Assembly: GCF_009192945.1 (NCBI RefSeq)
Contig: NZ_NSET01000047.1
Location: forward strand, 1-64,000
Direction of reading: 5' to 3'
DNA: 64,000 nt
DNA from: Xanthomonas maliensis
GTDB lineage: Bacteria; Pseudomonadota; Gammaproteobacteria; Xanthomonadales; Xanthomonadaceae
The notes under the pieces were generated by a model. That model was not told the DNA's origin. It searched no databases and saw only the letters and a list, made by a program, of their open reading frames with translations. The position numbers and the translations under genes were made by a program. Of this stretch, positions 1 to 64,000 are shown in pieces (the stretch's first letter is position 1; each line of letters begins with the position of its first letter).

Positions 1-588
1 GGTGGCCACCACCCCGGCGAGCAGCCCCGCCAGCGCCTCGCCCGCCTCCTTGGTCGCCGGCCGCCGGTCGGTCAGCTGGGTCAGCAGCCCGATCGACATG
101 CCGATGGCGCCAGCCGTGCCGATGTCCAGCCACGGCAGCTTCCACAACCCGGCCACGCCCGCAGCGGCCAGGCCGAACGCCAGCGTCTGCATGGTCTTGC
201 CGCGGCGCTCGGTTTCCCGATCCAGCCGCCGCAGCGCGGTATGTCCCTGGGCGATGCTCATGCGGCCGTTGGCCACGCTATCGGCGACGTAATCGGCCAC
301 GCTCAATTTGTAGAGGTCGTTCTCGCCCGGCGCCAGGCGAATGACCCGGGTGATATCGCTGGAGCCGATCGACTTGGTGGGGTCGCTGAAACTGAGGATG
401 ATGCCGGTGGGGTTGGACCAGGGCTCGCAGTCCAGGCCCAATTTTTGCGCCAGGGCGACAACTGCCGCTTCCAGCCGCTGCGCGGTGGTCCCGTACGAAT
501 GCAGGCGCCCGGCGATCTCCGAGACGAACGCGACACGCTGGGCATAGGTGGCAGTGGCCGAAGGCTGAACGACAGTGGCGGCGGACAT
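1..588 (-). CDS. ThrE-family threonine/serine exporter-like protein, N-terminal part (runs off window)
   Basis: I read this frame directly on the minus strand from an ATG at 588 to the window edge with no stop, giving 196 residues. The N-terminal half looks like the cytoplasmic domain of the ThrE/DUF1212 family: a GRLHSYGTTAQRLE helix, an LGLDCEPWSNPTGIILSFSD strand segment, a dipeptide-rich LAPGENDLYKL stretch and a following helix ending in LRRLDRE. The first hydrophobic segments begin around residue 140 (LAFGLAAAGVAGLWKLPW). Family members are inner-membrane amino-acid exporters, but many homologues are uncharacterised. It is divergent from the MCE operon. The rest of the membrane domain lies outside the window, so completeness cannot be judged. 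Confidence 0.7.
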   Translation of the reverse strand, partial: MSAATVVQPSATATYAQRVAFVSEIAGRLHSYGTTAQRLEAAVVALAQKLGLDCEPWSNPTGIILSFSDPTKSIGSSDITRVIRLAPGENDLYKLSVADYVADSVANGRMSIAQGHTALRRLDRETERRGKTMQTLAFGLAAAGVAGLWKLPWLDIGTAGAIGMSIGLLTQLTDRRPATKEAGEALAGLLAGVVAT

Positions 589-731
589 GCGGGGCGGGAT
601 CGGCCAGTGGAACGCCACGGGGGCGAGGCCGCCAGTGTATGCCGCTGCGGCCATTCCGGCGCGCCATCCGGTGTCCAGCATCATGCGCTCACGCGCGCCA
701 CTGTATGCTGGCGCGACCTATAGGCCGCCTC

Positions 732-1844
732 ATGATCAAATCGCAACCGCCTCGCCTAGAACAAGATCCGCAGGATCACGCCCAGGTGCGTCTCGCCGGC
801 AGTTGGGTGCTCGCCACCGCCCTGCCGCAGGCGGAGCTGCTGCAGGCCGTCCCCGATGGGGTGCGACGCATCGACGCGCGCGGCATCCAGCAACTGGATT
901 CGGCCGGCGTGCTGCAGTTGCTGCGCTTTGCCGGGCGCATGGGGCTGAAGGAAGACGCGATCGACTTCCGCGATGAACACCAGGCCCTGGTGTGCACCAT
1001 CGAGGAACTCAACGACGAGCGCCCCAAGCCCAAGCGCGATTACGGCTTCGTGGCGGCGTTGGATCGCCTTGGCCGGGCGACGCACCGGGTCGGTCAGGAC
1101 ATCCTGGAACTGAACAGCTTTCTGGGCGAGAACCTGGTCAAGATCATGCGACTGATCCACGAGCCGCGTCGCTTCCGCCTGACCTCGACCGTGCATCACA
1201 TGGAACAGGTCGGCCTGGACGCGGTGCCGCTGGTGGTGCTGCTGTCGTATCTGGTCGGTGCGGTGATCGCCTTTCTCGGCTCGACGATCCTGCGCGACTT
1301 CGGCGCAGAGATCTACGTGGTCGAGCTGGTCTCCATTGCCTTCCTGCGCGAATTTGCGGTGCTGTTGACCGCCATCGTGCTGGCTGGCCGCACCGCCAGC
1401 GCCTTCACTGCCCAGATCGGCGCGATGAAGTCGCGCGAGGAAGTGGATGCGATCCGCACGCTCGGCCTGGATCCGATCGACCTGCTGGTCATTCCGCGGC
1501 TGCTGGCCCTGATCGTCACCCTGCCGCTGCTGACCTTCATTGCGATGATCGCCGGCCTGGCCGGTGGCGTGACCGTGGGTGCATTCGATCTGGACATCCC
1601 GCCGCAGATGTATCTGGCACGCATGCACGAGACGATCCAGCTGCGTCACTTCCTGGTCGGCTTGTCCAAGGCGCCGCTGTTCGCGCTGGTGATCGGCCTG
1701 ATCGGCTGCCTGGAGGGACTCAAGGTCAGCGGTACCGCGCAATCGGTCGGCGAGCGCACGACCTCCTCGGTGGTACAGACGATTTCCCTGGTCATCATCC
1801 TCGATGCCATTGCGGCGTTGTGGTTCATGAAGATGGGGTGGTGA
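732..1844 (+). CDS. MlaE-type ABC transporter permease with N-terminal STAS-like domain
   Basis: This 370-residue inner-membrane permease belongs to an MCE lipid-transport system. Residues 1-100 form a soluble STAS-like domain (DARGIQQLDSAGVLQLLRFAG), and the permease follows from about 115. The MlaE signature is clear: LREFAVLLTAIVLAGRTASA, then QIGAMKSREEVDAIRTLGLD, which is the coupling region that contacts the ATPase, followed by several hydrophobic helices to the C terminus. E. coli MlaE lacks the STAS domain, but MlaB supplies one separately there, so the fusion probably replaces MlaB. I chose the ATG at 732 because homology begins just after it. The upstream frame is open but unconvincing. 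It heads a four-gene operon running to 4339. Confidence 0.88.
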   Translation: MIKSQPPRLEQDPQDHAQVRLAGSWVLATALPQAELLQAVPDGVRRIDARGIQQLDSAGVLQLLRFAGRMGLKEDAIDFRDEHQALVCTIEELNDERPKPKRDYGFVAALDRLGRATHRVGQDILELNSFLGENLVKIMRLIHEPRRFRLTSTVHHMEQVGLDAVPLVVLLSYLVGAVIAFLGSTILRDFGAEIYVVELVSIAFLREFAVLLTAIVLAGRTASAFTAQIGAMKSREEVDAIRTLGLDPIDLLVIPRLLALIVTLPLLTFIAMIAGLAGGVTVGAFDLDIPPQMYLARMHETIQLRHFLVGLSKAPLFALVIGLIGCLEGLKVSGTAQSVGERTTSSVVQTISLVIILDAIAALWFMKMGW

Positions 1845-1929
1845 TGGGAACGACCGTCGACAGCTACGACTCGCCGTTCGTGCACGCCAAACGTGCCGAC
1901 AGTGCCATGAGATTCGAGAGGAACCTGCG

Positions 1930-2769
1930 TTGAGCAATCCCGAATCCCAGATCCCGCCTCCCGAGACAGACGAGACCGACGACGACCAGTTGGCGATCTC
2001 CGTGCGCGGGCTCACCAACCGCTTCGGCAGCCAGACCGTGCACGAAGACCTGGACCTGGACGTGCGCCGCGGCGAGATCCTCGGCGTGGTCGGCGGCTCG
2101 GGCACCGGCAAGTCGGTGCTGATGCGCAGCATCCTGGGGCTGCGCGAACCCGATGCCGGCCGCATCCACGTGCTGGGCGCCGACGCGCGCTCGGGGCGTC
2201 TGGCCGACCGCCAGCACATTACCCGCAACACCGGCGTGCTGTTCCAGGATGGCGCGCTGTTCTCGTCGATGACGGTCGGCGAGAACGTGCAGGTTCCGTT
2301 GAAGGAACACCACGGCGAGTTTCCCGAGCGCTGGTATTTCGAGCTGGCGCTGCTGAAGATCAAATTGGCCGGCCTGCCCGCCGATGCACTGGACAAACTG
2401 CCCTCGCAGCTGTCCGGTGGCATGCGCAAGCGCGCCGGACTGGCGCGTGCGTTGGCGCTGGATCCGCCGCTGCTGTTCCTGGACGAACCGACCGCCGGCC
2501 TGGATCCGATCGGTGCGGCCGCGTTCGACCGCTTGATCCGCACCCTGCAGCAGGCGCTGGGCCTGACCGTGTTTCTGATCACCCACGACCTGGACACGCT
2601 CTACGCCATCTGCGATCGCATCGCGGTGCTGGCCGATCGCAAGGTGATCGCCAATGCGCCGCTGGCCGAGGTCGAGCACATCGATCACCCCTGGATCCAG
2701 GAATACTTCCACGGTCCGCGCGCGCGCGCTGCGCGCCAGGCCCGGACCGCCACCACCGAGACCGCCTGA
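1930..2769 (+). CDS. MlaF-type ABC transporter ATP-binding protein
   Basis: This 279-residue ATPase energises the MCE lipid transporter with the permease at 732. Walker A is GGSGTGKSV, the signature is LSGGMRKRAGLARAL, Walker B is LLFLDEPTAGLDP and the switch histidine is in ITHDLDTLY, all in order. The GGMRKR form of the signature is typical of MCE-associated ATPases. The start is a TTG at 1930 preceded by a GAGAGGAA ribosome-binding site; no ATG fits better. The first 20 residues are acidic and probably non-conserved. The gap to the MCE gene is 2 bases, indicating co-transcription. Confidence 0.9.
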   Translation: MSNPESQIPPPETDETDDDQLAISVRGLTNRFGSQTVHEDLDLDVRRGEILGVVGGSGTGKSVLMRSILGLREPDAGRIHVLGADARSGRLADRQHITRNTGVLFQDGALFSSMTVGENVQVPLKEHHGEFPERWYFELALLKIKLAGLPADALDKLPSQLSGGMRKRAGLARALALDPPLLFLDEPTAGLDPIGAAAFDRLIRTLQQALGLTVFLITHDLDTLYAICDRIAVLADRKVIANAPLAEVEHIDHPWIQEYFHGPRARAARQARTATTETA

Positions 2770-2771
2770 GC

Positions 2772-3698
2772 ATGGAAACCAAAGCCAATTACGTCCTGAT
2801 CGGCGCCTTCACCATCGTGGCGGGCCTGGCCCTGCTGCTGTTCGGGCTCTGGGCCGCCAAGTACTCCTCCGACCGCACCTGGCAGCAATACCGGGTGGTG
2901 TTCCGCGAGGCAGTGACCGGCCTGTCGGTCGGCAGCCCGGTGCAGTACAACGGCATCGCGGTCGGCTCGATCACCGAGCTGACGCTGGCGCCGAACGATC
3001 CGCGCCAGGTGGTCGCGCATGTGCGCGTCAATTCGACCACGCCGATCAAGAGCGACACCCGCGCCAAGCTGGCGATCACCAGCCTGACCGGCCCGTCGAT
3101 CATCCAGCTTTCCGGCGGCACCCCGGAGGCGCCGGCGCTGACCAGCATCGACAAGAGCGATGCGCCAATCATCCAGACCACCCCGTCGGCGCTGCAGAAC
3201 ATCACCGACACCGCCAATCGCATCGTCGAACGCCTGGACGAAGTGCTGTCGGACAAGAACGTGGCCAGCATCTCGGCCACGTTGCAGAACCTGGAGAAGA
3301 TCAGCGGCGGCATTGCCGACCGCGACCAGGGCATGCAGTCGTTGATCGTCAGCGCGCGCGATGCGGCGCGCAATCTCGATGCCACCCTGACCACCACCAA
3401 CGGCACCATCCAGCGGCTGGACCAGAATCTGGTCCAACAGTTGCCGGGGATCGTCAACAAGCTCGACGCCACCCTGGCCAAGCTGGATTCGGCCGCTGGC
3501 AATGCCGACAACATCCTTGGCGAGAATCGTGCCGCCATCAACAGCTTCGCCACCGACGGACTCGGCCAGCTCGGTCCGACGCTGACCGAGTTGCGTAGCC
3601 TGATCCGCGACCTGCGCCGGGTCAGCGACCGTCTGGACAACAATCCCGCGCGCTACCTGCTCGGTCGCGATGCCCCCAAGGAGTTCGAACCCAAATGA
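2772..3698 (+). CDS. MlaD-like MCE domain protein
   Basis: This 308-residue periplasmic substrate-binding component has one N-terminal membrane anchor (residues 7-30, hydrophobic around IVAGLALLLFGLW). An MCE/MlaD domain follows at about 37-115 with the typical TGLSVGSPVQYNGIAVGSI strand. The long C-terminal part (about 130-300) is helical, with repeated polar heptad-like segments and the words LDATL and LDQNL. Family knowledge says MCE proteins form hexameric rings that shuttle phospholipids between the membranes. It overlaps the lipoprotein gene by 4 bases (ATGA), so translation is probably coupled. Confidence 0.9.
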   Translation: METKANYVLIGAFTIVAGLALLLFGLWAAKYSSDRTWQQYRVVFREAVTGLSVGSPVQYNGIAVGSITELTLAPNDPRQVVAHVRVNSTTPIKSDTRAKLAITSLTGPSIIQLSGGTPEAPALTSIDKSDAPIIQTTPSALQNITDTANRIVERLDEVLSDKNVASISATLQNLEKISGGIADRDQGMQSLIVSARDAARNLDATLTTTNGTIQRLDQNLVQQLPGIVNKLDATLAKLDSAAGNADNILGENRAAINSFATDGLGQLGPTLTELRSLIRDLRRVSDRLDNNPARYLLGRDAPKEFEPK

Positions 3699-4339
3699 CC
3701 ACCTCGCGTCTGTTGCGTCCCCTGCTGTGCGTGTCGTTGTTGGCGCTGGGCGGCTGTTCGGTGCTTGCCGGCGGCGACCGTGCGCCGGCCACGATCTATG
3801 CGCCGACGGTGCGGGTCAACCCCAACCCGGCCTGGCCGCAGGTCAGCTGGCAGCTGTCGGTGATCAAGCCCACCGCCGCACGCGTGGTCGACAGCCCGCG
3901 CATCAATGTGCGCCCGACGCCAGGCGAGTTGCAGGTCTACCACGGCGTGAGCTGGGCCCAGCCGGCCACCGATATGCTGGAAGACAGCGTGGTGCGGGCG
4001 TTCGAGGACTCCGGCAAGATCGCCGCGGTCGCTCGCGTCGGCACCGGCATCCGCTCCGATTACAGGCTGGCGATCGACCTGCGCCGCTTCGAATCGGACT
4101 ATGCCGGCCAGACGCTGCCCTCGGCGACCATCGAGGTCAATGCCAAACTGCTGCATGCCTCCGATCAGCGCGTGGTCGCCTCGCGCACGTTCCTGGTCGC
4201 CCGGCCGGCCACTGCCACCGGCACAGCCGAGGTCGCGACGGCATTCGAACAGGCGCTGACGCAGATCACCACCGAGCTGGTGGGCTGGACCCTGGTCACC
4301 GGCCAACAAGACAGCCAGACCCAGCAACGCACACCGTAA
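3695..4339 (+). CDS. ABC-type transport auxiliary lipoprotein of the MCE operon
   Basis: This 214-residue predicted outer-membrane lipoprotein has a signal peptide of basic start, hydrophobic core and lipobox LGGC, with acylation at Cys21. The mature part resembles the ABC_trans_aux/PqiC-like family that accompanies MCE transporters without MlaC. Its conserved-looking patches are WPQVSWQLSVIKP near the start and IATTELVGW-like hydrophobic residues near the end. The role is inferred from family and operon position: an outer-membrane partner of the MCE assembly. No in-window partner resembles MlaC or MlaA. Confidence 0.8.
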   Translation: MTTSRLLRPLLCVSLLALGGCSVLAGGDRAPATIYAPTVRVNPNPAWPQVSWQLSVIKPTAARVVDSPRINVRPTPGELQVYHGVSWAQPATDMLEDSVVRAFEDSGKIAAVARVGTGIRSDYRLAIDLRRFESDYAGQTLPSATIEVNAKLLHASDQRVVASRTFLVARPATATGTAEVATAFEQALTQITTELVGWTLVTGQQDSQTQQRTP

Positions 4340-4559
4340 ATCGTGCACCGGGCCGTGACGTGTGCAGCCGGCACACGGCCTGGGGTTCACCCGTGCATTT
4401 CAGCGGAGGCCTTCCTTACCGAAGAGCCATCGGCGGCACGCGGGATCACGCGGGCAGCGCAATGCCGCCCCCGCAGGTATGCCATGCAGCAGCGACAGCG
4501 CGGAATCGTTCGCAACCGGGCGGAAACGACGGTCGGCACTGCCTGGGCCATGCGTCGGA

Positions 4560-5156
4560 TCAGCGCCCGGGCAGCGGCAGGATCTGGCGAAACGTCAGGT
4601 TGATCCGCTCGCCGACCGGGCGCGCGGTGCGCGGCAGCGCATGCTTGTACAGGCGCTGGGTGTGCCCGGCCATCAGCAGCAGATCCCCGTGTCCCAGCGT
4701 CAGCACGTGGCCGAGTGCAGGATCGTGCCGGTGCTTGAAGGCGAAACGACGCGCTGCGCCCAGGCTCAACGAGGCGATGATCGGCTGCGGCCCCAGCTCC
4801 GGCTCATCGTCGCTATGCCAGCCCATCGCATCGCGGCCGTCGCGATAACGGTTGAGCAAGACGCTGTTGTAGGCGCAGTCGGTTTCGGCGTGCAGCCGCG
4901 CGCGCAGCGGCAGCAACGCCTCCAGCCATGGACGTGGCACGAAGCGCGTGCCCGAATAGCGATAACTGGCCTCCGGATCGCCAATCCAGCAACTCAATCG
5001 CGGCGAATCGACCATCCGGCCGAACATGCGGATGCGATGGACCTCCCACGGCGCCTGCGCCTGCAGCGTGCACAACAAGGCATCGGCCTGATCGGCGGCC
5101 AACCAGCCCCGACACCAGCCAATCTGCGCTCCTGGCAATGCCACCGTCTCCTGCAT
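4560..5156 (-). CDS. AlkB-like 2-oxoglutarate/Fe(II) dioxygenase
   Basis: This 198-residue soluble protein belongs to the AlkB family, which oxidatively removes alkyl lesions from DNA or RNA bases. The iron ligands are visible: H114 and D116 in MGWHSDDEPELG, and H172 in KHALPRT. Arg184 and Arg190 in RINLTFR are in position to bind 2-oxoglutarate. The PRLSCWIGD and YRYSG segments match the nucleotide-recognition lid of short AlkB homologues (ALKBH2/3-like). The ATG at 5156 follows an otherwise empty stretch. It stands alone between an upstream MCE operon and the divergent ETF-QO gene. No Ada-type regulator is adjacent. Confidence 0.87.
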   Translation of the reverse strand: MQETVALPGAQIGWCRGWLAADQADALLCTLQAQAPWEVHRIRMFGRMVDSPRLSCWIGDPEASYRYSGTRFVPRPWLEALLPLRARLHAETDCAYNSVLLNRYRDGRDAMGWHSDDEPELGPQPIIASLSLGAARRFAFKHRHDPALGHVLTLGHGDLLLMAGHTQRLYKHALPRTARPVGERINLTFRQILPLPGR

Positions 5157-5272
5157 GGACGCACGCTAGCACGGGTCTTGCGCCACCAGCGTCACTGAAT
5201 CGGGCGGATTTGCCGCCATCACATCGAATCCCGGAAAATACCGGCAGCCATCGAGCCAACGGGAGCGGAACA

Positions 5273-6922
5273 ATGTCGGAAACGGGAGTCGGCGCAAGCG
5301 CGCCAGAGACGGTCGAACGCGACGTCATGGAGTACGACGTCGTCACCGTCGGTGCCGGTCCGGCCGGCCTGGCGTTCGCGATCCGGCTCAAGCAGCTCGA
5401 TCCTGGCATCAGCGTATGCGTGATCGAGAAGTCCAGCACCATCGGTGCACATATCCTGTCCGGCGCGGTGATCGAGCCGGGTCCGCTCGACGCGCTGCTG
5501 CCCGGTTGGCGCGACACTCCGCCGCCGATTTGCGTGCCGGCCAGCGAAGACGAGTTCTGGCTGCTCGGCAAGGACACCGCGCGCAAGTTCCCGATCGTGC
5601 CTCCGGGCATGCGCAACCACGGCAACTTCATCGTCAGCCTGGGCGCGATGTGCGCCTGGCTGGCGCCGCAGGCCGAGGCGCTAGGCGTGGAGATCTATCC
5701 CGGCTTTGCCGCCGCCGAGACCTTGCACGACGAGAGCGGCCAGGTGGTTGGCGTGCGCATCGGCGACATGGGCGTCGCCAAGGACGGCAGCCACAAGCCT
5801 GGCTATACCGCCGGCATCGACATTCGCGCCAAGGTCACCGTGCTGGCCGAAGGCGCGCGCGGCCATCTGACCAAGCGGCTGCTCAAGCGCTTCGAGCTGA
5901 CTGCCGGCGTCGATCCGCAGGCGTATTCGATCGGCATCAAGGAACTGTGGCAGGTACCGGAGGGCCGCGTGGTGCCGGGCAAGATCGTGCATACGCTGGG
6001 CTGGCCAGCGGACAACCGCACCTATGGCGGCAGCTTCCTGTATCACCTGGAAAACAACCAGATCGCGCTGGGCTATGTCAGTGGGCTGGATTACAGCGAC
6101 CCGCAGTACCAGCCCTGGGAAGCCTTCCAGCAATGGAAGAACCATCCACTGATCAAGCCGTTGCTGGAAGGCGGCAGCATTCTGTCGGCCGGCGCCCGCG
6201 CCATTGTGACCGGTGGCTGGCAATCGCTTCCCAAGGTGGAGATGCCCGGCGCACTGTTGATTGGCGACACCGCCGGTCTGCTCAACGTGCCCAAGATCAA
6301 GGGCACTCATCAGGCCATCCGCAGCGGCATGCTGGCGGCCGAACATTTGGTCCAGTCGCAGCTGGCACCGCAGGGTTTCGACGCGAAACTGCGCGCGTCC
6401 GACGCGATGGCCGAACTGAAGCAGGTGCGCAATATCAAGCCTGGCTTCAAGAAGGGCTTGTGGTTCGGCATGCTCAACGCCGCCTGGGAGACCGCGCTCA
6501 AGGGCGCCTCACCGTGGACGCTGAAGAACACCCCCGACTGGTCGGCCCTGCAGAAGATCGGCCAGTACGAGCAACCCAAGCGCGACTATGTGCAGCGCGA
6601 GCTGGCACCGCGCGACCGCCTGCAGGGCGTGTATTTCGCCGCCACCGAGCACGACGAAGACCAACCAGTGCACTTGCACGTGCTCGACACCGACATCTGC
6701 GCGACCCGCTGCGTGCAGGAATACGACAACCCGTGCACGCGCTTCTGCCCGGCCAATGTCTACGAGATGGTGGCCGACTCCGCCAGCCCGTCCGGCAAGC
6801 GGCTGCAGATCAACGCCGCCAACTGCGTGCACTGCAAGACCTGCGACATCAAGGACCCGTACGAGATCATCAACTGGGTGACCCCGGAGGGTGGTTCCGG
6901 GCCGAACTACCAGAACTTGTAA
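5273..6922 (+). CDS. Electron transfer flavoprotein-ubiquinone oxidoreductase
   Basis: This 549-residue membrane-associated enzyme passes electrons from reduced ETF to ubiquinone. The FAD-binding motif GAGPAGLAF lies near residues 27-35. The quinone/FAD domain is uninterrupted, and a C-terminal 4Fe-4S ferredoxin domain is present, with cysteines at about 492 (FCPANVY), 518, 521 and 524 (CVHCKTCDIKDP). The length matches the usual 550 or so. I chose the ATG at 5273 because it follows the GGGAGCGG ribosome-binding site and fits the family start. Its partner ETF genes lie 13 kb away at 19644-21334, a natural functional link. Confidence 0.95.
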   Translation: MSETGVGASAPETVERDVMEYDVVTVGAGPAGLAFAIRLKQLDPGISVCVIEKSSTIGAHILSGAVIEPGPLDALLPGWRDTPPPICVPASEDEFWLLGKDTARKFPIVPPGMRNHGNFIVSLGAMCAWLAPQAEALGVEIYPGFAAAETLHDESGQVVGVRIGDMGVAKDGSHKPGYTAGIDIRAKVTVLAEGARGHLTKRLLKRFELTAGVDPQAYSIGIKELWQVPEGRVVPGKIVHTLGWPADNRTYGGSFLYHLENNQIALGYVSGLDYSDPQYQPWEAFQQWKNHPLIKPLLEGGSILSAGARAIVTGGWQSLPKVEMPGALLIGDTAGLLNVPKIKGTHQAIRSGMLAAEHLVQSQLAPQGFDAKLRASDAMAELKQVRNIKPGFKKGLWFGMLNAAWETALKGASPWTLKNTPDWSALQKIGQYEQPKRDYVQRELAPRDRLQGVYFAATEHDEDQPVHLHVLDTDICATRCVQEYDNPCTRFCPANVYEMVADSASPSGKRLQINAANCVHCKTCDIKDPYEIINWVTPEGGSGPNYQNL

Positions 6923-6929
6923 GCACTTG

Positions 6930-9773
6930 ATGAAATCACTACTGCAACGTCTGGCGCGTTGGAGCGCGGCGATCCGCCTCTCTATCGCCCGTCACGGCGG
7001 CGGAGCCACCGGGCTGTTAACGGTGGCGACCAGAGCCGTTAAGGTGATCCGTGCGCTTGGGGTTCGCGGCTTCTGGCAACGCGTCGCACTAGCCACCCGC
7101 AAGCCCAGTCCGATCACCACCCGTCTGGCAACGCATCGTTTTGCGGCTCCGTCGCCACTGTCCGAAGTCCGGTTGCGCGTTGGCATCATGGCACATGTCT
7201 TCTATACCGACCTGCTGGACGAGTTTGCAACGGCCTTGGAGAACATGCCGCTGCCCTTCGACCTACTGGTCTCGGTTATGGACGCGACGGCTGCAGAGCA
7301 GGCTCGGCATGGCCTTACGGGTATTTCAAAGCTCCACACTCTGCACATCCGGGTCGTTCCCAACCGAGGGCGCGATATCGCGCCTCTGCTGGTCGCTTTC
7401 CGTGAGGAGATTCTCGCGCTCGATCTGGTCTGTCACATCCATACCAAAAAGTCGCTCTATACCGGAAGCGAACAGAGCAGTTGGCGCCAATACTTGGTCA
7501 ATTCCTTACTGGGCAGTAGTGAGCGAATCGGCTGGCTATTGGGAATGTTCCAGGCCGAGCCGCGCCTTGGAATCATTTATCCGGAAAGCCACGAGAGCGT
7601 CCCTTTATGGGCGCATACCTGGTTGAGCAACTTCTCCGCGTGCAATGCACTGGCCATGCAGCTGGGATTTTCCATTTCGCAGAATCAATACATCGACTTT
7701 CCAGCAGGATCGATGTTTTGGGCCAGGGTAGATGCGTTGCGACCGCTTTACGAATTGAATCTTCGATTGGAGGACTTTCCTCCCGAAGAAGGACAGATTG
7801 ATGGGACCCTCCACCATGCGATGGAACGCATGTTCGTTGCCGTTGCAAGGCAGAGTGGCTTCGTTGCGGGTGTACTCCCTGCGGATGGTGGCCTGGCGTT
7901 GAGCACGGAAGGAGCACGCAACTGGCATAGTGCTCTGAGTACGCCGCTATCAACGCGCCTGACACTATCCGCACTCGAAGCAGAACTGATATCGCTGGAC
8001 GTCTTCGACACTCTCGTCACCCGACCCTTTCTGACCCCGGAAGCAGCCCGCAACTATCTGGCGAACAAGGTCGAGAGGACCTTCGGGCTCTCTGGCTTCC
8101 ATGCGTTGCGCGAGCTCGCTGAAGCCCGCGCACGTGTTCGGCTCGGGCACGACGTCGACATCTCCGCCATTTATGAAGACCTTGCCGCACTTTCCGAAGC
8201 TGCCGCCCCGATTCGGCAGGCGCTGCTGGAATACGAGATCGCATTCGAGCAGTCGTTGCTTCGCCCACGACGTGGCATGATCGAAGCCGCTGCCGCGGGG
8301 CAAGCGCGGGGCAAGCGCCTGATCGCGATTTCGGACATGTATCTCGACCATGTGACACTCAAAAAAATTCTCCCGAATGAGGTCACCGCGCTTCCTGGCA
8401 ACTGGTATGTTTCATGCGAAACGCATTTGCGCAAGGACGATGGAGGCATATGGGAATGGGTATCCACACAGGAAGCTGTCGAAAAAGCTAGGTGGCTGCA
8501 TGTCGGAGACAATGAACTCAGCGACATCCAACGCCCCCAACTGCATCGGTTATTGACGCCGGTTCACGTCATCCGCCCGTCTGCCTTGCTGGACATCGTG
8601 CCCAGTCTGCGTCCGCTGCGACCTGCGGATGGTCCACAGGCTCGTTGGCAGGACCAGCTCTGGCTGGGACTTCTTGCCAATCACTTCGCTGACATCGCCG
8701 ATACCGCTCCCGAGCAGCTGTTGCCCAAACCGGTGTTGTCGGAGTTTTCCTTCGGCTATGCAGTCATCGGCCCACTGGTCCTTGACTATCTGGCCTGGCT
8801 GACAAGAACCGCGCTGGCGCAAGGCCACCAGCACTTGCTGTTCCTGAGCAGGGAAGGCTATCTGCTCGAGAAGGCGTTCGCCGTACTCAAGGGGGTCTCA
8901 CCGGCACTGGCTCAGCTCAGCGGACATTATTTTCTCGCGTCACGCCGCGGTACCGGCACTCCATCGCTGCATGTCGCAAGCGATCTGCGCTCGCTGCTGG
9001 GTAGCACTTATGTTGGCAACCTGCATGGCCTAGTCCGCGCACGTCTCGGCGAAGCCGCGGGTGACGTGGTGGAAGCCCATCTCGACATGGAAGCCCTAAA
9101 GCAGGACATCTATCTACCAGAGATGCAGGACGCAACAATGGAGATGCTCGCCCCGGCCACCGCGGCTTTGTTGAAATTGGCTGCCGAGGAACGAGGGCAT
9201 TATCTCGACTACTGGCACAGCGTTGTTGGCAGCGGCAGTGCGCTTGTCGCAGACATTGGTTATGCCGGCACAATCCAAGCCAATCTTGCACGCATGACAG
9301 GTGAGACCGTAAACGGCGCCTATTTCGCCCTGAATGCCGGCGCCAACAGGCTGGCGGACAACAGCCTGGCTAGCGCACGCTATTTCGATGGCCGGCACGG
9401 CGAGGATGCAGACAGCTCGGCAATCCTTCGCCACGACCTACTGCTGGAGACGCTGCTCACCGCCCCGACCGCGCAGTTTTCGCACTTCACTGCGGGAGAA
9501 CACGCTCCGACAGCCGTGTATCTTCAAACGGAATCGACTCCGTCATATTGGAACTGCATCGAAAAGGTACACGCCGGCGCGCTCGCGTTCGTCAACGCAG
9601 TGTGTTCGATAACGGGTGATGAAAGCCATCTACTGAGTCTCGATCGCACATTGGTGCAGCAACCCTTAATTTGTGTCGGTACTGGCGAATGGTCTGCCCC
9701 CTGGCTGGCAGACCTCGCTGTTGCCGATCAATTCACCGGGCGCGGACTGGTGAGTGCCAGCGCCCTCGCGTAG
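6930..9773 (+). CDS. Large RgpF-like / HAD-like glycan biosynthesis protein
   Basis: This 947-residue protein starts 7 bases after the ETF-QO stop. Residues about 75-330 resemble the rhamnan-synthesis F (RgpF) domain: VGIMAHVFYTDLLDEF, VVPNRGRDIAPLL and HIHTKKSLYTG. Residues about 365-560 carry a HAD-like hydrolase with nucleophile motif LDVFDTLVTRP, the ISDMYLD motif and the HVGDNELSDI acidic motif. The last 370 residues are not recognised, although LFLSREGYLL and VADIGYAGTIQANL are striking. RgpF-type proteins act in rhamnose-polymer synthesis or modification, so a role in cell-surface glycan is inferred. Base composition is lower than its neighbours (29 of 60 G/C at 7681-7740), suggesting separate ancestry. 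Confidence 0.78.
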   Translation: MKSLLQRLARWSAAIRLSIARHGGGATGLLTVATRAVKVIRALGVRGFWQRVALATRKPSPITTRLATHRFAAPSPLSEVRLRVGIMAHVFYTDLLDEFATALENMPLPFDLLVSVMDATAAEQARHGLTGISKLHTLHIRVVPNRGRDIAPLLVAFREEILALDLVCHIHTKKSLYTGSEQSSWRQYLVNSLLGSSERIGWLLGMFQAEPRLGIIYPESHESVPLWAHTWLSNFSACNALAMQLGFSISQNQYIDFPAGSMFWARVDALRPLYELNLRLEDFPPEEGQIDGTLHHAMERMFVAVARQSGFVAGVLPADGGLALSTEGARNWHSALSTPLSTRLTLSALEAELISLDVFDTLVTRPFLTPEAARNYLANKVERTFGLSGFHALRELAEARARVRLGHDVDISAIYEDLAALSEAAAPIRQALLEYEIAFEQSLLRPRRGMIEAAAAGQARGKRLIAISDMYLDHVTLKKILPNEVTALPGNWYVSCETHLRKDDGGIWEWVSTQEAVEKARWLHVGDNELSDIQRPQLHRLLTPVHVIRPSALLDIVPSLRPLRPADGPQARWQDQLWLGLLANHFADIADTAPEQLLPKPVLSEFSFGYAVIGPLVLDYLAWLTRTALAQGHQHLLFLSREGYLLEKAFAVLKGVSPALAQLSGHYFLASRRGTGTPSLHVASDLRSLLGSTYVGNLHGLVRARLGEAAGDVVEAHLDMEALKQDIYLPEMQDATMEMLAPATAALLKLAAEERGHYLDYWHSVVGSGSALVADIGYAGTIQANLARMTGETVNGAYFALNAGANRLADNSLASARYFDGRHGEDADSSAILRHDLLLETLLTAPTAQFSHFTAGEHAPTAVYLQTESTPSYWNCIEKVHAGALAFVNAVCSITGDESHLLSLDRTLVQQPLICVGTGEWSAPWLADLAVADQFTGRGLVSASALA

Positions 9774-9779
9774 GGTGAT

Positions 9780-10418
9780 TCACCCACAGCCGATTGTGAA
9801 CTCCACCCCGGTCTTGACCCGCAATTCCTCGAGTTCCACGCCGTCGGCACGCTCCACCAGCACCAGGCCATCGGCGGTGACATCGAACACCGCCAGATCG
9901 GTGATGATGCGATCCACCACGCCCACACCGGTCAGCGGCAAATCGCATTGCGGCAGGATCTTGTGGGCTCCGTCCTTGGCGACGTGCTCCATCAGCACGA
10001 CCACGCGCTTGACGCCGGCCACCAGGTCCATGGCGCCGCCCATGCCCTTGACCATCTTGCCGGGCACCATCCAGTTGGCCAGGTCGCCCTGCGCGGTGAC
10101 CTGCATGGCGCCAAGAATGGCCAGGTCGATATGGCCACCGCGGATCATCGCGAAGGAGTCGTGGCTCCCGAAATAACTCGCACCGGCACGCGCGGTCACC
10201 GTCTGTTTGCCGGCGTTGATCAGATCCGCATCCACGTCTTGCTCGGTTGGGAACGGACCGATGCCAAGGAGACCGTTCTCCGACTGCAACCACACGTCCA
10301 CTCCTTCGGGGATGTGGTTGGCCACCAGGGTGGGCAGACCGATGCCCAGGTTGACGTAGGCGCCATCGGTCAACTCGCGCGCTGCGCGTGCGGCCATCTG
10401 CTCGCGGGTCCAGGCCAT
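9780..10418 (-). CDS. lpsJ: 3-oxoacid CoA-transferase subunit B
   Basis: This 212-residue beta subunit belongs to a succinyl-CoA:3-ketoacid CoA-transferase. The catalytic glutamate is the E of the SENGLLG motif (residue 47), and GIGLPTLV near residue 26 is the family glycine loop. In Xanthomonas the equivalent pair beside xanAB is called lpsI/lpsJ because mutants were reported to affect LPS. A plain ketone-body or organic-acid role is equally consistent with the sequence. Its start overlaps the alpha-subunit stop by one base, so the two are translated together. Its stop lies 6 bases from the convergent 6930-9773 gene. Confidence 0.9.
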
Positions 10419-11149
10419 CAGTGTTCTCCCTGGCGCACGGTGCGCTGTTCGATGCGTTTTTCCGGCGTGGCGTTGAGGACCAGGCGATCGACGTAGATGC
10501 CCGGCAGGTGCACGTGGTCGGGATCGATCGCGCCCAGTTCCACGATTTCCTCGACCTCGGCGATGCAGATCTTGCCAGCCATTGCGCAGGCCGGATTGAA
10601 GTTGCGCGCGGTCTTGCGGAACACCAGATTGCCTGCAGTATCCGCGCGCCAGGCCTTGACCAGCGCCACGTCGGCCTGCAACGCGGTTTCCAGCACATAG
10701 TGCTTGCCATTAAAACTGCGCGTTTCCTTCCCCTCGGCGACGATCGTGCCGTAGCCGGTCGCGGTATAGAACGCCGGGATACCAGCGCCGCCGGCACGCA
10801 AGCGCTCGGCCAGCGTGCCCTGCGGATTGAATTCCAGCTCCAGCTCGCCGCCCAGGTACTGGCGCTCGAACTCCTTGTTCTCGCCCACGTAGGACGAAAT
10901 CATCTTGCGGATCTGCCGGGTCGCCAGCAGTTGGCCCAGTCCGAAGCCATCGACGCCCGCGTTGTTGGAGATCACCGTCAGCCCGCTCACCCCGCTCTGC
11001 CGCAGCGCGTCGATCAGCGCCTCGGGAATGCCGCACAACCCGAAGCCGCCGACCGCCAGGGTCTGCCCATCGGCGACCACGCCGGCCAAGGCCGTTCTGG
11101 CGTCGGCGTAGCGCTTGCCGCCAGCCGTCCCATGTCCATCGTTGCTCAT
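10418..11149 (-). CDS. lpsI: 3-oxoacid CoA-transferase subunit A
   Basis: This 243-residue alpha subunit is the partner of the gene at 9780. The glycine-rich CoA-binding motif [11 protein letters not shown] and the [16 protein letters not shown] segment are typical of ScoA/AtoD. I chose the ATG at 11149 because homology starts about 20 residues after it and the upstream in-frame residues look like intergenic translation. It is divergent from xanA across a 134-base gap that must hold both promoters. The link to LPS rests on the Xanthomonas literature name and position, not on anything in the protein. Confidence 0.9.
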
Positions 11150-11283
11150 CACCGCCCTCACCTCGCTGATGTGAAGCACGCATTCTAGCCGCTGACTGTT
11201 CCCTGTCCTCGGTCGCCCCGCAGCCACACCAAATACACGGGCCAGCCGCTACACTCGGCTGTCCCCCACCCAAGGATCTGCCC

Positions 11284-12633
11284 ATGACGCTACCCGCCTT
11301 CAAGGCCTACGACATCCGGGGCCGCGTGCCCGATGAACTCAACGAGGACTTGGCCCGCCAGATCGGCGTGGCATTGGCGGCGCAGCTGGGCGAAGGGCCC
11401 GTCGTTCTCGGCCACGACGTCCGGCTGGCCAGTCCGGCCTTGCAGGATGCCCTGGCGGCAGGCCTGCGCGCCAAGGGCCGGGAAGTCATCGACATCGGTC
11501 TGTGCGGAACCGAGGAAGTGTATTTCCAGACCGATCACCTCGGCGCCGCCGGTGGCGTGATGGTCACCGCCAGCCATAATCCGATGGATTACAACGGCAT
11601 GAAGCTGGTGCGCGAACAGGCGCGCCCGATCAGCTCGGATACCGGCTTGTTCGCCATCCGCGATGTGGTCGCCTCCGGTTCAGTCGAGGTCGGTGCGCCC
11701 ACCGCCGCCCAGCATAGCCGTACCGACAAGACTGCGTACCTGGAACACCTGTTGAGCTATGTCGATCGTAGCGCGCTCAAGCCGCTGAAGCTGGTCGTCA
11801 ATGCCGGCAATGGCGGCGCTGGCTTGATCATCGATCAGCTTGCGCCGCATCTGCCTTTCGAATTCGTGCGGGTTTTCCACGAGCCCGATGGCAACTTCCC
11901 CAACGGCATCCCCAACCCACTGCTGCCGGAAAATCGCGACGCGACCGCGAAGGCGGTCAAGGACCACGGCGCCGACTTCGGCATCGCCTGGGATGGCGAC
12001 TTCGATCGTTGCTTCTTCTTCGACCATACCGGCCGCTTCATCGAGGGCTATTACCTGGTCGGCCTGCTGGCCCAGGCCATCCTGGCCAAGCAGCCGGGTG
12101 GCAAGGTGGTCCACGATCCGCGCCTGACCTGGAACACCATCGAGCAAGTCGAGCAGGCCGGTGGCGTCCCGGTGCTGTGCAAGAGCGGCCATGCCTTCAT
12201 CAAGGAAAAGATGCGCAGCGAAAACGCCGTCTATGGCGGCGAGATGAGCGCCCACCACTATTTCCGCGAGTTCGCCTACGCCGACTCCGGCATGATCCCC
12301 TGGCTGCTGATCGCCGAGCTGGTGTCCACCTCTGGCACCACGCTGGCCGACCTGGTCGAAGAACGCATGCAGAAGTTCCCCTGCAGCGGTGAAATCAACT
12401 TCAAGGTCGCCGATGCCAAGGCCGCCGTCGCCCGGGTGATGGAGCGCTACAGCGGCGACAACCCGGCCCTGGACTACACCGATGGAGTGAGCGCCGAGTT
12501 CCCGCAGTGGCGCTTCAATCTGCGCAGCTCCAATACCGAACCCCTGCTGCGTCTGAATGTCGAGACGCGCGGCGATGCCGCGCTGCTGCAGCAGCGCACG
12601 GACGAGATTTCGGCGATCCTCAAGCAATCCTGA
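11284..12633 (+). CDS. xanA: Phosphoglucomutase/phosphomannomutase XanA
   Basis: This 449-residue cytoplasmic alpha-D-phosphohexomutase interconverts the 6- and 1-phosphates of mannose and glucose. The phosphoserine is Ser97 in [13 protein letters not shown]. The metal loop is WDGDFDRCF around residue 240, and the sugar-specificity loop [11 protein letters not shown] lies near 320. Its product feeds XanB (GDP-mannose), RmlA (dTDP-glucose) and UDP-glucose, making it the hub for LPS and xanthan precursors. The ribosome-binding site AAGGA sits 8 bases before the ATG. The gap to xanB is 34 bases, so the two are an operon. Confidence 0.96.
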
Positions 12634-12667
12634 CCGTACCCCCTTGACCCACGGAGCTCCCCCATCC

Positions 12668-14071
12668 ATGTCTGACGTCCTTCCCATCATTCTTTCCGGC
12701 GGCTCCGGCACGCGCCTGTGGCCGCTGTCGCGCGAAACCTATCCGAAGCAGTTCCTGCCGCTGGTTGGCGAGCAGACGATGCTGCAGTCGACCTGGCATC
12801 GCGCCGCGCCGGTCGCAGGCCACGCGCCGATTATCGTGGCCAACGAGGAGCATCGATTCATCGCCGCTGAGCAACTGCAACAGCTTGGCGTCAAACCGTC
12901 CGCGATCCTGCTGGAGCCGAAGGGGCGGAATACCGCTCCAGCCATCGCCGTGGCAGCGCTCGAGGCGACCCGTGACGGCAGCGATCCGCTCTTGTTGGTG
13001 CTGCCTTCGGATCATGTCATCCGTGACGAGGCAGCCTTCCAAGCAGCAGTAACGCAGGCAGCGCAAGCCGCTAGCCAAGGCAAGCTTGTGACCTTCGGTA
13101 TCAAGCCGACGTCGCCGGAGACCGGCTATGGCTATATCAAGGCTGCTGGTGGCACAGGCGTCAGCCCGGTTGAGCGTTTTGTCGAAAAGCCCGACCTGAC
13201 GACCGCCCAGGGCTATCTGGCATCCGGCGAGTACTACTGGAACAGCGGCATGTTCCTGTTCCGTGCCTCGCGTTATCTGGAGGAACTGCGCAAGTTTCAA
13301 CCCGCGATCGCAGAGGCCAGCAGGAAAGCCTGGGAATTGAGCAAGCGCGACGCCGATTTCACCCGCCTGGACAAGGATGCGTTCGCTGCCAGCCCTTCGG
13401 ATTCGATCGACTATGCGGTGATGGAAAAGACTGCCGACGCCGTCGTCGTGCCGCTGGATGCCGGCTGGAACGACGTGGGCTCCTGGTCTGCCCTACTGGA
13501 GGTTTCCGAACAAGATGGTGCCGGCAATGCGCATCACGGCGATGTCATCCAGATCGACTGCCGCAATACCTACGCCTATGGTTCGCGCCTGATCGCCATG
13601 GTCGGCCTGGAGGACGTGGTGGTGGTCGAGACACCGGACGCCGTCTTGGTCGGCCATCGCGACCGCATTCAGGAAGTCAAGGACGTAGTCGGCCAGATCA
13701 AGTCCAACGGCCGCTCAGAAGCGACCTGGCACCGCAAGGTCTACCGGCCCTGGGGCGCCTACGATTCGATCGACAATGGTCATCGCCATCAGGTAAAGCG
13801 CATCACCGTCAAGCCGGGGGCGGTGTTGAGCCTGCAGATGCACCATCACCGGGCCGAGCACTGGATCGTGGTCAGCGGCACTGCCGAAGTCACCCGCGGC
13901 GAGGAAGTGTTGCTGCTGACCGAGAACCAGAGCACCTATATCCCGCTCGGCGTGACCCACCGCCTGCGCAATCCGGGCAAGTTGCCGCTGGAGTTGATCG
14001 AAGTGCAGTCCGGCAGCTATCTGGGCGAGGACGATATCGTGCGTTTCGAGGACACCTACGGCCGCGCTTGA
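12668..14071 (+). CDS. xanB: Mannose-1-phosphate guanylyltransferase / mannose-6-phosphate isomerase XanB
   Basis: This 467-residue bifunctional enzyme starts with a GT-A nucleotidyltransferase domain ([19 protein letters not shown] at residues 8-26, LPSDHVI near 115, FVEKPD near 170). A C-terminal type II phosphomannose isomerase cupin follows, with [17 protein letters not shown] near 395. Together the domains make mannose-6-phosphate and GDP-mannose. GDP-mannose is the entry substrate for Gmd at 31825 and so for most sugars predicted in the O-antigen. I chose the ATG at 12668, where the family homology begins. A strong hairpin lies 25 bases after the stop. Confidence 0.96.
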
Positions 14072-14095
14072 TCGCCTAGATCAGCGCACGTCGCA

Positions 14096-14128
14096 CGCAA
14101 GACGGCGGCCCATGGCCGCCGTCTTGCG
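14096..14128 (+). terminator. Hairpin after xanB, probable terminator
   Basis: A 15-base perfect stem (14096-14110 with 14114-14128) encloses a CAT loop, 25 bases after the xanB stop. The stem is very GC-rich and the following bases TTACATG give only a short T run. It should still end or strongly slow transcription from xanAB, and may act from both directions. Confidence 0.75.
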
Positions 14129-14188
14129 TTACATGCCTGACTGGTCGCGATTCGAGGACGCCATCTCGTGACCGACAAGCAACGACTC

Positions 14189-14357
14189 CTAGAGCGTGTG
14201 ATGCACGTCGATGAGATGCGTTGACCGTCAGCGGTGCGGAGCGGGTGCTGGGTGGCGCCGGCTTAGCTGGCGCCAAGGCAAGCCGCGCGGCGCACGCCTT
14301 GTCTCGACGCGCCGCAGGACGCTTCGCACTCACCTCAAAGTGCATAACATGCTCTAG
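14189..14357. repeat. MITE-like element with imperfect terminal inverted repeats
   Basis: The left end (14189-14207) and the reverse complement of the right end (14339-14357) match at 16 of 19 bases, both beginning CTAGAGC and containing ATGCAC. Between them is about 130 bases with an internal hairpin around TGGCGCC/GGCGCCA (14252-14276). An open frame of about 90 codons crosses it on the minus strand, with an Ala/Arg-rich product and no ribosome-binding site. I treat that frame as a by-product of the repeat. Size, inverted ends and a non-coding interior fit a non-autonomous transposable element or other dispersed intergenic repeat. A second copy was not found in this window. Confidence 0.5.
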
Positions 14358-14479
14358 CCCTCGCTAAACGGAAGCGCGTTGCGAACACTCGCAGTAGTGA
14401 CCTCCGCTCCAGTCAACATTGCATGGACAGGCGGGTAGCGAGCCACCCACCTGCGTCGTGGCCGGCAGGATCGCCAGAC

Positions 14480-15646
14480 TCAGTTATCGCCGAACAGATC
14501 GCGGGTATAGACCTTGTCCTGCACGTCCTGCAGCGCATCGGCCATGCGGTTGCTGATGATGACGTCGGCCTCGCGCTTGAACGCCTCCAGGTCGTTGACC
14601 ACGCGCGAACGGAAGAACTCCGGCTCGCTCAATGTGGGTTCGTAGACGATGACTTCGACGCCCTTGGCCTTGATCCGCTTCATCACGCCCTGGATGCTTG
14701 AAGAACGGAAGTTGTCCGAGCCAGCCTTCATGATCAAACGATAGATGCCGACCACCTTCGGATTGCGGCGCAGCACGTCGCTCGCAATGAAGTCCTTGCG
14801 GGTGGTATTGGAATCGACGATCGCCCGGATGATGTTCTGCGGCACGCTCTGGTAGTTGGCCAGCAACTGCTTGGTGTCCTTGGGCAGACAATAGCCGCCG
14901 TAGCCGAAGGAAGGGTTGTTGTAGTGGCTGCCGATACGCGGATCCAGGCAGATGCCCTCGATGATCTGGCGGCTGTCCAGACCATGGGTGAGCGCATACG
15001 TGTCGAGTTCGTTGAAGTAGGACACCCGCATCGCCAGATAGGTGTTGGCGAATAGCTTGATCGCCTCGGCCTCGGTCGGCTCGGTGAACAGCACCGGCAC
15101 GTCGGGCTTGAGCGCGCCTTCCTGCAACAGCCGCGCGAAGGTTTCCGCACGCGCCGAGCGCTCGCCGACGATGATGCGCGAGGGGTACAGGTTGTCATAC
15201 AACGCACGGCCTTCGCGCAGGAATTCCGGCGAGAAGATGATGTTGTCGGTCCCGAACTGTTCGCGCACCTTGGCCACGTAGCCAACCGGAATGGTGGACT
15301 TGATCACCATGGTCGCCTGCGGATTGATGTCCAGCACCTTGGCGATCACCACCTCGATCGAGCGGGTATTGAAGTAATTGGTGACCGGATCGTAGTCGGT
15401 CGGCGTGGCGATGATCACGAAATCGGCCCCGGCGAAGGCCTCCTCGGCGTCCAGCGTTGCCTTGAAGTTCAAGCCACCCTGGGCCAACGCGGCCTCGAGT
15501 TCCTTGTCGACGATCGGCGAGCGGCCCTCGTTGAGTAGCTTGACCTTGGCCTCGACGATGTCCAGCGCCACCACCTCATGGTGCTTGGCGAGCAACACGC
15601 CATTGGACAGACCGACATAGCCGGTACCCGCGACAGCGATCTTCAT
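14480..15646 (-). CDS. ugd: UDP-glucose 6-dehydrogenase (short Ugd type)
   Basis: This 388-residue NAD-dependent enzyme oxidises UDP-glucose to UDP-glucuronate. The NAD motif is [13 protein letters not shown] at residues 4-16. The STIPVG loop lies near 117-122, and the catalytic cysteine is C253 in [15 protein letters not shown]. The length matches the compact E. coli Ugd type. The ATG at 15646 has AAGGA 6 bases upstream. UDP-glucuronate is a precursor for xanthan and other surface polymers; no glucuronosyltransferase is obvious nearby. A 16-base palindrome lies 32 bases upstream in the leader. It stands as a single transcription unit between xanB and the rml operon. Confidence 0.93.
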
Positions 15647-15983
15647 TGGAATTCCTTGCGACATTGGATGGGGGAGGATGCAGCGCGCTGCATGCAGGCC
15701 CTGGTGTGTTGCGACACGGCCGAGCCCGCAATGGACGGCCCAGACGCATGGGGGACACGCAAGACCTGCACGGTGCCGATGGATACGATGGCGCGCTCAC
15801 CCACCAGGCACGCATTGCGCATGCATCGGGGACCCACCATCCATCTGCGGCACATCCACGCCGACCGTCGACCACGACACAGGTGTTCGCCCGGCACAGA
15901 TCAGCCCCCGATGGTAGCCGAACCGATGTGCAAGGCATGAGTCGGCGCTGAAGCGACACCGCCCCACGATCCCAATATGCGAC
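15647..15983. other. Intergenic region upstream of ugd with a 16-base palindrome
   Basis: These 337 bases separate the rmlD stop from the ugd start, with both genes on the minus strand. I see no convincing gene; open frames on both strands lack ribosome-binding sites and family-like sequence. A perfect palindrome ATGCAGCGCGCTGCAT lies at 15678-15693, between where a ugd promoter would be and the ugd start, and is a possible operator. A clear -35/-10 pair was not found. Confidence 0.5.
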
Positions 15984-16883
15984 TCAGCGCAGTACCAGGG
16001 TGTCCAGTACCTGGCCCAAGCCGTCCTGCCACTGCGGCAGCCGGACGCCGAATGTGTCTTGCAGGCTGCGCGTGTCCAATCGCGAATACGCCGGGCGCTT
16101 GGCCGGGGTTGGGTAGTCGGCGGTGGTGATCGCCTCGATGAACGGCCGACGAGCGATCAGGCCACGCGCCAACGCGTGAGTGAAAATGGCCTCGGCAAAA
16201 CCATGCCAGCTGGTTTCGCCCGCCGCGGTGAGGTGCCAGAGGCCGGAGGGCTGGTCAGGGTGGCGCAGGGCCAACGCGGTGAGATCGGCGATCAACGCCG
16301 CCGGGGTCGGCGTGCCGATTTGGTCGGCGACCACACGCAACAGGTCGCGTTCGGCGCCGACGCGCAGCATCGTGCGCAGAAAGTTATTGCCGTGAGCGGC
16401 ATAGACCCAGGCGGTGCGGAAGATCAGATGACGCCCGCCGGCGGCCTGCACTGCCTGCTCGCCGGCCAGCTTGCTCTGCCCGTACACGCCCAGCGGCGCA
16501 GTGGCATCGTCCGGCCGGTACGGTTGCGTGCCCTGGCCATCGAACACATAGTCGGTCGAGTAATGCACCATCGGCACGCCGGCACGCGCGCACCATTGCG
16601 CGATCACCCCGGGGGCTTCGGCATTGGCGCGAAATGCAGCATCGCGCTCCTGTTCGGCACGATCGACCGCGGTGTAGGCGGCGGCGTTGATCAGCACCGT
16701 CGGCCGTACCCTATCCAATACCAAGTCGAGCGATGCAAGCTCGTCCAGATCGATCCGCTCGCAAACACGTCCGTCAGGCAGATGGCCTGAGCGGCATGCC
16801 GCTACCACCGTCCCCAGCGGTGCCAGCGCCCTCAACAACTCAGTACCTAGCTGCCCGTTGGCGCCTATCACCAGCGTGGTCAC
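15984..16883 (-). CDS. rmlD: dTDP-4-dehydrorhamnose reductase
   Basis: This 299-residue SDR enzyme performs the last step to dTDP-L-rhamnose. The nucleotide motif VIGANGQLGTELL is at residues 5-17. INAAAYTAVDRAEQE and the STDYVFDGQGTQPYRPDD segment are diagnostic. The YxxxK catalytic pair is in YGQSKLAGE. The start is GTG at 16883, overlapping the rmlC stop as GTGA, so translation is coupled. Length is normal for the family. Confidence 0.95.
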   Translation of the reverse strand: MTTLVIGANGQLGTELLRALAPLGTVVAACRSGHLPDGRVCERIDLDELASLDLVLDRVRPTVLINAAAYTAVDRAEQERDAAFRANAEAPGVIAQWCARAGVPMVHYSTDYVFDGQGTQPYRPDDATAPLGVYGQSKLAGEQAVQAAGGRHLIFRTAWVYAAHGNNFLRTMLRVGAERDLLRVVADQIGTPTPAALIADLTALALRHPDQPSGLWHLTAAGETSWHGFAEAIFTHALARGLIARRPFIEAITTADYPTPAKRPAYSRLDTRSLQDTFGVRLPQWQDGLGQVLDTLVLR

Positions 16884-17437
16884 GGCTGATAGACCGGCAG
16901 TCGCTCTTCGGCAATATCCTCAAGCAACGGTGCAGCTCTGTCCTTCGCTGACAGGATGGGCGAGCTTATCGGCCAATCCACACCGATACTGCCGTCGTCC
17001 CAGCGAACACTGGCGTCGGCTTCATGCACATAAATATCAGTGCAGAGGTAGCTGAACACAACACGTTCAGACAACACCGCAAACCCATGGGCGAACCCCT
17101 CAGGTATCCAGAACTGTCGCTTATTTTCCGCGCTCAGGACAGCAGCAGTCCATTGACCGAAATACGGTGAGCCGCGCCGGATATCCACTGCGACATCGTA
17201 GACCTCCCCCTCTAGCACGCTGACCAACTTCCCCTGTGGGCGCGGCCATTGGTAGTGCAGGCCTCGCAGCACGCCCCGGGTCGATGTGGATACGTTACTT
17301 TGCAGGAAACGTAACGGCAGGCCATGTTGATCAAAACGCTCGGCGTTCCAGGTTTCAAAAAACTGACCGCGCTCGTCACCGAATACTCTTGGCTCTATGA
17401 CTAGGCAACCAGGCAAAGAAGTCTCAATGACTTTCAA
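16880..17437 (-). CDS. rmlC: dTDP-4-dehydrorhamnose 3,5-epimerase
   Basis: This 185-residue cupin enzyme epimerises dTDP-4-keto-6-deoxyglucose. The motifs [17 protein letters not shown] and [16 protein letters not shown] carry the conserved catalytic residues. The usual family start corresponds to a TTG at 17437 that overlaps the rmlA stop (TTGA), with GGAG 7 bases upstream. No ATG is available within the conserved start region, and longer starts would add 72 residues of rmlA-overlapping nonsense. The rare start inside an overlap suggests reinitiation after RmlA. Confidence 0.94.
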
Positions 17438-18321
17438 GGAACTACTCCACGTTGTGCGAGCGAGTGTAGATATTGGCCGTAGGCGTTCTTGCTCAGCGGC
17501 GCAGCCAATCGCTCCAATTGGGACGCATCGATCCATCCCTGAGCAAAGGCGATCTCTTCGGGACAACAGACCTGTAAACCCTGCCGCATCTGAATCGTCT
17601 CGATGAAATTGGAGGCCTCGTGTAGGGACTGATGCGTGCCGGTATCCAGCCATGCATAGCCGCGCCCAAGCGACTCCAAGTGCAGATCGCCCGTCTCAAG
17701 ATAACGCCGATTGAGATCCGTGATTTCCAGTTCCCCTCGACTGGACGGCATCAATTCTGCGGCATAGTCACATGCCCGTCCATCGTAGAAATACAGGCCA
17801 GTAACAGCATAGTTTGACCGAGGGCGCAGGGGCTTTTCCTCGATATTGATGACCTTCCCCTGAGAATTGAATTCGGCGACTCCATAGCGCTCGGGATCGT
17901 TGACCCAATAGCCGAACACGGTTGCCCCATGCTCACGCGCGCTGGCGCGGCGCAACACGTCGGTCAGACCGTGCCCGTGAAAGATGTTGTCTCCCAGCAC
18001 CAGGCAACTGGGCTTGTCGCCGACGAAGTCACGCCCAATCAGATAGGCCTGAGCCAAACCATCCGGACTCGGCTGCACCGCGTAGCGAACATCGATTCCC
18101 CACTGTGCACCATCGCCTAGCAATGCCTGGAACAGGGGCTGCTCGTGGGGCGTATTGATGATCAGAACCTCACGAATGCCGGTCAGCATCAGCACACTGA
18201 GCGGATAGTAGATCATCGGCTTGTCGTAGACGGGCAATAGCTGTTTACTTATCCCTTTGGTGATGGGATACAACCGCGTCCCGGAGCCGCCCGCCAGGAT
18301 GATGCCTTTTCGTTGTGTCAT
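17434..18321 (-). CDS. rmlA: Glucose-1-phosphate thymidylyltransferase
   Basis: This 295-residue enzyme forms dTDP-glucose from dTTP and glucose-1-phosphate. The signature [20 protein letters not shown] lies at residues 10-29, [12 protein letters not shown] near 108 and [21 protein letters not shown] near 160. The Gln, Lys and Asp residues of the active site are in place. XanA could supply the glucose-1-phosphate. The start at 18321 lies 53 bases after the rmlB stop, the only real gap in the rmlBACD operon. Confidence 0.96.
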
Positions 18322-18374
18322 AGATTTCCCTTAATGAGGTCATCGGCCTGCGTGCGAGCTAGACAAATGCCGCG

Positions 18375-19430
18375 TCAAGCAGATTCGCCAATCCGCTCGA
18401 GGCGATAACTGCCGTCCAGCACGCTCCGCACCCAGGCTTGGTTGTCCAAGTACCACTGCACCGTCAGGGCGATCCCTTGTTCGAACGTGTAAGCAGGATG
18501 CCAGCCCAGTTCATTGCGAAGTTTGCTGGCATCGATGGCATACCGGCGATCATGGCCGGGACGGTCGGCCACATAGGTAATCTGGCTAGCGCGCGGCTGG
18601 CCGTCGTCACGTGGCTGCAACCGGTCCAATAACGCGCAAATGGTGTGAACAACCTCGATATTCTGCCTTTCCGCGTTGCCTCCAACGTTGTAGGTCTGGC
18701 CGATACGCCCCTTCTCCAGCACGGTGCGAATCGCATCACAGTGATCGCTGACAAACAACCAGTCGCGCACCTGTTTGCCATCGCCGTAGATAGGAAGCGC
18801 CTCACCCGCTAGGGCCTTCGCGATGACCAAGGGAATCAACTTCTCCGGAAAGTGGTACGGCCCATAGTTGTTGGAGCAGTTGGTCGTCAGGACCGGCAAA
18901 CCATACGTATGATGAAACGCGCGCACCAGGTGATCAGACGCTGCCTTAGACGCCGCGTATGGGGAATTTGGCGCGTAAGGAGTCGTTTCAGTGAACTGAC
19001 CGGTCTCCCCCAAGGTTCCGTAGACCTCGTCGGTCGATACATGCAAGAAGCGAAAGGCGGCGCGCTCGAGCGCCGGCAAATTCCGCCAGTAATCCCGAAC
19101 AGATTCCAGCAAAGCGAGCGTTCCGACCACATTGGTCTGGACGAAGGCCGCAGGCCCATCAATGGAACGATCCACGTGCGACTCTGCAGCGAAATTCACC
19201 ACCGCCGCAGGCCGATGCTCGCCAAGCACGCGACTCACCAGAGTGCGGTCGCCAATATCCCCTTGGACAAACAGGTGGCTCGGATGGTCCCGCAGGGAAG
19301 CCAGCGTAGCCAGATTGCCGGCATAGGTCAGCGCGTCGAGCGTGATCACCCGCACTCCCCGGCGCACCGCCTCCAAAACGAAATTGCCGCCGATGAAGCC
19401 GGCTCCGCCGGTCACGAGCCACGTTGTCAC
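18375..19430 (-). CDS. rmlB: dTDP-glucose 4,6-dehydratase
   Basis: This 351-residue SDR enzyme is the first in the operon and the first committed step to dTDP-rhamnose. Features are GGAGFIGGNFV near residues 8-18, HVSTDEVYGTLG near 131, and the YxxxK pair in PYAASKAASDHLV. NCSNNYGPYHFPEKLIP follows. I prefer the GTG at 19430, preceded by a GGGGAGAG ribosome-binding site, because longer in-frame starts add about 40 residues without homology. It is divergent from etfB across about 210 bases. Confidence 0.95.
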   Translation of the reverse strand: MTTWLVTGGAGFIGGNFVLEAVRRGVRVITLDALTYAGNLATLASLRDHPSHLFVQGDIGDRTLVSRVLGEHRPAAVVNFAAESHVDRSIDGPAAFVQTNVVGTLALLESVRDYWRNLPALERAAFRFLHVSTDEVYGTLGETGQFTETTPYAPNSPYAASKAASDHLVRAFHHTYGLPVLTTNCSNNYGPYHFPEKLIPLVIAKALAGEALPIYGDGKQVRDWLFVSDHCDAIRTVLEKGRIGQTYNVGGNAERQNIEVVHTICALLDRLQPRDDGQPRASQITYVADRPGHDRRYAIDASKLRNELGWHPAYTFEQGIALTVQWYLDNQAWVRSVLDGSYRLERIGESA

Positions 19431-19643
19431 GGTTTGCCGCTCTCCCCGATCACTGATCGCGCTGATTTCAACGTCACAGAATATACGGTCGCGTGACCCG
19501 GAGCCTGAAGCCACCACATGACTCCTGCCGACACCCCCCATACGCCATCGCATGGTTACCGCTGCCCGGTTAGAATTACCCGCACTCCCGAGCCAGCCGC
19601 CGCGGCCGGGCCTTCCCGTAATCGCTGAAGGATCTCGTACACG

Positions 19644-20390
19644 ATGAAAATCCTCGTCGCCTACAAGCGCGTGGTGGACTACAACGTCCGCATTCAGGTC
19701 AAGCCGGATGGCTCCGGCGTGGTGACCGAAGGCGTCAAGCTTTCGCCCAACCCGTTCGACGAAATCGCCCTGGAAGAGGCCCTGCGACTACGCGACGCCG
19801 GCACTGCCAGCGAGGTCGTGGTGGCCACCCTGGCCCCCGCCGACGCGGCCGCCCATCTGCGCAACGGCCTGGCCATGGGCGCCAATCGCGCCATCCACGT
19901 GGTCACCGACAACGCCGTGCAGCCGCTGACCGCCGCCCGCGCCCTGCTCAAGCTGGTCGAGAAGGAGCAGCCGGATCTGGTGATCCTGGGCAAGCAGGCC
20001 ATCGACGACGATGCCAACCAGACCGGCCAGATGCTGGCCACCCTGTGGGGACGTCCGCAAGCCACGTTCGCCAGCAAGCTGGTGATCGCCGACGGCAAGG
20101 CCACCGTGACACGCGAGGTCGATGCCGGCCTGGAGACGCTGGAGATCGATCTGCCGGCCGTGGTCACCACCGACCTGCGTCTGAACGAGCCGCGCTTCAT
20201 CAAGCTGCCGGACATCATGAAGGCCAAGAGCAAGCCGCTGGAAACGCTGGCCTTCGCCGATCTCGGGGTGCAGGCGCACGACAGCCTCACCACCACCCAT
20301 TACGCCGCTCCGTCCAAGCGCAGCCGCGGCGTCATGGTCAAGGATGCCGCCGAACTGGTGGCCGCACTCAAGCAGAAGGGGTTGCTGTAA
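19644..20390 (+). CDS. etfB: Electron transfer flavoprotein beta subunit
   Basis: This 248-residue AMP-binding small subunit of ETF accepts electrons from acyl-CoA dehydrogenases. MKILVAYKRVVDYNVRIQVK starts the protein. The GKQAIDDDANQTGQMLA segment near 119 and the recognition-loop region LRLNEPRFIKLPDIMKAKSK near 190-209 are typical. AAGGAT lies 9 bases before the ATG. Its stop overlaps the etfA start by one base. In xanthomonads this pair marks one edge of the LPS locus. Confidence 0.97.
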   Translation: MKILVAYKRVVDYNVRIQVKPDGSGVVTEGVKLSPNPFDEIALEEALRLRDAGTASEVVVATLAPADAAAHLRNGLAMGANRAIHVVTDNAVQPLTAARALLKLVEKEQPDLVILGKQAIDDDANQTGQMLATLWGRPQATFASKLVIADGKATVTREVDAGLETLEIDLPAVVTTDLRLNEPRFIKLPDIMKAKSKPLETLAFADLGVQAHDSLTTTHYAAPSKRSRGVMVKDAAELVAALKQKGLL

Positions 20391-21334
20391 TGGCCAAGAT
20401 CCTCGTCGTTGCCGAACATCTCAACGGCCAGCTCAATGCGGCCACCGCCAAGACCGTCAGTGCCGCCCAGGCGGTATCGCCGGACGCAATCGACGTCCTC
20501 GTGCTGGCGGCCGAACCGGCAGCTGTCGCCAGCCAGGCCGCCCAGCTAGCCGGCGTGGCCCGCGTACTGACCGTGACCAACCCCGCCAACGCGAACGCCA
20601 TCGCCCAGGTGCTGGGGCCACAGGTGGCCCAGATCGCCGGCCAGGGGTATTCCCACGTGTTCGGCCCCTCGACCACCTTCGGCAAGGACCTGATGCCGGT
20701 GGTGGCCGCCCTGCTGGGCGTCAACCAGATCTCCGACCTGATGGCGGTCGAGGATGCCTACACCTTCAAGCGACCGATCTACGCCGGCAACGCCATCATC
20801 ACCGTGCAGGCACCGTCCGATCAGCCCGTGGTGGCGACCGTCCGTAGCGCCTCCTGGCCGGAAGCCGCCAGTGGCGGCAACGCGGCGGTCGAGGCCGTTT
20901 CGGTTGACGCCGCCTTGCCAAGCCACTCGCGTTTCGTCGCATTGGCGGCCGGCAGCTCCGATCGTCCGGATCTGCAGAGCGCCAAGCGCGTCGTCTCCGG
21001 CGGCCGCGGCGTCGGTTCGGCGGAGAACTTCAAGCACATCTACAGCCTGGCCGACAAGTTGGGCGCGGCGGTCGGCGCCTCGCGCGCAGCCGTCGATGCC
21101 GGCTATGTGCCCAACGAACTGCAGGTCGGCCAGACCGGCAAGATCATTGCGCCGGAACTGTACGTGGCCATCGGCATCAGTGGCGCGATCCAGCATCTGA
21201 CCGGCATCAAGGACGCCGGCACCATCGTGGCGATCAACAAGGATCCGGAGTCTCCGATCTTCGAGATTGCCGATATCGGACTGGTCGGTGATCTGTTCAC
21301 CCTGCTGCCCGAACTCGAAGCTGCCCTGGGCTGA
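20390..21334 (+). CDS. etfA: Electron transfer flavoprotein alpha subunit
   Basis: This 314-residue FAD-binding large subunit of ETF carries the FAD domain in its C-terminal half. The motifs are [15 protein letters not shown] near 203, the [20 protein letters not shown] loop near 242, and the [20 protein letters not shown] segment. It forms a heterodimer with EtfB and donates electrons to ETF-QO (5273-6922). The start overlaps the etfB stop (TAATG). The gene ends 12 bases before the flippase-like gene, so transcription may continue into the glycosylation block. Confidence 0.97.
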
Positions 21335-21346
21335 AGCCGAGTCGAG

Positions 21347-22333
21347 ATGTTATCGAGCGCTCGGTCACACAACGGCGACCCCAAGCCTCCGCGCTATCGC
21401 CTGGATCAGTTGGCGCTGTGTGTGCTCATCGTTTGCGCGGCCTATGTGGCCGCGCTGGTCTGGATCGATCGCGGCAACGGAACCTTCGCGCGGCTCGGCG
21501 AGGTGGGTCATCTGCTGGCCCTCGCGACGCTCCCGGTCTCGGCTAGCTATCTGTTCCGCTATTGGCGCTGGCGGTGGCTGTTGCGGCGCCAGGGAAATGC
21601 AATCCCCTGGTGGCCAGGCCTGGCCGGCTATCTGGCTGGGTTTGCCTTGACCGCGACGCCTGCCAAGGCGGGCGAGCTGATGCGGCTCCGTTACTTCGCC
21701 CGCCTCGGCGTTCCCGCGCCCAGGACCCTGGCAATCTTCGTTTTCGAGCGCGCCAGCGACCTGCTGATTATCCTGAGCGTGTCGCTACTGGCCGCGCCGG
21801 TGTTCCCGGCCCTGGGAACGCTGGCCGCAATTGTGCTGGGCGGCGTGCTCGTCCTGTTTGGCGCAGCTGCTTGGCCCGCATTGCTCGACTGGCTGGCACG
21901 GCTAGGCGAACGCCTGCCAGGCCGATGGCTCCGTGCCAGCACTCGTTTTTGCTTGGCCGCGGCACTGGAGCTGCGCAGTTGTCTGGGCCTGCGATCAATG
22001 GCCCAGAGCCTGTTCGCCGGCAGCCTGGCATGGGGCCTGATTTCCTGCGTCTTCGCCGGGCTTTGTCTGGCGCTGGGCCTTACGCTCGATCCCATCGTCG
22101 CGCTTGGCATCTATCCATTGGCGATGCTGGTGGGTGCAGTGTCCTTCGTGCCCGGCGGAGTCGGGACAACGGAATTAGCGATCGTGCTGATGCTCGAGCG
22201 ACTGGGCGTGGGAACGGCCGATGCCATCGCTGTGGCCGTCGCGGCCCGCCTGGTAACGCTCTGGTATGCGGTTGTGGTCGGCGCCCTCGCCCTGCTCAGC
22301 GCAGAACTGGGGGTGCGCCGTGAAGCCGATTGA
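21347..22333 (+). CDS. AglD/LPG-synthase-TM family flippase-like membrane protein
   Basis: This 328-residue integral membrane protein has 7-8 hydrophobic segments starting near residue 17. The loop [20 protein letters not shown] near residue 101 and the [16 protein letters not shown] motif near 264 are characteristic of the UPF0104/LPG synthase transmembrane family. Members include MprF-type flippases and AglD-like glycosylation proteins. No catalytic domain is attached. It heads a same-strand run with the HAD-UbiA and DprE1/E2-like genes, so an inferred role is moving a lipid-linked sugar across the inner membrane. Direct evidence for a substrate is lacking. Confidence 0.75.
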
Positions 22334-22379
22334 GCCACTGGGTATAATCGCTGCCCCGTAGCGGAACGCCCTACCGTCG

Positions 22380-23825
22380 ATGTCCTCTCCCTCTTTCACG
22401 CCCTCCCGTCCTCCTGGTGCGGGACGCGCCCTGTGCGTGGACCTCGATGGCACGCTATTGAACTCGGACATTCTTTATGAGTCGGTGCTGGCGCTGCTGG
22501 CGCGCAATCCGCTGTATCTGTTCGTGTTGCCCTTCTGGCTCCTGCGCGGCAAGGCTGCGCTGAAGCGCGAGTTGGCATCGCGCGTCAGCCTGCCCGCCGA
22601 GACCCTGCCCTACAACGCCCAGGTCCTCGACTTGCTGCGCACCACCGAGCAGCGGCCGCGGGTGCTGTGCACCGCCTCGGATGCCCTACTGGTCACGCCG
22701 ATCGCCGAGCACCTGGGCCTGTTCGAGCAGGTGATCGCCAGCGACGGCAAGCGCAACCTCTCCGGCCACAACAAGGCAGCTGCGCTCGTCGAAGCCTTTG
22801 GAGAACGAAATTTCGACTACGCCGGCAACGGCAGCGTGGACTTGCATGTGTGGGACAAGGCCGGCGGCGCCTGGGTCGTGAACAACGACAATGCCCTGCG
22901 CAAGGCGGCCGCCCAGCGCACCACCGTGTATGCGCACTGGCCAGCACCACCGCGCGCACGGGCCTGGCTCAAGGCGCTGCGTCTGCATCAATGGTTGAAG
23001 AATCTGCTGGTTTTCTTGCCGCTGCTGGCAGCGCACCGCTTTCTCCAACCGACATCGATACTGCAGGCGGTTCTGGCCCTGGTTGCCTTTGGGCTTTGCG
23101 CCTCCGGCGTTTATGTCCTCAACGATCTGCTCGATCTTACCCCCGATCGCCAACATCCTCGCAAGCGCGAGCGTCCGTTTGCTGCCGGCCGCATTCCGCT
23201 CCTGCACGGACTCTTTGCCGCCCCGGCGCTGACCTTGGCGGGCCTGGCGCTGTCGTTGGCGTGCAACATCGAATTCACGCTGGTCTTGCTCGCCTATTAC
23301 GTGATGACGCTGGCGTATTCGCTCCGCCTCAAGCGCATTGTGATGATCGACGTGGTGTTGCTGGCAGCCCTCTATACCGTGCGCATCATCGGCGGTGCGA
23401 TGGCCATCGATATCGAACTGTCGTTCTGGCTGCTCGCGTTCTCGATGTTCATCTTCTTGTCGCTGGCACTGCTCAAGCGCTACACCGAGCTGCACGCCAT
23501 GCTGACCAGCGGTAAGACCAAAGCCAGCGGCCGTGCTTACTCGGTAGAGGACCTGTCGTTGTTGCAGTCGATGGGCGCTGCGGCAGGCTACATCGCGGTG
23601 TTGGTGATGGCGCTGTACATCAACAGCCCCGAGAGCGTACAGCTGTATCGCAATCCCAAGCTACTGTGGATGGTCTGTCCAGTGCTGTTGTATTGGGTCA
23701 GCCGGGTCTGGGTGGTCGCCCATCGCGGCGACATGCACGATGACCCCATCGTCTTTGCCGCCACCGATCGGGTCAGCCAGGTCGTCGTCGTGCTGTGCGG
23801 CCTGTTCGCCTTGAGCGCCATCTAA
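22380..23825 (+). CDS. HAD phosphatase-UbiA prenyltransferase fusion (polyprenyl-phosphate phosphoribosyltransferase-like)
   Basis: This 481-residue protein has an N-terminal HAD hydrolase (about 1-185) with nucleophile motif DLDGTLLNSD at 21-30, the CTASD motif near 97 and YAGNGSVDLHVW near 148. From about 195 it becomes a UbiA-type membrane prenyltransferase with 8-9 helices. The first Asp-rich motif NDLLDLTPDRQHPRKRERP lies at 248-266. The second region is YSLRLKRIVMIDVVLLAALY. The HPRKRERPFAAG ending is like decaprenyl-phosphate phosphoribosyl (DPPR) synthase, which attaches phosphoribosyl-pyrophosphate to a polyprenyl phosphate. The HAD domain could remove the 5-phosphate. The stop overlaps the DprE1-like start (TAATG). 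Confidence 0.85.
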   Translation: MSSPSFTPSRPPGAGRALCVDLDGTLLNSDILYESVLALLARNPLYLFVLPFWLLRGKAALKRELASRVSLPAETLPYNAQVLDLLRTTEQRPRVLCTASDALLVTPIAEHLGLFEQVIASDGKRNLSGHNKAAALVEAFGERNFDYAGNGSVDLHVWDKAGGAWVVNNDNALRKAAAQRTTVYAHWPAPPRARAWLKALRLHQWLKNLLVFLPLLAAHRFLQPTSILQAVLALVAFGLCASGVYVLNDLLDLTPDRQHPRKRERPFAAGRIPLLHGLFAAPALTLAGLALSLACNIEFTLVLLAYYVMTLAYSLRLKRIVMIDVVLLAALYTVRIIGGAMAIDIELSFWLLAFSMFIFLSLALLKRYTELHAMLTSGKTKASGRAYSVEDLSLLQSMGAAAGYIAVLVMALYINSPESVQLYRNPKLLWMVCPVLLYWVSRVWVVAHRGDMHDDPIVFAATDRVSQVVVVLCGLFALSAI

Positions 23826-25132
23826 TGGCCGACGCCGGGCAGTCCTGGGGACGCTATCCGCATGCGACGCAGACGCTGCTGCCGATCGTCGACCGGGCGG
23901 CGACCCTGCCGGCCTTCGCAGGCAACGCGCTGCCGCGCGGAAACGGCCGCAGCTACGGCGACAGTTGCCTCAATCCCGACGGCACCTTGCTGTGCGCGCG
24001 TGGCCTGGACCGCTTCATCGGCTTCGACCCCGCGTCTGGCCGGGTACGCTGCGAGGCCGGGGTCACGCTCGCCGAGATCATCGATCTGGTCCTGCCGCAG
24101 GGCTGGTTCCTGCCGGTGACACCGGGCACCCGCTACGTCACCGTGGCCGGCGCCATCGCCAACGATGTGCATGGCAAGAACCATCATCGCACCGGCAACT
24201 TCGGCCACCACGTATGCGCGTTCGAGCTGCTGCGCAGCGACGGCAGCCGCCGTCTGTGCACGCCGCAGGCCGATGACGAGGGCTGGTTCGCGGCCACGGT
24301 CGGCGGACTCGGCTTGACCGGGCTGATCACCTGGGCGGAGATCCAGTTGCGCCGAGTGCCGGGACCGGCGCTGGAGACGGAGAACATCCGCTTCGGCTCG
24401 CTCGACGAGTTCTTTGCGTTGTCCGCGGCCTCGGCAGACAGCCACGAGTACAGCGTCGCCTGGATCGACTGCCTGGCCAGCGGTCGCGCCCGCGGCCGCG
24501 GCCATTTCACCCGCGCCGATCACTGCGCCGGCCTGCCCGAGGAACGCCCGGCCTCGCCCGGCAAGGGCCTGACGATGCCGCTGACCCCGCCCGTCTCGCT
24601 GGTCAACAAGCTGTCGCTGCGGCCGTTCAACGCGCTGTACTACTGGCGCCAGCCCGCGCGCAGCAAGCGCCGGCTGAGCCACCTGCTGCCGTTCTTCTAC
24701 CCGCTGGACGGCATCCGTCACTGGAACCGCATGTACGGCCCGCGCGGCTTCCTGCAATACCAGTGCGTGCTGCCGCCGGCCAGCGCGCGCGACGGCGTGG
24801 ATGCGCTGCTGGCGGAAATCGCCCGCAGCGGCAGCGGCTCGTTTCTCGCGGTACTGAAGGAATTCGGCGATATCCCCGCACGCGGCATGCTCTCCTTCCC
24901 GCGCCCCGGCACTACGCTGGCGCTGGATTTCCCCAACGACGGCGACGACGTGCTGCGCCTGCTGGCGCGCCTTGATCGCATCGTCGACGCCGCCGGCGGC
25001 GCTCTGTACCCTGCCAAGGACGCGCGGATGTCCGCTGACTCGTTCAAGCGCGCCTACGCCCGCTGGCAGGACTTCAGTCGCTATCTCGATCCCTGCTTTT
25101 CTTCCGGCTTTTGGCGCCGGGTCACGGAGTGA
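23825..25132 (+). CDS. DprE1-like FAD-dependent oxidase
   Basis: This 435-residue oxidase resembles decaprenylphosphoryl-beta-D-ribose 2-oxidase. The FAD-binding motif RGNGRSYGDSCLN lies at residues 38-50. TPGTRYVTVAGAIANDVHGK at 99-118 is followed by HHRTGNFGHHV, as in DprE1. The C-terminal LYPAKDARMSADSFKRAY segment matches the DprE1 end. The position that carries the benzothiazinone-reactive cysteine in Mycobacterium tuberculosis (GWNICVDFP, recalled) appears as GTTLALDFP here, so Ala is expected. The gene overlaps the HAD-UbiA stop and is 2 bases from the reductase, making a tight operon. Confidence 0.88.
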   Translation: MADAGQSWGRYPHATQTLLPIVDRAATLPAFAGNALPRGNGRSYGDSCLNPDGTLLCARGLDRFIGFDPASGRVRCEAGVTLAEIIDLVLPQGWFLPVTPGTRYVTVAGAIANDVHGKNHHRTGNFGHHVCAFELLRSDGSRRLCTPQADDEGWFAATVGGLGLTGLITWAEIQLRRVPGPALETENIRFGSLDEFFALSAASADSHEYSVAWIDCLASGRARGRGHFTRADHCAGLPEERPASPGKGLTMPLTPPVSLVNKLSLRPFNALYYWRQPARSKRRLSHLLPFFYPLDGIRHWNRMYGPRGFLQYQCVLPPASARDGVDALLAEIARSGSGSFLAVLKEFGDIPARGMLSFPRPGTTLALDFPNDGDDVLRLLARLDRIVDAAGGALYPAKDARMSADSFKRAYARWQDFSRYLDPCFSSGFWRRVTE

Positions 25133-25134
25133 AC

Positions 25135-25863
25135 ATGCAACGCGTCCTCATCATCGGCGCCACCTCGGCGATTGCCGAAGCCACCGCCCGGCGTTACGCC
25201 GCGCGCGGTGCAGCCATCCATCTGCTCGGCCGCCAAGCCGCACGCCTGGAGGCGATCGCGTCCGACCTGTCGACTCGCGGTGGCAAGGCCAGCTGTGGCC
25301 TGCTCGACGTCAACGATAGCGCCGACCATGCGGCGGCCTTGGATGCCGCATGGGCCGCGCTGGGCGGCGTTGACGTTGTGCTGATTGCACACGGCACGCT
25401 GCCCGACCAAGCAGCATGCGATGCCTCGGTCGAACTGTCCCTGCGCGAGTTCGCCACCAACGGCACTTCGACGATCGCGCTCTGCGCCGCCCTGGTGCCG
25501 CGCCTGGGCGCCGGCGCGACGCTGGCGGTGATTTCCTCGGTGGCGGGCGACCGCGGGCGCGCGAGCAACTATCTGTACGGCAGCGCCAAAGCGGCGGTCA
25601 GCGCCTACCTGAGCGGCCTCGGCCAGCGTCTGCGCCCGCTGGGTATCAACGTTCTCACGATCAAGCCGGGCTTCGTCGATACGCCGATGACCGCCGCTTT
25701 CAAGAAAGGCGCGCTGTGGGCCAAGCCCGATCAGATCGCCAAGGGCATTCTGCGCGCGGTCGATGGACGTCGCGCAGTCGCCTATTTGCCGGGATTCTGG
25801 TGGGCGATCATGTTCGTCATCAAGTCCATCCCCGAATTTGTCTTCCGCCGGATCACGCTCTGA
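25135..25863 (+). CDS. DprE2-like SDR oxidoreductase
   Basis: This 242-residue short-chain dehydrogenase is expected to reduce the 2-keto product of the DprE1-like enzyme, giving an arabinose configuration. The nucleotide motif is IIGATSAIAEATARRYA at residues 6-22. AHGTLPDQ near 89 is close to the DprE2 form, and the active-site triad is in VISSVAG with YLYGSAKAA. The C terminus has a hydrophobic stretch (FWWAIMFVIKSIPEFVF), consistent with membrane association as described for DprE2. The start at 25135 is 2 bases after the DprE1-like stop. Confidence 0.85.
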   Translation: MQRVLIIGATSAIAEATARRYAARGAAIHLLGRQAARLEAIASDLSTRGGKASCGLLDVNDSADHAAALDAAWAALGGVDVVLIAHGTLPDQAACDASVELSLREFATNGTSTIALCAALVPRLGAGATLAVISSVAGDRGRASNYLYGSAKAAVSAYLSGLGQRLRPLGINVLTIKPGFVDTPMTAAFKKGALWAKPDQIAKGILRAVDGRRAVAYLPGFWWAIMFVIKSIPEFVFRRITL

Positions 25864-25864
25864 C

Positions 25865-26809
25865 ATGACCGATAAACACGCCAAAATCGTCATCACCGGC
25901 GCCGCAGGCCTGGTTGGGCAGAACCTGGTCGTCGAACTCGAACAGCAGGGTTACACCCATCTGGTGGCGATCGACAAGCATGCGCACAACCTGCAGATCC
26001 TGCGTGAACTGCATCCTGCCGTTCGCGTCATCCATGCCGACCTGGCCGAGCCCGGCGATTGGTCGCGCGAATTCGAGGGTGCGGCCTGCGTGGCGCAATT
26101 GCATGCGCAGATCACCGGCAAGACCACCGATCTATTCACCCGTAATAACCTGACCGCTACCCAACACGTACTCGACGCCTGTCGCGCCGCAAACGTGCCT
26201 TATTTGGTGCACATCAGTTCTTCAGTGGTTAACTCGGTCGCCAAGGACGATTACACCAACACCAAGCGTGCCCAGGAAGAGATGGTGGTGGCCAGCGGAG
26301 TTCGCCACTGCGTATTGCGTCCGACGCTGATGTTCGGCTGGTTTGACCCCAAACACCTGGGCTGGCTGTCGCGCTTCATGGCCAAGACGCCGGTATTTCC
26401 CATCCCAGGCGACGGCAAGTTCATGCGGCAGCCGCTCTACGAGCGCGACTTCTGCCGCTGCATCGCCAAGTGCATCGAGCGCGAACCCGACGGACAGATC
26501 TACGACATCGTTGGCGACACCCGCGTCGACTACGTCGATATCATCAAGACGATCAAACGGGTCAAGAAACTACGCACCATGATCGTGCATATCCCGATCG
26601 GTTTCTTCGCCCTCCTGCTACGCGTGTATTCGCTCTTCAGTTCCAAACCGCCGTTCACTGCCGACCAGCTGAAGGCACTCAGTGCTGGCGATGACTTCAA
26701 GGGCGTCGATACCGATGCGGTATTCGGCGTGCGGCAAACGCCGTTCGAGGACGCGATCCGCGAAAGCTATACCGACCCGCGCTACAGCCATATCGTGCTC
26801 CAGCGCTGA
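25865..26809 (+). CDS. NAD-dependent epimerase/dehydratase family protein
   Basis: This 314-residue extended SDR protein has the nucleotide motif ITGAAGLVGQNLVVEL at the N terminus. SSVVNSVAKDDYTNTKRAQE carries a YxxxK-type pair (YTNTK), and VLRPTLMFGWFDP is a substrate loop. The fold and substrate class (nucleotide sugar or lipid-linked sugar) are clear, but the exact substrate is not recognisable. It begins directly after the DprE2-like gene, so it may modify the lipid-linked sugar. The preferred ATG at 25865 lies 1 base after the previous stop. Confidence 0.75.
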   Translation: MTDKHAKIVITGAAGLVGQNLVVELEQQGYTHLVAIDKHAHNLQILRELHPAVRVIHADLAEPGDWSREFEGAACVAQLHAQITGKTTDLFTRNNLTATQHVLDACRAANVPYLVHISSSVVNSVAKDDYTNTKRAQEEMVVASGVRHCVLRPTLMFGWFDPKHLGWLSRFMAKTPVFPIPGDGKFMRQPLYERDFCRCIAKCIEREPDGQIYDIVGDTRVDYVDIIKTIKRVKKLRTMIVHIPIGFFALLLRVYSLFSSKPPFTADQLKALSAGDDFKGVDTDAVFGVRQTPFEDAIRESYTDPRYSHIVLQR

Positions 26810-26830
26810 ACCGTCATTACGAGATAGAAC

Positions 26831-28126
26831 ATGAGCACATTCGCAATCGTCGGCAGCGGCCCCATGGGCCTGATGGCTGCCATGGAACTGTTGAAGAAAG
26901 GCCATCAGGTCGACGTGTACGAACGCGACGACCGCATCGGCGGCATGTCTGCAGATTTCGACTTCGACGGCCTGCGCATCGAGCGCTACTACCACTTCAT
27001 CTGCAAGACCGATTTTCCACTGTTCAAGCTGCTCAAGGACCTGAAGCTGTCCGATCGGCTGCACTGGACGGACACCAAGATGGGGTATTACTACCAGGGC
27101 AAGCTGCACAAGTGGGGAACACCGTTTGCGCTGCTCGGCTTCCCGCACCTGGGATTGGTCGACAAAGTGCGTTACGCGTTACACGTCATGCACACCAAGG
27201 GTATCAAGGACTGGGCACCACTGGACAAGGAGAACGCGCGCGACTGGATCACTCGCTGGATCGGCCCCAAGGCCTACGAGGTGATGTGGGAGAAGGCATT
27301 CGCGCTGAAGTTCTTCGAGTACCAGAACGACTTGTCCGCCTCGTGGATCGGCACCCGCATCAAGCGCGTGGCGCTGTCGCGGCGCAATCTGTTCAACGAA
27401 AGCATGGGCTACCTGGACGGCGGTTCGGCCGTGTTGTTGGAACGCATGGCGGCGGAAGTGACGCGCCTGGGAGGCCGCATCCTGTTGTCGCAACCGATTG
27501 AAGAAGTTGCCTCTGTCGATGGCAAGGTCACCGGCATCCGCACTCGCGACGGGCAACACGCCTACGACGGCGTGGTGTCGACAGCACCAATCCAATACGT
27601 GCCTGGCATGGTGCCAGGCTTGCCCAAGACCTTCGCCGACCAGGTCACCGCAATCGAGAACATCCCGGTCGCCTGCGTGATCCTGAAGCTGTCCGAGCCG
27701 GTCAGTGAGAACTTCTGGATGAACATCAGTGACGACCGGATCGCCATCCCCGGCTTGATCGAATACAGCAACCTCAACCCAGGTAAGGGCGCTGGCGAGC
27801 ACATCGTCTATGCGCCCTACTACATGCCCAAGACCCACCCGAAGTGGCAGTGGAGCAACCAGCAGCTCATCGACGAAGTCATCGGCTACCTGCCGATGAT
27901 CAATCCGAATTTCAAGCCGGAGTGGATTCGCGCGAGCCATTGCCATCGCTACGAGTATGCGCAGACGATCTGCCCGCCCGGATTCCAGGACATGCTGCCG
28001 CCGATGAAGACGCCGCTGAAGGGCTTCTATATGGCGGATACGGCGTACTACTACCCAGAGGATCGCTCGATCAATGAAAGTATCGCCGTGGGGCAGCGCC
28101 TCGCGGCAGAGGCGAAAGCCGGATGA
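26831..28126 (+). CDS. FAD-dependent oxidoreductase (amine-oxidase/protoporphyrinogen-oxidase-like fold)
   Basis: This 431-residue protein has an N-terminal FAD motif VGSGPMGLMAAMELLKKGH followed by YERDDRIGGMS. The C-terminal FAD-contact region is FYMADTAYYYPEDRSINESI. The middle contains a WARD-like YEVMWEKAFALKFF segment and a GYLDGGSAVLLERMA loop. Related genes are annotated in glycan clusters as FAD-dependent NAD(P)-type oxidoreductases or UDP-galactopyranose-mutase-like proteins. I cannot name the substrate. The ATG at 26831 and the 4-base overlap with the GtrA gene (ATGA) place it in the glycosylation operon. Confidence 0.7.
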   Translation: MSTFAIVGSGPMGLMAAMELLKKGHQVDVYERDDRIGGMSADFDFDGLRIERYYHFICKTDFPLFKLLKDLKLSDRLHWTDTKMGYYYQGKLHKWGTPFALLGFPHLGLVDKVRYALHVMHTKGIKDWAPLDKENARDWITRWIGPKAYEVMWEKAFALKFFEYQNDLSASWIGTRIKRVALSRRNLFNESMGYLDGGSAVLLERMAAEVTRLGGRILLSQPIEEVASVDGKVTGIRTRDGQHAYDGVVSTAPIQYVPGMVPGLPKTFADQVTAIENIPVACVILKLSEPVSENFWMNISDDRIAIPGLIEYSNLNPGKGAGEHIVYAPYYMPKTHPKWQWSNQQLIDEVIGYLPMINPNFKPEWIRASHCHRYEYAQTICPPGFQDMLPPMKTPLKGFYMADTAYYYPEDRSINESIAVGQRLAAEAKAG

Positions 28127-28515
28127 AAAGGCAGGCGTTGCTATTCTTGATGGCCGGCGGCATCGCTGCCGCCGCCAACTTCGGATCGCGCATCGCGCTC
28201 AGTCAGATTGTCCCCTATGTGCCTGCCATCGTCACGGCTTACATGATCGGGATGATCACCGCATTTACGCTGAACCGGGCATTCGTTTTCAAGGACGCCA
28301 CCAACTCGGTGCGCTCCCAGGCAGCCTGGTTTGTATTGATCAATCTGTTGGCAGTTGCCCAGACCGTCTTGATCAGCGTATGGCTGTCGCATTGGCTGGT
28401 GAAGGGACTGGCCAGCGAGGAGCTTGCCGAGACGATCGCACACGCGGTCGGCGTGATCTTTCCGGTCTTCACCAGCTTTGCCGGCCATAAGTATCTTTCA
28501 TTCCGGACGCATTGA
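28123..28515 (+). CDS. GtrA-like membrane protein
   Basis: This 130-residue protein with four hydrophobic segments belongs to the GtrA family. It starts with basic residues and a hydrophobic helix (LLFLMAGGIAAAANFGSRI), followed by MIGMITAFTLNRAFVF, whose FxLNRxFVF-like element is family-typical. The C-terminal FAGHKYLSFR matches the family NKYxxF end. GtrA proteins are thought to move or support polyprenyl-phosphate sugars in the membrane. The overlap with the FAD gene supports co-expression with the DprE1/E2-like genes. Confidence 0.85.
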   Translation: MKRQALLFLMAGGIAAAANFGSRIALSQIVPYVPAIVTAYMIGMITAFTLNRAFVFKDATNSVRSQAAWFVLINLLAVAQTVLISVWLSHWLVKGLASEELAETIAHAVGVIFPVFTSFAGHKYLSFRTH

Positions 28516-28611
28516 ACGCAACCAGACACGGCCCGGTGCCCCTGCAAACGCAATGACATCTCCGGCGTCAGTAGCACCGGACACGCATGCAGGGGACCAA
28601 CAACTACCTAG

Positions 28612-30627
28612 CTATCGGGCGACCGTTTCACATAGATCGAGCGGAGCATTCTCGCAGCGCTGCATCGGGCCAAGATCCAGTGGAGGTAGTCCGTAGTCAT
28701 AAGTGAACCATCCAGCCCCCTCTTGCAGTAACTCCAACCGCACCACTGCTCCATTGTCGAACTCGCTTGCCCGAACGCTCAGCACCATCTCGGTGCTCGA
28801 TCCCGGCTTGATACCAGGAAGCGGGGTACGCAGGAGCTCCGTACGCGGCATGGCACGTTGGCCACCTTTCCCACCAGGCAGCCGCACGATCGCCAGATTG
28901 ACCGGGTACGCACCATGACCAGCCAACGGCTTGAGTCCAACGTTACTGACGACAATCCGCATGACGAGCAAGCCAGAGTCATGTTCTAAGCGTGGCTGAC
29001 CGTCGAGTCGCATGACGACAGCGGTTTCCGTCGGCAGTAGCTTGACGTCGGTAGACAAGCTTGCGTCACCGACTTTTGGCGAAGTGCGATTCCCCAGGTT
29101 GCCTGCACCTTCTGCCAGGTAATAGCGCACCTGCGGCGTTGCCGCGATCTGCTTGCGCTGAGGAAGGAACTTGCTGCTGACGAGAACGAACTGATGCTTA
29201 CCGTCTTCGTCGCAGCGATTCTCTTCGTGAAAGAGGATGTGCCAGGACCCCGTATCGATGCAGACGCCGGGATGCTGGGGGTCGACCCGCTTAGCATATG
29301 CCAGTAGCGTCGCCGAGTCCGCCCAGCTATCGTCCCATCCGCCTTGCCTATCGATCGTCAGCGCAACTTGTTTGCCTCCCGCTTTCACGGTGAGCACATC
29401 AAGCGCCTTTTGATAGACAGCGACCGGCATCGATGCAGGTGTTTGCAATAGTTCGCTGGACTTGGCCCCTAGCAAAACGGCCACGCCAACCGCACTCAGC
29501 GCAAGCGCGTATCCGACAGCTGGCCGCCTTTGCTTCCACAAGGCAACAAGGCTAACAACCGTCAACGCGGCCAGAATCGCATAAAACGGCGTGAACCAGT
29601 ATTCGAGGTAGCGATACTCAAGACTATCGATCCCCTTGCGCGCGTACAGCATCGCGGCGACTAATCCGGCCAGAAAAATCAGCGCACCAACAGAGACGTG
29701 ACGCCGTTCGACCCTCGCACGCAACGCCCATCCCACCACGATGGCGAGCGGCAACACCAAATACCAGAACGGGACGAAATCGAACACATAGCCGACTACC
29801 GCGGGTATCTGATTTGGCTCGCGATGACCGGCGAAGGCAAAGTACTTGGGAAATTCGCCAGGCCAATGCACCAATGTTTGCGCCAGCAAAGGCGCAAGCA
29901 ATGCAATGATCAGCAGCGCACTGATGAGCAACGTCGACTTGCTGAGCGTGTTGAGTGGCGCCATCGCCCATTGACCTGAGCGCCAGGCAATCACGCACCC
30001 CGCCACCAGGACAAAGCAGATGATAGGAACCAGACCGACAAAGCTGGCGTGCCCGTGTATTAGTCCTCCCGCCCCCAGGATCAGCCAGGGAAGCCAGCGC
30101 CAGCCAAGCAACAACAAACCAGCAGCCCCGACGACGAAGACAACCGAAGCGCCGACGTAAAGAAATGGCGGCCAGGGCGCAGTGAAACTATAGGATTTGG
30201 CTAGTAGCAGTACCACCGTGAATACCGAAGCGCCAAGCAACGCTTCGGCAACGCTGCCGGTGAGCCGATGCATGAACGCAACGACCAAGGCGATTGCCAA
30301 TGCAGCAAAGCTCAAGCTTGCAAAAACCTGCGCCGCGAAGGGCGAGTGGAAGATAGGAATCAGGTCGAAAAAAAGCAGTTCCGACCATGCCATAAGCTGA
30401 AAGAAAAACGGCCCGGGATGATAGAAGCCAACGCGGCTGTAGTTACCATGCCAAAGCGCTAAATGCTTCGCTTCGACCACCAGCATATCGTTGGACGCAT
30501 AGTCGGTGAACGGCAGCACCGCGTCGTGGAAGAAGAACGATCCCTTGGTGATCAAGACCGCTGCGACGATCGCCACGAACGTTGCGACGGCCAGAAGGAA
30601 CGTGACACTGAGATATTTGCGTATCAT
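28612..30627 (-). CDS. GT-C-like multi-pass membrane glycosyltransferase candidate
   Basis: This 671-residue protein (ATG at 30627, no obvious ribosome-binding site) has about 11-12 hydrophobic helices over residues 8-400. A largely soluble C-terminal 260 residues follow, probably periplasmic. The first outer loop has acidic TDYASND and then VGFYHPGPFFFQL, a layout like GT-C enzymes that use polyprenyl-phosphate sugars. The C-terminal domain includes GGWDDSWADSATLLAYAKRV. No close family name is recognised. It converges with the GtrA gene and is the natural candidate for transferring the DprE1/E2-derived sugar. The longer TTG start at 30696 would add 23 residues without improving the membrane topology. 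Confidence 0.6.
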   Translation of the reverse strand: MIRKYLSVTFLLAVATFVAIVAAVLITKGSFFFHDAVLPFTDYASNDMLVVEAKHLALWHGNYSRVGFYHPGPFFFQLMAWSELLFFDLIPIFHSPFAAQVFASLSFAALAIALVVAFMHRLTGSVAEALLGASVFTVVLLLAKSYSFTAPWPPFLYVGASVVFVVGAAGLLLLGWRWLPWLILGAGGLIHGHASFVGLVPIICFVLVAGCVIAWRSGQWAMAPLNTLSKSTLLISALLIIALLAPLLAQTLVHWPGEFPKYFAFAGHREPNQIPAVVGYVFDFVPFWYLVLPLAIVVGWALRARVERRHVSVGALIFLAGLVAAMLYARKGIDSLEYRYLEYWFTPFYAILAALTVVSLVALWKQRRPAVGYALALSAVGVAVLLGAKSSELLQTPASMPVAVYQKALDVLTVKAGGKQVALTIDRQGGWDDSWADSATLLAYAKRVDPQHPGVCIDTGSWHILFHEENRCDEDGKHQFVLVSSKFLPQRKQIAATPQVRYYLAEGAGNLGNRTSPKVGDASLSTDVKLLPTETAVVMRLDGQPRLEHDSGLLVMRIVVSNVGLKPLAGHGAYPVNLAIVRLPGGKGGQRAMPRTELLRTPLPGIKPGSSTEMVLSVRASEFDNGAVVRLELLQEGAGWFTYDYGLPPLDLGPMQRCENAPLDLCETVAR

Positions 30628-30855
30628 TTGGCCGATGACGTCTATGGAACGGTGCTTACGAATCCGGCACTCGGCTAAATGTGTGCCCAGAGGCAAGCCG
30701 ACGCCGAATCATTCAGCCACGCGCTCATGCATGGAAGAGCTGGAATTGAATGCTAGGCCAGTACACTCCCTCCTGTCCACCGCCTCAGACTGCACGAGGC
30801 TGCAATGACCGCTCTGCATCGCCGCCGGCCCCCTTACGACAGAAAGCTCAGCAGG

Positions 30856-31743
30856 CTACGGCGCCGACAGCATCCATTCCAGAGTATCGCGGAGCGGGCG
30901 GAATGACACTTCCCCGGTCAAGGCAAGCAAGTGCTCGTTCGATCCTGCCAGCCGATTGACCTCATTGATACGCATGAATTCGGCGTCACTCTGGATTTGG
31001 AAAGAGACGCCCGAAATGTTCTCGACGAGTTCGATCACGGCACGCAAACTCGTTGATCGCCCACTGCAGATATTGACCGTTTCTCCGCCGAGCTTTCTGG
31101 CTATCAGCAGCCCATAGCATGCCACCAAATCGCGTACGTCCGTGAAGTCACGCTCGACATCAAGGTTACCCAGGCGCACGACCAATTCGCCTCTGCGCGC
31201 GTGATCCACCAACTTGGAGACGAAAAAAGACGGCGCCTGACCGATACCGATGTAGTTGAATGGCCGCGTCAGTACGATGGGCAAGCGGTCCATGTAAAGC
31301 TGGGCCACATACTCCGCAGCTACCTTGCTGACGGCGTAGTCGTTGAACGGTGCCATCGGCGACTGTTCGGTCAGCAGGGTATGCGACGATGGTCCGTAGA
31401 CATGCGCGCTACTGGCGATCAGCACGCTCGACGGAGCCTGCTTCAGTTGACTCAAAGCATCAAGAAGGTTTCTCGTACCGACGACGTTGGTTTGGTAGAT
31501 CGCTGAAATATCCTGATGGGCGACGTGGGAGATGCCGGCCAGATGCACTACGATCTCCGGACGTATCCGCTCGACTACCTCCCCGAGGCGAGGACGATCC
31601 AGCAGATCAACCGCGGTCACGTCGGCGGTCGAGCCGCCCGAGCGACGCAGGCCGTGCACCCGATAGCCCCTGCGCTGTAGTTCTTCGGCCATGTAGGGCC
31701 CGGTGAAACCATCTACACCGGTGACAATTGCAGTCGGCGTCAT
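30856..31743 (-). CDS. rmd: GDP-6-deoxy-D-mannose reductase (Rmd)
   Basis: This 295-residue SDR enzyme would reduce GDP-4-keto-6-deoxy-D-mannose from Gmd to GDP-D-rhamnose. TGVDGFTGPYMAEELQRRGY at the N terminus and LVIASSAHVYGP-like SSVLIASSAHVYGP are Rmd-like. The catalytic pair is in DYAVSKVAAE, and RPFNYIGIGQAPSFFVSKL and RDFTDVRD follow. It is the last gene of the minus-strand O-antigen operon, 81 bases after gmd. D-rhamnose is a common O-antigen sugar in Xanthomonas and Pseudomonas A-band polymers. Confidence 0.88.
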   Translation of the reverse strand: MTPTAIVTGVDGFTGPYMAEELQRRGYRVHGLRRSGGSTADVTAVDLLDRPRLGEVVERIRPEIVVHLAGISHVAHQDISAIYQTNVVGTRNLLDALSQLKQAPSSVLIASSAHVYGPSSHTLLTEQSPMAPFNDYAVSKVAAEYVAQLYMDRLPIVLTRPFNYIGIGQAPSFFVSKLVDHARRGELVVRLGNLDVERDFTDVRDLVACYGLLIARKLGGETVNICSGRSTSLRAVIELVENISGVSFQIQSDAEFMRINEVNRLAGSNEHLLALTGEVSFRPLRDTLEWMLSAP

Positions 31744-31824
31744 TGAAACAGTTTCCTTGCAACTTGTAGGGCATTGGATGCCCCCCGATGACGCCGACGC
31801 CAGCGAGGGGATGACGCGACAAAC

Positions 31825-34195
<2,371 letters not shown>

Positions 34196-34199
<4 letters not shown>

Positions 34200-35233
34200 C
34201 GAGTCAGAGTCTCCACCGTCGTCTTCCAGTTGATTGCCATCCCTGTCCAGCGCTCATAAGCGGCCTGCCCACGCTCCATCGTTTCAGTACGATTAGCGAA
34301 GACAGCGCCGATCGCGGCCGCGAGCTGCGCAGTGTCGTCCTGGCAGACCCAACCTTGACTTCCGTCGTGGATCAATTCGGTCAGATCGCCCGAATCATCC
34401 ACCGTAATAACGGCTTTTCGCGCCTGGCACGCTTCCATCGTCACGTAGCCATAGGAATCTTCGTTGAAAGGCAGGTAGGCGCAGGCCAGTGCGCCATTGA
34501 CATAACTAGCGATGGTTTCGCGCGGGAGAAAACCGATATCCAGTTTTACTCGGTCATGCAGCCCATGCTTTTCCACCAGCTCGCGGAGGCGATCTGCGTC
34601 GGCGAGCCCATCCGGCGGACCTGCGATGATCAGACGTGCGTTTCCGGGCGCCTGCGCCAACGCTTCGACAAGACGGTGCTGGCGCTTGCTCAAATTGATG
34701 CGTCCGCCGGCGAAAATATAATCGCCGTATTCGCCTCCAGCAAACATTTCTTCATCGTTGAGCGGTGCGCGCAGAATCGACGAATGCACGTGGTTATAAC
34801 GCAGCAGCCGCTCCTGCACGGTGCGGCCGACCGCATATACCTGTTTGACGGTGTCGAAGCACTGATTATCGGTTTCGATGATGGCGCTACGGATCTGTCG
34901 CCCCTCGGCAGTGTCCGGAATGTTCGAATGGCCGGCATCCCAGAGGTCGTAAGCCTGGCGATACTGGTGCGCCAACCACATCACCTTGTCCTCGAACGGG
35001 AGCAGATAGGCTGGAAACTTCATCGCGATCACGCGATCAACATTTCCGATGCGGAAGTTCTGGCACATGAGCATCTCGCCGATCAAACGCTCAGGCGGAT
35101 CCCAAGTGAAGGGAATCCTCAACAGTTCGGAGTCATGTCCGTGCATCCTGAGATTGGCAACCAGCCGGTCGGCCAGCTCTTCAGCACCGCCGCGGATCCC
35201 GGGGACCATATTGTTCAAGACGAGGATCTTCAC
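34196..35233 (-). CDS. Glycosyltransferase family 4 (tandem paralogue 1)
   Basis: This 345-residue GT4-like enzyme has N-terminal MVPGIRGGAEELADRL, a donor domain with FAGGRINLSKRQHRLVEALA, and the acidic motif NEDSYGYVTMEACQARKAVI. The GTG at 35233 overlaps the stop of the next gene (GTGA). It shares a clear pattern with the gene at 35230, including QRLLRYN-like and KRQHRLVEA/KRQHLLLEA blocks, so the two look like an old tandem duplication. It probably adds one residue type of the perosamine/rhamnose repeat. Confidence 0.83.
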
Positions 35234-36264
35234 GACAGTACTCGCTCGATGATATGACTCCAATCAATACGTAACTCCCGCACGCGCTCGCGTGCACCAA
35301 GACCCATCCGTGAAGCGTGCCCGCGATCCGCCCAGAGGCGATCGATCACTTCCGCCAGTGCGCGAGGATCTGGCTCGGCGATGAGGCCGCTGCGTCCGTC
35401 CTCGACAAACTCCACCACGCCTCCCGAGTCGGTCGTGGTCAGAATGGGCTTGCCGGCTGACGCCGCCTCCAACGAAGGATAACCGTACGAATCCTCATCC
35501 TTGGGCAGATAAGCGGCCGCCAGCGCGGTAGAAAGCCAGGAGATTTTCTCTTCCTCGCTGATCCAGCGATTCACCAACACCACACGCTCGGCAAGCCCAT
35601 GCTCTAGGATTGTCGCATGCAGTTGATTGACGTAATCCACGCTACCTGCACCGCACAGTCGCAACTTCACTGGCGTGCGCACATAGCGAAATGCTTCCAG
35701 TAGAAGATGCTGGCGCTTATGAGGCTCGATGCGGCAAACGCACACGATCTCATCGCCCTGGCCGGCATCATGGAACTTCGAAACATCGTGCAGTGGTGGA
35801 TATAGCACCTCCGCAGACACGTTGTTATAGCGCTTGAGGCGATCGGCGACGACCTGCGAATTCGCAAATACTCTGCGCGCCTCGTTAAGCGCGGTCGTAT
35901 CGGCGCGTACGATTGCATTGCGCAGAGACCGATGTCGCTCATCGTCGGGAAACGCGCGGTATGGCGAATCCCAAAGGTCGTAGAACAAACGAAAATGGTG
36001 AATGAACCACACCACTTTGTTCGGATGCTGGATCAAATGCGCAGGCGGTCTGGTCGTGATGATCCGGTCGACCGAATGGCTCAAGTCCATCAGCCGATAG
36101 CTCGCCATCTGCGGCAGCATGGAATCTGGCTCCTCCCACATCGGAAGATAGACGATCTCCACCTCATGCCCATGTTCGCGCAGCCGGGTTCCGAGCCACT
36201 CGACGATGAAACGCGCGCCCCCATTAATGAAAGGGACGAACGATGAGCAGATCGCGATGCGCAA
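35230..36264 (-). CDS. Glycosyltransferase family 4 (tandem paralogue 2)
   Basis: This 344-residue GT4-like enzyme begins MRIAICSSFVPFINGGARFI. The donor-domain motifs are CVCRIEPHKRQHLLLEAF near 178 and EDSYGYPSLEAASAGKPILT near 263, the latter with the conserved acid pattern. It is paralogous to 34196-35233. Only 2 bases separate it from the perosamine-synthase-like gene, so it is expected to be made in step with it and is a good candidate for a perosaminyltransferase, though this is inference. Confidence 0.84.
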   Translation of the reverse strand: MRIAICSSFVPFINGGARFIVEWLGTRLREHGHEVEIVYLPMWEEPDSMLPQMASYRLMDLSHSVDRIITTRPPAHLIQHPNKVVWFIHHFRLFYDLWDSPYRAFPDDERHRSLRNAIVRADTTALNEARRVFANSQVVADRLKRYNNVSAEVLYPPLHDVSKFHDAGQGDEIVCVCRIEPHKRQHLLLEAFRYVRTPVKLRLCGAGSVDYVNQLHATILEHGLAERVVLVNRWISEEEKISWLSTALAAAYLPKDEDSYGYPSLEAASAGKPILTTTDSGGVVEFVEDGRSGLIAEPDPRALAEVIDRLWADRGHASRMGLGARERVRELRIDWSHIIERVLS

Positions 36265-36266
36265 TG

Positions 36267-37397
36267 TCAGCGTCCCAGTTCGCGCATCGCCGAAGCGAGC
36301 GATGCAACGATACGGTCAATATCCGCCTTCTCCAGCGCGGCGTGGGTGGGCAGGTTGATGCCTCGACGCGCCTGATCGTTGGCAACGGGAAATTCGCTGC
36401 CATCCTGGAAGTAAGGTGGCAGCACGTGCATCGGATAAAACACTGGACGGGTCTCGACCCCATCTTGGTCCATCAGCGCCATGACGCGATCGCGCTGTTC
36501 TTCAGTGACACCCTTGAGCAGCACGGTGTACATCCAATAAACGTGCTTCGCATAGTCGGCTACGAAGGGGGTCTCGGCCAAATCCCGCTGCGAGGCGAAT
36601 GCTTCTGCATACCAGGCTGCGACGCGTTGACGTGCGGCCAGTGCGTCGTCGACCCGCTCCATTTGCGCCAAACCGATTGCAGCAGCGATGTTGGTCATCC
36701 GATAGTTGAAACCCACCACCGGAAACCAATAACGGCGCTTGGGATCCATCCCCTGACCGCGGTATAGCCGCAACCGCGCGGCCAAGTCGTCGTCGTCGGT
36801 CGTCACCATGCCGCCTTCTCCGGTGGTCACGATCTTGTTTCCGAAGAAGCTGAAGGTCGCGCAATCGCCGATCCCGCCGACCGGCCTGCCCTTGTACAAG
36901 GCACCATGCGCTTCGGCAGCATCCTCGATGACACGCAGACCATGGCGCTTGGCCACCTCAAGGACGGGATCCATATCGACGGGGTGGCCATAGAGATGGA
37001 CCACGATGATCGCCTTGGTTCGCTGTGTAATCTTGGCTTCCAGGCTGGATGCGTCGATGTTCATCGTGCCAGCCTCGGAATCAAGCAGCACCGGCGTCGC
37101 GTTGCAATAGGCAACTGCGTTGGCCGTAGCAATATAGGTCAGGGTCGGAATGAGCACCTCATCCCCCTCTCCGATCCCTAGCGCGACGAGAGCCAGATGG
37201 ATGGCAGTGGTGCCATTATTGATCGCGACAGCGTGCCGTACACCGCAAAAGCGCGCAAATGCGCTTTCAAATTTGCCGATAAACTCGCCAGCCGATGAAA
37301 TCCAGGTGGAGTCAAGACACTGGTTGACATATTCCTTTTCATTACCGCCCAGATTCGGCACAGCCACTGGGATGCGCTTGTTCGCCAAGGTATTCAT
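36267..37397 (-). CDS. GDP-perosamine synthase-like DegT/DnrJ/EryC1 aminotransferase
   Basis: This 376-residue PLP aminotransferase is expected to turn GDP-4-keto-6-deoxymannose into GDP-perosamine. The pyridoxal lysine is K188 in FSFFGNKIVTTGEGGMVTT, not the histidine found in colitose-type dehydrases. The HLYGHPVDMDPVLEVAKRHG and EDAAEAHGALYKG blocks are as in Per/RfbE. Gmd in the same operon supplies the keto sugar. A closely related 4-amino sugar synthase on another nucleotide cannot be fully excluded, but the context favours perosamine. The start follows a 9-base gap after the acetyltransferase gene. Confidence 0.85.
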   Translation of the reverse strand: MNTLANKRIPVAVPNLGGNEKEYVNQCLDSTWISSAGEFIGKFESAFARFCGVRHAVAINNGTTAIHLALVALGIGEGDEVLIPTLTYIATANAVAYCNATPVLLDSEAGTMNIDASSLEAKITQRTKAIIVVHLYGHPVDMDPVLEVAKRHGLRVIEDAAEAHGALYKGRPVGGIGDCATFSFFGNKIVTTGEGGMVTTDDDDLAARLRLYRGQGMDPKRRYWFPVVGFNYRMTNIAAAIGLAQMERVDDALAARQRVAAWYAEAFASQRDLAETPFVADYAKHVYWMYTVLLKGVTEEQRDRVMALMDQDGVETRPVFYPMHVLPPYFQDGSEFPVANDQARRGINLPTHAALEKADIDRIVASLASAMRELGR

Positions 37398-37406
37398 CAG
37401 TCTTTC

Positions 37407-38030
37407 CTATTTGATTTGCTGTGCCGGCATACCGACCCAAACGCCGGCTGCATGAATGTCTCGCACCACGGTAGCTCCCGCGCCTACAACCGCTGCCGCA
37501 GCGATGGTGATACCGGGGATGACGCGCGATCCCGCACCCAGGAACGCACCCTCCCCCAGCGTCACACAACCGGCCAGGACTGTGCCTGGTGCAACGTGTG
37601 CGTAGCGCCCGACCACGCAATCGTGGTCAATCGAGGCATTCGTGTTAACAATAGCAAAATCCCCAAGCACTGCGTCCGCGTTCACCACCGCGCCCTCCAT
37701 GATGGCGCAACCCGCACCGATCTTCGCGGACGGCGAGACGACAGCAGATCGGCCGACGGCCGTCACGAATTCGAGGCCGAGGCTCCTGATGCGCTCCACG
37801 ACTTTTTTCCGCAGCCTGTTGTCGCCGAGTGCCACGAACACGCCATCGACTCCATCTGCATGCAGCCTTGGTAAGTGCTCGTCCTCGCCACCGATCACTT
37901 CTACACCATTGACCCATTGGCCAGTCAGGGGAGCGTCCAGGCACGCAACCACCTCATGCCCGTTGCAGCGCAACAGATCGATGACGACCTTGGCGTGCCC
38001 ACCGCCGCCTACCACGGCGACGCGACTCAT
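37407..38030 (-). CDS. NeuD/PerB-type sugar O/N-acyltransferase
   Basis: This 207-residue protein has an N-terminal Rossmann half (VAVVGGGGHAKVVIDLL) followed by left-handed beta-helix hexapeptide repeats from about residue 90 (VVSPSAKIGAGCAIMEGAVV onward). The likely catalytic histidine lies in NTNASIDHDCVVG. PerB-type enzymes N-acetylate GDP-perosamine, and the position directly before the perosamine-synthase-like gene supports that. The acyl donor is not visible. It overlaps the FkbM gene stop by 4 bases. Confidence 0.85.
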   Translation of the reverse strand: MSRVAVVGGGGHAKVVIDLLRCNGHEVVACLDAPLTGQWVNGVEVIGGEDEHLPRLHADGVDGVFVALGDNRLRKKVVERIRSLGLEFVTAVGRSAVVSPSAKIGAGCAIMEGAVVNADAVLGDFAIVNTNASIDHDCVVGRYAHVAPGTVLAGCVTLGEGAFLGAGSRVIPGITIAAAAVVGAGATVVRDIHAAGVWVGMPAQQIK

Positions 38031-39874
38031 TGCCCACCTCCAGAAGCGGCCGCAAGCGGAGATTGCGGGCGGCAGAACAGCAGATTGGAGCTTGCCCGGC
38101 CACTGAGCACCCCGAAATCATCGATCCTTGCGTATTCACCTGTCAGGTCATCGATTAAATACATCAAGAATCCATGCTTTGCCCGCATCTGCTCCCAGGC
38201 TTCGCGCGTCGTACCTACGCGCTCGAGATGCGATTCCGCATACTCCAGCACCAGCGCAGCATCCGGGCAGCGCTTCAACAGCATCTCCATACCTGCAATG
38301 ACCTCGAGTTCGGCACCCTCCACGTCGATTTTGACTAGGTCCATTCGGTCCGTCTCAACGATCAAGTCCAAGGGACGAACGTCGACGCAGACGACATCGA
38401 CTGCGTCTGGTAGCGCGTAAAGCGAACTGTGCCCGGAGATCGCCCCAACTTGAAACTCCTGCCCGTCTTCTGCGCGTGCCGCTGCTGCGAACGGCAAGAT
38501 ACTAATGGTATCCCCGACCCCGCTCAACCGCACGCTGGCTCGCAGGTGATCTAAGGTGCGCGGCATCGCCTCGATGGCGAAAACACGACCGGAAGGACCT
38601 ACCGTCTTCGCGCCCACTACCGTATGCAAGCCGATGTTGGCTCCTACATCGACGAAGACATCTCCCTTGCGCAAGACGTTCTGCAGAAACAGCCGAAGTC
38701 CGCGCTCTACATCCCCATACTCGACCAAGCAAAGTGCAAGCAGGTCGTCGCGCTCATCGCACGAGAAATACCCGAATTCAGTACCGATGATCCAGCCCGA
38801 ACTCTTTCGAAGAACCATCCGCGAACCATTGCGCGAGTGCGGCAGATTCGCCTCGATCAGCGCCTCCCTCTGAACTGAGCGCGCTATTTCGGTCCTGCCT
38901 TGATCTATGGCAACACCTGCCAAATCCAGCTTCACATGCGCGGCGGTGACGAGTTCGGCGACAGCAGCACCGGAGTCCGTCAACGCTGCGACCTGCCGGG
39001 CAAGCGCAGTGCACTCATTTCTCAGCGTCTGTATTTCATGCGCGCTGGACTGCAACAGAGCGAGCGCCTCTTGGCTTTGAACAGAAGATGCCACAGAAGG
39101 AGCGTTTTGCAATTGCATATCGGCAAAACGCCGCATGAAAGCCATTTGCTCTTGAAGTGCAATCAAGCTCCGCGATACACGGCGCATCCAACGAATCAGC
39201 CTCACCACGGGGTTCTTGTCGAGCAAGATGTTCCTCAAAATAGGATTTTTGGCTGCAAGACGGTGTATCAGCGGAAGCCGCTGACCATTCGAAACCCCTG
39301 GCACCTGATGATTTAGTCCAAGCCGAGCCGCGGCCTGCATCCGCCCACGTGCAGCAGTGTCGACAATCTGTAGCGCGGCAATCTTCACTCCCAGTGTTCG
39401 GTCATCGCCCCCTATGCCCAGGGAGCGCGGAGAGGACGGGTTATTGACCTGAAATTCGACTTGGACGAACCCCTTCCTACCAAGCATCCTAACCTGGCAC
39501 TCGACTTCGACGACCTCCCATCCCTGCGAACGCTGCAATACGGGTTTCGATGGCCCGCCGTTAACGCTCATGCTGATTGAAGCGCGATGATTTCCGGCCT
39601 CGAACGGCATCGCCGTGATCACTAGCCAATAACGCGTTTCAGGCGTGACGGCACGCAAGCGCACCTCGAGTTCGGCGCACGCGTTAATGGACCAGACACC
39701 ATCCGGCTCGGGAGCGCCAAAGCCACGCAGAGAGAGAGCTGACATCTGCGGCTGTTGGCCATCCGAGAGCACGACCTCCTCGCCGAGCAACAAGGCTCCA
39801 TCTCTTTCAAGCAGATAAGCTGCCGAGTCGGCCGCAAATTTCAAGGCATTCGGAAGCTTGAGGCTATCCGCCAT
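38027..39874 (-). CDS. Beta-sandwich/coiled-coil/FkbM methyltransferase fusion
   Basis: This 615-residue protein has three parts. Residues about 30-200 look like a beta-sandwich with GFGAPEPDGVWSI and a later NPSSPRSLGIGGDDRTLGV block, a type seen beside glycan enzymes. Residues about 225-335 are helical and heptad-rich (IALQEQMAFMRRFADMQL, HEIQTLRNECTALARQVAAL). From about 360 it is an FkbM-type SAM methyltransferase with VFVDVGANIGLHTVVGAKTV and LVKIDVEGAELEVIAGME. It overlaps the end of wzt by 11 bases. In ABC-type O-antigens a methyltransferase often caps the chain end, so a capping or length-controlling role is plausible but inferred. Confidence 0.75.
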   Translation of the reverse strand: MADSLKLPNALKFAADSAAYLLERDGALLLGEEVVLSDGQQPQMSALSLRGFGAPEPDGVWSINACAELEVRLRAVTPETRYWLVITAMPFEAGNHRASISMSVNGGPSKPVLQRSQGWEVVEVECQVRMLGRKGFVQVEFQVNNPSSPRSLGIGGDDRTLGVKIAALQIVDTAARGRMQAAARLGLNHQVPGVSNGQRLPLIHRLAAKNPILRNILLDKNPVVRLIRWMRRVSRSLIALQEQMAFMRRFADMQLQNAPSVASSVQSQEALALLQSSAHEIQTLRNECTALARQVAALTDSGAAVAELVTAAHVKLDLAGVAIDQGRTEIARSVQREALIEANLPHSRNGSRMVLRKSSGWIIGTEFGYFSCDERDDLLALCLVEYGDVERGLRLFLQNVLRKGDVFVDVGANIGLHTVVGAKTVGPSGRVFAIEAMPRTLDHLRASVRLSGVGDTISILPFAAAARAEDGQEFQVGAISGHSSLYALPDAVDVVCVDVRPLDLIVETDRMDLVKIDVEGAELEVIAGMEMLLKRCPDAALVLEYAESHLERVGTTREAWEQMRAKHGFLMYLIDDLTGEYARIDDFGVLSGRASSNLLFCRPQSPLAAASGGGQ

Positions 39875-40607
39875 AGCCTTCTGCCTTCAATTGGTCGACG
39901 GATATTTCGCGCAAAGTGCCATGATTCAGCACGAAGATTCGATTGCAATACTCAGAAATTGCAGCGAGAGAGTGCGATGCAAGGCAGAAGATTTGCGATG
40001 ACTTGATGAAATTGCGCATGCGAACCGCGGCACGCTCCTTGAAGGCCTCATCGCCCACGTCAAAAACTTCGTCAACCAGCAGAACTTCCGGCTTTGTGCA
40101 AGTAGCGACTGCGAACATCAAGCGCATGGTCATGCCCGCAGAGTAGGTACGCACGGCCAGCTGCAGAAAATCACCCAGATCAGTGAACTCTTCTATTTCA
40201 GGGATCCGCGCCTGGATTTCCTGTCGCGATAAGCCCAACATCATCCCCATCCGCATAATGTTCTCGTAGCCGGACAACTCAGGATCCATGCCTGCGCCCA
40301 CCTCGAACATCGTCGCGACACGACCAACGCGTTCGATACGGCCTTCGAGCGGGATATAGATACCAGCCATTGTCCGCAGCAGCGTGCTCTTTCCTGCACC
40401 ATTGTGGCCAACGATTCCAACCGCATCCCCCTGTTTGAGCGCGAAAGAAACCTTATCCAGCGCGGTCACCTGAGTGACCTGCCCGGTATTAGCCAGCAAC
40501 TTCCCGCCAGTGGCAATACCAACCAGATTGCGACGAAGCGAAAGGCTGTGATTGTTATAGATGGGATACCGCAGCGTGACATCGTGGAATTCAAGCTTGG
40601 CTGTCAT
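39864..40607 (-). CDS. wzt: O-antigen ABC transporter ATP-binding protein Wzt (short form)
   Basis: This 247-residue ATPase drives export of lipid-linked O-polysaccharide through Wzm. Walker A is GHNGAGKST, the signature region is YSAGMTMRLMFAVAT and Walker B is EVLLVDEVFDVGD. The start is typical Wzt (LEFHDVTLRYPIYNN). At 247 residues it is only the nucleotide-binding domain. The C-terminal carbohydrate-binding domain of E. coli O8/O9a Wzt, which reads the chain cap, is absent. It is 4 bases from wzm and overlaps the methyltransferase gene. Confidence 0.93.
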   Translation of the reverse strand: MTAKLEFHDVTLRYPIYNNHSLSLRRNLVGIATGGKLLANTGQVTQVTALDKVSFALKQGDAVGIVGHNGAGKSTLLRTMAGIYIPLEGRIERVGRVATMFEVGAGMDPELSGYENIMRMGMMLGLSRQEIQARIPEIEEFTDLGDFLQLAVRTYSAGMTMRLMFAVATCTKPEVLLVDEVFDVGDEAFKERAAVRMRNFIKSSQIFCLASHSLAAISEYCNRIFVLNHGTLREISVDQLKAEGYGG

Positions 40608-40611
40608 CGTT

Positions 40612-41400
40612 CTAGATCCAGAAGGGAAGGCGCAGCTTGGCCTTGTGAAGAAACCAGAATGCCGCGATCCAGCCGATCACCGCCATTACTGTCAACACCA
40701 CATACGTCACCATACTCGGCGCATGACCGAGCATCGGCGCCCGAATGCCCTCAATAAGATAAGTAAAGGGATTGAATTCCAAAATTACTGAAGAAAACGG
40801 CAGCGCCTCCAACCGGTACATCACTGGACTTATCAAGAATAGCATCGGCATCACCGATGACACACCGTACTCAAGATCGCGATAGCGAGCCCCCAGCACA
40901 CCGAAGACAAAACAAATCCAAAGCATATTGAGCGTCACCAACAAAATCCCTGGAATAAATAGCAATGTGTACCAGGTCACGGGAATATGAAAGAAGACCG
41001 CAACAATCAGAAATACGACCAAACTGTGTACGAAGTTGACTATGTATCGCGTGACAACACTCGTCGGATGGACCGAAAGCGGCATCACCACATTACGAAT
41101 TAGTGGCGCCTGCCGCACAAAGAGGCCGCAGCTCTCGATAAGAACGCCGGATAACATCTGCCAGATGATCAGACCGGCGGTCAACGTCGGAATGAACTTT
41201 TGGCGATCGATATTGAGCAGCTGACTCCATAACAGACCAAGACCTAGTACGCCAACAGCTGTAGCCAAGGACTGCCAGAAGGGGCCCAGCACGCTCCGAC
41301 GGTAACGGGCACGGATATCGCCCTGTGCGATATAGAACGAAACCCGAGCAGCCTTCATGCCTTCGACCAAGTCATTGAAGGTGGATGAATAACTATGCAT
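40612..41400 (-). CDS. wzm: O-antigen ABC transporter permease Wzm
   Basis: This 262-residue ABC-2 type membrane protein has six hydrophobic helices and the family start DIRARYRRSVLGPFWQSL. PFTYLIEGIRAP near the end is also typical. It moves undecaprenyl-linked O-antigen across the inner membrane with Wzt. I chose the ATG at 41400; longer starts run back through the upstream glycosyltransferase gene, which this start overlaps by 8 bases. Composition is notably low in GC here (25 of 60 at 40921-40980). Confidence 0.93.
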   Translation of the reverse strand: MHSYSSTFNDLVEGMKAARVSFYIAQGDIRARYRRSVLGPFWQSLATAVGVLGLGLLWSQLLNIDRQKFIPTLTAGLIIWQMLSGVLIESCGLFVRQAPLIRNVVMPLSVHPTSVVTRYIVNFVHSLVVFLIVAVFFHIPVTWYTLLFIPGILLVTLNMLWICFVFGVLGARYRDLEYGVSSVMPMLFLISPVMYRLEALPFSSVILEFNPFTYLIEGIRAPMLGHAPSMVTYVVLTVMAVIGWIAAFWFLHKAKLRLPFWI

Positions 41401-42823
41401 TGGAATTGTCGACCTGCGAGGAAGAGTAAACAACGGAACTGGGGGACGTAGGAACGATCGCGCTCCGCTGACGATGGAGGTGGATACGCTCGAACCAATC
41501 GATGAGTGAACTTGCCGCGCGCTCTGCGGACAATGTTTCAAGAACGGACGCCTGCGCGCGCTCGCCTAACTGCTGGGCCAGAACAGGGTTATCAGCCAAC
41601 TGTCGCATCCATCTAGCAGCGTCACCAACATCTGCACGAGCCCAGCGCTGGCCTTCATGGTGGGCATATTCGCCCTCTCGCACAGGCACCAGCGTGTAGC
41701 CCACTAGCGCGCTGTTATCCGCGTCCATGAAAGCAAGATTTCCGGACCAACCAGTGCCGATCACAGGCTTCCCTTGCGCCATGCACTCAGCTAGTCCGAG
41801 GCCAAATCCTTCCGCATGATGCAACGAGACGTAGACGTCCGCACACCGCTGCAGCGCATGCACATCAGCACGATCCAGTATCTGATCGCGCACGACGATG
41901 CGGTCATCTGCTCGCGCTTTTTCCAGAAGAGCGCGCAAACTCTGCGGATTTCGATGACCATTACTCGTCTTGACCAGAAGACGGACATCCTTTCGCTCTT
42001 TAGGGAACGCTTGCGCGAAAGCTTCGATTACCGCAAAGGGGTTTTTGCGATAGAGATACGAGTTGAAATCAAAACTGGTTAGGAACACGAAAGCTTCTGC
42101 ATCTATGTCGAAATCGACACGCTGCAGACCGCTGTCACCAACTTCGCTCAGTGGAAGGGGAACACAGACCACCGGCTTATCTGTCACGCGAGAGAAAGCG
42201 TCGCGCACGAACTCCGAGGCGACAAGGATTTCGTCGACCAATTCGATTGATGGCAACCAAGTGTCTGGAATGATCTCCAGCTCCCAAAACCAGCAAGCGA
42301 CGATGTGCTTTCCACGCAAGCGCGCCTCCCCGATACTCTCGAATGCAGGAGCGAGGTAATCAGGATTGATGAAGACCAGGTGGATGTCATAAGGGGCTTC
42401 GTCGCTGATGTAGCTATCCAGACTTCGGTCGTCCAGGCCATGTGGCAGATTGAGATCGATGTCGACCAGCGCAGTAGGATATCCCGCACCGAGCAAAGCG
42501 CGTGCGTAGAGGCGCGCGCATTCGGCCAGGCCAAATTGCCCGCGTAAATAGGCGAATATGTTGACACCCTGCGCAGTTTCATTGCCGCGCGGCATTGCAA
42601 ACATACGAACTGGCGCGTCCAGGATCGGATGCCGTTTCGCGGCCCAGCTTTCCCAGCGAGGAAATACGACTACCGGAGCGGGAGGTTCGGCAATCATGCG
42701 CTCGACCACCCACGCACGGAGTGATGCAGGGACCCAGCGATAAAGTGCCCGCAACCAGTGGTTGCGCAAGACCCAACGCGCCAGCCGGCTTAGGATCGGA
42801 AAAGTATTGACGGTATCTTGCAA
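41393..42823 (-). CDS. Glycosyltransferase family 4-like protein at head of O-antigen operon
   Basis: This 476-residue GT-B protein has an N-terminal domain including NIFAYLRGQFGLAECARLYA and a donor domain with FLTSFDFNSYLYRKNPFAVI. The acid motif area is VSLHHAEGFGLGLAECMAQG near residue 333, typical of GT4. It is the first gene of the minus-strand operon. The start is TTG at 42823, with GAGGG about 8 bases upstream; no ATG is well placed. Only 43 bases separate it from the end of metB. It may start or extend the O-chain. Confidence 0.83.
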   Translation of the reverse strand: MQDTVNTFPILSRLARWVLRNHWLRALYRWVPASLRAWVVERMIAEPPAPVVVFPRWESWAAKRHPILDAPVRMFAMPRGNETAQGVNIFAYLRGQFGLAECARLYARALLGAGYPTALVDIDLNLPHGLDDRSLDSYISDEAPYDIHLVFINPDYLAPAFESIGEARLRGKHIVACWFWELEIIPDTWLPSIELVDEILVASEFVRDAFSRVTDKPVVCVPLPLSEVGDSGLQRVDFDIDAEAFVFLTSFDFNSYLYRKNPFAVIEAFAQAFPKERKDVRLLVKTSNGHRNPQSLRALLEKARADDRIVVRDQILDRADVHALQRCADVYVSLHHAEGFGLGLAECMAQGKPVIGTGWSGNLAFMDADNSALVGYTLVPVREGEYAHHEGQRWARADVGDAARWMRQLADNPVLAQQLGERAQASVLETLSAERAASSLIDWFERIHLHRQRSAIVPTSPSSVVYSSSQVDNSNA

Positions 42824-42850
42824 TGCCTAGCCCTCAGAATGGCCGCTTGT

Positions 42851-42879
42851 TTATTAGTTCGTCGGCTCAGTCTTTCAGC
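42851..42879 (-). promoter_or_regulatory. Possible promoter of the O-antigen operon
   Basis: On the minus strand, TAATAA (42851-42856) could be a -10 box, with GCTGAA 17 bases or CTGAAA 16 bases upstream. The pair lies at the metB stop codon and would give a leader of about 20 bases. The match is modest. No JUMPstart or ops sequence was seen before the first gene. Confidence 0.28.
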
Positions 42880-44054
42880 GCCCGCTCCAAATCCCCCCGC
42901 AAATCCCCCACATCCTCCACTCCTACGCTCAAGCGCACCAGCGCATCGCTGATGCCGAGTTGGGTGCGGCGCTCGAGCGGGATCGAGGCATGGGTCATCA
43001 CGGCCGGGTGGTTGACCAGACTTTCCACGCCACCGAGCGATTCGGCCAAGGTGAACAATTCAGTACGCTCGCAAAAACGCTTGGCAGCTTCGAAGCCTCC
43101 CTTCAGGACGATCGAGACGATGCCGCCGTAGCCGTGCATCTGCCGCGACGCCAGCGTGTGCTGCGGATGCGAGGGTAGGCCGGGGTAGATGACCTTGTCG
43201 ATGGCAGGATGGGTGTCGAGCCACTGCGCCAGCGCCAGCGCGTTGTCGCAATGGGCGCGCATGCGCAACGGCAGGGTCTTGAGCCCGCGCAAGGCCAGGA
43301 AGCTGTCGAACGGTCCTTGCACGCCACCGACGGAGTTCTGCAAAAAGACCAGCTGCTCGGCGAGTTCGGCGTTGTCGCCGACCACAGCAATGCCGCCGAC
43401 CATGTCCGAGTGGCCATTGAGATACTTGGTGGCCGAGTGCACGACGATGTCCGCACCCAGGCTGAGCGGCCGCTGCAGCATCGGCGAGGCGAACGTGTTG
43501 TCCACCACCACCAGCAGGCCATGCTTGCGCGCGATCGTGGCGATCGCGGCGATGTCGACCAGCTTGAGCATCGGGTTGGTCGGCGTCTCGATCCACACCA
43601 TCCGCGTCTGCGGGCCGATCGCGGCCTCGAACGCGGACGGGTCGGTCAGATCGACGAAACTGAAATCCAGCCCGGCGGTGCGTCGGCGCACCCGCTCGAA
43701 CAGGCGGAACGAACCGCCGTACAGGTCATCCATCGCCACCACGTGGCTGCCGGCGTCCAGCAGTTCGATCACCGTCGCGGTGGCGGCCATGCCGGACGCG
43801 AAGGCGAAGCCACGGCTGCCGCCTTCCAGCGCTGCGACGCAGCGCTCGTAGGCGAAGCGGGTGGGGTTATGGGTGCGCGAATACTCGAACCCCTGGTGCT
43901 CGCCGGGGCTGGACTGCGCATAGGTGGATGTCGCATAGATCGGCGGCATCACCGCCCCGGTGCTGGGGTCCGGCGCCTGCCCGCCATGGATCGCCAGCGT
44001 GGCGAGCGCCAGCGCGCGCTCGTCCTGTTGGCCGGAAGTGCTGCGATTGGACAT
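42867..44054 (-). CDS. metB: Cystathionine gamma-synthase/lyase
   Basis: This 395-residue PLP enzyme of the Cys/Met metabolism family has its pyridoxal lysine in VHSATKYLNGHSDMVGG. The PPIYATSTYAQ and YSRTHNPTRFAYERCVA segments near the start are also family-typical. Synthase and lyase activities are not separable by these motifs. Being directly downstream of cbs, it more likely works as cystathionine gamma-lyase in reverse transsulfuration. In xanthomonads it marks the conserved edge of the LPS locus opposite etfA. Confidence 0.93.
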   Translation of the reverse strand: MSNRSTSGQQDERALALATLAIHGGQAPDPSTGAVMPPIYATSTYAQSSPGEHQGFEYSRTHNPTRFAYERCVAALEGGSRGFAFASGMAATATVIELLDAGSHVVAMDDLYGGSFRLFERVRRRTAGLDFSFVDLTDPSAFEAAIGPQTRMVWIETPTNPMLKLVDIAAIATIARKHGLLVVVDNTFASPMLQRPLSLGADIVVHSATKYLNGHSDMVGGIAVVGDNAELAEQLVFLQNSVGGVQGPFDSFLALRGLKTLPLRMRAHCDNALALAQWLDTHPAIDKVIYPGLPSHPQHTLASRQMHGYGGIVSIVLKGGFEAAKRFCERTELFTLAESLGGVESLVNHPAVMTHASIPLERRTQLGISDALVRLSVGVEDVGDLRGDLERALKD

Positions 44055-44103
44055 GGGGATCCCCGGAAAAAGTTTGCGATTGTAGCAAGCGGGCCTGAAC
44101 GCC

Positions 44104-44138
44104 CTGTGCGGGGCGTCTCAGCGCGACGCCCCGCACAG
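44104..44138 (-). terminator. Strong hairpin between cbs and metB
   Basis: A 14-base perfect stem (44104-44117 with 44125-44138) and a 7-base loop lie between the two minus-strand genes. No T tract follows on the minus strand, so it may act as an attenuator or mRNA stabiliser rather than a full terminator. Confidence 0.5.
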
Positions 44139-44144
44139 CGGCCG

Positions 44145-45515
44145 CTATTGCACGCGGCGGCGCAGGTAGTTGAGCAGATCGATACGGGTGATCAGCCCCA
44201 GGAATTGCTTGCCATCCATGACGATGGCGACCTGTCCGCGATCGAACACCGGCAACAGGGCCTCGATCGGCGAGGCGACATCCAGGCGGTCGAGTTTGCT
44301 GACCATGGCAGTGGAGATCGGGTCGCGGAAGCGTGCTTCGTCGCCATAGACGTGCAGCAGCACGTCGCTTTCGTCGACGATGCCAACCAGTTCACCCTCG
44401 TCGATCACCGGCAGCTGGGACACGTCGTACAGCTTCATGCGCTGGTACGCGGTGGTCAGCAGATCCTTCGGGCCCACGACCACGGTATCGCGCTTGTTGT
44501 ATGGCCGCAGGATCAGGTCGCGCAGATCGCCGTGCTGCTCGCGTTCCAAAAAACCGTTGTCCAGCATCCAGTAGTCGTTGTACATCTTCGACAGGTACTT
44601 GTTGCCGGTATCGCAGACAAACACCAGCACGCGCTTGGGTGTGGTCTGCTCGCGGCAGTACTTCAACGCGGCTGCCAGCAGGGTGCCGGTGGACGAGCCG
44701 CCAAGGATGCCCTCCTTGGCCAGCAGCTCGCGAGCGGTGTGGAAGCTTTCCGCATCGCTGATCGAATACGCCTTCTTGACCCGGGAGAAGTCCGAGATCG
44801 ACGGCAGGAAATCCTCGCCGATGCCTTCGACCAGCCAGCTGCCGGACTTTTCGCTGACGGTGCCTTCTTCGATGTACTGCGTCAGGATCGAGCCGACCGG
44901 GTCGGCCAGTACCAGTTCGGTGTGCGGCGAGGCGGTGGCGAACGCACGCGACAGGCCGGTCATGGTGCCGGAGCTGCCGCAACCGAACACGATGGCGTCG
45001 AGCTGGCCATCCATCTGCGCCAGGATCTCCGGGCCAGTGCCGAATTCGTGCGCAGCCGGATTGTCCGGGTTGCCGAACTGGTTGATGAAGTAGGCCCCCG
45101 GCGTGTCTGCAGCGATCTTGGCGGCCAGGTCCTGGTAGTACTCCGGGTGTCCCTTGGCCACGTCCGAGCGTGTCAGCACCACTTCGGCGCCCATCGCCTT
45201 GAGATTGAAGATCTTCTCCCGACTCATCTTGTCCGGCACCACCAGGATCAGGCGATAGCCCTTCTGCTGGGCGACCAGTGCCAGCCCGAGGCCGGTGTTG
45301 CCGGCGGTTCCCTCGACCAGGGTGGCCCCGGGCGCGAGCTCCCCACGCCGTTCAGCGGCTTCGATCATCGACAAGCCGATGCGATCCTTGATCGATCCGC
45401 CCGGATTGGCCGCCTCCAGCTTGAGGAACAGCTCGCAGACGCCGGTGTCCAGGTGCTGTGCCTTGACGATCGGCGTATTGCCGATCAACGCGAGTACGGA
45501 GGAATGGATCGCCAT
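44145..45515 (-). CDS. cbs: Cystathionine beta-synthase
   Basis: This 456-residue enzyme condenses serine and homocysteine to cystathionine. The PLP-binding lysine is in NPGGSIKDRIGLSM, followed by VEGTAGNTGLGLALV and the PLP-phosphate loop GCGSSGTMTG. Two C-terminal CBS domains (about 330-455) resemble regulatory adenosyl-binding domains. There is no N-terminal heme domain. With metB 90 bases downstream it forms a complete reverse transsulfuration pair. Confidence 0.94.
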   Translation of the reverse strand: MAIHSSVLALIGNTPIVKAQHLDTGVCELFLKLEAANPGGSIKDRIGLSMIEAAERRGELAPGATLVEGTAGNTGLGLALVAQQKGYRLILVVPDKMSREKIFNLKAMGAEVVLTRSDVAKGHPEYYQDLAAKIAADTPGAYFINQFGNPDNPAAHEFGTGPEILAQMDGQLDAIVFGCGSSGTMTGLSRAFATASPHTELVLADPVGSILTQYIEEGTVSEKSGSWLVEGIGEDFLPSISDFSRVKKAYSISDAESFHTARELLAKEGILGGSSTGTLLAAALKYCREQTTPKRVLVFVCDTGNKYLSKMYNDYWMLDNGFLEREQHGDLRDLILRPYNKRDTVVVGPKDLLTTAYQRMKLYDVSQLPVIDEGELVGIVDESDVLLHVYGDEARFRDPISTAMVSKLDRLDVASPIEALLPVFDRGQVAIVMDGKQFLGLITRIDLLNYLRRRVQ

Positions 45516-45708
45516 CGGGAATTTCGTCGCTACGCCGCTCGGGCTTGACCGCGCATTATCCGACGAACTGCCGGGGAATGCTCATTCAGGCAAAGCCGCT
45601 GGCGGCCGTGCGGCCTTGCAGGGGCCAGAAAAGGCGACGCGGACGGTGGCGAGCCGACGAGGAGGCTGCCACCGCCCGCGACGGTGAAGTGGTTCTAGGT
45701 GGGAGAGG

Positions 45709-45927
45709 TCAGTGTGTTCGCTGGTCGTACATCCGCGTCAGTTTTTCCTTGGCCTGCAATTTCTCGCGCTTCATCTGGCCCAAGGTCACATCGTCGATGG
45801 GGAGTACCCCGAGCTCGGCATCCATGCATTTCTTGTTCAAGAGCCTGTGGCGCTGATACAGCTGCTTGAACTCAGGATCGGACTTGATCAACGCGTCGAT
45901 TTCGGTCTGCGATTGCCCTTCGAACAT
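45709..45927 (-). CDS. YdcH/DUF465-like small protein
   Basis: This 72-residue helical protein carries EFKQLYQRHRLLNKKCMDAE and LKREKLQAKEKLTRM-like (QMKREKLQAKEKLTRMYD) heptads, characteristic of the DUF465 family. The function is unknown; family members are small cytosolic coiled coils. GAAGGAGG sits 9 bases before the ATG at 45927. The start is therefore better than any longer one, which would run into the hairpin leader. Confidence 0.82.
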   Translation of the reverse strand: MFEGQSQTEIDALIKSDPEFKQLYQRHRLLNKKCMDAELGVLPIDDVTLGQMKREKLQAKEKLTRMYDQRTH

Positions 45928-46254
45928 GGGGTTACCTCCTTCACTGAAACAAGAACGCCCCGGCCTGCACAGGCACGGGGCGCCGCTTGGGAAAGGAAGA
46001 ACGGGTGGTTGCAGGAGCGCGTGTGCAGCAGGAATGCAGCGTGCCTTCATCCCGTTGCGTCGATACGTGCCTCTGCGTCACCGGCCCGGCCCTCCGTCTG
46101 TCCGGCGGGCGGGTTGCCCCCCGGACGTACGACCCTACGCCGGTCGGAAGGGGGGTTCAAGACCATCGACCCCACTTTCGCGCTCTTCTGTGGCGGCGGT
46201 TCAAGAACCCGTCATCCGCGCAGAAATCCTTTCACCTACAACTACTTGCCACAC
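45928..46254. other. Intergenic region with hairpin leader before the YdcH-like gene
   Basis: No gene is seen in these 327 bases. A long hairpin lies at 45956-45982: the stem CGCCCCG/CGGGGCG plus an inner GCCTG/CAGGC, with one bulged base. On the minus strand it is followed by TTCTTGTTT and then the YdcH-like ribosome-binding site. It may end transcription from the upstream envelope pair or form a leader attenuator. A second C/G-run structure (about 46117-46155) is also present but not interpretable. Confidence 0.5.
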
Positions 46255-47139
46255 TCAGGGAAGTACCACGACCTCAGCCGCACGGGCCTTGCTGGCCGCG
46301 CCCTTGCCGGCACTGACCTGCAACCGAGCGGCGGACACACCGCCAGCGACCAAGGCGTCGCGCAGCGCTTCAGCCCGTTTCTTGGCCACCGCCGAATCGC
46401 TGTCGTAGCCAACGATGTTGACGCGCCCCTTCTTGCCGATCTGCAGGTATTCGGCCAGCGCCTTGGCGGTGCCGCCCGACGCCGACGCCAGCGCACCACC
46501 GCCGCCGAAGGCATCGTTGCCGAGAGCGAAGACCTCGCCGCGACTCTCGAACTTGGCCGGCGGCAGCTTGGCGCCGGCAACCAGCTCGGCCTCTTCATGG
46601 GCCAGCTGCACGGCCTTCTGCTGGGCCGCGTTGAGCTTGGCGGTCTGCTTGCCCGCCACGCTGTTCAAGGCCAGCTCGGCATCCTGGCGGGCCAGGGCTT
46701 CCTGTTCGGCCGCCTGGCGCGCCTGCTCGGCGGCCTCGGTCTGGATCTGCGCCTGCATCCGCAGCCGCTCGGCCTCCTGCCGCGCCCGCGCCGCATCGCG
46801 GCGGCTGGACTCGATCAGCAGGTCATTGCGGGTACTGTCCAGCTGATCCAGCTCGCGCCGCGCCAGCGCGGTGCGGGCGGTGAGCTCGGCAATCTCGACC
46901 CGGCGGTCGGCCAGAAACAGCATTTCATCGCGGTCGCGGCGCTTGGCATCAGCCACGGCTGCCACCGCCTGCTGCGCCTGTAGCCTTTCGTAGCGGGCCA
47001 CATCACCGGTCTGCGGGTCGTTCTGCAAGGTGGCCAGACGCCGGTTGAGTGCGTCCACCTGCGGATCGTCCTTGGCCAGGGCCGCCAGCGGCACCAGCAG
47101 TGCCAGCGCCAGCAAGCTTGCCATCGGGCGTGCGCTCAT
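46255..47139 (-). CDS. Exported coiled-coil protein with OmpA-like C-terminal domain
   Basis: This 294-residue protein has a signal peptide (ASLLALALLVPLAALA) and Ala/Arg/Glu/Gln-rich heptads over about 30-175. The C-terminal domain from about 190 has IVGYDSDSAVAKKRAEALRD and VNIVGYDSD elements like the OmpA peptidoglycan-binding fold, but the usual invariant residues are not all clear. It probably sits in the periplasm or envelope. It overlaps the next gene by 4 bases, making a pair. Confidence 0.65.
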   Translation of the reverse strand: MSARPMASLLALALLVPLAALAKDDPQVDALNRRLATLQNDPQTGDVARYERLQAQQAVAAVADAKRRDRDEMLFLADRRVEIAELTARTALARRELDQLDSTRNDLLIESSRRDAARARQEAERLRMQAQIQTEAAEQARQAAEQEALARQDAELALNSVAGKQTAKLNAAQQKAVQLAHEEAELVAGAKLPPAKFESRGEVFALGNDAFGGGGALASASGGTAKALAEYLQIGKKGRVNIVGYDSDSAVAKKRAEALRDALVAGGVSAARLQVSAGKGAASKARAAEVVVLP

Positions 47140-47519
47140 CGGCTGCCCTCCCCGGTCGTGAGGGTGTTCTGCAGCTGGGCCACCTCACGGCGGCGCTGCT
47201 CCAACTGGGCACCGACCACGGCCGCGTCGCTGCGCGCCTTGGCCAGATCGGCATCGGCGGCCGCACGCAGCGCGATCTGCGGCACCTGCTTGCGCTGGCG
47301 CCTGTCCTGTTGAGCCTGCTGGGCCTGCATCAACTCCTGGCGTGCCAGGTTGACCAAATCCGGGGCGTACTGGTCGGCATCGGCCTGGGTGGCGCGCTGC
47401 ACGGCCTGTTCGGCGGCGGTGAGCTCGGGCGCCACCTGGGCGACGGCCGGAGCGGAAAGAACCATGAAACAGGCGATGCCATACAGGGATCGCCGCAAGT
47501 GTGCGAAGCTAGCCGTCAT
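47136..47519 (-). CDS. DUF4398-like exported protein
   Basis: This 127-residue protein has an N-terminal signal sequence (LYGIACFMVLSAPAVAQ) and a helical mature region containing ELTAAEQAVQRATQADADQY and LVNLARQELMQAQQAQ. This is the layout of DUF4398 proteins that accompany OmpA-like proteins. Function is unknown; an envelope-spanning or scaffold role is inferred only from the partner. It is the first gene of the pair on the minus strand, divergent from pilU. Confidence 0.7.
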   Translation of the reverse strand: MTASFAHLRRSLYGIACFMVLSAPAVAQVAPELTAAEQAVQRATQADADQYAPDLVNLARQELMQAQQAQQDRRQRKQVPQIALRAAADADLAKARSDAAVVGAQLEQRRREVAQLQNTLTTGEGSR

Positions 47520-47617
47520 TAGGGGAGCCGTAGCGAGAAGTTTCGAGCACGGTCATTGTCGGAAGCCAGCGGCGCGCTTGCAACGGGACGCTGCTGTTTG
47601 TTGGGGAACCATTGCGC

Positions 47618-48751
47618 ATGGATATCGGCTACTTCCTGAAGCTGATGACCGAAAAGAATGCCTCGGACATGTTCTTGACCACCGGTGCGCCGGTGTACAT
47701 CAAGATCGAGGGCAAGCTGTATCCGCTCGGCAACACCGGCCTGCCGCCGGGCATGGTCAAGAAAATCGCCTACTCGCTGATGGACGAGGGCCAGGTGCCG
47801 CAGTTCGAGCGCGAGCTGGAACTGAACATGGCCATCGCCCTGCCCGATGCCGGCCGCTTCCGCGTGAACGTGTTCAAGCAGCGTGGCGAGGTCGGCATGG
47901 TGATACGCGCCATTCGCAGCCGGATCCCGAGCATCGAGGAGCTCAACCTGCCGCAGGTGCTCAAGGACGTCATCATGACCCCGCGCGGCCTGGTGCTGGT
48001 GGTTGGCTCGACCGGCTCCGGCAAGTCGACCTCGCTGGCGTCGATGATCGATCATCGCAACAGCACCACCACCGGGCACATCCTCACCATCGAGGACCCG
48101 ATCGAGTATCTGCACAAGCACAAGATGTCGATCGTGAATCAGCGCGAGGTCGGGCTGGACACCCACGCCTTCCAGAGCGCGCTGAAAAACGCCATGCGCG
48201 AAGCGCCCGACGTGATCCTGATCGGCGAGATCCTGGATGCCGAAACCATGGAGGCGGCGATCGCGTTCGCCGAAACCGGCCACCTGTGCCTGGCCACGTT
48301 GCACTCCAACAACGCCGACCAGACCATCGAGCGCATCCTCAACTTCTTCCCGGAAAGCGCGCACAAGAACGTGCTGATGAACCTGGCGCTGAACCTGCGC
48401 GCGGTCATCTCCCAGCGCCTGGTCAAGGGCATGGACGGCCGTCGCCGACCGGCCACCGAAGTCCTGCTCAACACGCCGATGATCCGCGACCTGCTGCGCC
48501 GTGGGCAGGTGCACGAGGTCAAGGCGGCCATGGAAGAATCGCTGGAGGAAGGCATGCAGACCTTCGACCAGTGCCTGTTCCGCATGGTCAAGCAGGGCGA
48601 GATCGAGCAGGAGGAGGCGCTGCGCGCGGCCGATTCGCGCGATGGGCTGGCACTGAAGTTCCGCCTGTCCGAAGGCAGCAGCGGCGAGCACGACCCCTAC
48701 GCGGACTACGAGGCGGCAGCGTCTCCGAAGATCAGCCACGGCTTCATCTGA
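47618..48751 (+). CDS. pilU: Type IV pilus retraction ATPase PilU
   Basis: This 377-residue secretion-type ATPase acts at the inner-membrane pilus base. Walker A is VGSTGSGKSTSLAS near residue 130. The Asp box is TIEDPIEYLHKHK, Walker B is APDVILIGEILDAETMEAA and the His box is TGHLCLATLHSNNADQT. In most PilT-like ATPases the Walker B tail reads GEIRDRET, so Leu and Ala here replace two basic residues. The ATG at 47618 follows a TTGGGGA ribosome-binding site. pilT is not in the window. Confidence 0.9.
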   Translation: MDIGYFLKLMTEKNASDMFLTTGAPVYIKIEGKLYPLGNTGLPPGMVKKIAYSLMDEGQVPQFERELELNMAIALPDAGRFRVNVFKQRGEVGMVIRAIRSRIPSIEELNLPQVLKDVIMTPRGLVLVVGSTGSGKSTSLASMIDHRNSTTTGHILTIEDPIEYLHKHKMSIVNQREVGLDTHAFQSALKNAMREAPDVILIGEILDAETMEAAIAFAETGHLCLATLHSNNADQTIERILNFFPESAHKNVLMNLALNLRAVISQRLVKGMDGRRRPATEVLLNTPMIRDLLRRGQVHEVKAAMEESLEEGMQTFDQCLFRMVKQGEIEQEEALRAADSRDGLALKFRLSEGSSGEHDPYADYEAAASPKISHGFI

Positions 48752-48760
48752 CTGCCGCCA

Positions 48761-48806
48761 CGGGTCGGTCGCGCCCGCTGGCGTCGACCGACCCGCCGTG
48801 TTGTTT
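48761..48806 (+). terminator. Terminator after pilU
   Basis: An 11-base perfect stem (48761-48771 with 48785-48795) has a 13-base loop, followed by CCGTGTTGTTT, 10 bases after the pilU stop. The stem plus T-rich tail is a reasonable intrinsic terminator between convergent genes. Confidence 0.68.
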
Positions 48807-48960
48807 GCCAGCCGCCAGCGCGCTGAGCCGACGTTGCAGGCCAGCGCTTGACGGGGTCGAAAGCGGGGCTGCCGCATGCGAGGGCGCCGCTGCACGCCGA
48901 TAGACGATCTGCGCGCAGACGACCTGCGCGCGCTCGCGATTGACCCAAGACAGCTGCGGC

Positions 48961-49623
48961 TTACGCCGCTGCGTCAGGCTGCAGCTCAGGCCGTGCCGCG
49001 GCAAACGCCGGCAGCGCCAGGCAGGCCTGTTCGATGCGTTGCAGGGTCGGATATGGCGCCAGATCCAGCTCGAATCGACGGGCGTTGTAGAGCTGCGGCA
49101 CCAACACGCAGTCGGCCAGGCCGGGGGTGTCGCCGTGGCAGAACCGCCCGGTCGCGGTCTCGCTGGCCAGCTGCGTTTCCAGCGCAGCGAACCCGCGCTG
49201 CATCCAGTGCCGCGTCCATTCCAGCCGTTGCGACGGCTGCAGCTGCCACTGTTGCTCCAGGTACTGCATCACCCGCAGGTTGTTGAGCGGATGCACGTCG
49301 CAGGCGATGGCCTGTGCCAGGCCACGCACTCTTGCCCGTTCGACCGCAGTGGGCGGCAACAGCTGCGGCGTGTCGGCGAACGCCTCGTCCAGGTATTCGA
49401 GGATGGCCAACGATTGCGGGACCAGCACCGCTCCATGCCGCAGCAACGGCACCAGCTCCTGCGGGTTGAGTTGCGCATAGGCCGGCGCATGCTGCTCGCC
49501 ACCATCGCGCACCAGGTGCACCGGATGCAGCGTGCAGGCCAGCGCCTTGAGCTGCAGGCCGATGCGCACCCGGTAGGCGGCGCTGGAGCGCCAGTAGCTG
49601 AACAACTCCAACGGCGCGCTCAT
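48961..49623 (-). CDS. maiA: Maleylacetoacetate isomerase
   Basis: This 220-residue zeta-class glutathione transferase isomerises maleylacetoacetate to fumarylacetoacetate in tyrosine breakdown. The glutathione-activating motif FSYWRSSAAYRVRIGLQLK-like SYWRSSAAYRVRIGLQLK is at residues 9-26. LVPQSLAILEYLDEAF follows near 67, and the C-terminal all-helical domain contains GRFCHGDTPGLADCVLVPQL. The ATG at 49623 is preferred because it fits the family start. It is 67 bases after the FAH gene, an operon for the last steps of tyrosine catabolism. Confidence 0.92.
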   Translation of the reverse strand: MSAPLELFSYWRSSAAYRVRIGLQLKALACTLHPVHLVRDGGEQHAPAYAQLNPQELVPLLRHGAVLVPQSLAILEYLDEAFADTPQLLPPTAVERARVRGLAQAIACDVHPLNNLRVMQYLEQQWQLQPSQRLEWTRHWMQRGFAALETQLASETATGRFCHGDTPGLADCVLVPQLYNARRFELDLAPYPTLQRIEQACLALPAFAAARPELQPDAAA

Positions 49624-49690
49624 CGGCGAGCTCGCTGTGCGCGCAACCCACGCCGCACCGCATCCCGGGCCAGCCCCTGGTAGAGGACCC

Positions 49691-50680
49691 TCATGGCAGC
49701 GGCTGCCGCTCGACGCGCTGCTCGATCGCCCCGAACAGGCTGGCACCGGCAGCGTCGAGCATCTCGATCCGCACCACGTCGCCGAAGGACAGGAAGGGCG
49801 TGCTCGGACTGCCGTCGCGCAGGGTTTCCACCACGCGTTGCTCGGCGAAGCAGGACGCACCGCGCGAGGTGTCGTGGTTGGCGATGGTGCCGGAGCCCAC
49901 CAGGGTGCCGGCCGCCAACGGCCGCGTCTTGGCGGCATGGGCGACCAGCTGGGCGAAATCGAACTGCATGTCCTCGCCCGCCTCGGGCGCACCGAACCAG
50001 GCCCCGTTGATGTGGGTCACCAGCGGCAGATGCACCTTGCTGTCGCGCCAGGCATCGCCCAGTTCGTCGGGGGTGACGAACACCGGCGACAGCGCCGAGC
50101 GCGGCTTGGACTGCAGAAAGCCGAAGCCCTTGGCCAGCTCTCCCGGGATCAGGTTGCGCAGCGAGACATCGTTGACCAGCCCGATCAACTGGATATGCGC
50201 GGCCGCCTGCGCCGCCGAGGCGCCCATCGGCACATCGTCGGTGACCACCAGCAACTCGGCTTCCAGATCGATGCCGTAGTCCTCGCTGACCACCTTGATG
50301 GCGTCGCGCGGACCATAGAATCCGGCGCTGGTGGCCTGATACATCAACGGATCGGTGTAGAAGCTTTCCGGCACGTCGGCGCCGCGGGCGCGCCGGACGC
50401 GCTCCACGTGCGGCAGGTAGGCGCTGCCGTCGACGAACTCATAGGCGCGCGGCAGCGGCGCCGCCAGGGCCTGCAGGTCCAGCGCAAACACGCCGTCGGC
50501 GCTGCCATCGTTGAGCGCGGCCGACAGCGCATTCAGCCGCGGCGCCACGTTGCTCCAGTCCTCCAGCGCGCGCTGCAGGGTCGGCGCGATGCCGGTGGCC
50601 CGCACCGCGCTGCGCAGATCGCGCGAGACCACGATCAGGCAGCCGTCGCGGCCACCTTCCTTCAGAGAACCTAGCTTCAT
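49691..50680 (-). CDS. Fumarylacetoacetate hydrolase family protein
   Basis: This 329-residue protein has the FAH catalytic domain with YGPRDAIKVVSEDYGIDLEAEL and the metal-binding acids in EAELLVVTDD. FVTPDELGDAW and GSGTIANHDTSRGASC follow. It is shorter than the 430-residue fumarylacetoacetases of other bacteria but belongs to the same superfamily. Pairing with MaiA strongly suggests fumarylacetoacetate is the substrate. The ATG at 50680 starts MKLGSLKEGGRDG, which matches the family beginning. Confidence 0.86.
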   Translation of the reverse strand: MKLGSLKEGGRDGCLIVVSRDLRSAVRATGIAPTLQRALEDWSNVAPRLNALSAALNDGSADGVFALDLQALAAPLPRAYEFVDGSAYLPHVERVRRARGADVPESFYTDPLMYQATSAGFYGPRDAIKVVSEDYGIDLEAELLVVTDDVPMGASAAQAAAHIQLIGLVNDVSLRNLIPGELAKGFGFLQSKPRSALSPVFVTPDELGDAWRDSKVHLPLVTHINGAWFGAPEAGEDMQFDFAQLVAHAAKTRPLAAGTLVGSGTIANHDTSRGASCFAEQRVVETLRDGSPSTPFLSFGDVVRIEMLDAAGASLFGAIEQRVERQPLP

Positions 50681-51059
50681 GACCATCCCGTGCAGTGGCT
50701 GAGCGGCCGATTGTACGGCCAGGCGCAATCGATGGTTACTTTTGAAACGACTGAGCGGCAACTGACCGCCCGTCACAAATTTTTGTGCGCCGCGCCATTC
50801 AAGCGTACACTGGCTGGGTCTGCATGCGGCCGTCCGTTTCCCTTAGGGACCGCCGGCGAGGTCAGGATCGCGTGATCCGCTCGCCCGCCCCGCCCGACGC
50901 CTTTCGTGGTGCCGACAACCCATGCCAGTTCGCATCGGGTCGATCCACCCTCTCGCAGCGCGGTTCACGGGAACGCTCCGAGCCTCACCTATTGCGTCTG
51001 CGTCGCGTCCGTTTCTCCAGGCCATGGCCTGGCGGCGGCGCTTTATCTGGAGCTTCCTG
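50681..51059. other. Divergent promoter region with long rhlE leader
   Basis: No gene is seen in these 379 bases between the minus-strand FAH gene and rhlE. It contains the promoter described at 50783-50811 and about 240 bases of leader before the rhlE start. Confidence 0.6.
50783..50811 (+). promoter_or_regulatory. Promoter of rhlE (sigma-70-like)
   Basis: TTGTGC (50783-50788) and TACACT (50806-50811) are separated by exactly 17 bases, close to the consensus. Transcription would start near 50818, giving a leader of about 240 bases before the ATG. Such a leader is unusual for this window and could be regulatory. Confidence 0.55.
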
Positions 51060-52433
51060 ATGTCATTCGAATCCCTGGGCCTGGCCCCCTTCCTGCTGCG
51101 CGCGCTCGCCGAGCAGGGCTATGAAACCCCCACCCCGATCCAGCAGCAGGCGATCCCGCTGGTGTTGGAAGGCCACGATCTGCTGGCCGGCGCGCAAACC
51201 GGTACCGGCAAGACCGCTGCCTTCGGCCTGCCGCTGCTGCAGCACCTGGGCACTGCGCCGCAGACCGTCAACGGCCCGCGCAAGCCGCGTGCGCTGATCC
51301 TGACCCCGACCCGCGAGCTGGCCACCCAGGTCCACGACAGCCTGCGCGGCTACAGCAAGTACCTGCGCATTCCCAGCGCGGTGATTTACGGCGGCGTCGG
51401 CATGGGCAACCAGCTCGATGCGCTGCGCCGCGGCGTGGACCTGCTGATCGCCTGCCCGGGCCGGCTGATCGATCACATCGAGCGCCGCAGCGTCGACCTG
51501 TCCGGCATCGAAGTGCTGATCCTGGATGAAGCCGATCGCATGCTCGACATGGGCTTCCTGCCCTCGATCAAGCGCATCCTGGCCAAGCTGCCGCGGCAGA
51601 ATCGCCAGACCCTGCTGTTCTCGGCGACGTTCGAAGAGAACATCAAGCAGCTCGCGCTGGAGTTCATGCGCAACCCGATGCAGGTGCAGGTCACCCCGAG
51701 CAACACCGTGGCGACGACCATTACCCATCGCGTGCACCCGGTCGACGGCGGCCGCAAGCGCGACCTGCTGCTGCACCTGCTGGCGCAGGACAGCCGCGAA
51801 CAGACCCTGGTGTTCGCCCGCACCAAGCACGGCAGCGACAAGCTGGCGCTGTTCCTGGAGAAGTCCGGCATCAAGACCGCGGCCATCCACGGCAACAAGA
51901 GCCAGGGCCAGCGCCTGCGCGCGCTGGGCGACTTCAAGGCCGGCCGGGTGACCGTGTTGGTGGCCACCGATATCGCCGCGCGCGGCATCGACATCAACGA
52001 GCTGCCCAAGGTCATCAACTACGACCTGCCGATGGTGGCCGAGGACTACGTGCACCGCATCGGCCGCACCGGCCGCAATGGCGCCACCGGCCAGGCGATC
52101 TCGCTGGTGGCCCAGGACGAGGCCAAGCTGCTGCGCCAGATCGTGCGCATGCTGGGCCGCGACATGGACATCCGCGACGTACCGGGCTTCGAGCCGCAGA
52201 CGCCGATCCGTTGGGGCAATAGCGCGCCGGGTAAGGCCGAGCAGCCCGGCGGCGAGCGGGCGCCGCGCAAGAACCATGCGCGCCGCCCGCATGGCGACGC
52301 CCCGCGGCATGCCCACGCCGGCCCGAAGAAGTCGCCGGGCGCCCAGCCAGCTGGCGGTCGACGCCAAGGCCAGGGCCAGGGTCGGCGCCAGGGCAGCGGC
52401 GGTCAGGGCCCGCGTCCGAGCGCTGGCCGCTAA
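51060..52433 (+). CDS. rhlE: DEAD-box RNA helicase RhlE
   Basis: This 457-residue ATP-dependent RNA helicase has the Q motif (YETPTPIQQQAIP), motif I AGAQTGTGKTAAF, motif Ia PTRELATQV, motif II LDEADRMLD, motif III SAT and motif VI YVHRIGRTGRNG in order. The basic, Gly/Gln-rich tail after about residue 385 is typical of RhlE RNA-binding extensions. The ATG at 51060 fits the family start. Likely roles are ribosome assembly and RNA turnover at low temperature. Confidence 0.95.
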   Translation: MSFESLGLAPFLLRALAEQGYETPTPIQQQAIPLVLEGHDLLAGAQTGTGKTAAFGLPLLQHLGTAPQTVNGPRKPRALILTPTRELATQVHDSLRGYSKYLRIPSAVIYGGVGMGNQLDALRRGVDLLIACPGRLIDHIERRSVDLSGIEVLILDEADRMLDMGFLPSIKRILAKLPRQNRQTLLFSATFEENIKQLALEFMRNPMQVQVTPSNTVATTITHRVHPVDGGRKRDLLLHLLAQDSREQTLVFARTKHGSDKLALFLEKSGIKTAAIHGNKSQGQRLRALGDFKAGRVTVLVATDIAARGIDINELPKVINYDLPMVAEDYVHRIGRTGRNGATGQAISLVAQDEAKLLRQIVRMLGRDMDIRDVPGFEPQTPIRWGNSAPGKAEQPGGERAPRKNHARRPHGDAPRHAHAGPKKSPGAQPAGGRRQGQGQGRRQGSGGQGPRPSAGR

Positions 52434-52658
52434 GCGAGCGATCGCCGCAGCACCGGCGTGACGCATTACACGAACCTGGGTTCGCCAGAACGCGCTGCCC
52501 GCGACGTCGCCCTCGGCGACGACTGCTATCCCGCCGATACTGGCGCGACGGCGCGATGACCGACGCCTGATGGCGTCGGCATCCACTGCTACAGACCGCC
52601 TTGGCGCATCAGCGCCCGGGCGCGCGCCCTGCTCCTTTCCTTTCGTCAATGCCTGCCC

Positions 52659-53012
52659 ATGGACATCTTCAAAGTATTCACCCTCGAAGCCGCCCATCGC
52701 CTGCCGAATGTTCCTCCCGGCCACAAGTGCGCCCGTCTGCACGGCCACTCGTTCCGGGTCGAACTGCACGTCAGTGGCGAGCCTGGTGCCGAGACCGGCT
52801 GGGTCATGGACTTCGGCGACATCAAGGCCGCGTTTCAGCCGATCTACGACCGTCTGGACCATCACTACCTCAACGACATCGAGGGGCTGGAGAATCCCAC
52901 CAGCGAGCGCCTGGCCATGTGGATCTGGCAGCAGCTCAAGCCGGCCCTGCCGGCCTTGAGCGAGGTGGTGGTGCACGAAACCTGCACCTCGGGCTGCCGC
53001 TATCGCGGCTGA
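52659..53012 (+). CDS. queD: 6-carboxy-5,6,7,8-tetrahydropterin synthase (QueD-like)
   Basis: This 117-residue enzyme of the 6-pyruvoyl-tetrahydropterin synthase family makes a queuosine precursor. The zinc-ligand region is [20 protein letters not shown] with the catalytic cysteine in [15 protein letters not shown] and LDHHYLND carry the other conserved residues, and [11 protein letters not shown] lies near the end. It is followed by a hairpin terminator. An 8-base-stem hairpin (52560-52579) lies upstream, after rhlE. Confidence 0.92.
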
Positions 53013-53034
53013 GGCCTGCGCATTGGCGTGTTGC

Positions 53035-53064
53035 AGAGGCCGCCTCGGGGCGGCCTCTTGCATT
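53035..53064 (+). terminator. Terminator after queD
   Basis: The stem 53035-53044 pairs with 53049-53058 around a TCGG loop, 22 bases after the queD stop, and is followed by TGCATTTG. Confidence 0.72.
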
Positions 53065-53202
53065 TGCGGGCCGCTTCAACGGTCTGATTTCCCAAAGAAA
53101 TCTGACCTGTTTCGCAAAACTTCAGAAAACATGTTGCGCCGCAGCACAGCAGGTGTATGCTGCATCGCAACAACGGTCACAGGCTTCCCCAAGGGGTTCG
53201 CG

Positions 53203-53574
53203 ATGTCGGCACAGTTCGAAAACAGCTTCAGCAGCTACACCAGTCAGTTCGCTTCGGCCGCAGTCCGTGCCAATCAGCTGGCATTGGAACATGCAGAAAG
53301 TGCGTTCGGCCTGCAGTTGAAGGCCTTCGAGCAGAACGCCAGCGCGACCGCCAGCTTCCTGGGAGAAATCGCCCAGGTGCGCGATCTGGACAGCTACCAG
53401 ACCTTGTGGCCGAAGGGCTTGCAGTTGGCACGCGACAGCATGGAGCGCCTGGCCTCGACCGGGCAGGAAATGGTCGGGCTGAGCTGGAAGGCCTCCGAGG
53501 CGATCGGCCAGTTGGCGCGCCAGCAGTTCAATGCCGGCAGCGCGCAAGCCAGCGGCAAGACGCAGCGCAAGTAA
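53203..53574 (+). CDS. Phasin-family protein
   Basis: This 123-residue protein has the phasin layout: amphipathic helices with QFASAAVRANQLALEHAESA and LWPKGLQLARDSMERL, and no signal or catalytic motif. Phasins coat polyhydroxyalkanoate granules in other bacteria. In Xanthomonas the role may be different, since no PHA synthase is in this window. The ATG at 53203 fits the family start. An intrinsic terminator follows. Confidence 0.8.
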   Translation: MSAQFENSFSSYTSQFASAAVRANQLALEHAESAFGLQLKAFEQNASATASFLGEIAQVRDLDSYQTLWPKGLQLARDSMERLASTGQEMVGLSWKASEAIGQLARQQFNAGSAQASGKTQRK

Positions 53575-53599
53575 GCGTCGTCACACAATTCAGCGTCTT

Positions 53600-53668
53600 T
53601 GCATGGGTCCCTCCCCCCATGCAACCGGGCCCGACAGATCCCTCCCTCTGTCGGGCCCTTTCTTTTGC
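53600..53668 (+). terminator. Double hairpin terminator after the phasin gene
   Basis: A first hairpin (53600-53607 with 53616-53623) is followed by an 11-base stem (53627-53637 with 53648-53658) and a TTTCTTTT tail. The second is a classical intrinsic terminator. Confidence 0.85.
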
Positions 53669-53699
53669 GTCGGCTGATCGCAGCGGTCGCCGGTGACCG

Positions 53700-54377
53700 T
53701 CAGTCGTCGGGCAACAGGATGCCCTGCGCCTGCAACGCGGCGTCGGCCTGGGGGCGCCAGGCGATACGCCCCCAATAAGGCATCGCCAGCCGTTGTTGCA
53801 GCATCAGGACGTTGTCCTCCAGCCGCTCCATCTGCGGATCGATCTCGTTGGCGACCCAGCCGATGCACTCCAGCCCATCGGCTGCGATGGCCGCGGCGGT
53901 CAGCCGTGCATGGTTGATGCAGCCCAGCCGCACGCCGACCACCAACACCACCGGCAAGCCCAGCGCGCGTACCAGGTCGGCCTGGTCGAGGGTGGCGCTC
54001 AACGGCGCGGCCCAACCGCCGACGCCTTCGACGACCACCACCTCGGCCTGCGCGCGTAGGCGGGCGAACGCGCGCTCGATCGGCTCCAGTTGCAGTTGCA
54101 CGCCGACATCGGCGGCCGCCAGCTCCGGCGCCAACGGGGCCGGCAGGGCGTACGGGTTGACCGTGGCGTAATCCGGCTGTGGATCGCTGGCGGCCTGCAA
54201 GGCCAGCGCATCCTCGTTCTGCCACCCCGCTGCGGTCGGTGCGCAGCCACTGGCCACCGGTTTCATGCCGACCGCGCGGCGTCCGCGCGCGCGCATTGCG
54301 TGCAGCAGCGCGGTGCTGCCCATGGTCTTGCCGATCCCGGTATCGGTCCCGGTGACATAGAACGCCGATACGTTCAT
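53700..54377 (-). CDS. bioD: Dethiobiotin synthetase
   Basis: This 225-residue ATP-dependent enzyme closes the ureido ring in biotin synthesis. The nucleotide loop is TGTDTGIGKTMGS at residues 9-21, followed by GMKPVASG near 38 and VVVEGVGGWAAPLS near 120. The family usually has VGKT; here it is IGKT. The ATG at 54377 fits the family start; other bio genes are not in this window. It is convergent with the phasin gene and divergent from msrC. Confidence 0.93.
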   Translation of the reverse strand: MNVSAFYVTGTDTGIGKTMGSTALLHAMRARGRRAVGMKPVASGCAPTAAGWQNEDALALQAASDPQPDYATVNPYALPAPLAPELAAADVGVQLQLEPIERAFARLRAQAEVVVVEGVGGWAAPLSATLDQADLVRALGLPVVLVVGVRLGCINHARLTAAAIAADGLECIGWVANEIDPQMERLEDNVLMLQQRLAMPYWGRIAWRPQADAALQAQGILLPDD

Positions 54378-54490
54378 GCGCCTGATCCTGCGGACGCGCC
54401 GCTGCGTGGTGGGGCGCGCAGCATAGCGTGCACGCTGCGTGCCGACAGCGGCGCTACGACACCCCCGATCGCCGCTGTTAAACTGTGGAC

Positions 54491-54973
54491 ATGTTCGCAA
54501 ACGCCCCGCTGACCGGCAGCAAACCGGACCAATACGCCCAGCTCACCGCCCAGGCCCAGGCCCTGGTCCACGGCGAGCCGGATCGCATCGCCAATGCCGC
54601 CAACCTGGCCGCGTTGATCTTCAATGGGCTGCCATCGCTGAATTGGGCGGGTTTCTATTTCTACGATGGACGCGAACTGGTGGTCGGCCCGTTTCAGGGC
54701 CTGCCGGCCTGCGTGCGGATTCCGCTGGACAAGGGCGTCTGCGGCGCCGCCGCCAGCACCCGGCAGACCCAGCGCATCGCCGATGTGGATGCCTTCCCGG
54801 GCCATATCGCCTGCGACTCGGCCTCGCGCTCGGAACTGGTGATCCCGCTGGTGCACGGCGAGCAGCTGATCGGCGTGCTGGATCTGGACAGTCCGGAACT
54901 GGATCGCTTCGACGCCGACGATCAACGCGGCCTGGAAGCCATCGCGCAGGTCTTCATCGGCGCGTTGGCGTGA
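54491..54973 (+). CDS. msrC: Free methionine-(R)-sulfoxide reductase
   Basis: This 160-residue GAF-domain enzyme reduces free methionine-R-sulfoxide. The three conserved cysteines are C74 (LPACVRI), C84 (KGVCGAAA) and C108 (HIACDSASRSE). NWAGFYFYDG and GVLDLDSPE are also family-typical. The ATG at 54491 is used; a GTG two codons earlier is possible. Its stop overlaps the start of the next gene. Confidence 0.93.
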   Translation: MFANAPLTGSKPDQYAQLTAQAQALVHGEPDRIANAANLAALIFNGLPSLNWAGFYFYDGRELVVGPFQGLPACVRIPLDKGVCGAAASTRQTQRIADVDAFPGHIACDSASRSELVIPLVHGEQLIGVLDLDSPELDRFDADDQRGLEAIAQVFIGALA

Positions 54974-55365
54974 GCACCGAGCGCCTGCGCAACATCGGCC
55001 CCAAGAGTGCCGCCTGGCTGCGCCAGGTCGGTGTGCGCAGCGGTGAGGATTTGCAGGCACTGGGCGCGGTGGCCGCGTTCGTCAAGGTGCGCCGTGCCGG
55101 CTTCAAGCCCAGCTTGAACATGCTGTACGCGCTGGAAGGAGCGCTGCAGGACTGCCACTGGCAGGAGATTCCCGAAGCGCGCCGGCATGCCCTGCTGGCC
55201 GAATACGAGACCGCCAGCGCGGCGTTGCCGTCGGTGCGCGGACGTCCGGTCGGCGGGCCGGTGGAAACGCGGCACTACGATGGCGAGAGCCAGCGAGCCG
55301 ATCACGACGATGCCGAGCCCGCACACGACGAGGACGACGCGCCGATGCGCGACCGCGAGGACTGA
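54970..55365 (+). CDS. TfoX C-terminal domain-only protein
   Basis: This 131-residue protein begins at a GTG that overlaps the msrC stop (GTGA). Residues 4-80 match the TfoX C-terminal domain (LRNIGPKSAAWLRQVGVRSG, LNMLYALEGALQ). The N-terminal TfoX domain is absent. The acidic tail (after about residue 105, DDAEPAHDEDDAP) is probably disordered. TfoX proteins regulate competence, but the domain alone could bind DNA or a partner. The function is inferred only. Confidence 0.8.
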   Translation: MSTERLRNIGPKSAAWLRQVGVRSGEDLQALGAVAAFVKVRRAGFKPSLNMLYALEGALQDCHWQEIPEARRHALLAEYETASAALPSVRGRPVGGPVETRHYDGESQRADHDDAEPAHDEDDAPMRDRED

Positions 55366-55449
55366 TCGCGGCGCATGGCACCGCGTTACGCTCCCAGCGA
55401 GCCGCTGCCATCCGCTCTCCCATCGATGGCCTTGTGGTCCCCAGGCGGC

Positions 55450-56100
55450 TCACGCCAACGCCAGCAAACCGCGCATATCGTCCAGCAAGGCGACCGCGCC
55501 GGCAGCCCGCACATCGAAGCCACGCAGATAGCCATAGCGCACCATCGCCAGCGGCATGCCGGCCGCCTGTGCCGCGGCGGCATCGGTGGCCGAGTCGCCC
55601 ACCATCAGGCACTGCGCCACCGAATAGTGAAACTGCTGCGCCAGATGCAGCAGCGGCAGTGGATTGGGCTTGCGCTCGGCGAGCGAATCGCCGCCTAGCG
55701 TGGCGTCGAAGTACTGCGCGATACCCAGATGCACCAGCAGCGGCTGGATGAAGCGGGCAGGTTTGTTGGTGCAGACCGCCAGGCGCACCCCGGCTGCCTG
55801 CAACGCCGGCAACGCCTCGGCAACGCCGGGATACAGCTGCGGATGATGCAGCAGGCAGGCCTCGTAGTGACGCATCATCACCGGCATCTGCGCATCCACA
55901 TCGTCGGCGCTACCAGCCGCGCGCAAGGCGGTGGCCAGCAAGGTCCGCACGCCTTCGCCGATCCAGCCACGCACGGTCTGTTCGTCGACCTGTGGCAAGC
56001 CGAGTTCCTGCAAGGTACGGTTGAGCGCCTCGGCGATATCCGACGCACTGTCCACTAGCGTGCCATCCAGATCGAAGATCACCAGCGGATAGGGAAACAT
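55450..56100 (-). CDS. gph: Phosphoglycolate phosphatase-like HAD hydrolase
   Basis: This 216-residue HAD enzyme has nucleophile motif VIFDLDGTLVDSASDIAEAL (Asp at residue 10), motif CTNKP near 115 and acidic motif MVGDSATDAAAAQAAG near 167. The Gph/MupP subfamily dephosphorylates 2-phosphoglycolate or N-acetylmuramic-acid 6-phosphate; the two cannot be separated here. I chose ATG 56100 because TGAGG lies 6 bases upstream; the ATG at 56112 has no good ribosome-binding site. Confidence 0.83.
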   Translation of the reverse strand: MFPYPLVIFDLDGTLVDSASDIAEALNRTLQELGLPQVDEQTVRGWIGEGVRTLLATALRAAGSADDVDAQMPVMMRHYEACLLHHPQLYPGVAEALPALQAAGVRLAVCTNKPARFIQPLLVHLGIAQYFDATLGGDSLAERKPNPLPLLHLAQQFHYSVAQCLMVGDSATDAAAAQAAGMPLAMVRYGYLRGFDVRAAGAVALLDDMRGLLALA

Positions 56101-56233
56101 CGCAAACCTCATCGGGGGAGTTGGACGGCAGTGTAAACATGCGCATGCACAGAGCATGTCGGCGCGACACGCGCGTATCGCCGGCGACGTTCGACTGCGC
56201 CACAGCCACCCACTCACCAACCATCGAACAGGC

Positions 56234-57313
56234 TCAGGGCGATGCCGCGCGATCGTCGAACAACTCGCCCTGCACGGCTTCGTCCTGGACATCGCTGAAA
56301 CCGCTCAGCCCCACGCCGACCAGGCGATAGCGTGTCTGCGCAGACAGTTCGACTCGGCCGGTCAAGGCCAGCGCGATCTCGGTAAAGGCCTGCAGCGAGC
56401 TCGGCGGCTGCTCCGGCGTATGCGAACGGGTAAGGATGCGGAACTGCGAGGTCTTGAGCTTGAGCACCACGGTGCGTGCGATGCGCTCGGTGCGGCGGGT
56501 GGCGTTCCAGGTCTTTTCCGCCAATCGCACGATATGCGGATCCAGCGCCTCCAGCGCCAGGTCCTCGCTGAAGGTGTCCTCGGAGGAGACCGACTGCACG
56601 TCCTGATGCGGCTCGACCGGGCGCTCGTCGATGCCGCGCGCACGTCGGTACAAACTCTGCCCGAAACTGCCGAACTGCGCCTGCAGTTCCTCCAGCGGGC
56701 GCTGCCGCAGGTCGGCCACGGTAACGATCCCCAGCGCAGCGAGCTTAGCGTTCATCACCTTGCCCACGCCGGGAATGCGCTCGACCTTGAGCGGCAACAG
56801 AAAGGCATCCACGCGGCTGGGCGCGATCACGAACTGCCCGTCTGGCTTGCGCCAGTCCGAGGCGATCTTGGCGAGGAATTTGTTGGGCGCGATTCCGGCC
56901 GAGGCGGTGAGCTGGGTTTCTTCGCGGATCTGCGCGCGGATCTGCTGGGCGATGTCGCTGGCCAGGGCGACGCCGCTCTTGGGCACGGTGACATCCAGAT
57001 AGGCCTCGTCCAGCGACAGCGGTTCGACCAGATCGGTGTGGCGGTGAAAGATCTCGCGCACCTGCCGCGAGACCGCCTTGTAGCGAACGAAATCCGGCGG
57101 CACGAAGATCGCGTCCGGGCATAGACGCTCGGCACGCAACGCCGGCATGGCCGAGCGAATGCCATAGGTCCGCGCTTCGTAGGAGGCAGCGCAAACGACC
57201 GAACGCGCACCGCGCCAGGCCACCACGACCGGTTTGCCGCGCAGCGACGGATCGTCACGCTGCTCCACGGACGCGTAAAACGCATCCATGTCGACGTGAA
57301 CGATCTTGCGCAT
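56234..57313 (-). CDS. dinB: DNA polymerase IV
   Basis: This 359-residue Y-family translesion polymerase starts MRKIVHVDMDAFYASVEQRD with catalytic Asp residues. Later come LVEPLSLDEAYLDVT, with the second acidic pair, and IPGVGKVMNAKLAALGI in the thumb. The C terminus QGELFDD (from residue 348) is a beta-clamp-binding motif (QxxLF). GGAAGGAGA lies upstream of the ATG at 57313. A clear LexA operator was not seen upstream. Confidence 0.94.
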   Translation of the reverse strand: MRKIVHVDMDAFYASVEQRDDPSLRGKPVVVAWRGARSVVCAASYEARTYGIRSAMPALRAERLCPDAIFVPPDFVRYKAVSRQVREIFHRHTDLVEPLSLDEAYLDVTVPKSGVALASDIAQQIRAQIREETQLTASAGIAPNKFLAKIASDWRKPDGQFVIAPSRVDAFLLPLKVERIPGVGKVMNAKLAALGIVTVADLRQRPLEELQAQFGSFGQSLYRRARGIDERPVEPHQDVQSVSSEDTFSEDLALEALDPHIVRLAEKTWNATRRTERIARTVVLKLKTSQFRILTRSHTPEQPPSSLQAFTEIALALTGRVELSAQTRYRLVGVGLSGFSDVQDEAVQGELFDDRAASP

Positions 57314-57647
57314 CGAACCGGCTTCTCCTTCCACAATCACGTGTCCGATGATAGACCACCGGCGTCTCATCGCCTGCGTCACCTGCATCGCGACGTCCCA
57401 GCGGCAAGCGGTGTCGATCGCAAGCCACTGCTGAGCGAGCTGTGCAGCGCAACACTTCCGCAGGGCGACCGCTCCCATTGCAGGCGGCTGCACGCGCTGC
57501 GCGGACCGGTAGAGAGGCATGGCTGCCTGCCGATGATGCGCACCTGCAACAGCACGCTGGCGTACGGATAAAACGTTTGATTGAACCACGCGCCCTCATG
57601 CACCCTTGCCCGCCTCGCTACTTTGCTGCCTGCAGGATTCGTTCGTC
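57314..57647. other. Intergenic region between dinB and fabA
   Basis: These 334 bases are divergent, holding promoters for dinB and fabA. Near the fabA side, an AAACGTTT palindrome lies at 57571-57578 in the AT-richer part, with a weak possible promoter CTGCAA/GATAAA about 17 bases apart. No other feature is seen. Confidence 0.45.
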
Positions 57648-58163
57648 ATGACCCAACTCAGTGCGTATTCGCGCGATCAGTTGTTGGCCAGCGCGCGTGG
57701 GGAATTGTTCGCCCCCGACAGCGGCCGGCTGCCCAGCGATCCGATGTTGATGTTCGACCGCATCACCGAGATCAGCCAGGATGGTGGCCCGCATGGCAAG
57801 GGCATGGTGCGCGCCGAACTGGAGATCCGACCGGACCTATGGTTTTTCGACTGCCACTTCATCGGCGACCCGGTGATGCCCGGCTGCCTGGGCCTGGATG
57901 CGATGTGGCAACTGACCGGCTTTTTCCTCACCTGGCTGGGCGCGCCCGGTCGCGGCCGCGCGCTCGGCTGTGGCGAGGTGAAGTTCACTGGCCAGGTCTT
58001 GCCCAGCGCGCGCTTGGTGCGCTACGAGATCGACATCAGCCGGGTGATCAACCGCAAGCTGGTGATGGCGCAGAGCGATGCACGCATGCTGGTGGATGGC
58101 CGCGAGATCTATACCGCCAAGGATCTGCGCGTGGGCCTGTTCACTTCCACGGAGAATTTCTGA
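57648..58163 (+). CDS. fabA: 3-hydroxydecanoyl-ACP dehydratase/isomerase FabA
   Basis: This 171-residue hotdog-fold enzyme both dehydrates and isomerises C10 acyl-ACP to start unsaturated fatty acids. The catalytic residues are H70 in [11 protein letters not shown] and D84 in LGLDAMWQ. The length is exactly that of E. coli FabA. Its stop overlaps the fabB start (TGATG), so it is a translationally coupled pair. A nearby AAACGTTT palindrome may be a regulator site. Confidence 0.95.
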
Positions 58164-59371
58164 TGCGCCGTGTCGTCGTCACCGGAATGGGCATCACCTC
58201 GTGCCTGGGCAATGACCTGGACAGCGTCTCGGCTGCACTGCGCGAGGGTCGCTCGGGCATCACCGCCCTGCCCGATCACGCCGCGGCCGGACTGCGCAGC
58301 CAGGTGGGCGGTGCCGTCGCGCTGGATCTGGACAGCCTGATCGACCGCAAGCTCAAACGCTTCATGGGCGACGGGTCGGCATACGCCTACCTGGCGATGC
58401 GCGATGCGATCGCCGATGCGGGGCTGGACGAAGCCCAGGTCAGCGATCTGCGCACCGGCGTGATCGCCGGTTCCGGCGGTGGCTCCAGCCAGTGGCAGGT
58501 GGAGACCGTCGACCTGCTGCGCGCACGCGGTGTGCGCAAGGTCGGGCCCTACATGGTGCCGCGCACGATGTGCTCGGCAGTGTCGGCGTCGCTGGCGACG
58601 GCGTTCAAGATCCGCGGCCTGAGCTATTCGCTGTCGGCAGCCTGTGCGACCTCGGCCCATTGCATCGGTGCTGCCGCCGACCTCATCCGACATGGCGCGC
58701 AGGATGTGATGTTTGCCGGTGGCGGCGAAGAACTGCACTGGTCCATGAGCGTGATGTTCGACGCGATGGGCGCGCTATCCACCGCCTTCAACGATCGCCC
58801 GGCGGTCGCCTCGCGCCCCTACGACACACAGCGCGATGGCTTCGTCATCGCCAGCGGCGGCGGCATCCTGGTACTGGAAGACTACGCGCATGCGGTGGCA
58901 CGCGGTGCACGCATCCATGCCGAATTACTCGGCTATGGGGTCACCTCCGATGGCGCCGACATGGTGGCGCCCAGCGGTGAAGGCGCAGTGCGCTGCATGC
59001 ACATGGCCATGCAAGGGCTGCAGCGTCCGATCGACTACCTCAACACCCACGGCACCTCCACGCCGCTGGGCGATGTCACCGAGCTGGGCGCGGTGCGCGA
59101 GGTATTTGGCAACGAGATACCGCCGCTGTCCTCGACCAAGGCGCTCTCGGGCCATTCGCTGGGTGCCGCCAGCGTGCACGAGGCGATCTTCAGCCTGCTG
59201 ATGCTGCGCGATGGCTTCATGGCCGGCTCGGCGCATATCGAGCAACTCGATCTGCGTGCGGAAGGCTTTCCTATCCTGCGGCAGACACAGGACGCGACCT
59301 TGAACACGGTGATGTCCAATAGTTTCGGCTTCGGTGGCACCAATGCGGCGCTGGTGTTCGGCCGGGTGTGA
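58163..59371 (+). CDS. fabB: 3-oxoacyl-ACP synthase I FabB
   Basis: This 402-residue ketosynthase extends the unsaturated acyl chain from FabA. The catalytic cysteine is C161 in [11 protein letters not shown]. The two histidines lie in [11 protein letters not shown] and [17 protein letters not shown], giving the Cys-His-His triad. Length and the fabA-fabB arrangement match other gammaproteobacteria, and the Xanthomonas-type anaerobic unsaturated fatty-acid pathway is expected. Confidence 0.95.
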
Positions 59372-59561
59372 CGATCAACCGTCATCGCTTCCACGGGGAT
59401 CGCCCTGTTGAGGCGATGGCGACAGCACAGGGCTAGCCGGCGCAATGCAGCTATAGCGTGGCGCGCAGGCTGCTTATACGGCATGCCAGTTGCGGCACGC
59501 CCATGGTGCGCGGTTAATGCGCCGGCAGGTGGCGCGTCCAGTGCATGCGTTTGCCGGCAGC

Positions 59562-60245
59562 TTAGCGATCGTCCCGGTCATGCGACTCCCGGTCTCGAAC
59601 CGCTGCGTCGTAATCCCTTTTCGCGTCAGAGATACAGCTCTGCACGGCACTGTCCTCACTTCCCGAGCGTTCGCATCTTTTTATCGTGTCATCCCGCCTG
59701 ACGGCGTCCAGCCGGTTTAGCGCAGCCCGATCAATCTCGGCCCGCTCGCGTTGGGTGCGTTCGTTCTCTGCACGCGTTTCGCGCTTGGCGCGTCCTGCCA
59801 TGGACTGCGCTCCGTCCGCCGGGAAGTCATCGCCAGGTGCCAGCAGCTCCAATGGCAGCGAGTCCCCCGGCGTGTGATCGCGCCAGAAGACGCGCTCGCT
59901 CTCGATGGTCCATTCGCGGCCGCGATAATGCGTGTCCCAATAGGCGTCCAGCGAAAACTTCACTTTCGGCACCACGCGACTCAGGGCGCCGTGATTCAGC
60001 ACGATCGACGTCGCAGGAAGCCAACCGCGCGCCTCCGGTGAACGCACATCGCACCAAGTGCCGCTATCGAGACAACCATAGACCTGCAGCGCATGGCCGG
60101 GCTGGACTTCGCCCACGCGGCGGTACTCTTCAGAAGGCCCGGCACGCAGGCCAGCCAACCTGCTGGCGTGACCGGCGTGTTGTGCCGCAACCGGCAGGGC
60201 CACGGCCAGCAACCCAAGCATCATCCATGACGAACGTCGTTGCAT
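59562..60245 (-). CDS. Exported SH3-like domain protein
   Basis: This 227-residue protein has a signal peptide (MMLGLLAVALPVAAQ) and a bacterial SH3-like domain at about 28-85 (SRLAGLRAGPSEEYRRVGEV, ALQVYGCLDSGTWCDV). A charged C-terminal half contains many Arg/Glu/Asp (ETRAENERTQRERAEID) and may be helical. The function is unknown; SH3b domains often bind cell-wall components. AAGGAGAG lies before the ATG at 60245. Confidence 0.7.
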   Translation of the reverse strand: MQRRSSWMMLGLLAVALPVAAQHAGHASRLAGLRAGPSEEYRRVGEVQPGHALQVYGCLDSGTWCDVRSPEARGWLPATSIVLNHGALSRVVPKVKFSLDAYWDTHYRGREWTIESERVFWRDHTPGDSLPLELLAPGDDFPADGAQSMAGRAKRETRAENERTQRERAEIDRAALNRLDAVRRDDTIKRCERSGSEDSAVQSCISDAKRDYDAAVRDRESHDRDDR

Positions 60246-60384
60246 TGCGCTCTCCTTGTGCCCTGCCATTCGCACGCTGCGCCTCGCAAGGAGGCGTCAC
60301 GTCGCGGTTATGAGACTGCTCACCTCAATGCAATGCGAACGCCATCGCGACCGCCGGTCGGTGACGCTTGCGCAACGGGCACCA

Positions 60385-62409
60385 TCAGCCCGCCATTCCG
60401 TTGTGCCGCAATAGCGCGTCGATGGTCGGCGCGCGTCCGCGGAACGCACGAAAGTTCTCTGCCGCCGGACGACTGCCGCCACGCGCAAGCACCTCGGCGC
60501 GGAAGCGCTCGCCAGTCTGTTCCAGTTGGTCCGGTGCTTCCTCGAATGCTGCATAGGCATCGGCGCTGAGCACTTCGGCCCATTTGTAGCTGTAGTAACC
60601 TGCGGCGTAACCGCCAGCGAAAATATGGCTGAATTGGTGCGGAAAGCGATTCCATGCCGGCGGCCGATTGACCGCCACTTCGTCGCGCACACGCTCTATC
60701 AATTGCAGCACGCTGTCCTGCGACGGGTCGTAGGTGCTGTGCAGTTGCATGTCGAACAAGGCGAATTCCAGCTGACGCACGGTGAACATGCCGCTCTGGA
60801 AGTTGCGCGCCGCCAGCAGACGATCGAATAGATTGCGCGGCAAGGGATCGCCGGTCTGCACGTGCGCCGTCATCGACTGCACGCGCTCCCATTCCCAGCA
60901 GAAGTTCTCCATGAACTGGCTGGGCAACTCCACTGCGTCCCATTCCACACCATTGATGCCGGCCACGCCCAGCTCGCCGACCTGGGTCAGCAGCTGATGC
61001 AGGCCATGGCCCATTTCATGGAACAACGTGGTCACCTCGCCATGGCGGAACGTCGCCGGCGCATCACCACTGCCGCGACCGAAGTTGCACACCAGATAGA
61101 CCAACGGCGTCTGCACGCCACGCGCGGTCTGACGGCGATTGCGGCAATCATCCATCCAGGCACCGCCGCGCTTACCCTCGCGCGCGTACAGGTCCAGATA
61201 GAACTGCCCCACCAGCGTGCCTTGCGCATCCTGCAATCGGTAGAAGCGCACGTCCGGATGCCAGACCGGGGCACGGTCCTCGCTTACCGTCAGTCCATAC
61301 AGCCGCTGGATCACCTCGAACAAACCGGCCAGCACCTTGGGTTCGGTGAAGTATTGCTTCACCTCCTGCTCGGAAAAGCTGTAGCGCGCCTGCTTGAGTT
61401 TCTCGCTGGCATAGGCCAGATCCCAGGCTTGCAAGGTGTCCAGGCCCAGCGCATCGCGCGCGAACGCTTCCAATTCTGCACGGTCGCGCTGGGCGTAGGG
61501 CTTGGCACGCGCCGCCAGATCGCGCAGGAATCCCAGCACCTCGTCCGGACCCTGCGCCATCTTGGTGGCCACCGAGTACTCCGCATAGCTGGCAAAGCCG
61601 AGCAATTGCGCCAGTTCGGCACGCAAGGCCAGGATGCGGTCGATGTTGCCGCTGTTGTCCAAGGCCGGATCGCCGAACTCCGAGGCGCGCTCGGCATTGG
61701 CGCGGTACAGCCGCTCGCGCAACGCGCGGTTGTCGGCATCGCTCTGCACCGGCAGGTAGCACGGCATCTGCAAGGTGAACTTCCATCCCGGTACGCCGTC
61801 TTTCTCGGCAGCGGCGCGCGCGGCGGCGACGACCTCGGTCGGCAGGCCGGACAATTCCTCGGCGTTCTCGGTGACATAAGACCAGGCATCGGTGGCATCG
61901 AGCACGTTCTGCGAGAACTTGGCCGCCAGCGCAGACAGTTCTTCCTGGATCTGCGCGAAGCGTGCCTTGGCAGGCGCGTCCAGTTCGGCACCGCCGAGGC
62001 GGAAGTCACGCAATGCGTTGTCCAGCACCTTGCGCCGGGCGGCATCGTAATGCGCAGCCTCCGGCGAGGCGGCCAAGGCCTTGTACTGCGCATACAGCGC
62101 CAGATTCTGCGCCAACGCGCTGCCGAAGCGGCTCAGCTTGGGCAGGTTGCGGTTATAGGCCTCGCGCAGTTCCGGCGTGTTCATCACCGCCTGCAGATGC
62201 CCGACCTGGCCCCAGGCACGCCACAGCCGCTCGGTGGCGTCGTCCAGCGGCACCACGAAGCTGTCCCAGCTGACCGGCGCGACCTGCTCGGCATGTGCGA
62301 CCGCCGCTTCGGCCTCGGCCAGCAACTGGTCGATCGCCGGCTCGATGTGTTCTGGGCGGATCGCATCGAAGGACGGTAGTCCGGAAAGGTCGAGCAACGG
62401 GTTGGTCAT
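60385..62409 (-). CDS. prlC: Oligopeptidase A (M3 metallopeptidase)
   Basis: This 674-residue cytosolic zinc endopeptidase degrades oligopeptides. The zinc motif is FHEMGHGLHQLL near residue 465, with the third ligand in the WDAVELPSQFMENFCWE region. WSYVTENAEELSGLP lies in the first third and GTLVGQFYLDLYAREGKRGG precedes the active site. Length matches E. coli PrlC (680). The ATG at 62409 starts MTNPLLDLSGLPSFDAI. Confidence 0.94.
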   Translation of the reverse strand: MTNPLLDLSGLPSFDAIRPEHIEPAIDQLLAEAEAAVAHAEQVAPVSWDSFVVPLDDATERLWRAWGQVGHLQAVMNTPELREAYNRNLPKLSRFGSALAQNLALYAQYKALAASPEAAHYDAARRKVLDNALRDFRLGGAELDAPAKARFAQIQEELSALAAKFSQNVLDATDAWSYVTENAEELSGLPTEVVAAARAAAEKDGVPGWKFTLQMPCYLPVQSDADNRALRERLYRANAERASEFGDPALDNSGNIDRILALRAELAQLLGFASYAEYSVATKMAQGPDEVLGFLRDLAARAKPYAQRDRAELEAFARDALGLDTLQAWDLAYASEKLKQARYSFSEQEVKQYFTEPKVLAGLFEVIQRLYGLTVSEDRAPVWHPDVRFYRLQDAQGTLVGQFYLDLYAREGKRGGAWMDDCRNRRQTARGVQTPLVYLVCNFGRGSGDAPATFRHGEVTTLFHEMGHGLHQLLTQVGELGVAGINGVEWDAVELPSQFMENFCWEWERVQSMTAHVQTGDPLPRNLFDRLLAARNFQSGMFTVRQLEFALFDMQLHSTYDPSQDSVLQLIERVRDEVAVNRPPAWNRFPHQFSHIFAGGYAAGYYSYKWAEVLSADAYAAFEEAPDQLEQTGERFRAEVLARGGSRPAAENFRAFRGRAPTIDALLRHNGMAG

Positions 62410-62458
62410 GCAAGGCTCCGACGGTGGACGGGATCGGGTGATGGGTACGATATGGCGA

Positions 62459-63562
62459 TCATTCCAGCGCGGCACAAGGCAGCGCCGGCAACGCGGCACC
62501 GGCCACGGCCGCGGCAATCGCGGCATCGCTCGCCTCCACATCGATGTCCCGCGCGCGGTACCACGCCGGGTCGTAGTAGCTATGCGCGTAACGCTCGCCG
62601 GCATCGCACAGGATGGTCACGATCGAGCCCTGGCGACCTTCATCGCGCATGCGCTGCGCGGCCTGCAGCACGCCGACGAAGTTGGTACCGGTGGAGCCGC
62701 CGACACGGCGCCCCAGGGTGGCGCTCACATGCCGCATCGCCGCCAGGCTGAGGGCATCGGGCACCTTGACCATCGCATCCACGCAGCTGGCGATGAAGCT
62801 CGACTCCACCCGCGGACGGCCGATGCCTTCGATCCGCGAGCCGCCGGTGATGGCCAGCTCCTTGGGACACTGCCCGTCCACCGCACGGCAATACCCATCG
62901 AAGAACACCGACACTTCCGGGTCCGCGCACAGGATGCGCGTGGCGTAGCGCCGATAGCGCACATAACGGCCGAGCGTGGCGCTGGTACCGCCGGTACCGG
63001 GGCTGCAGACGATCCACTCCGGAATCGGATGCGGCTCTTCGGCCAGCTGCTTGAAGATCGATTCGGCGATGTTGTTGTTGGCGCGCCAGTCGGTGGCGCG
63101 CTCGGCGTAGGTGAACTGGTCCATGAAATGCCCGCCGGTCTCGCGCGCAAGCTGGTGCGAAGCGCTGTCCAGATCGCAGGCACGCTCGACCAGGTGGCAG
63201 CGCCCGCCCTGGAATTCGATCGCGGCGATCTTTTCCGGCGAGGTCGATGCCGGCATCACCGCAATGAAGGGCAGGCCGAGCAACCGGGCGAAATAGGCTT
63301 CCGAGACCGCGGTCGAGCCGCTGGAGGCCTCGATCACCGGGCGGCCCGGGTGCAGCCAGCCATTGGCCAGCGCGTACAGGAACAACGAGCGCGCCAGCCG
63401 GTGCTTGAGGCTGCCGGTGGGATGGCTGGATTCGTCCTTGAAATACAGGTCGATACCGGGATAGCCGGGCAAGGCCATCGGGATCAGGTGGGTGTCGGCC
63501 GAACGGTTGAAATCGGCTTCGATCTTCTGGATGGCGGCGGCCACCCACTGACGGTGCGACAT
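62459..63562 (-). CDS. PLP-dependent cysteine-synthase family protein
   Basis: This 367-residue fold-type II PLP enzyme has its likely cofactor lysine in [16 protein letters not shown] (K near residue 52). [19 protein letters not shown] lies near 82, and the PLP-phosphate loop [15 protein letters not shown] near 192. The ending [13 protein letters not shown] is typical of CysK-related proteins outside the main CysK/CysM clades. The substrate is not clear. The ATG at 63562 is chosen; it is divergent from the CopL-like gene. Confidence 0.82.
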
Positions 63563-63695
63563 GTTGGCAGGGATGCGACTCAGGGAGGTCGATTCTACCG
63601 CCCAGGCGCTGCTGGACTGGCCGTACCCCGCCAGCGGGCAGTCGCGACCGCCGGTGGTATGCTGGGGTCTGCCCTCGCCCGCTTCCCGGTCGCCC

Positions 63696-64000
63696 GTGTC
63701 GCATCGCCTGCTCCGCCTGCTGCTGTGCCTGTGCCTGATCGCCAATACGGCGGTCGGCGCGTGGGCGTCGGTCGGCATGGCAATGGCGGGATCGATGGCC
63801 TCCGCGCACGCCGCGCCAGCGGGTGCACACGCGCCTTGCCATCACATGGACGCGCACGCGAGCCCGCACGCGGCGGCACATGCGGGGCATGCCGCACACC
63901 CTGCGCCGGATTGCTGCGCCCTCGGCAGCTGCGAGTGCCTGCAACACGCCAGTCTGGCGCTGTTGAGCCTGCCGATGGTGCCGGCCACCCCGCAGGGCCG
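63696..64000 (+). CDS. CopL-like metal-binding regulatory protein (cut by window end)
   Basis: The frame starts with GTG at 63696 and is open to the window end (101 codons). A signal-peptide-like start ([20 protein letters not shown]) is followed by His-rich stretches ([20 protein letters not shown]) and [15 protein letters not shown]. This is the pattern of CopL-family proteins encoded upstream of copAB copper-resistance genes in Xanthomonas. A copper role is therefore likely, but copA/copB are outside the window. Confidence 0.68.

Follow-up and report, generated by a model that had tools for sequence, protein, structure and literature searches.

In Xanthomonas maliensis, a plant-associated bacterium, three adjacent genes encode a fusion of HAD and UbiA domains, an oxidase resembling DprE1 and a reductase resembling DprE2. 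This trio forms the first part of a six-gene unit that continues with an epimerase-like protein (Epim), a flavoprotein (AOx) and a GtrA family protein. The cassette probably serves a side branch of the O-antigen: it would synthesize a pentose linked to polyprenyl phosphate, modify it and export it. The preliminary description, which confined the system to positions 22380-25863 of the window (i.e., the whole 64,000-nucleotide stretch of DNA that was analyzed), drew its span too narrowly: the conserved unit ends near position 28515, and a probable transferase gene follows at 28612-30696 (Table 1).

Results

Table 1. Genes of the cassette and its surroundings in the window
Position	Strand	Feature	Basis
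14480..21334	.	Left flank: sugar-nucleotide dehydrogenase, rmlD/C/A, dehydratase (all -), etfB-etfA (+)	Pfam/NCBIfam
21347..22333	+	LPG_synthase_TM (UPF0104) membrane protein, possible lipid transporter, outside the wider six-gene unit	Pfam PF03706, 134.6 bits
22380..23825	+	HAD-UbiA fusion (481 aa), predicted polyprenyl-phosphate phosphoribosyltransferase and 5'-phosphatase	ORF list, Pfam, NCBIfam, PDB
23825..25132	+	DprE1-like FAD oxidase (435 aa)	ORF list, PDB 4aut, motifs
25135..25863	+	DprE2-like SDR reductase (242 aa), YGSAK catalytic motif	ORF list, PDB 21gq_C
25865..26809	+	Epim, divergent extended SDR (SSS...YTNTK), predicted sugar epimerase on a lipid-linked pentose	Pfam Epimerase, 78.6 bits; family alignment
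26831..28126	+	AOx, FAD protein of the amine-oxidase/phytoene-desaturase/UGM superfamily, predicted mutase or oxidase partner of Epim	NF005560
28123..28515	+	GtrA/DPMS transmembrane family protein, predicted flippase for a lipid-linked sugar	Pfam PF04138, 64.7 bits
28612..30696	-	694-aa membrane protein, predicted GT-C transferase	Hydropathy, motifs
30856..32868	-	rmd-like epimerase/reductase and gmd (GDP-mannose 4,6-dehydratase)	gmd TIGR01472, 474.9 bits (cut-off 415)
32904..41541	-	Variable O-antigen genes: three GT4-type glycosyltransferases, DegT aminotransferase, PglD-like transferase, methyltransferase protein, ABC exporter (Wzt/Wzm)	Pfam

The leading genes are tightly packed: the ATG of the DprE1-like reading frame at 23825 overlaps the stop of the fusion gene by one base (a longer frame with a GTG start begins at 23795), 2 bases separate the second and third genes, and 1 base precedes the gene at 25865, so that the 1-2 base spacing described earlier was right in substance. 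The identities first proposed for the three products were confirmed by their reading frames, Pfam and top PDB matches. In the fusion protein, Pfam places HAD at residues 21-155 (27.9 bits, barely passing the cut-off of 27) and UbiA at residues 217-454, and the decaprenyl-phosphate phosphoribosyltransferase 8j8j is matched at residues 194-403 (E = 5.9e-28); NDLLDLTPDRQHPRKRERP is present in both enzymes. The second protein matches DprE1 (4aut) over residues 30-441 of the longer reading frame (E = 3.2e-76), and for the third the DprE2 chain 21gq_C ranks first among 386 SDR matches (E = 1.1e-25). The first and third proteins pass NF006088 ('UbiA family prenyltransferase', 682 bits vs. a cut-off of 351) and NF005489 ('SDR family oxidoreductase', 309.9 vs. 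267), respectively. Because the equivalog cut-offs were missed by all three (DPPR synthase NF008978, 168 bits vs. 207; DprE1 NF053785, 369 vs. 500; DprE2 NF053786, 166 vs. 250), the trio are, on their profile scores, relatives of these NCBIfam equivalogs and not members.

All six genes occur in 62 of the 80 named loci, and across these six-gene loci most of the expected motifs are retained. The Asp-rich cytoplasmic loop of UbiA (NDxxDxxxDRxHxxK plus KRxxE) is present in 62/62 and in the alignment with 8j8j, and the DxDxT-type motif of HAD in 58/62; HAD motif IV was matched in 0/62 by a strict pattern, and loosening the pattern recovered its N in 48 loci and left 14 unmatched. For DprE1, where FAD binding and the catalytic Lys were checked, DxHGKNHH occurs in 61/62 and AKDxR in 62/62; RGxGRSYGD is matched strictly in 19/62 and in the looser form G.GRS.GD in 59/62. 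At the positions that we take to be Lys418 and Cys387 of DprE1, the Lys equivalent is kept, and the benzothiazinone-target Cys is replaced by Ala in 62/62 with a loosened pattern (a strict one left 14/62 unmatched). The DprE2 Tyr-Lys site, Y[GS][SA][AST]K, is present in 59/62.

Epim shows a Rossmann glycine motif (GxxGLVGxN) and YTx[TS]K in its family alignment; YT.[TS]K is found in all 62 six-gene loci and a long strict pattern in 45. AOx passes NF005560 (549.8 bits vs. a cut-off of 252), and its AF2 model (pLDDT 93) has desaturases and oxidases as its nearest folds in a VIA-align comparison. Epim was detected in only 13 of 369 sampled genomes of the class, 12 of which also hold the UbiA protein, when by our own arithmetic 1.8 such genomes would be expected by chance. 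For the 11 of these 13 that were fetched, AOx adjoins Epim in 10, and DprE1 plus DprE2 are present in 10; AOx is also present in 77 of the 80 named Epim loci. Because four of six UbiA loci fetched from Epim-negative genomes have DprE1 and DprE2 without Epim or AOx, the latter two are an add-on. What is new here is that they form a nearly inseparable add-on pair, sometimes joined by a methyltransferase (27 of the 80 named loci, and in 17 of those between core genes). Searching viral_contigs with the Epim profile returned no relative, and a UbiA search in phages gave one partial match only, covering 45% of the query.

In all 13 fetched genus loci the trio is accompanied by Epim, AOx and GtrA. 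The gene order is shared across loci of three proteobacterial classes. Seven plasmid records were found; in the three of them that were opened, from alpha- and betaproteobacteria, the six genes keep this order.

Within the genus, the unit lies between etfA and rmd/gmd. Its left border, etfA, was found in 61/61 relatives (own genome included), and rmd/gmd likely supply GDP-rhamnose for the main chain. The rmd-like label was given from the gene's place, as was the name rmlB for the left-flank dehydratase. Wzm scores 213.9 bits against NF050109, under the cut-off of 380. The LPG_synthase_TM protein is the upstream neighbor of the trio in the genus: 12 of the 13 loci fetched there match it over no less than 70% of its length, whereas the order-level loci L039-L045 yielded no match. 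Of 19 module-negative genus loci, 17 are uncut between etfA and rmd/gmd. No cassette gene was found in these 17, and a DegT aminotransferase occupies the site in 10 of them. The region beside etfA in genome G035 (L231) showed no cassette gene. According to PMC4878081 and PMC9040725, the corresponding region of X. campestris makes a branch sugar.

A GT-C-like membrane protein was found close to the six-gene unit. This 694-aa protein matched no Pfam or NCBIfam family; it has about 10 TM segments by hydropathy, a first-loop Asp, the motif GNYSRxxFxHPGP and a C-terminal part free of TM segments, and the pLDDT of its AF2 model, 42, is too low for the model to be informative. Homologues directly follow GtrA in L127, L132, L133, L176 and L189, and 78 of 83 loci have a polytopic ORF no more than 6 kb away from GtrA, a count made without a background control. 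Mean pairwise identity across the genus is 0.56 for GtrA and 0.83-0.95 for the core genes. A conserved core with a variable GtrA and GT-C suggests that the cassette is an exchangeable unit for O-antigen side branches.

Discussion

From gene identity, linkage, co-occurrence, allelic position and the variability of GtrA and the GT-C, all of which are observed, we infer each reaction of the following pathway. The UbiA domain would combine PRPP and polyprenyl phosphate into polyprenyl-P-(5-phospho)ribofuranose, from which the HAD domain would strip the 5-phosphate; C2 would be oxidized by DprE1 and reduced by DprE2, yielding polyprenyl-P-D-arabinofuranose. Acting as a pair on this lipid, AOx (most likely a UGM-like furanose/pyranose mutase) and Epim (most likely a C4 epimerase) may produce polyprenyl-P-L-xylopyranose. 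The lipid would be flipped by GtrA, and the GT-C would add the sugar to a rhamnose-containing O-polysaccharide after polymerization; other species may optionally add a methyltransferase, encoded within the unit or next to it. Formation of the arabinofuranose lipid, further processing by Epim and AOx, and use in an O-antigen branch, taken jointly, seem to us rather probable. That estimate leaves out L-xylose itself, and the lyxose and xylofuranose alternatives considered below overlap with it in part. The action of AOx and Epim and the identity of the sugar are the weakest parts of the scheme.

We propose polyprenyl-P-L-xylopyranose because inversion of D-arabinose at C4 gives L-xylose and 3-O-methylxylose is known as a substituent of Stenotrophomonas O-antigen. 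The cassette might then be the missing biosynthetic route to the L-xylose of bacterial glycans, a tentative reading in which PRPP-derived polyprenyl-P-D-Ribf would be converted in turn to D-Araf (DprE1/E2), D-Arap (AOx, by ring expansion on the lipid) and polyprenyl-P-L-Xylp (Epim), optionally O-methylated, flipped by GtrA and attached as a non-stoichiometric branch by interchangeable GT-Cs. The presence of a methyltransferase in a third or so of the named loci fits the 3-O-methylxylose branch of the S. maltophilia O8 O-antigen, as given in PMC5932162. In the open-access literature, to which our search extended, we found no structure paper for L-xylose or O-methyl-xylose in Xanthomonas and no paper on L-xylose biosynthesis. 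Ralstonia O-antigen contains L-xylose. Among 14 genomes taken for Ralstonia by 16S V4, UbiA-HAD was found in one (two positive controls were detected) and Epim in none at E<=1e-20, the latter search having no positive control, so that its empty answer is uninformative by itself. Unless strains with L-Xyl are of a different make-up or rely on some other route, this result counts against L-xylose.

The preliminary description proposed a lipid-linked D-arabinofuranose or a related pentose. Given the homology of the trio, the motifs mostly kept and the precedent in PMC11127046, D-arabinofuranose is the natural reading of the product or an intermediate; as the final sugar it is not supported, given the further Epim/AOx pair. 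That plain D-arabinofuranose is the end product, with Epim and AOx serving another step as mere neighbors, is unlikely in our judgment: DprE1/E2 systems with no Epim or AOx nearby do exist (L121, L124, L125, L126, L042, L044, L230), and Kelly 2024 (PMC11127046) tied DprE1/E2 to Araf, yet Epim is nearly always with AOx, is confined but for one sampled genome to those with UbiA, and keeps the same gene order in three proteobacterial classes. A second oxidase/reductase pair, in which AOx and Epim invert C3 to yield polyprenyl-P-D-lyxofuranose, would repeat the FAD-enzyme and SDR logic of DprE1/DprE2 and suit the nearest folds of AOx. However, extended-SDR epimerases to our knowledge require no flavoprotein partner. 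Lyxofuranose, moreover, is in no solved structure according to Kelly 2024 (PMC11127046), and we consider this variant improbable.

Equally improbable is that Epim makes D-xylofuranose from polyprenyl-P-Ribf, several pentose donors being made at once. Its model is ORF13 of C. youngae O2, an SDR epimerase for Xylf (PMC11127046), and Epim directly adjoins UbiA in G119 and G125; but AOx would be left without a role and DprE1/E2 would be superfluous, yet wherever a fetched locus, those of G119 and G125 among them, has UbiA together with Epim, DprE1/E2 were found as well (G092 is an exception at the genome level). As for the acceptor, the preliminary description allowed a surface glycan or a protein, and the side-branch position in the LPS locus favors the glycan. 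P. aeruginosa group IV is known to glycosylate its pilin with D-Araf (PMC11841053), but the cassette sits within an LPS locus at the site of another branch cassette and no pilin gene was found among the window genes examined, which makes a protein such as pilin a very improbable acceptor.

The polyprenyl-P-D-Araf route to which we assign the trio has already been published by Kelly 2024 (PMC11127046), who assigned it to loci elsewhere among Gram-negatives. There, Citrobacter ORF15 was shown to do the same biochemistry, DprE1/E2 homologues were found in Araf systems, and Xanthomonas loci with more than one candidate epimerase or GT-C were mentioned but left unexplained. With these three-component pentofuranose systems (Citrobacter youngae O1/O2, GT136) the cassette shares the HAD-PPPRS fusion and, as predicted here, a lipid-linked pentose, a flippase, a GT-C and a post-polymerization side branch; DprE1/E2 are named for their Araf variant. 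It differs in having GtrA (PF04138) as neighbor instead of the MATE/EmrE-like ORF14, a contrast drawn by family assignment, in adding Epim, AOx and an optional methyltransferase, and in that its predicted GT-C is at most a candidate member of GT136. The phosphoribosyltransferase, oxidase and reductase are homologous to those of the mycobacterial decaprenyl-phosphoryl-arabinose pathway (Rv3806c, Rv3807c, DprE1, DprE2), whereas the phosphatase is a fused HAD domain and not Rv3807c-like, Ala stands at the presumed Cys387 equivalent, equivalog cut-offs are missed and Epim/AOx are extra. AOx itself belongs to the UDP-galactopyranose mutase/amine-oxidase superfamily. The P. aeruginosa group IV pathway (Harvey 2011, as cited by PMC11841053 and PMC11127046) likewise has a proposed polyprenyl-linked Araf and a GT-C in a Gram-negative, but its acceptor is pilin and its genomic setting another. 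Xanthomonas wxc region 3 (wxcK-wxcO, FucNAc branch), as described in PMC4878081 and PMC9040725, is also a side-branch cassette of the LPS locus, but carries nucleotide-sugar branch genes, and none of the six cassette genes was found at that site in the 17 uncut module-negative loci.

The six-gene unit, which occurs both chromosomally and on plasmids in three classes (alpha-, beta- and gammaproteobacteria), extends a recently described form of surface-sugar decoration. Its constant donor core combined with a swappable flippase and transferase hints at a simple rule by which xanthomonads could vary the branches of their O-antigens; and if AOx and Epim do act as proposed, they would provide an enzymatic origin for the L-xylose of bacterial O-antigens.

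Results

The three open reading frames of the preliminary description are present in the window as it had them and are closely spaced: the first two overlap by 1 base, 2 bases separate the second from the third, and the next gene starts after 1 further base. Its HAD-UbiA, DprE1-like and DprE2-like identities are borne out by sequence comparison, in which the closest solved relatives are DPPR synthase (8j8j), DprE1 (4aut) and DprE2 (21gq_C). Pfam places HAD and UbiA domains in the first gene, FAD_binding_4 in the second and adh_short in the third; the NCBIfam equivalog models for DPPR synthase, DprE1 and DprE2 rank first or second, with scores under their cut-offs. That interpretation was right as to the core and incomplete in extent, the unit being larger than three genes.

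Genes that extend the three-gene core
Gene	Coordinates	Position	Basis
Epim, extended SDR	25865-26809	after DprE2-like gene	Pfam/NCBIfam
AOx, FAD protein of PRK07233 family	26831-28126	after Epim	Pfam/NCBIfam
GtrA protein	28123-28515	after AOx	Pfam/NCBIfam

Counting the window's own genome in both samples, the UbiA protein was detected in 16 of the 35 genomes of the genus and in 25 of the 61 relatives. All 13 loci fetched from the 15 other UbiA-positive genus genomes (L026-L038) hold homologues of the six genes arranged as in the window; L029, L030, L034, L036 and L038 contain insertions, and AOx is broken in L028; the last two genomes (G011 and G033, taken as named loci L141 and L127) also have all six. 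In Xanthomonas phaseoli pv. phaseoli ATCC 49119 (L129/L028), both AOx and LPG_synthase_TM, the upstream gene, are in pieces, which may reflect decay or sequencing error, and a 165-aa ORF matches only a fragment of the window's predicted GT-C transferase.

In a sample of 369 genomes of the class, the window's own among them, 13 had Epim (E<=1e-40) and 52 had UbiA (profile E<=1e-60), and 12 of the 13 Epim genomes had both, the chance expectation being 1.8. Loci were inspected in 11 of these 13, the other two being G047 (examined as L039) and the window itself: AOx adjoins Epim in 10 of the 11, and DprE1 and DprE2 lie within the inspected stretches of 10 (at a second place in G345 and G406; the exception is G092). 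Of six UbiA loci taken from genomes without Epim, four contain DprE1 and DprE2 but neither Epim nor AOx. Scanning named genomes with the Epim alignment returned at least 508 relatives; in the best 80, which leave distant relatives outside the sample and in which presence was called by profile scores that we set, 62 loci have all six genes and 77 have AOx. The partial sets among these 80, some on cut contigs, comprise Epim and AOx alone (7), Epim, AOx and GtrA (4), UbiA alone missing (3), UbiA and DprE1 missing (1) and Epim alone (3). A plasmid search gave seven records, and the order UbiA, DprE1, DprE2, Epim, AOx, GtrA was found in all three opened. From these occurrence patterns we conclude that Epim and AOx supplement the arabinofuranose (Araf) core as an add-on and are almost inseparable from one another.

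Several individual loci deserve mention. Dyella jiangningensis SBZ 3-12 has two cassette copies of the same layout on its chromosome, one near 0.23 Mb and the other near 5.29 Mb (L161 and L162). On a Burkholderia stagnalis plasmid (L226), a methyltransferase immediately precedes UbiA and the cassette lies a few genes away from an isonitrile synthase family gene, so that the pentose might there decorate a small molecule. An order-level UbiA homologue adjoining DprE1 and DprE2 (L044:8620-9930) has lost the HAD signature in its N-terminal part (IPLEYSLVLTD), and the phosphatase step must therefore be achieved some other way. A contig labelled Bacillus subtilis SK7B5 (L175) carries a xanthomonad-type cassette, its Epim 85% identical to the window's, and is probably contamination.

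Within the genus (the window and 13 other loci, giving 13-14 sequences for each gene), mean pairwise identity is 0.945 for UbiA, 0.908 for DprE1, 0.931 for DprE2, 0.872 for Epim and 0.833 for AOx; that of GtrA is only 0.562, against 0.935 for etfA, the left border gene. In the 62 loci with all six genes, UbiA, DprE1 and DprE2 have pairwise identities that correlate with one another at 0.89-0.93; those of Epim correlate with these three at 0.77-0.83 and those of AOx at 0.66-0.73, while GtrA reaches 0.35-0.41 with the core, its short length possibly being part of the cause. In 78 of 83 loci that have GtrA (70 named loci and 13 from the genus, from partly overlapping genomes), an ORF of 380 aa or more encoding a polytopic protein is present no more than 6 kb from GtrA, a count that has no background control and may include other membrane proteins; only seven of these loci show the HPGP motif of the window's type. 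When one polytopic ORF was hand-picked for each genus locus, relatedness was detectable in 20 of the 91 pairs, whose mean GtrA identity was 64 compared with 55 in the others; five of these 20 pairs had a GtrA identity of 73% or more, and their membrane proteins were 58-99% identical. These sequence patterns fit a flippase/transferase pair exchanged against a fixed donor pathway.

The 694-aa membrane protein of the window has no family match in Pfam or NCBIfam and no usable structure model; a GT-C is suggested by its hydropathy profile, an Asp in the first loop and the conserved motifs GNYSR-HPGP and HGH. Thirteen of 19 genus loci lacking the unit (L208-L213, L219-L225) have a 200-242 aa ORF near gmd (e.g., L209:8387-9106) matching its C-terminal part (profile about 541-667), and four of the 13 also hold a piece around 355-405; this ORF appears to be either what is left of the transferase or a trimmed form of it.

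Discussion

The etfA gene was found in 61 of 61 relatives, and the window's cluster contains gmd, rml genes and a Wzm/Wzt-type exporter. When the stretch right of etfA was compared in all 19 genus genomes lacking the unit, of which 17 were usable (two contigs end early), rmd and gmd came after etfA in all 17; BLASTP (1e-6) detected none of the six genes in the 17 loci, and 10 have a DegT-type aminotransferase between these borders (family checked in one). In published work, the FucNAc branch on the rhamnan chain of X. campestris pv. campestris is attributed to region 3 of the cluster, the chain itself being built independently (PMC4878081), and wxcK-wxcO of X. hortorum pv. vitians lie, by locus tags, between rml and gmd (PMC9040725). 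Given this position, the DegT alternative and these reports, the six-gene unit is most readily interpreted as a side-branch cassette of an alternative kind.

The Araf core was already anticipated, since Kelly et al. 2024 (PMC11127046) described a route through PPPRS and DprE1/E2: PPPRS activity was established for Citrobacter ORF15, Araf systems contain DprE1/E2 homologues, and the SDR epimerase ORF13 was assigned to xylofuranose. The authors also point to examples from Xanthomonas in which there are several candidates for the epimerase or the GT-C, and remark that the significance of these 'warrants investigation'. The interesting and testable part of the system is the Epim/AOx pair.
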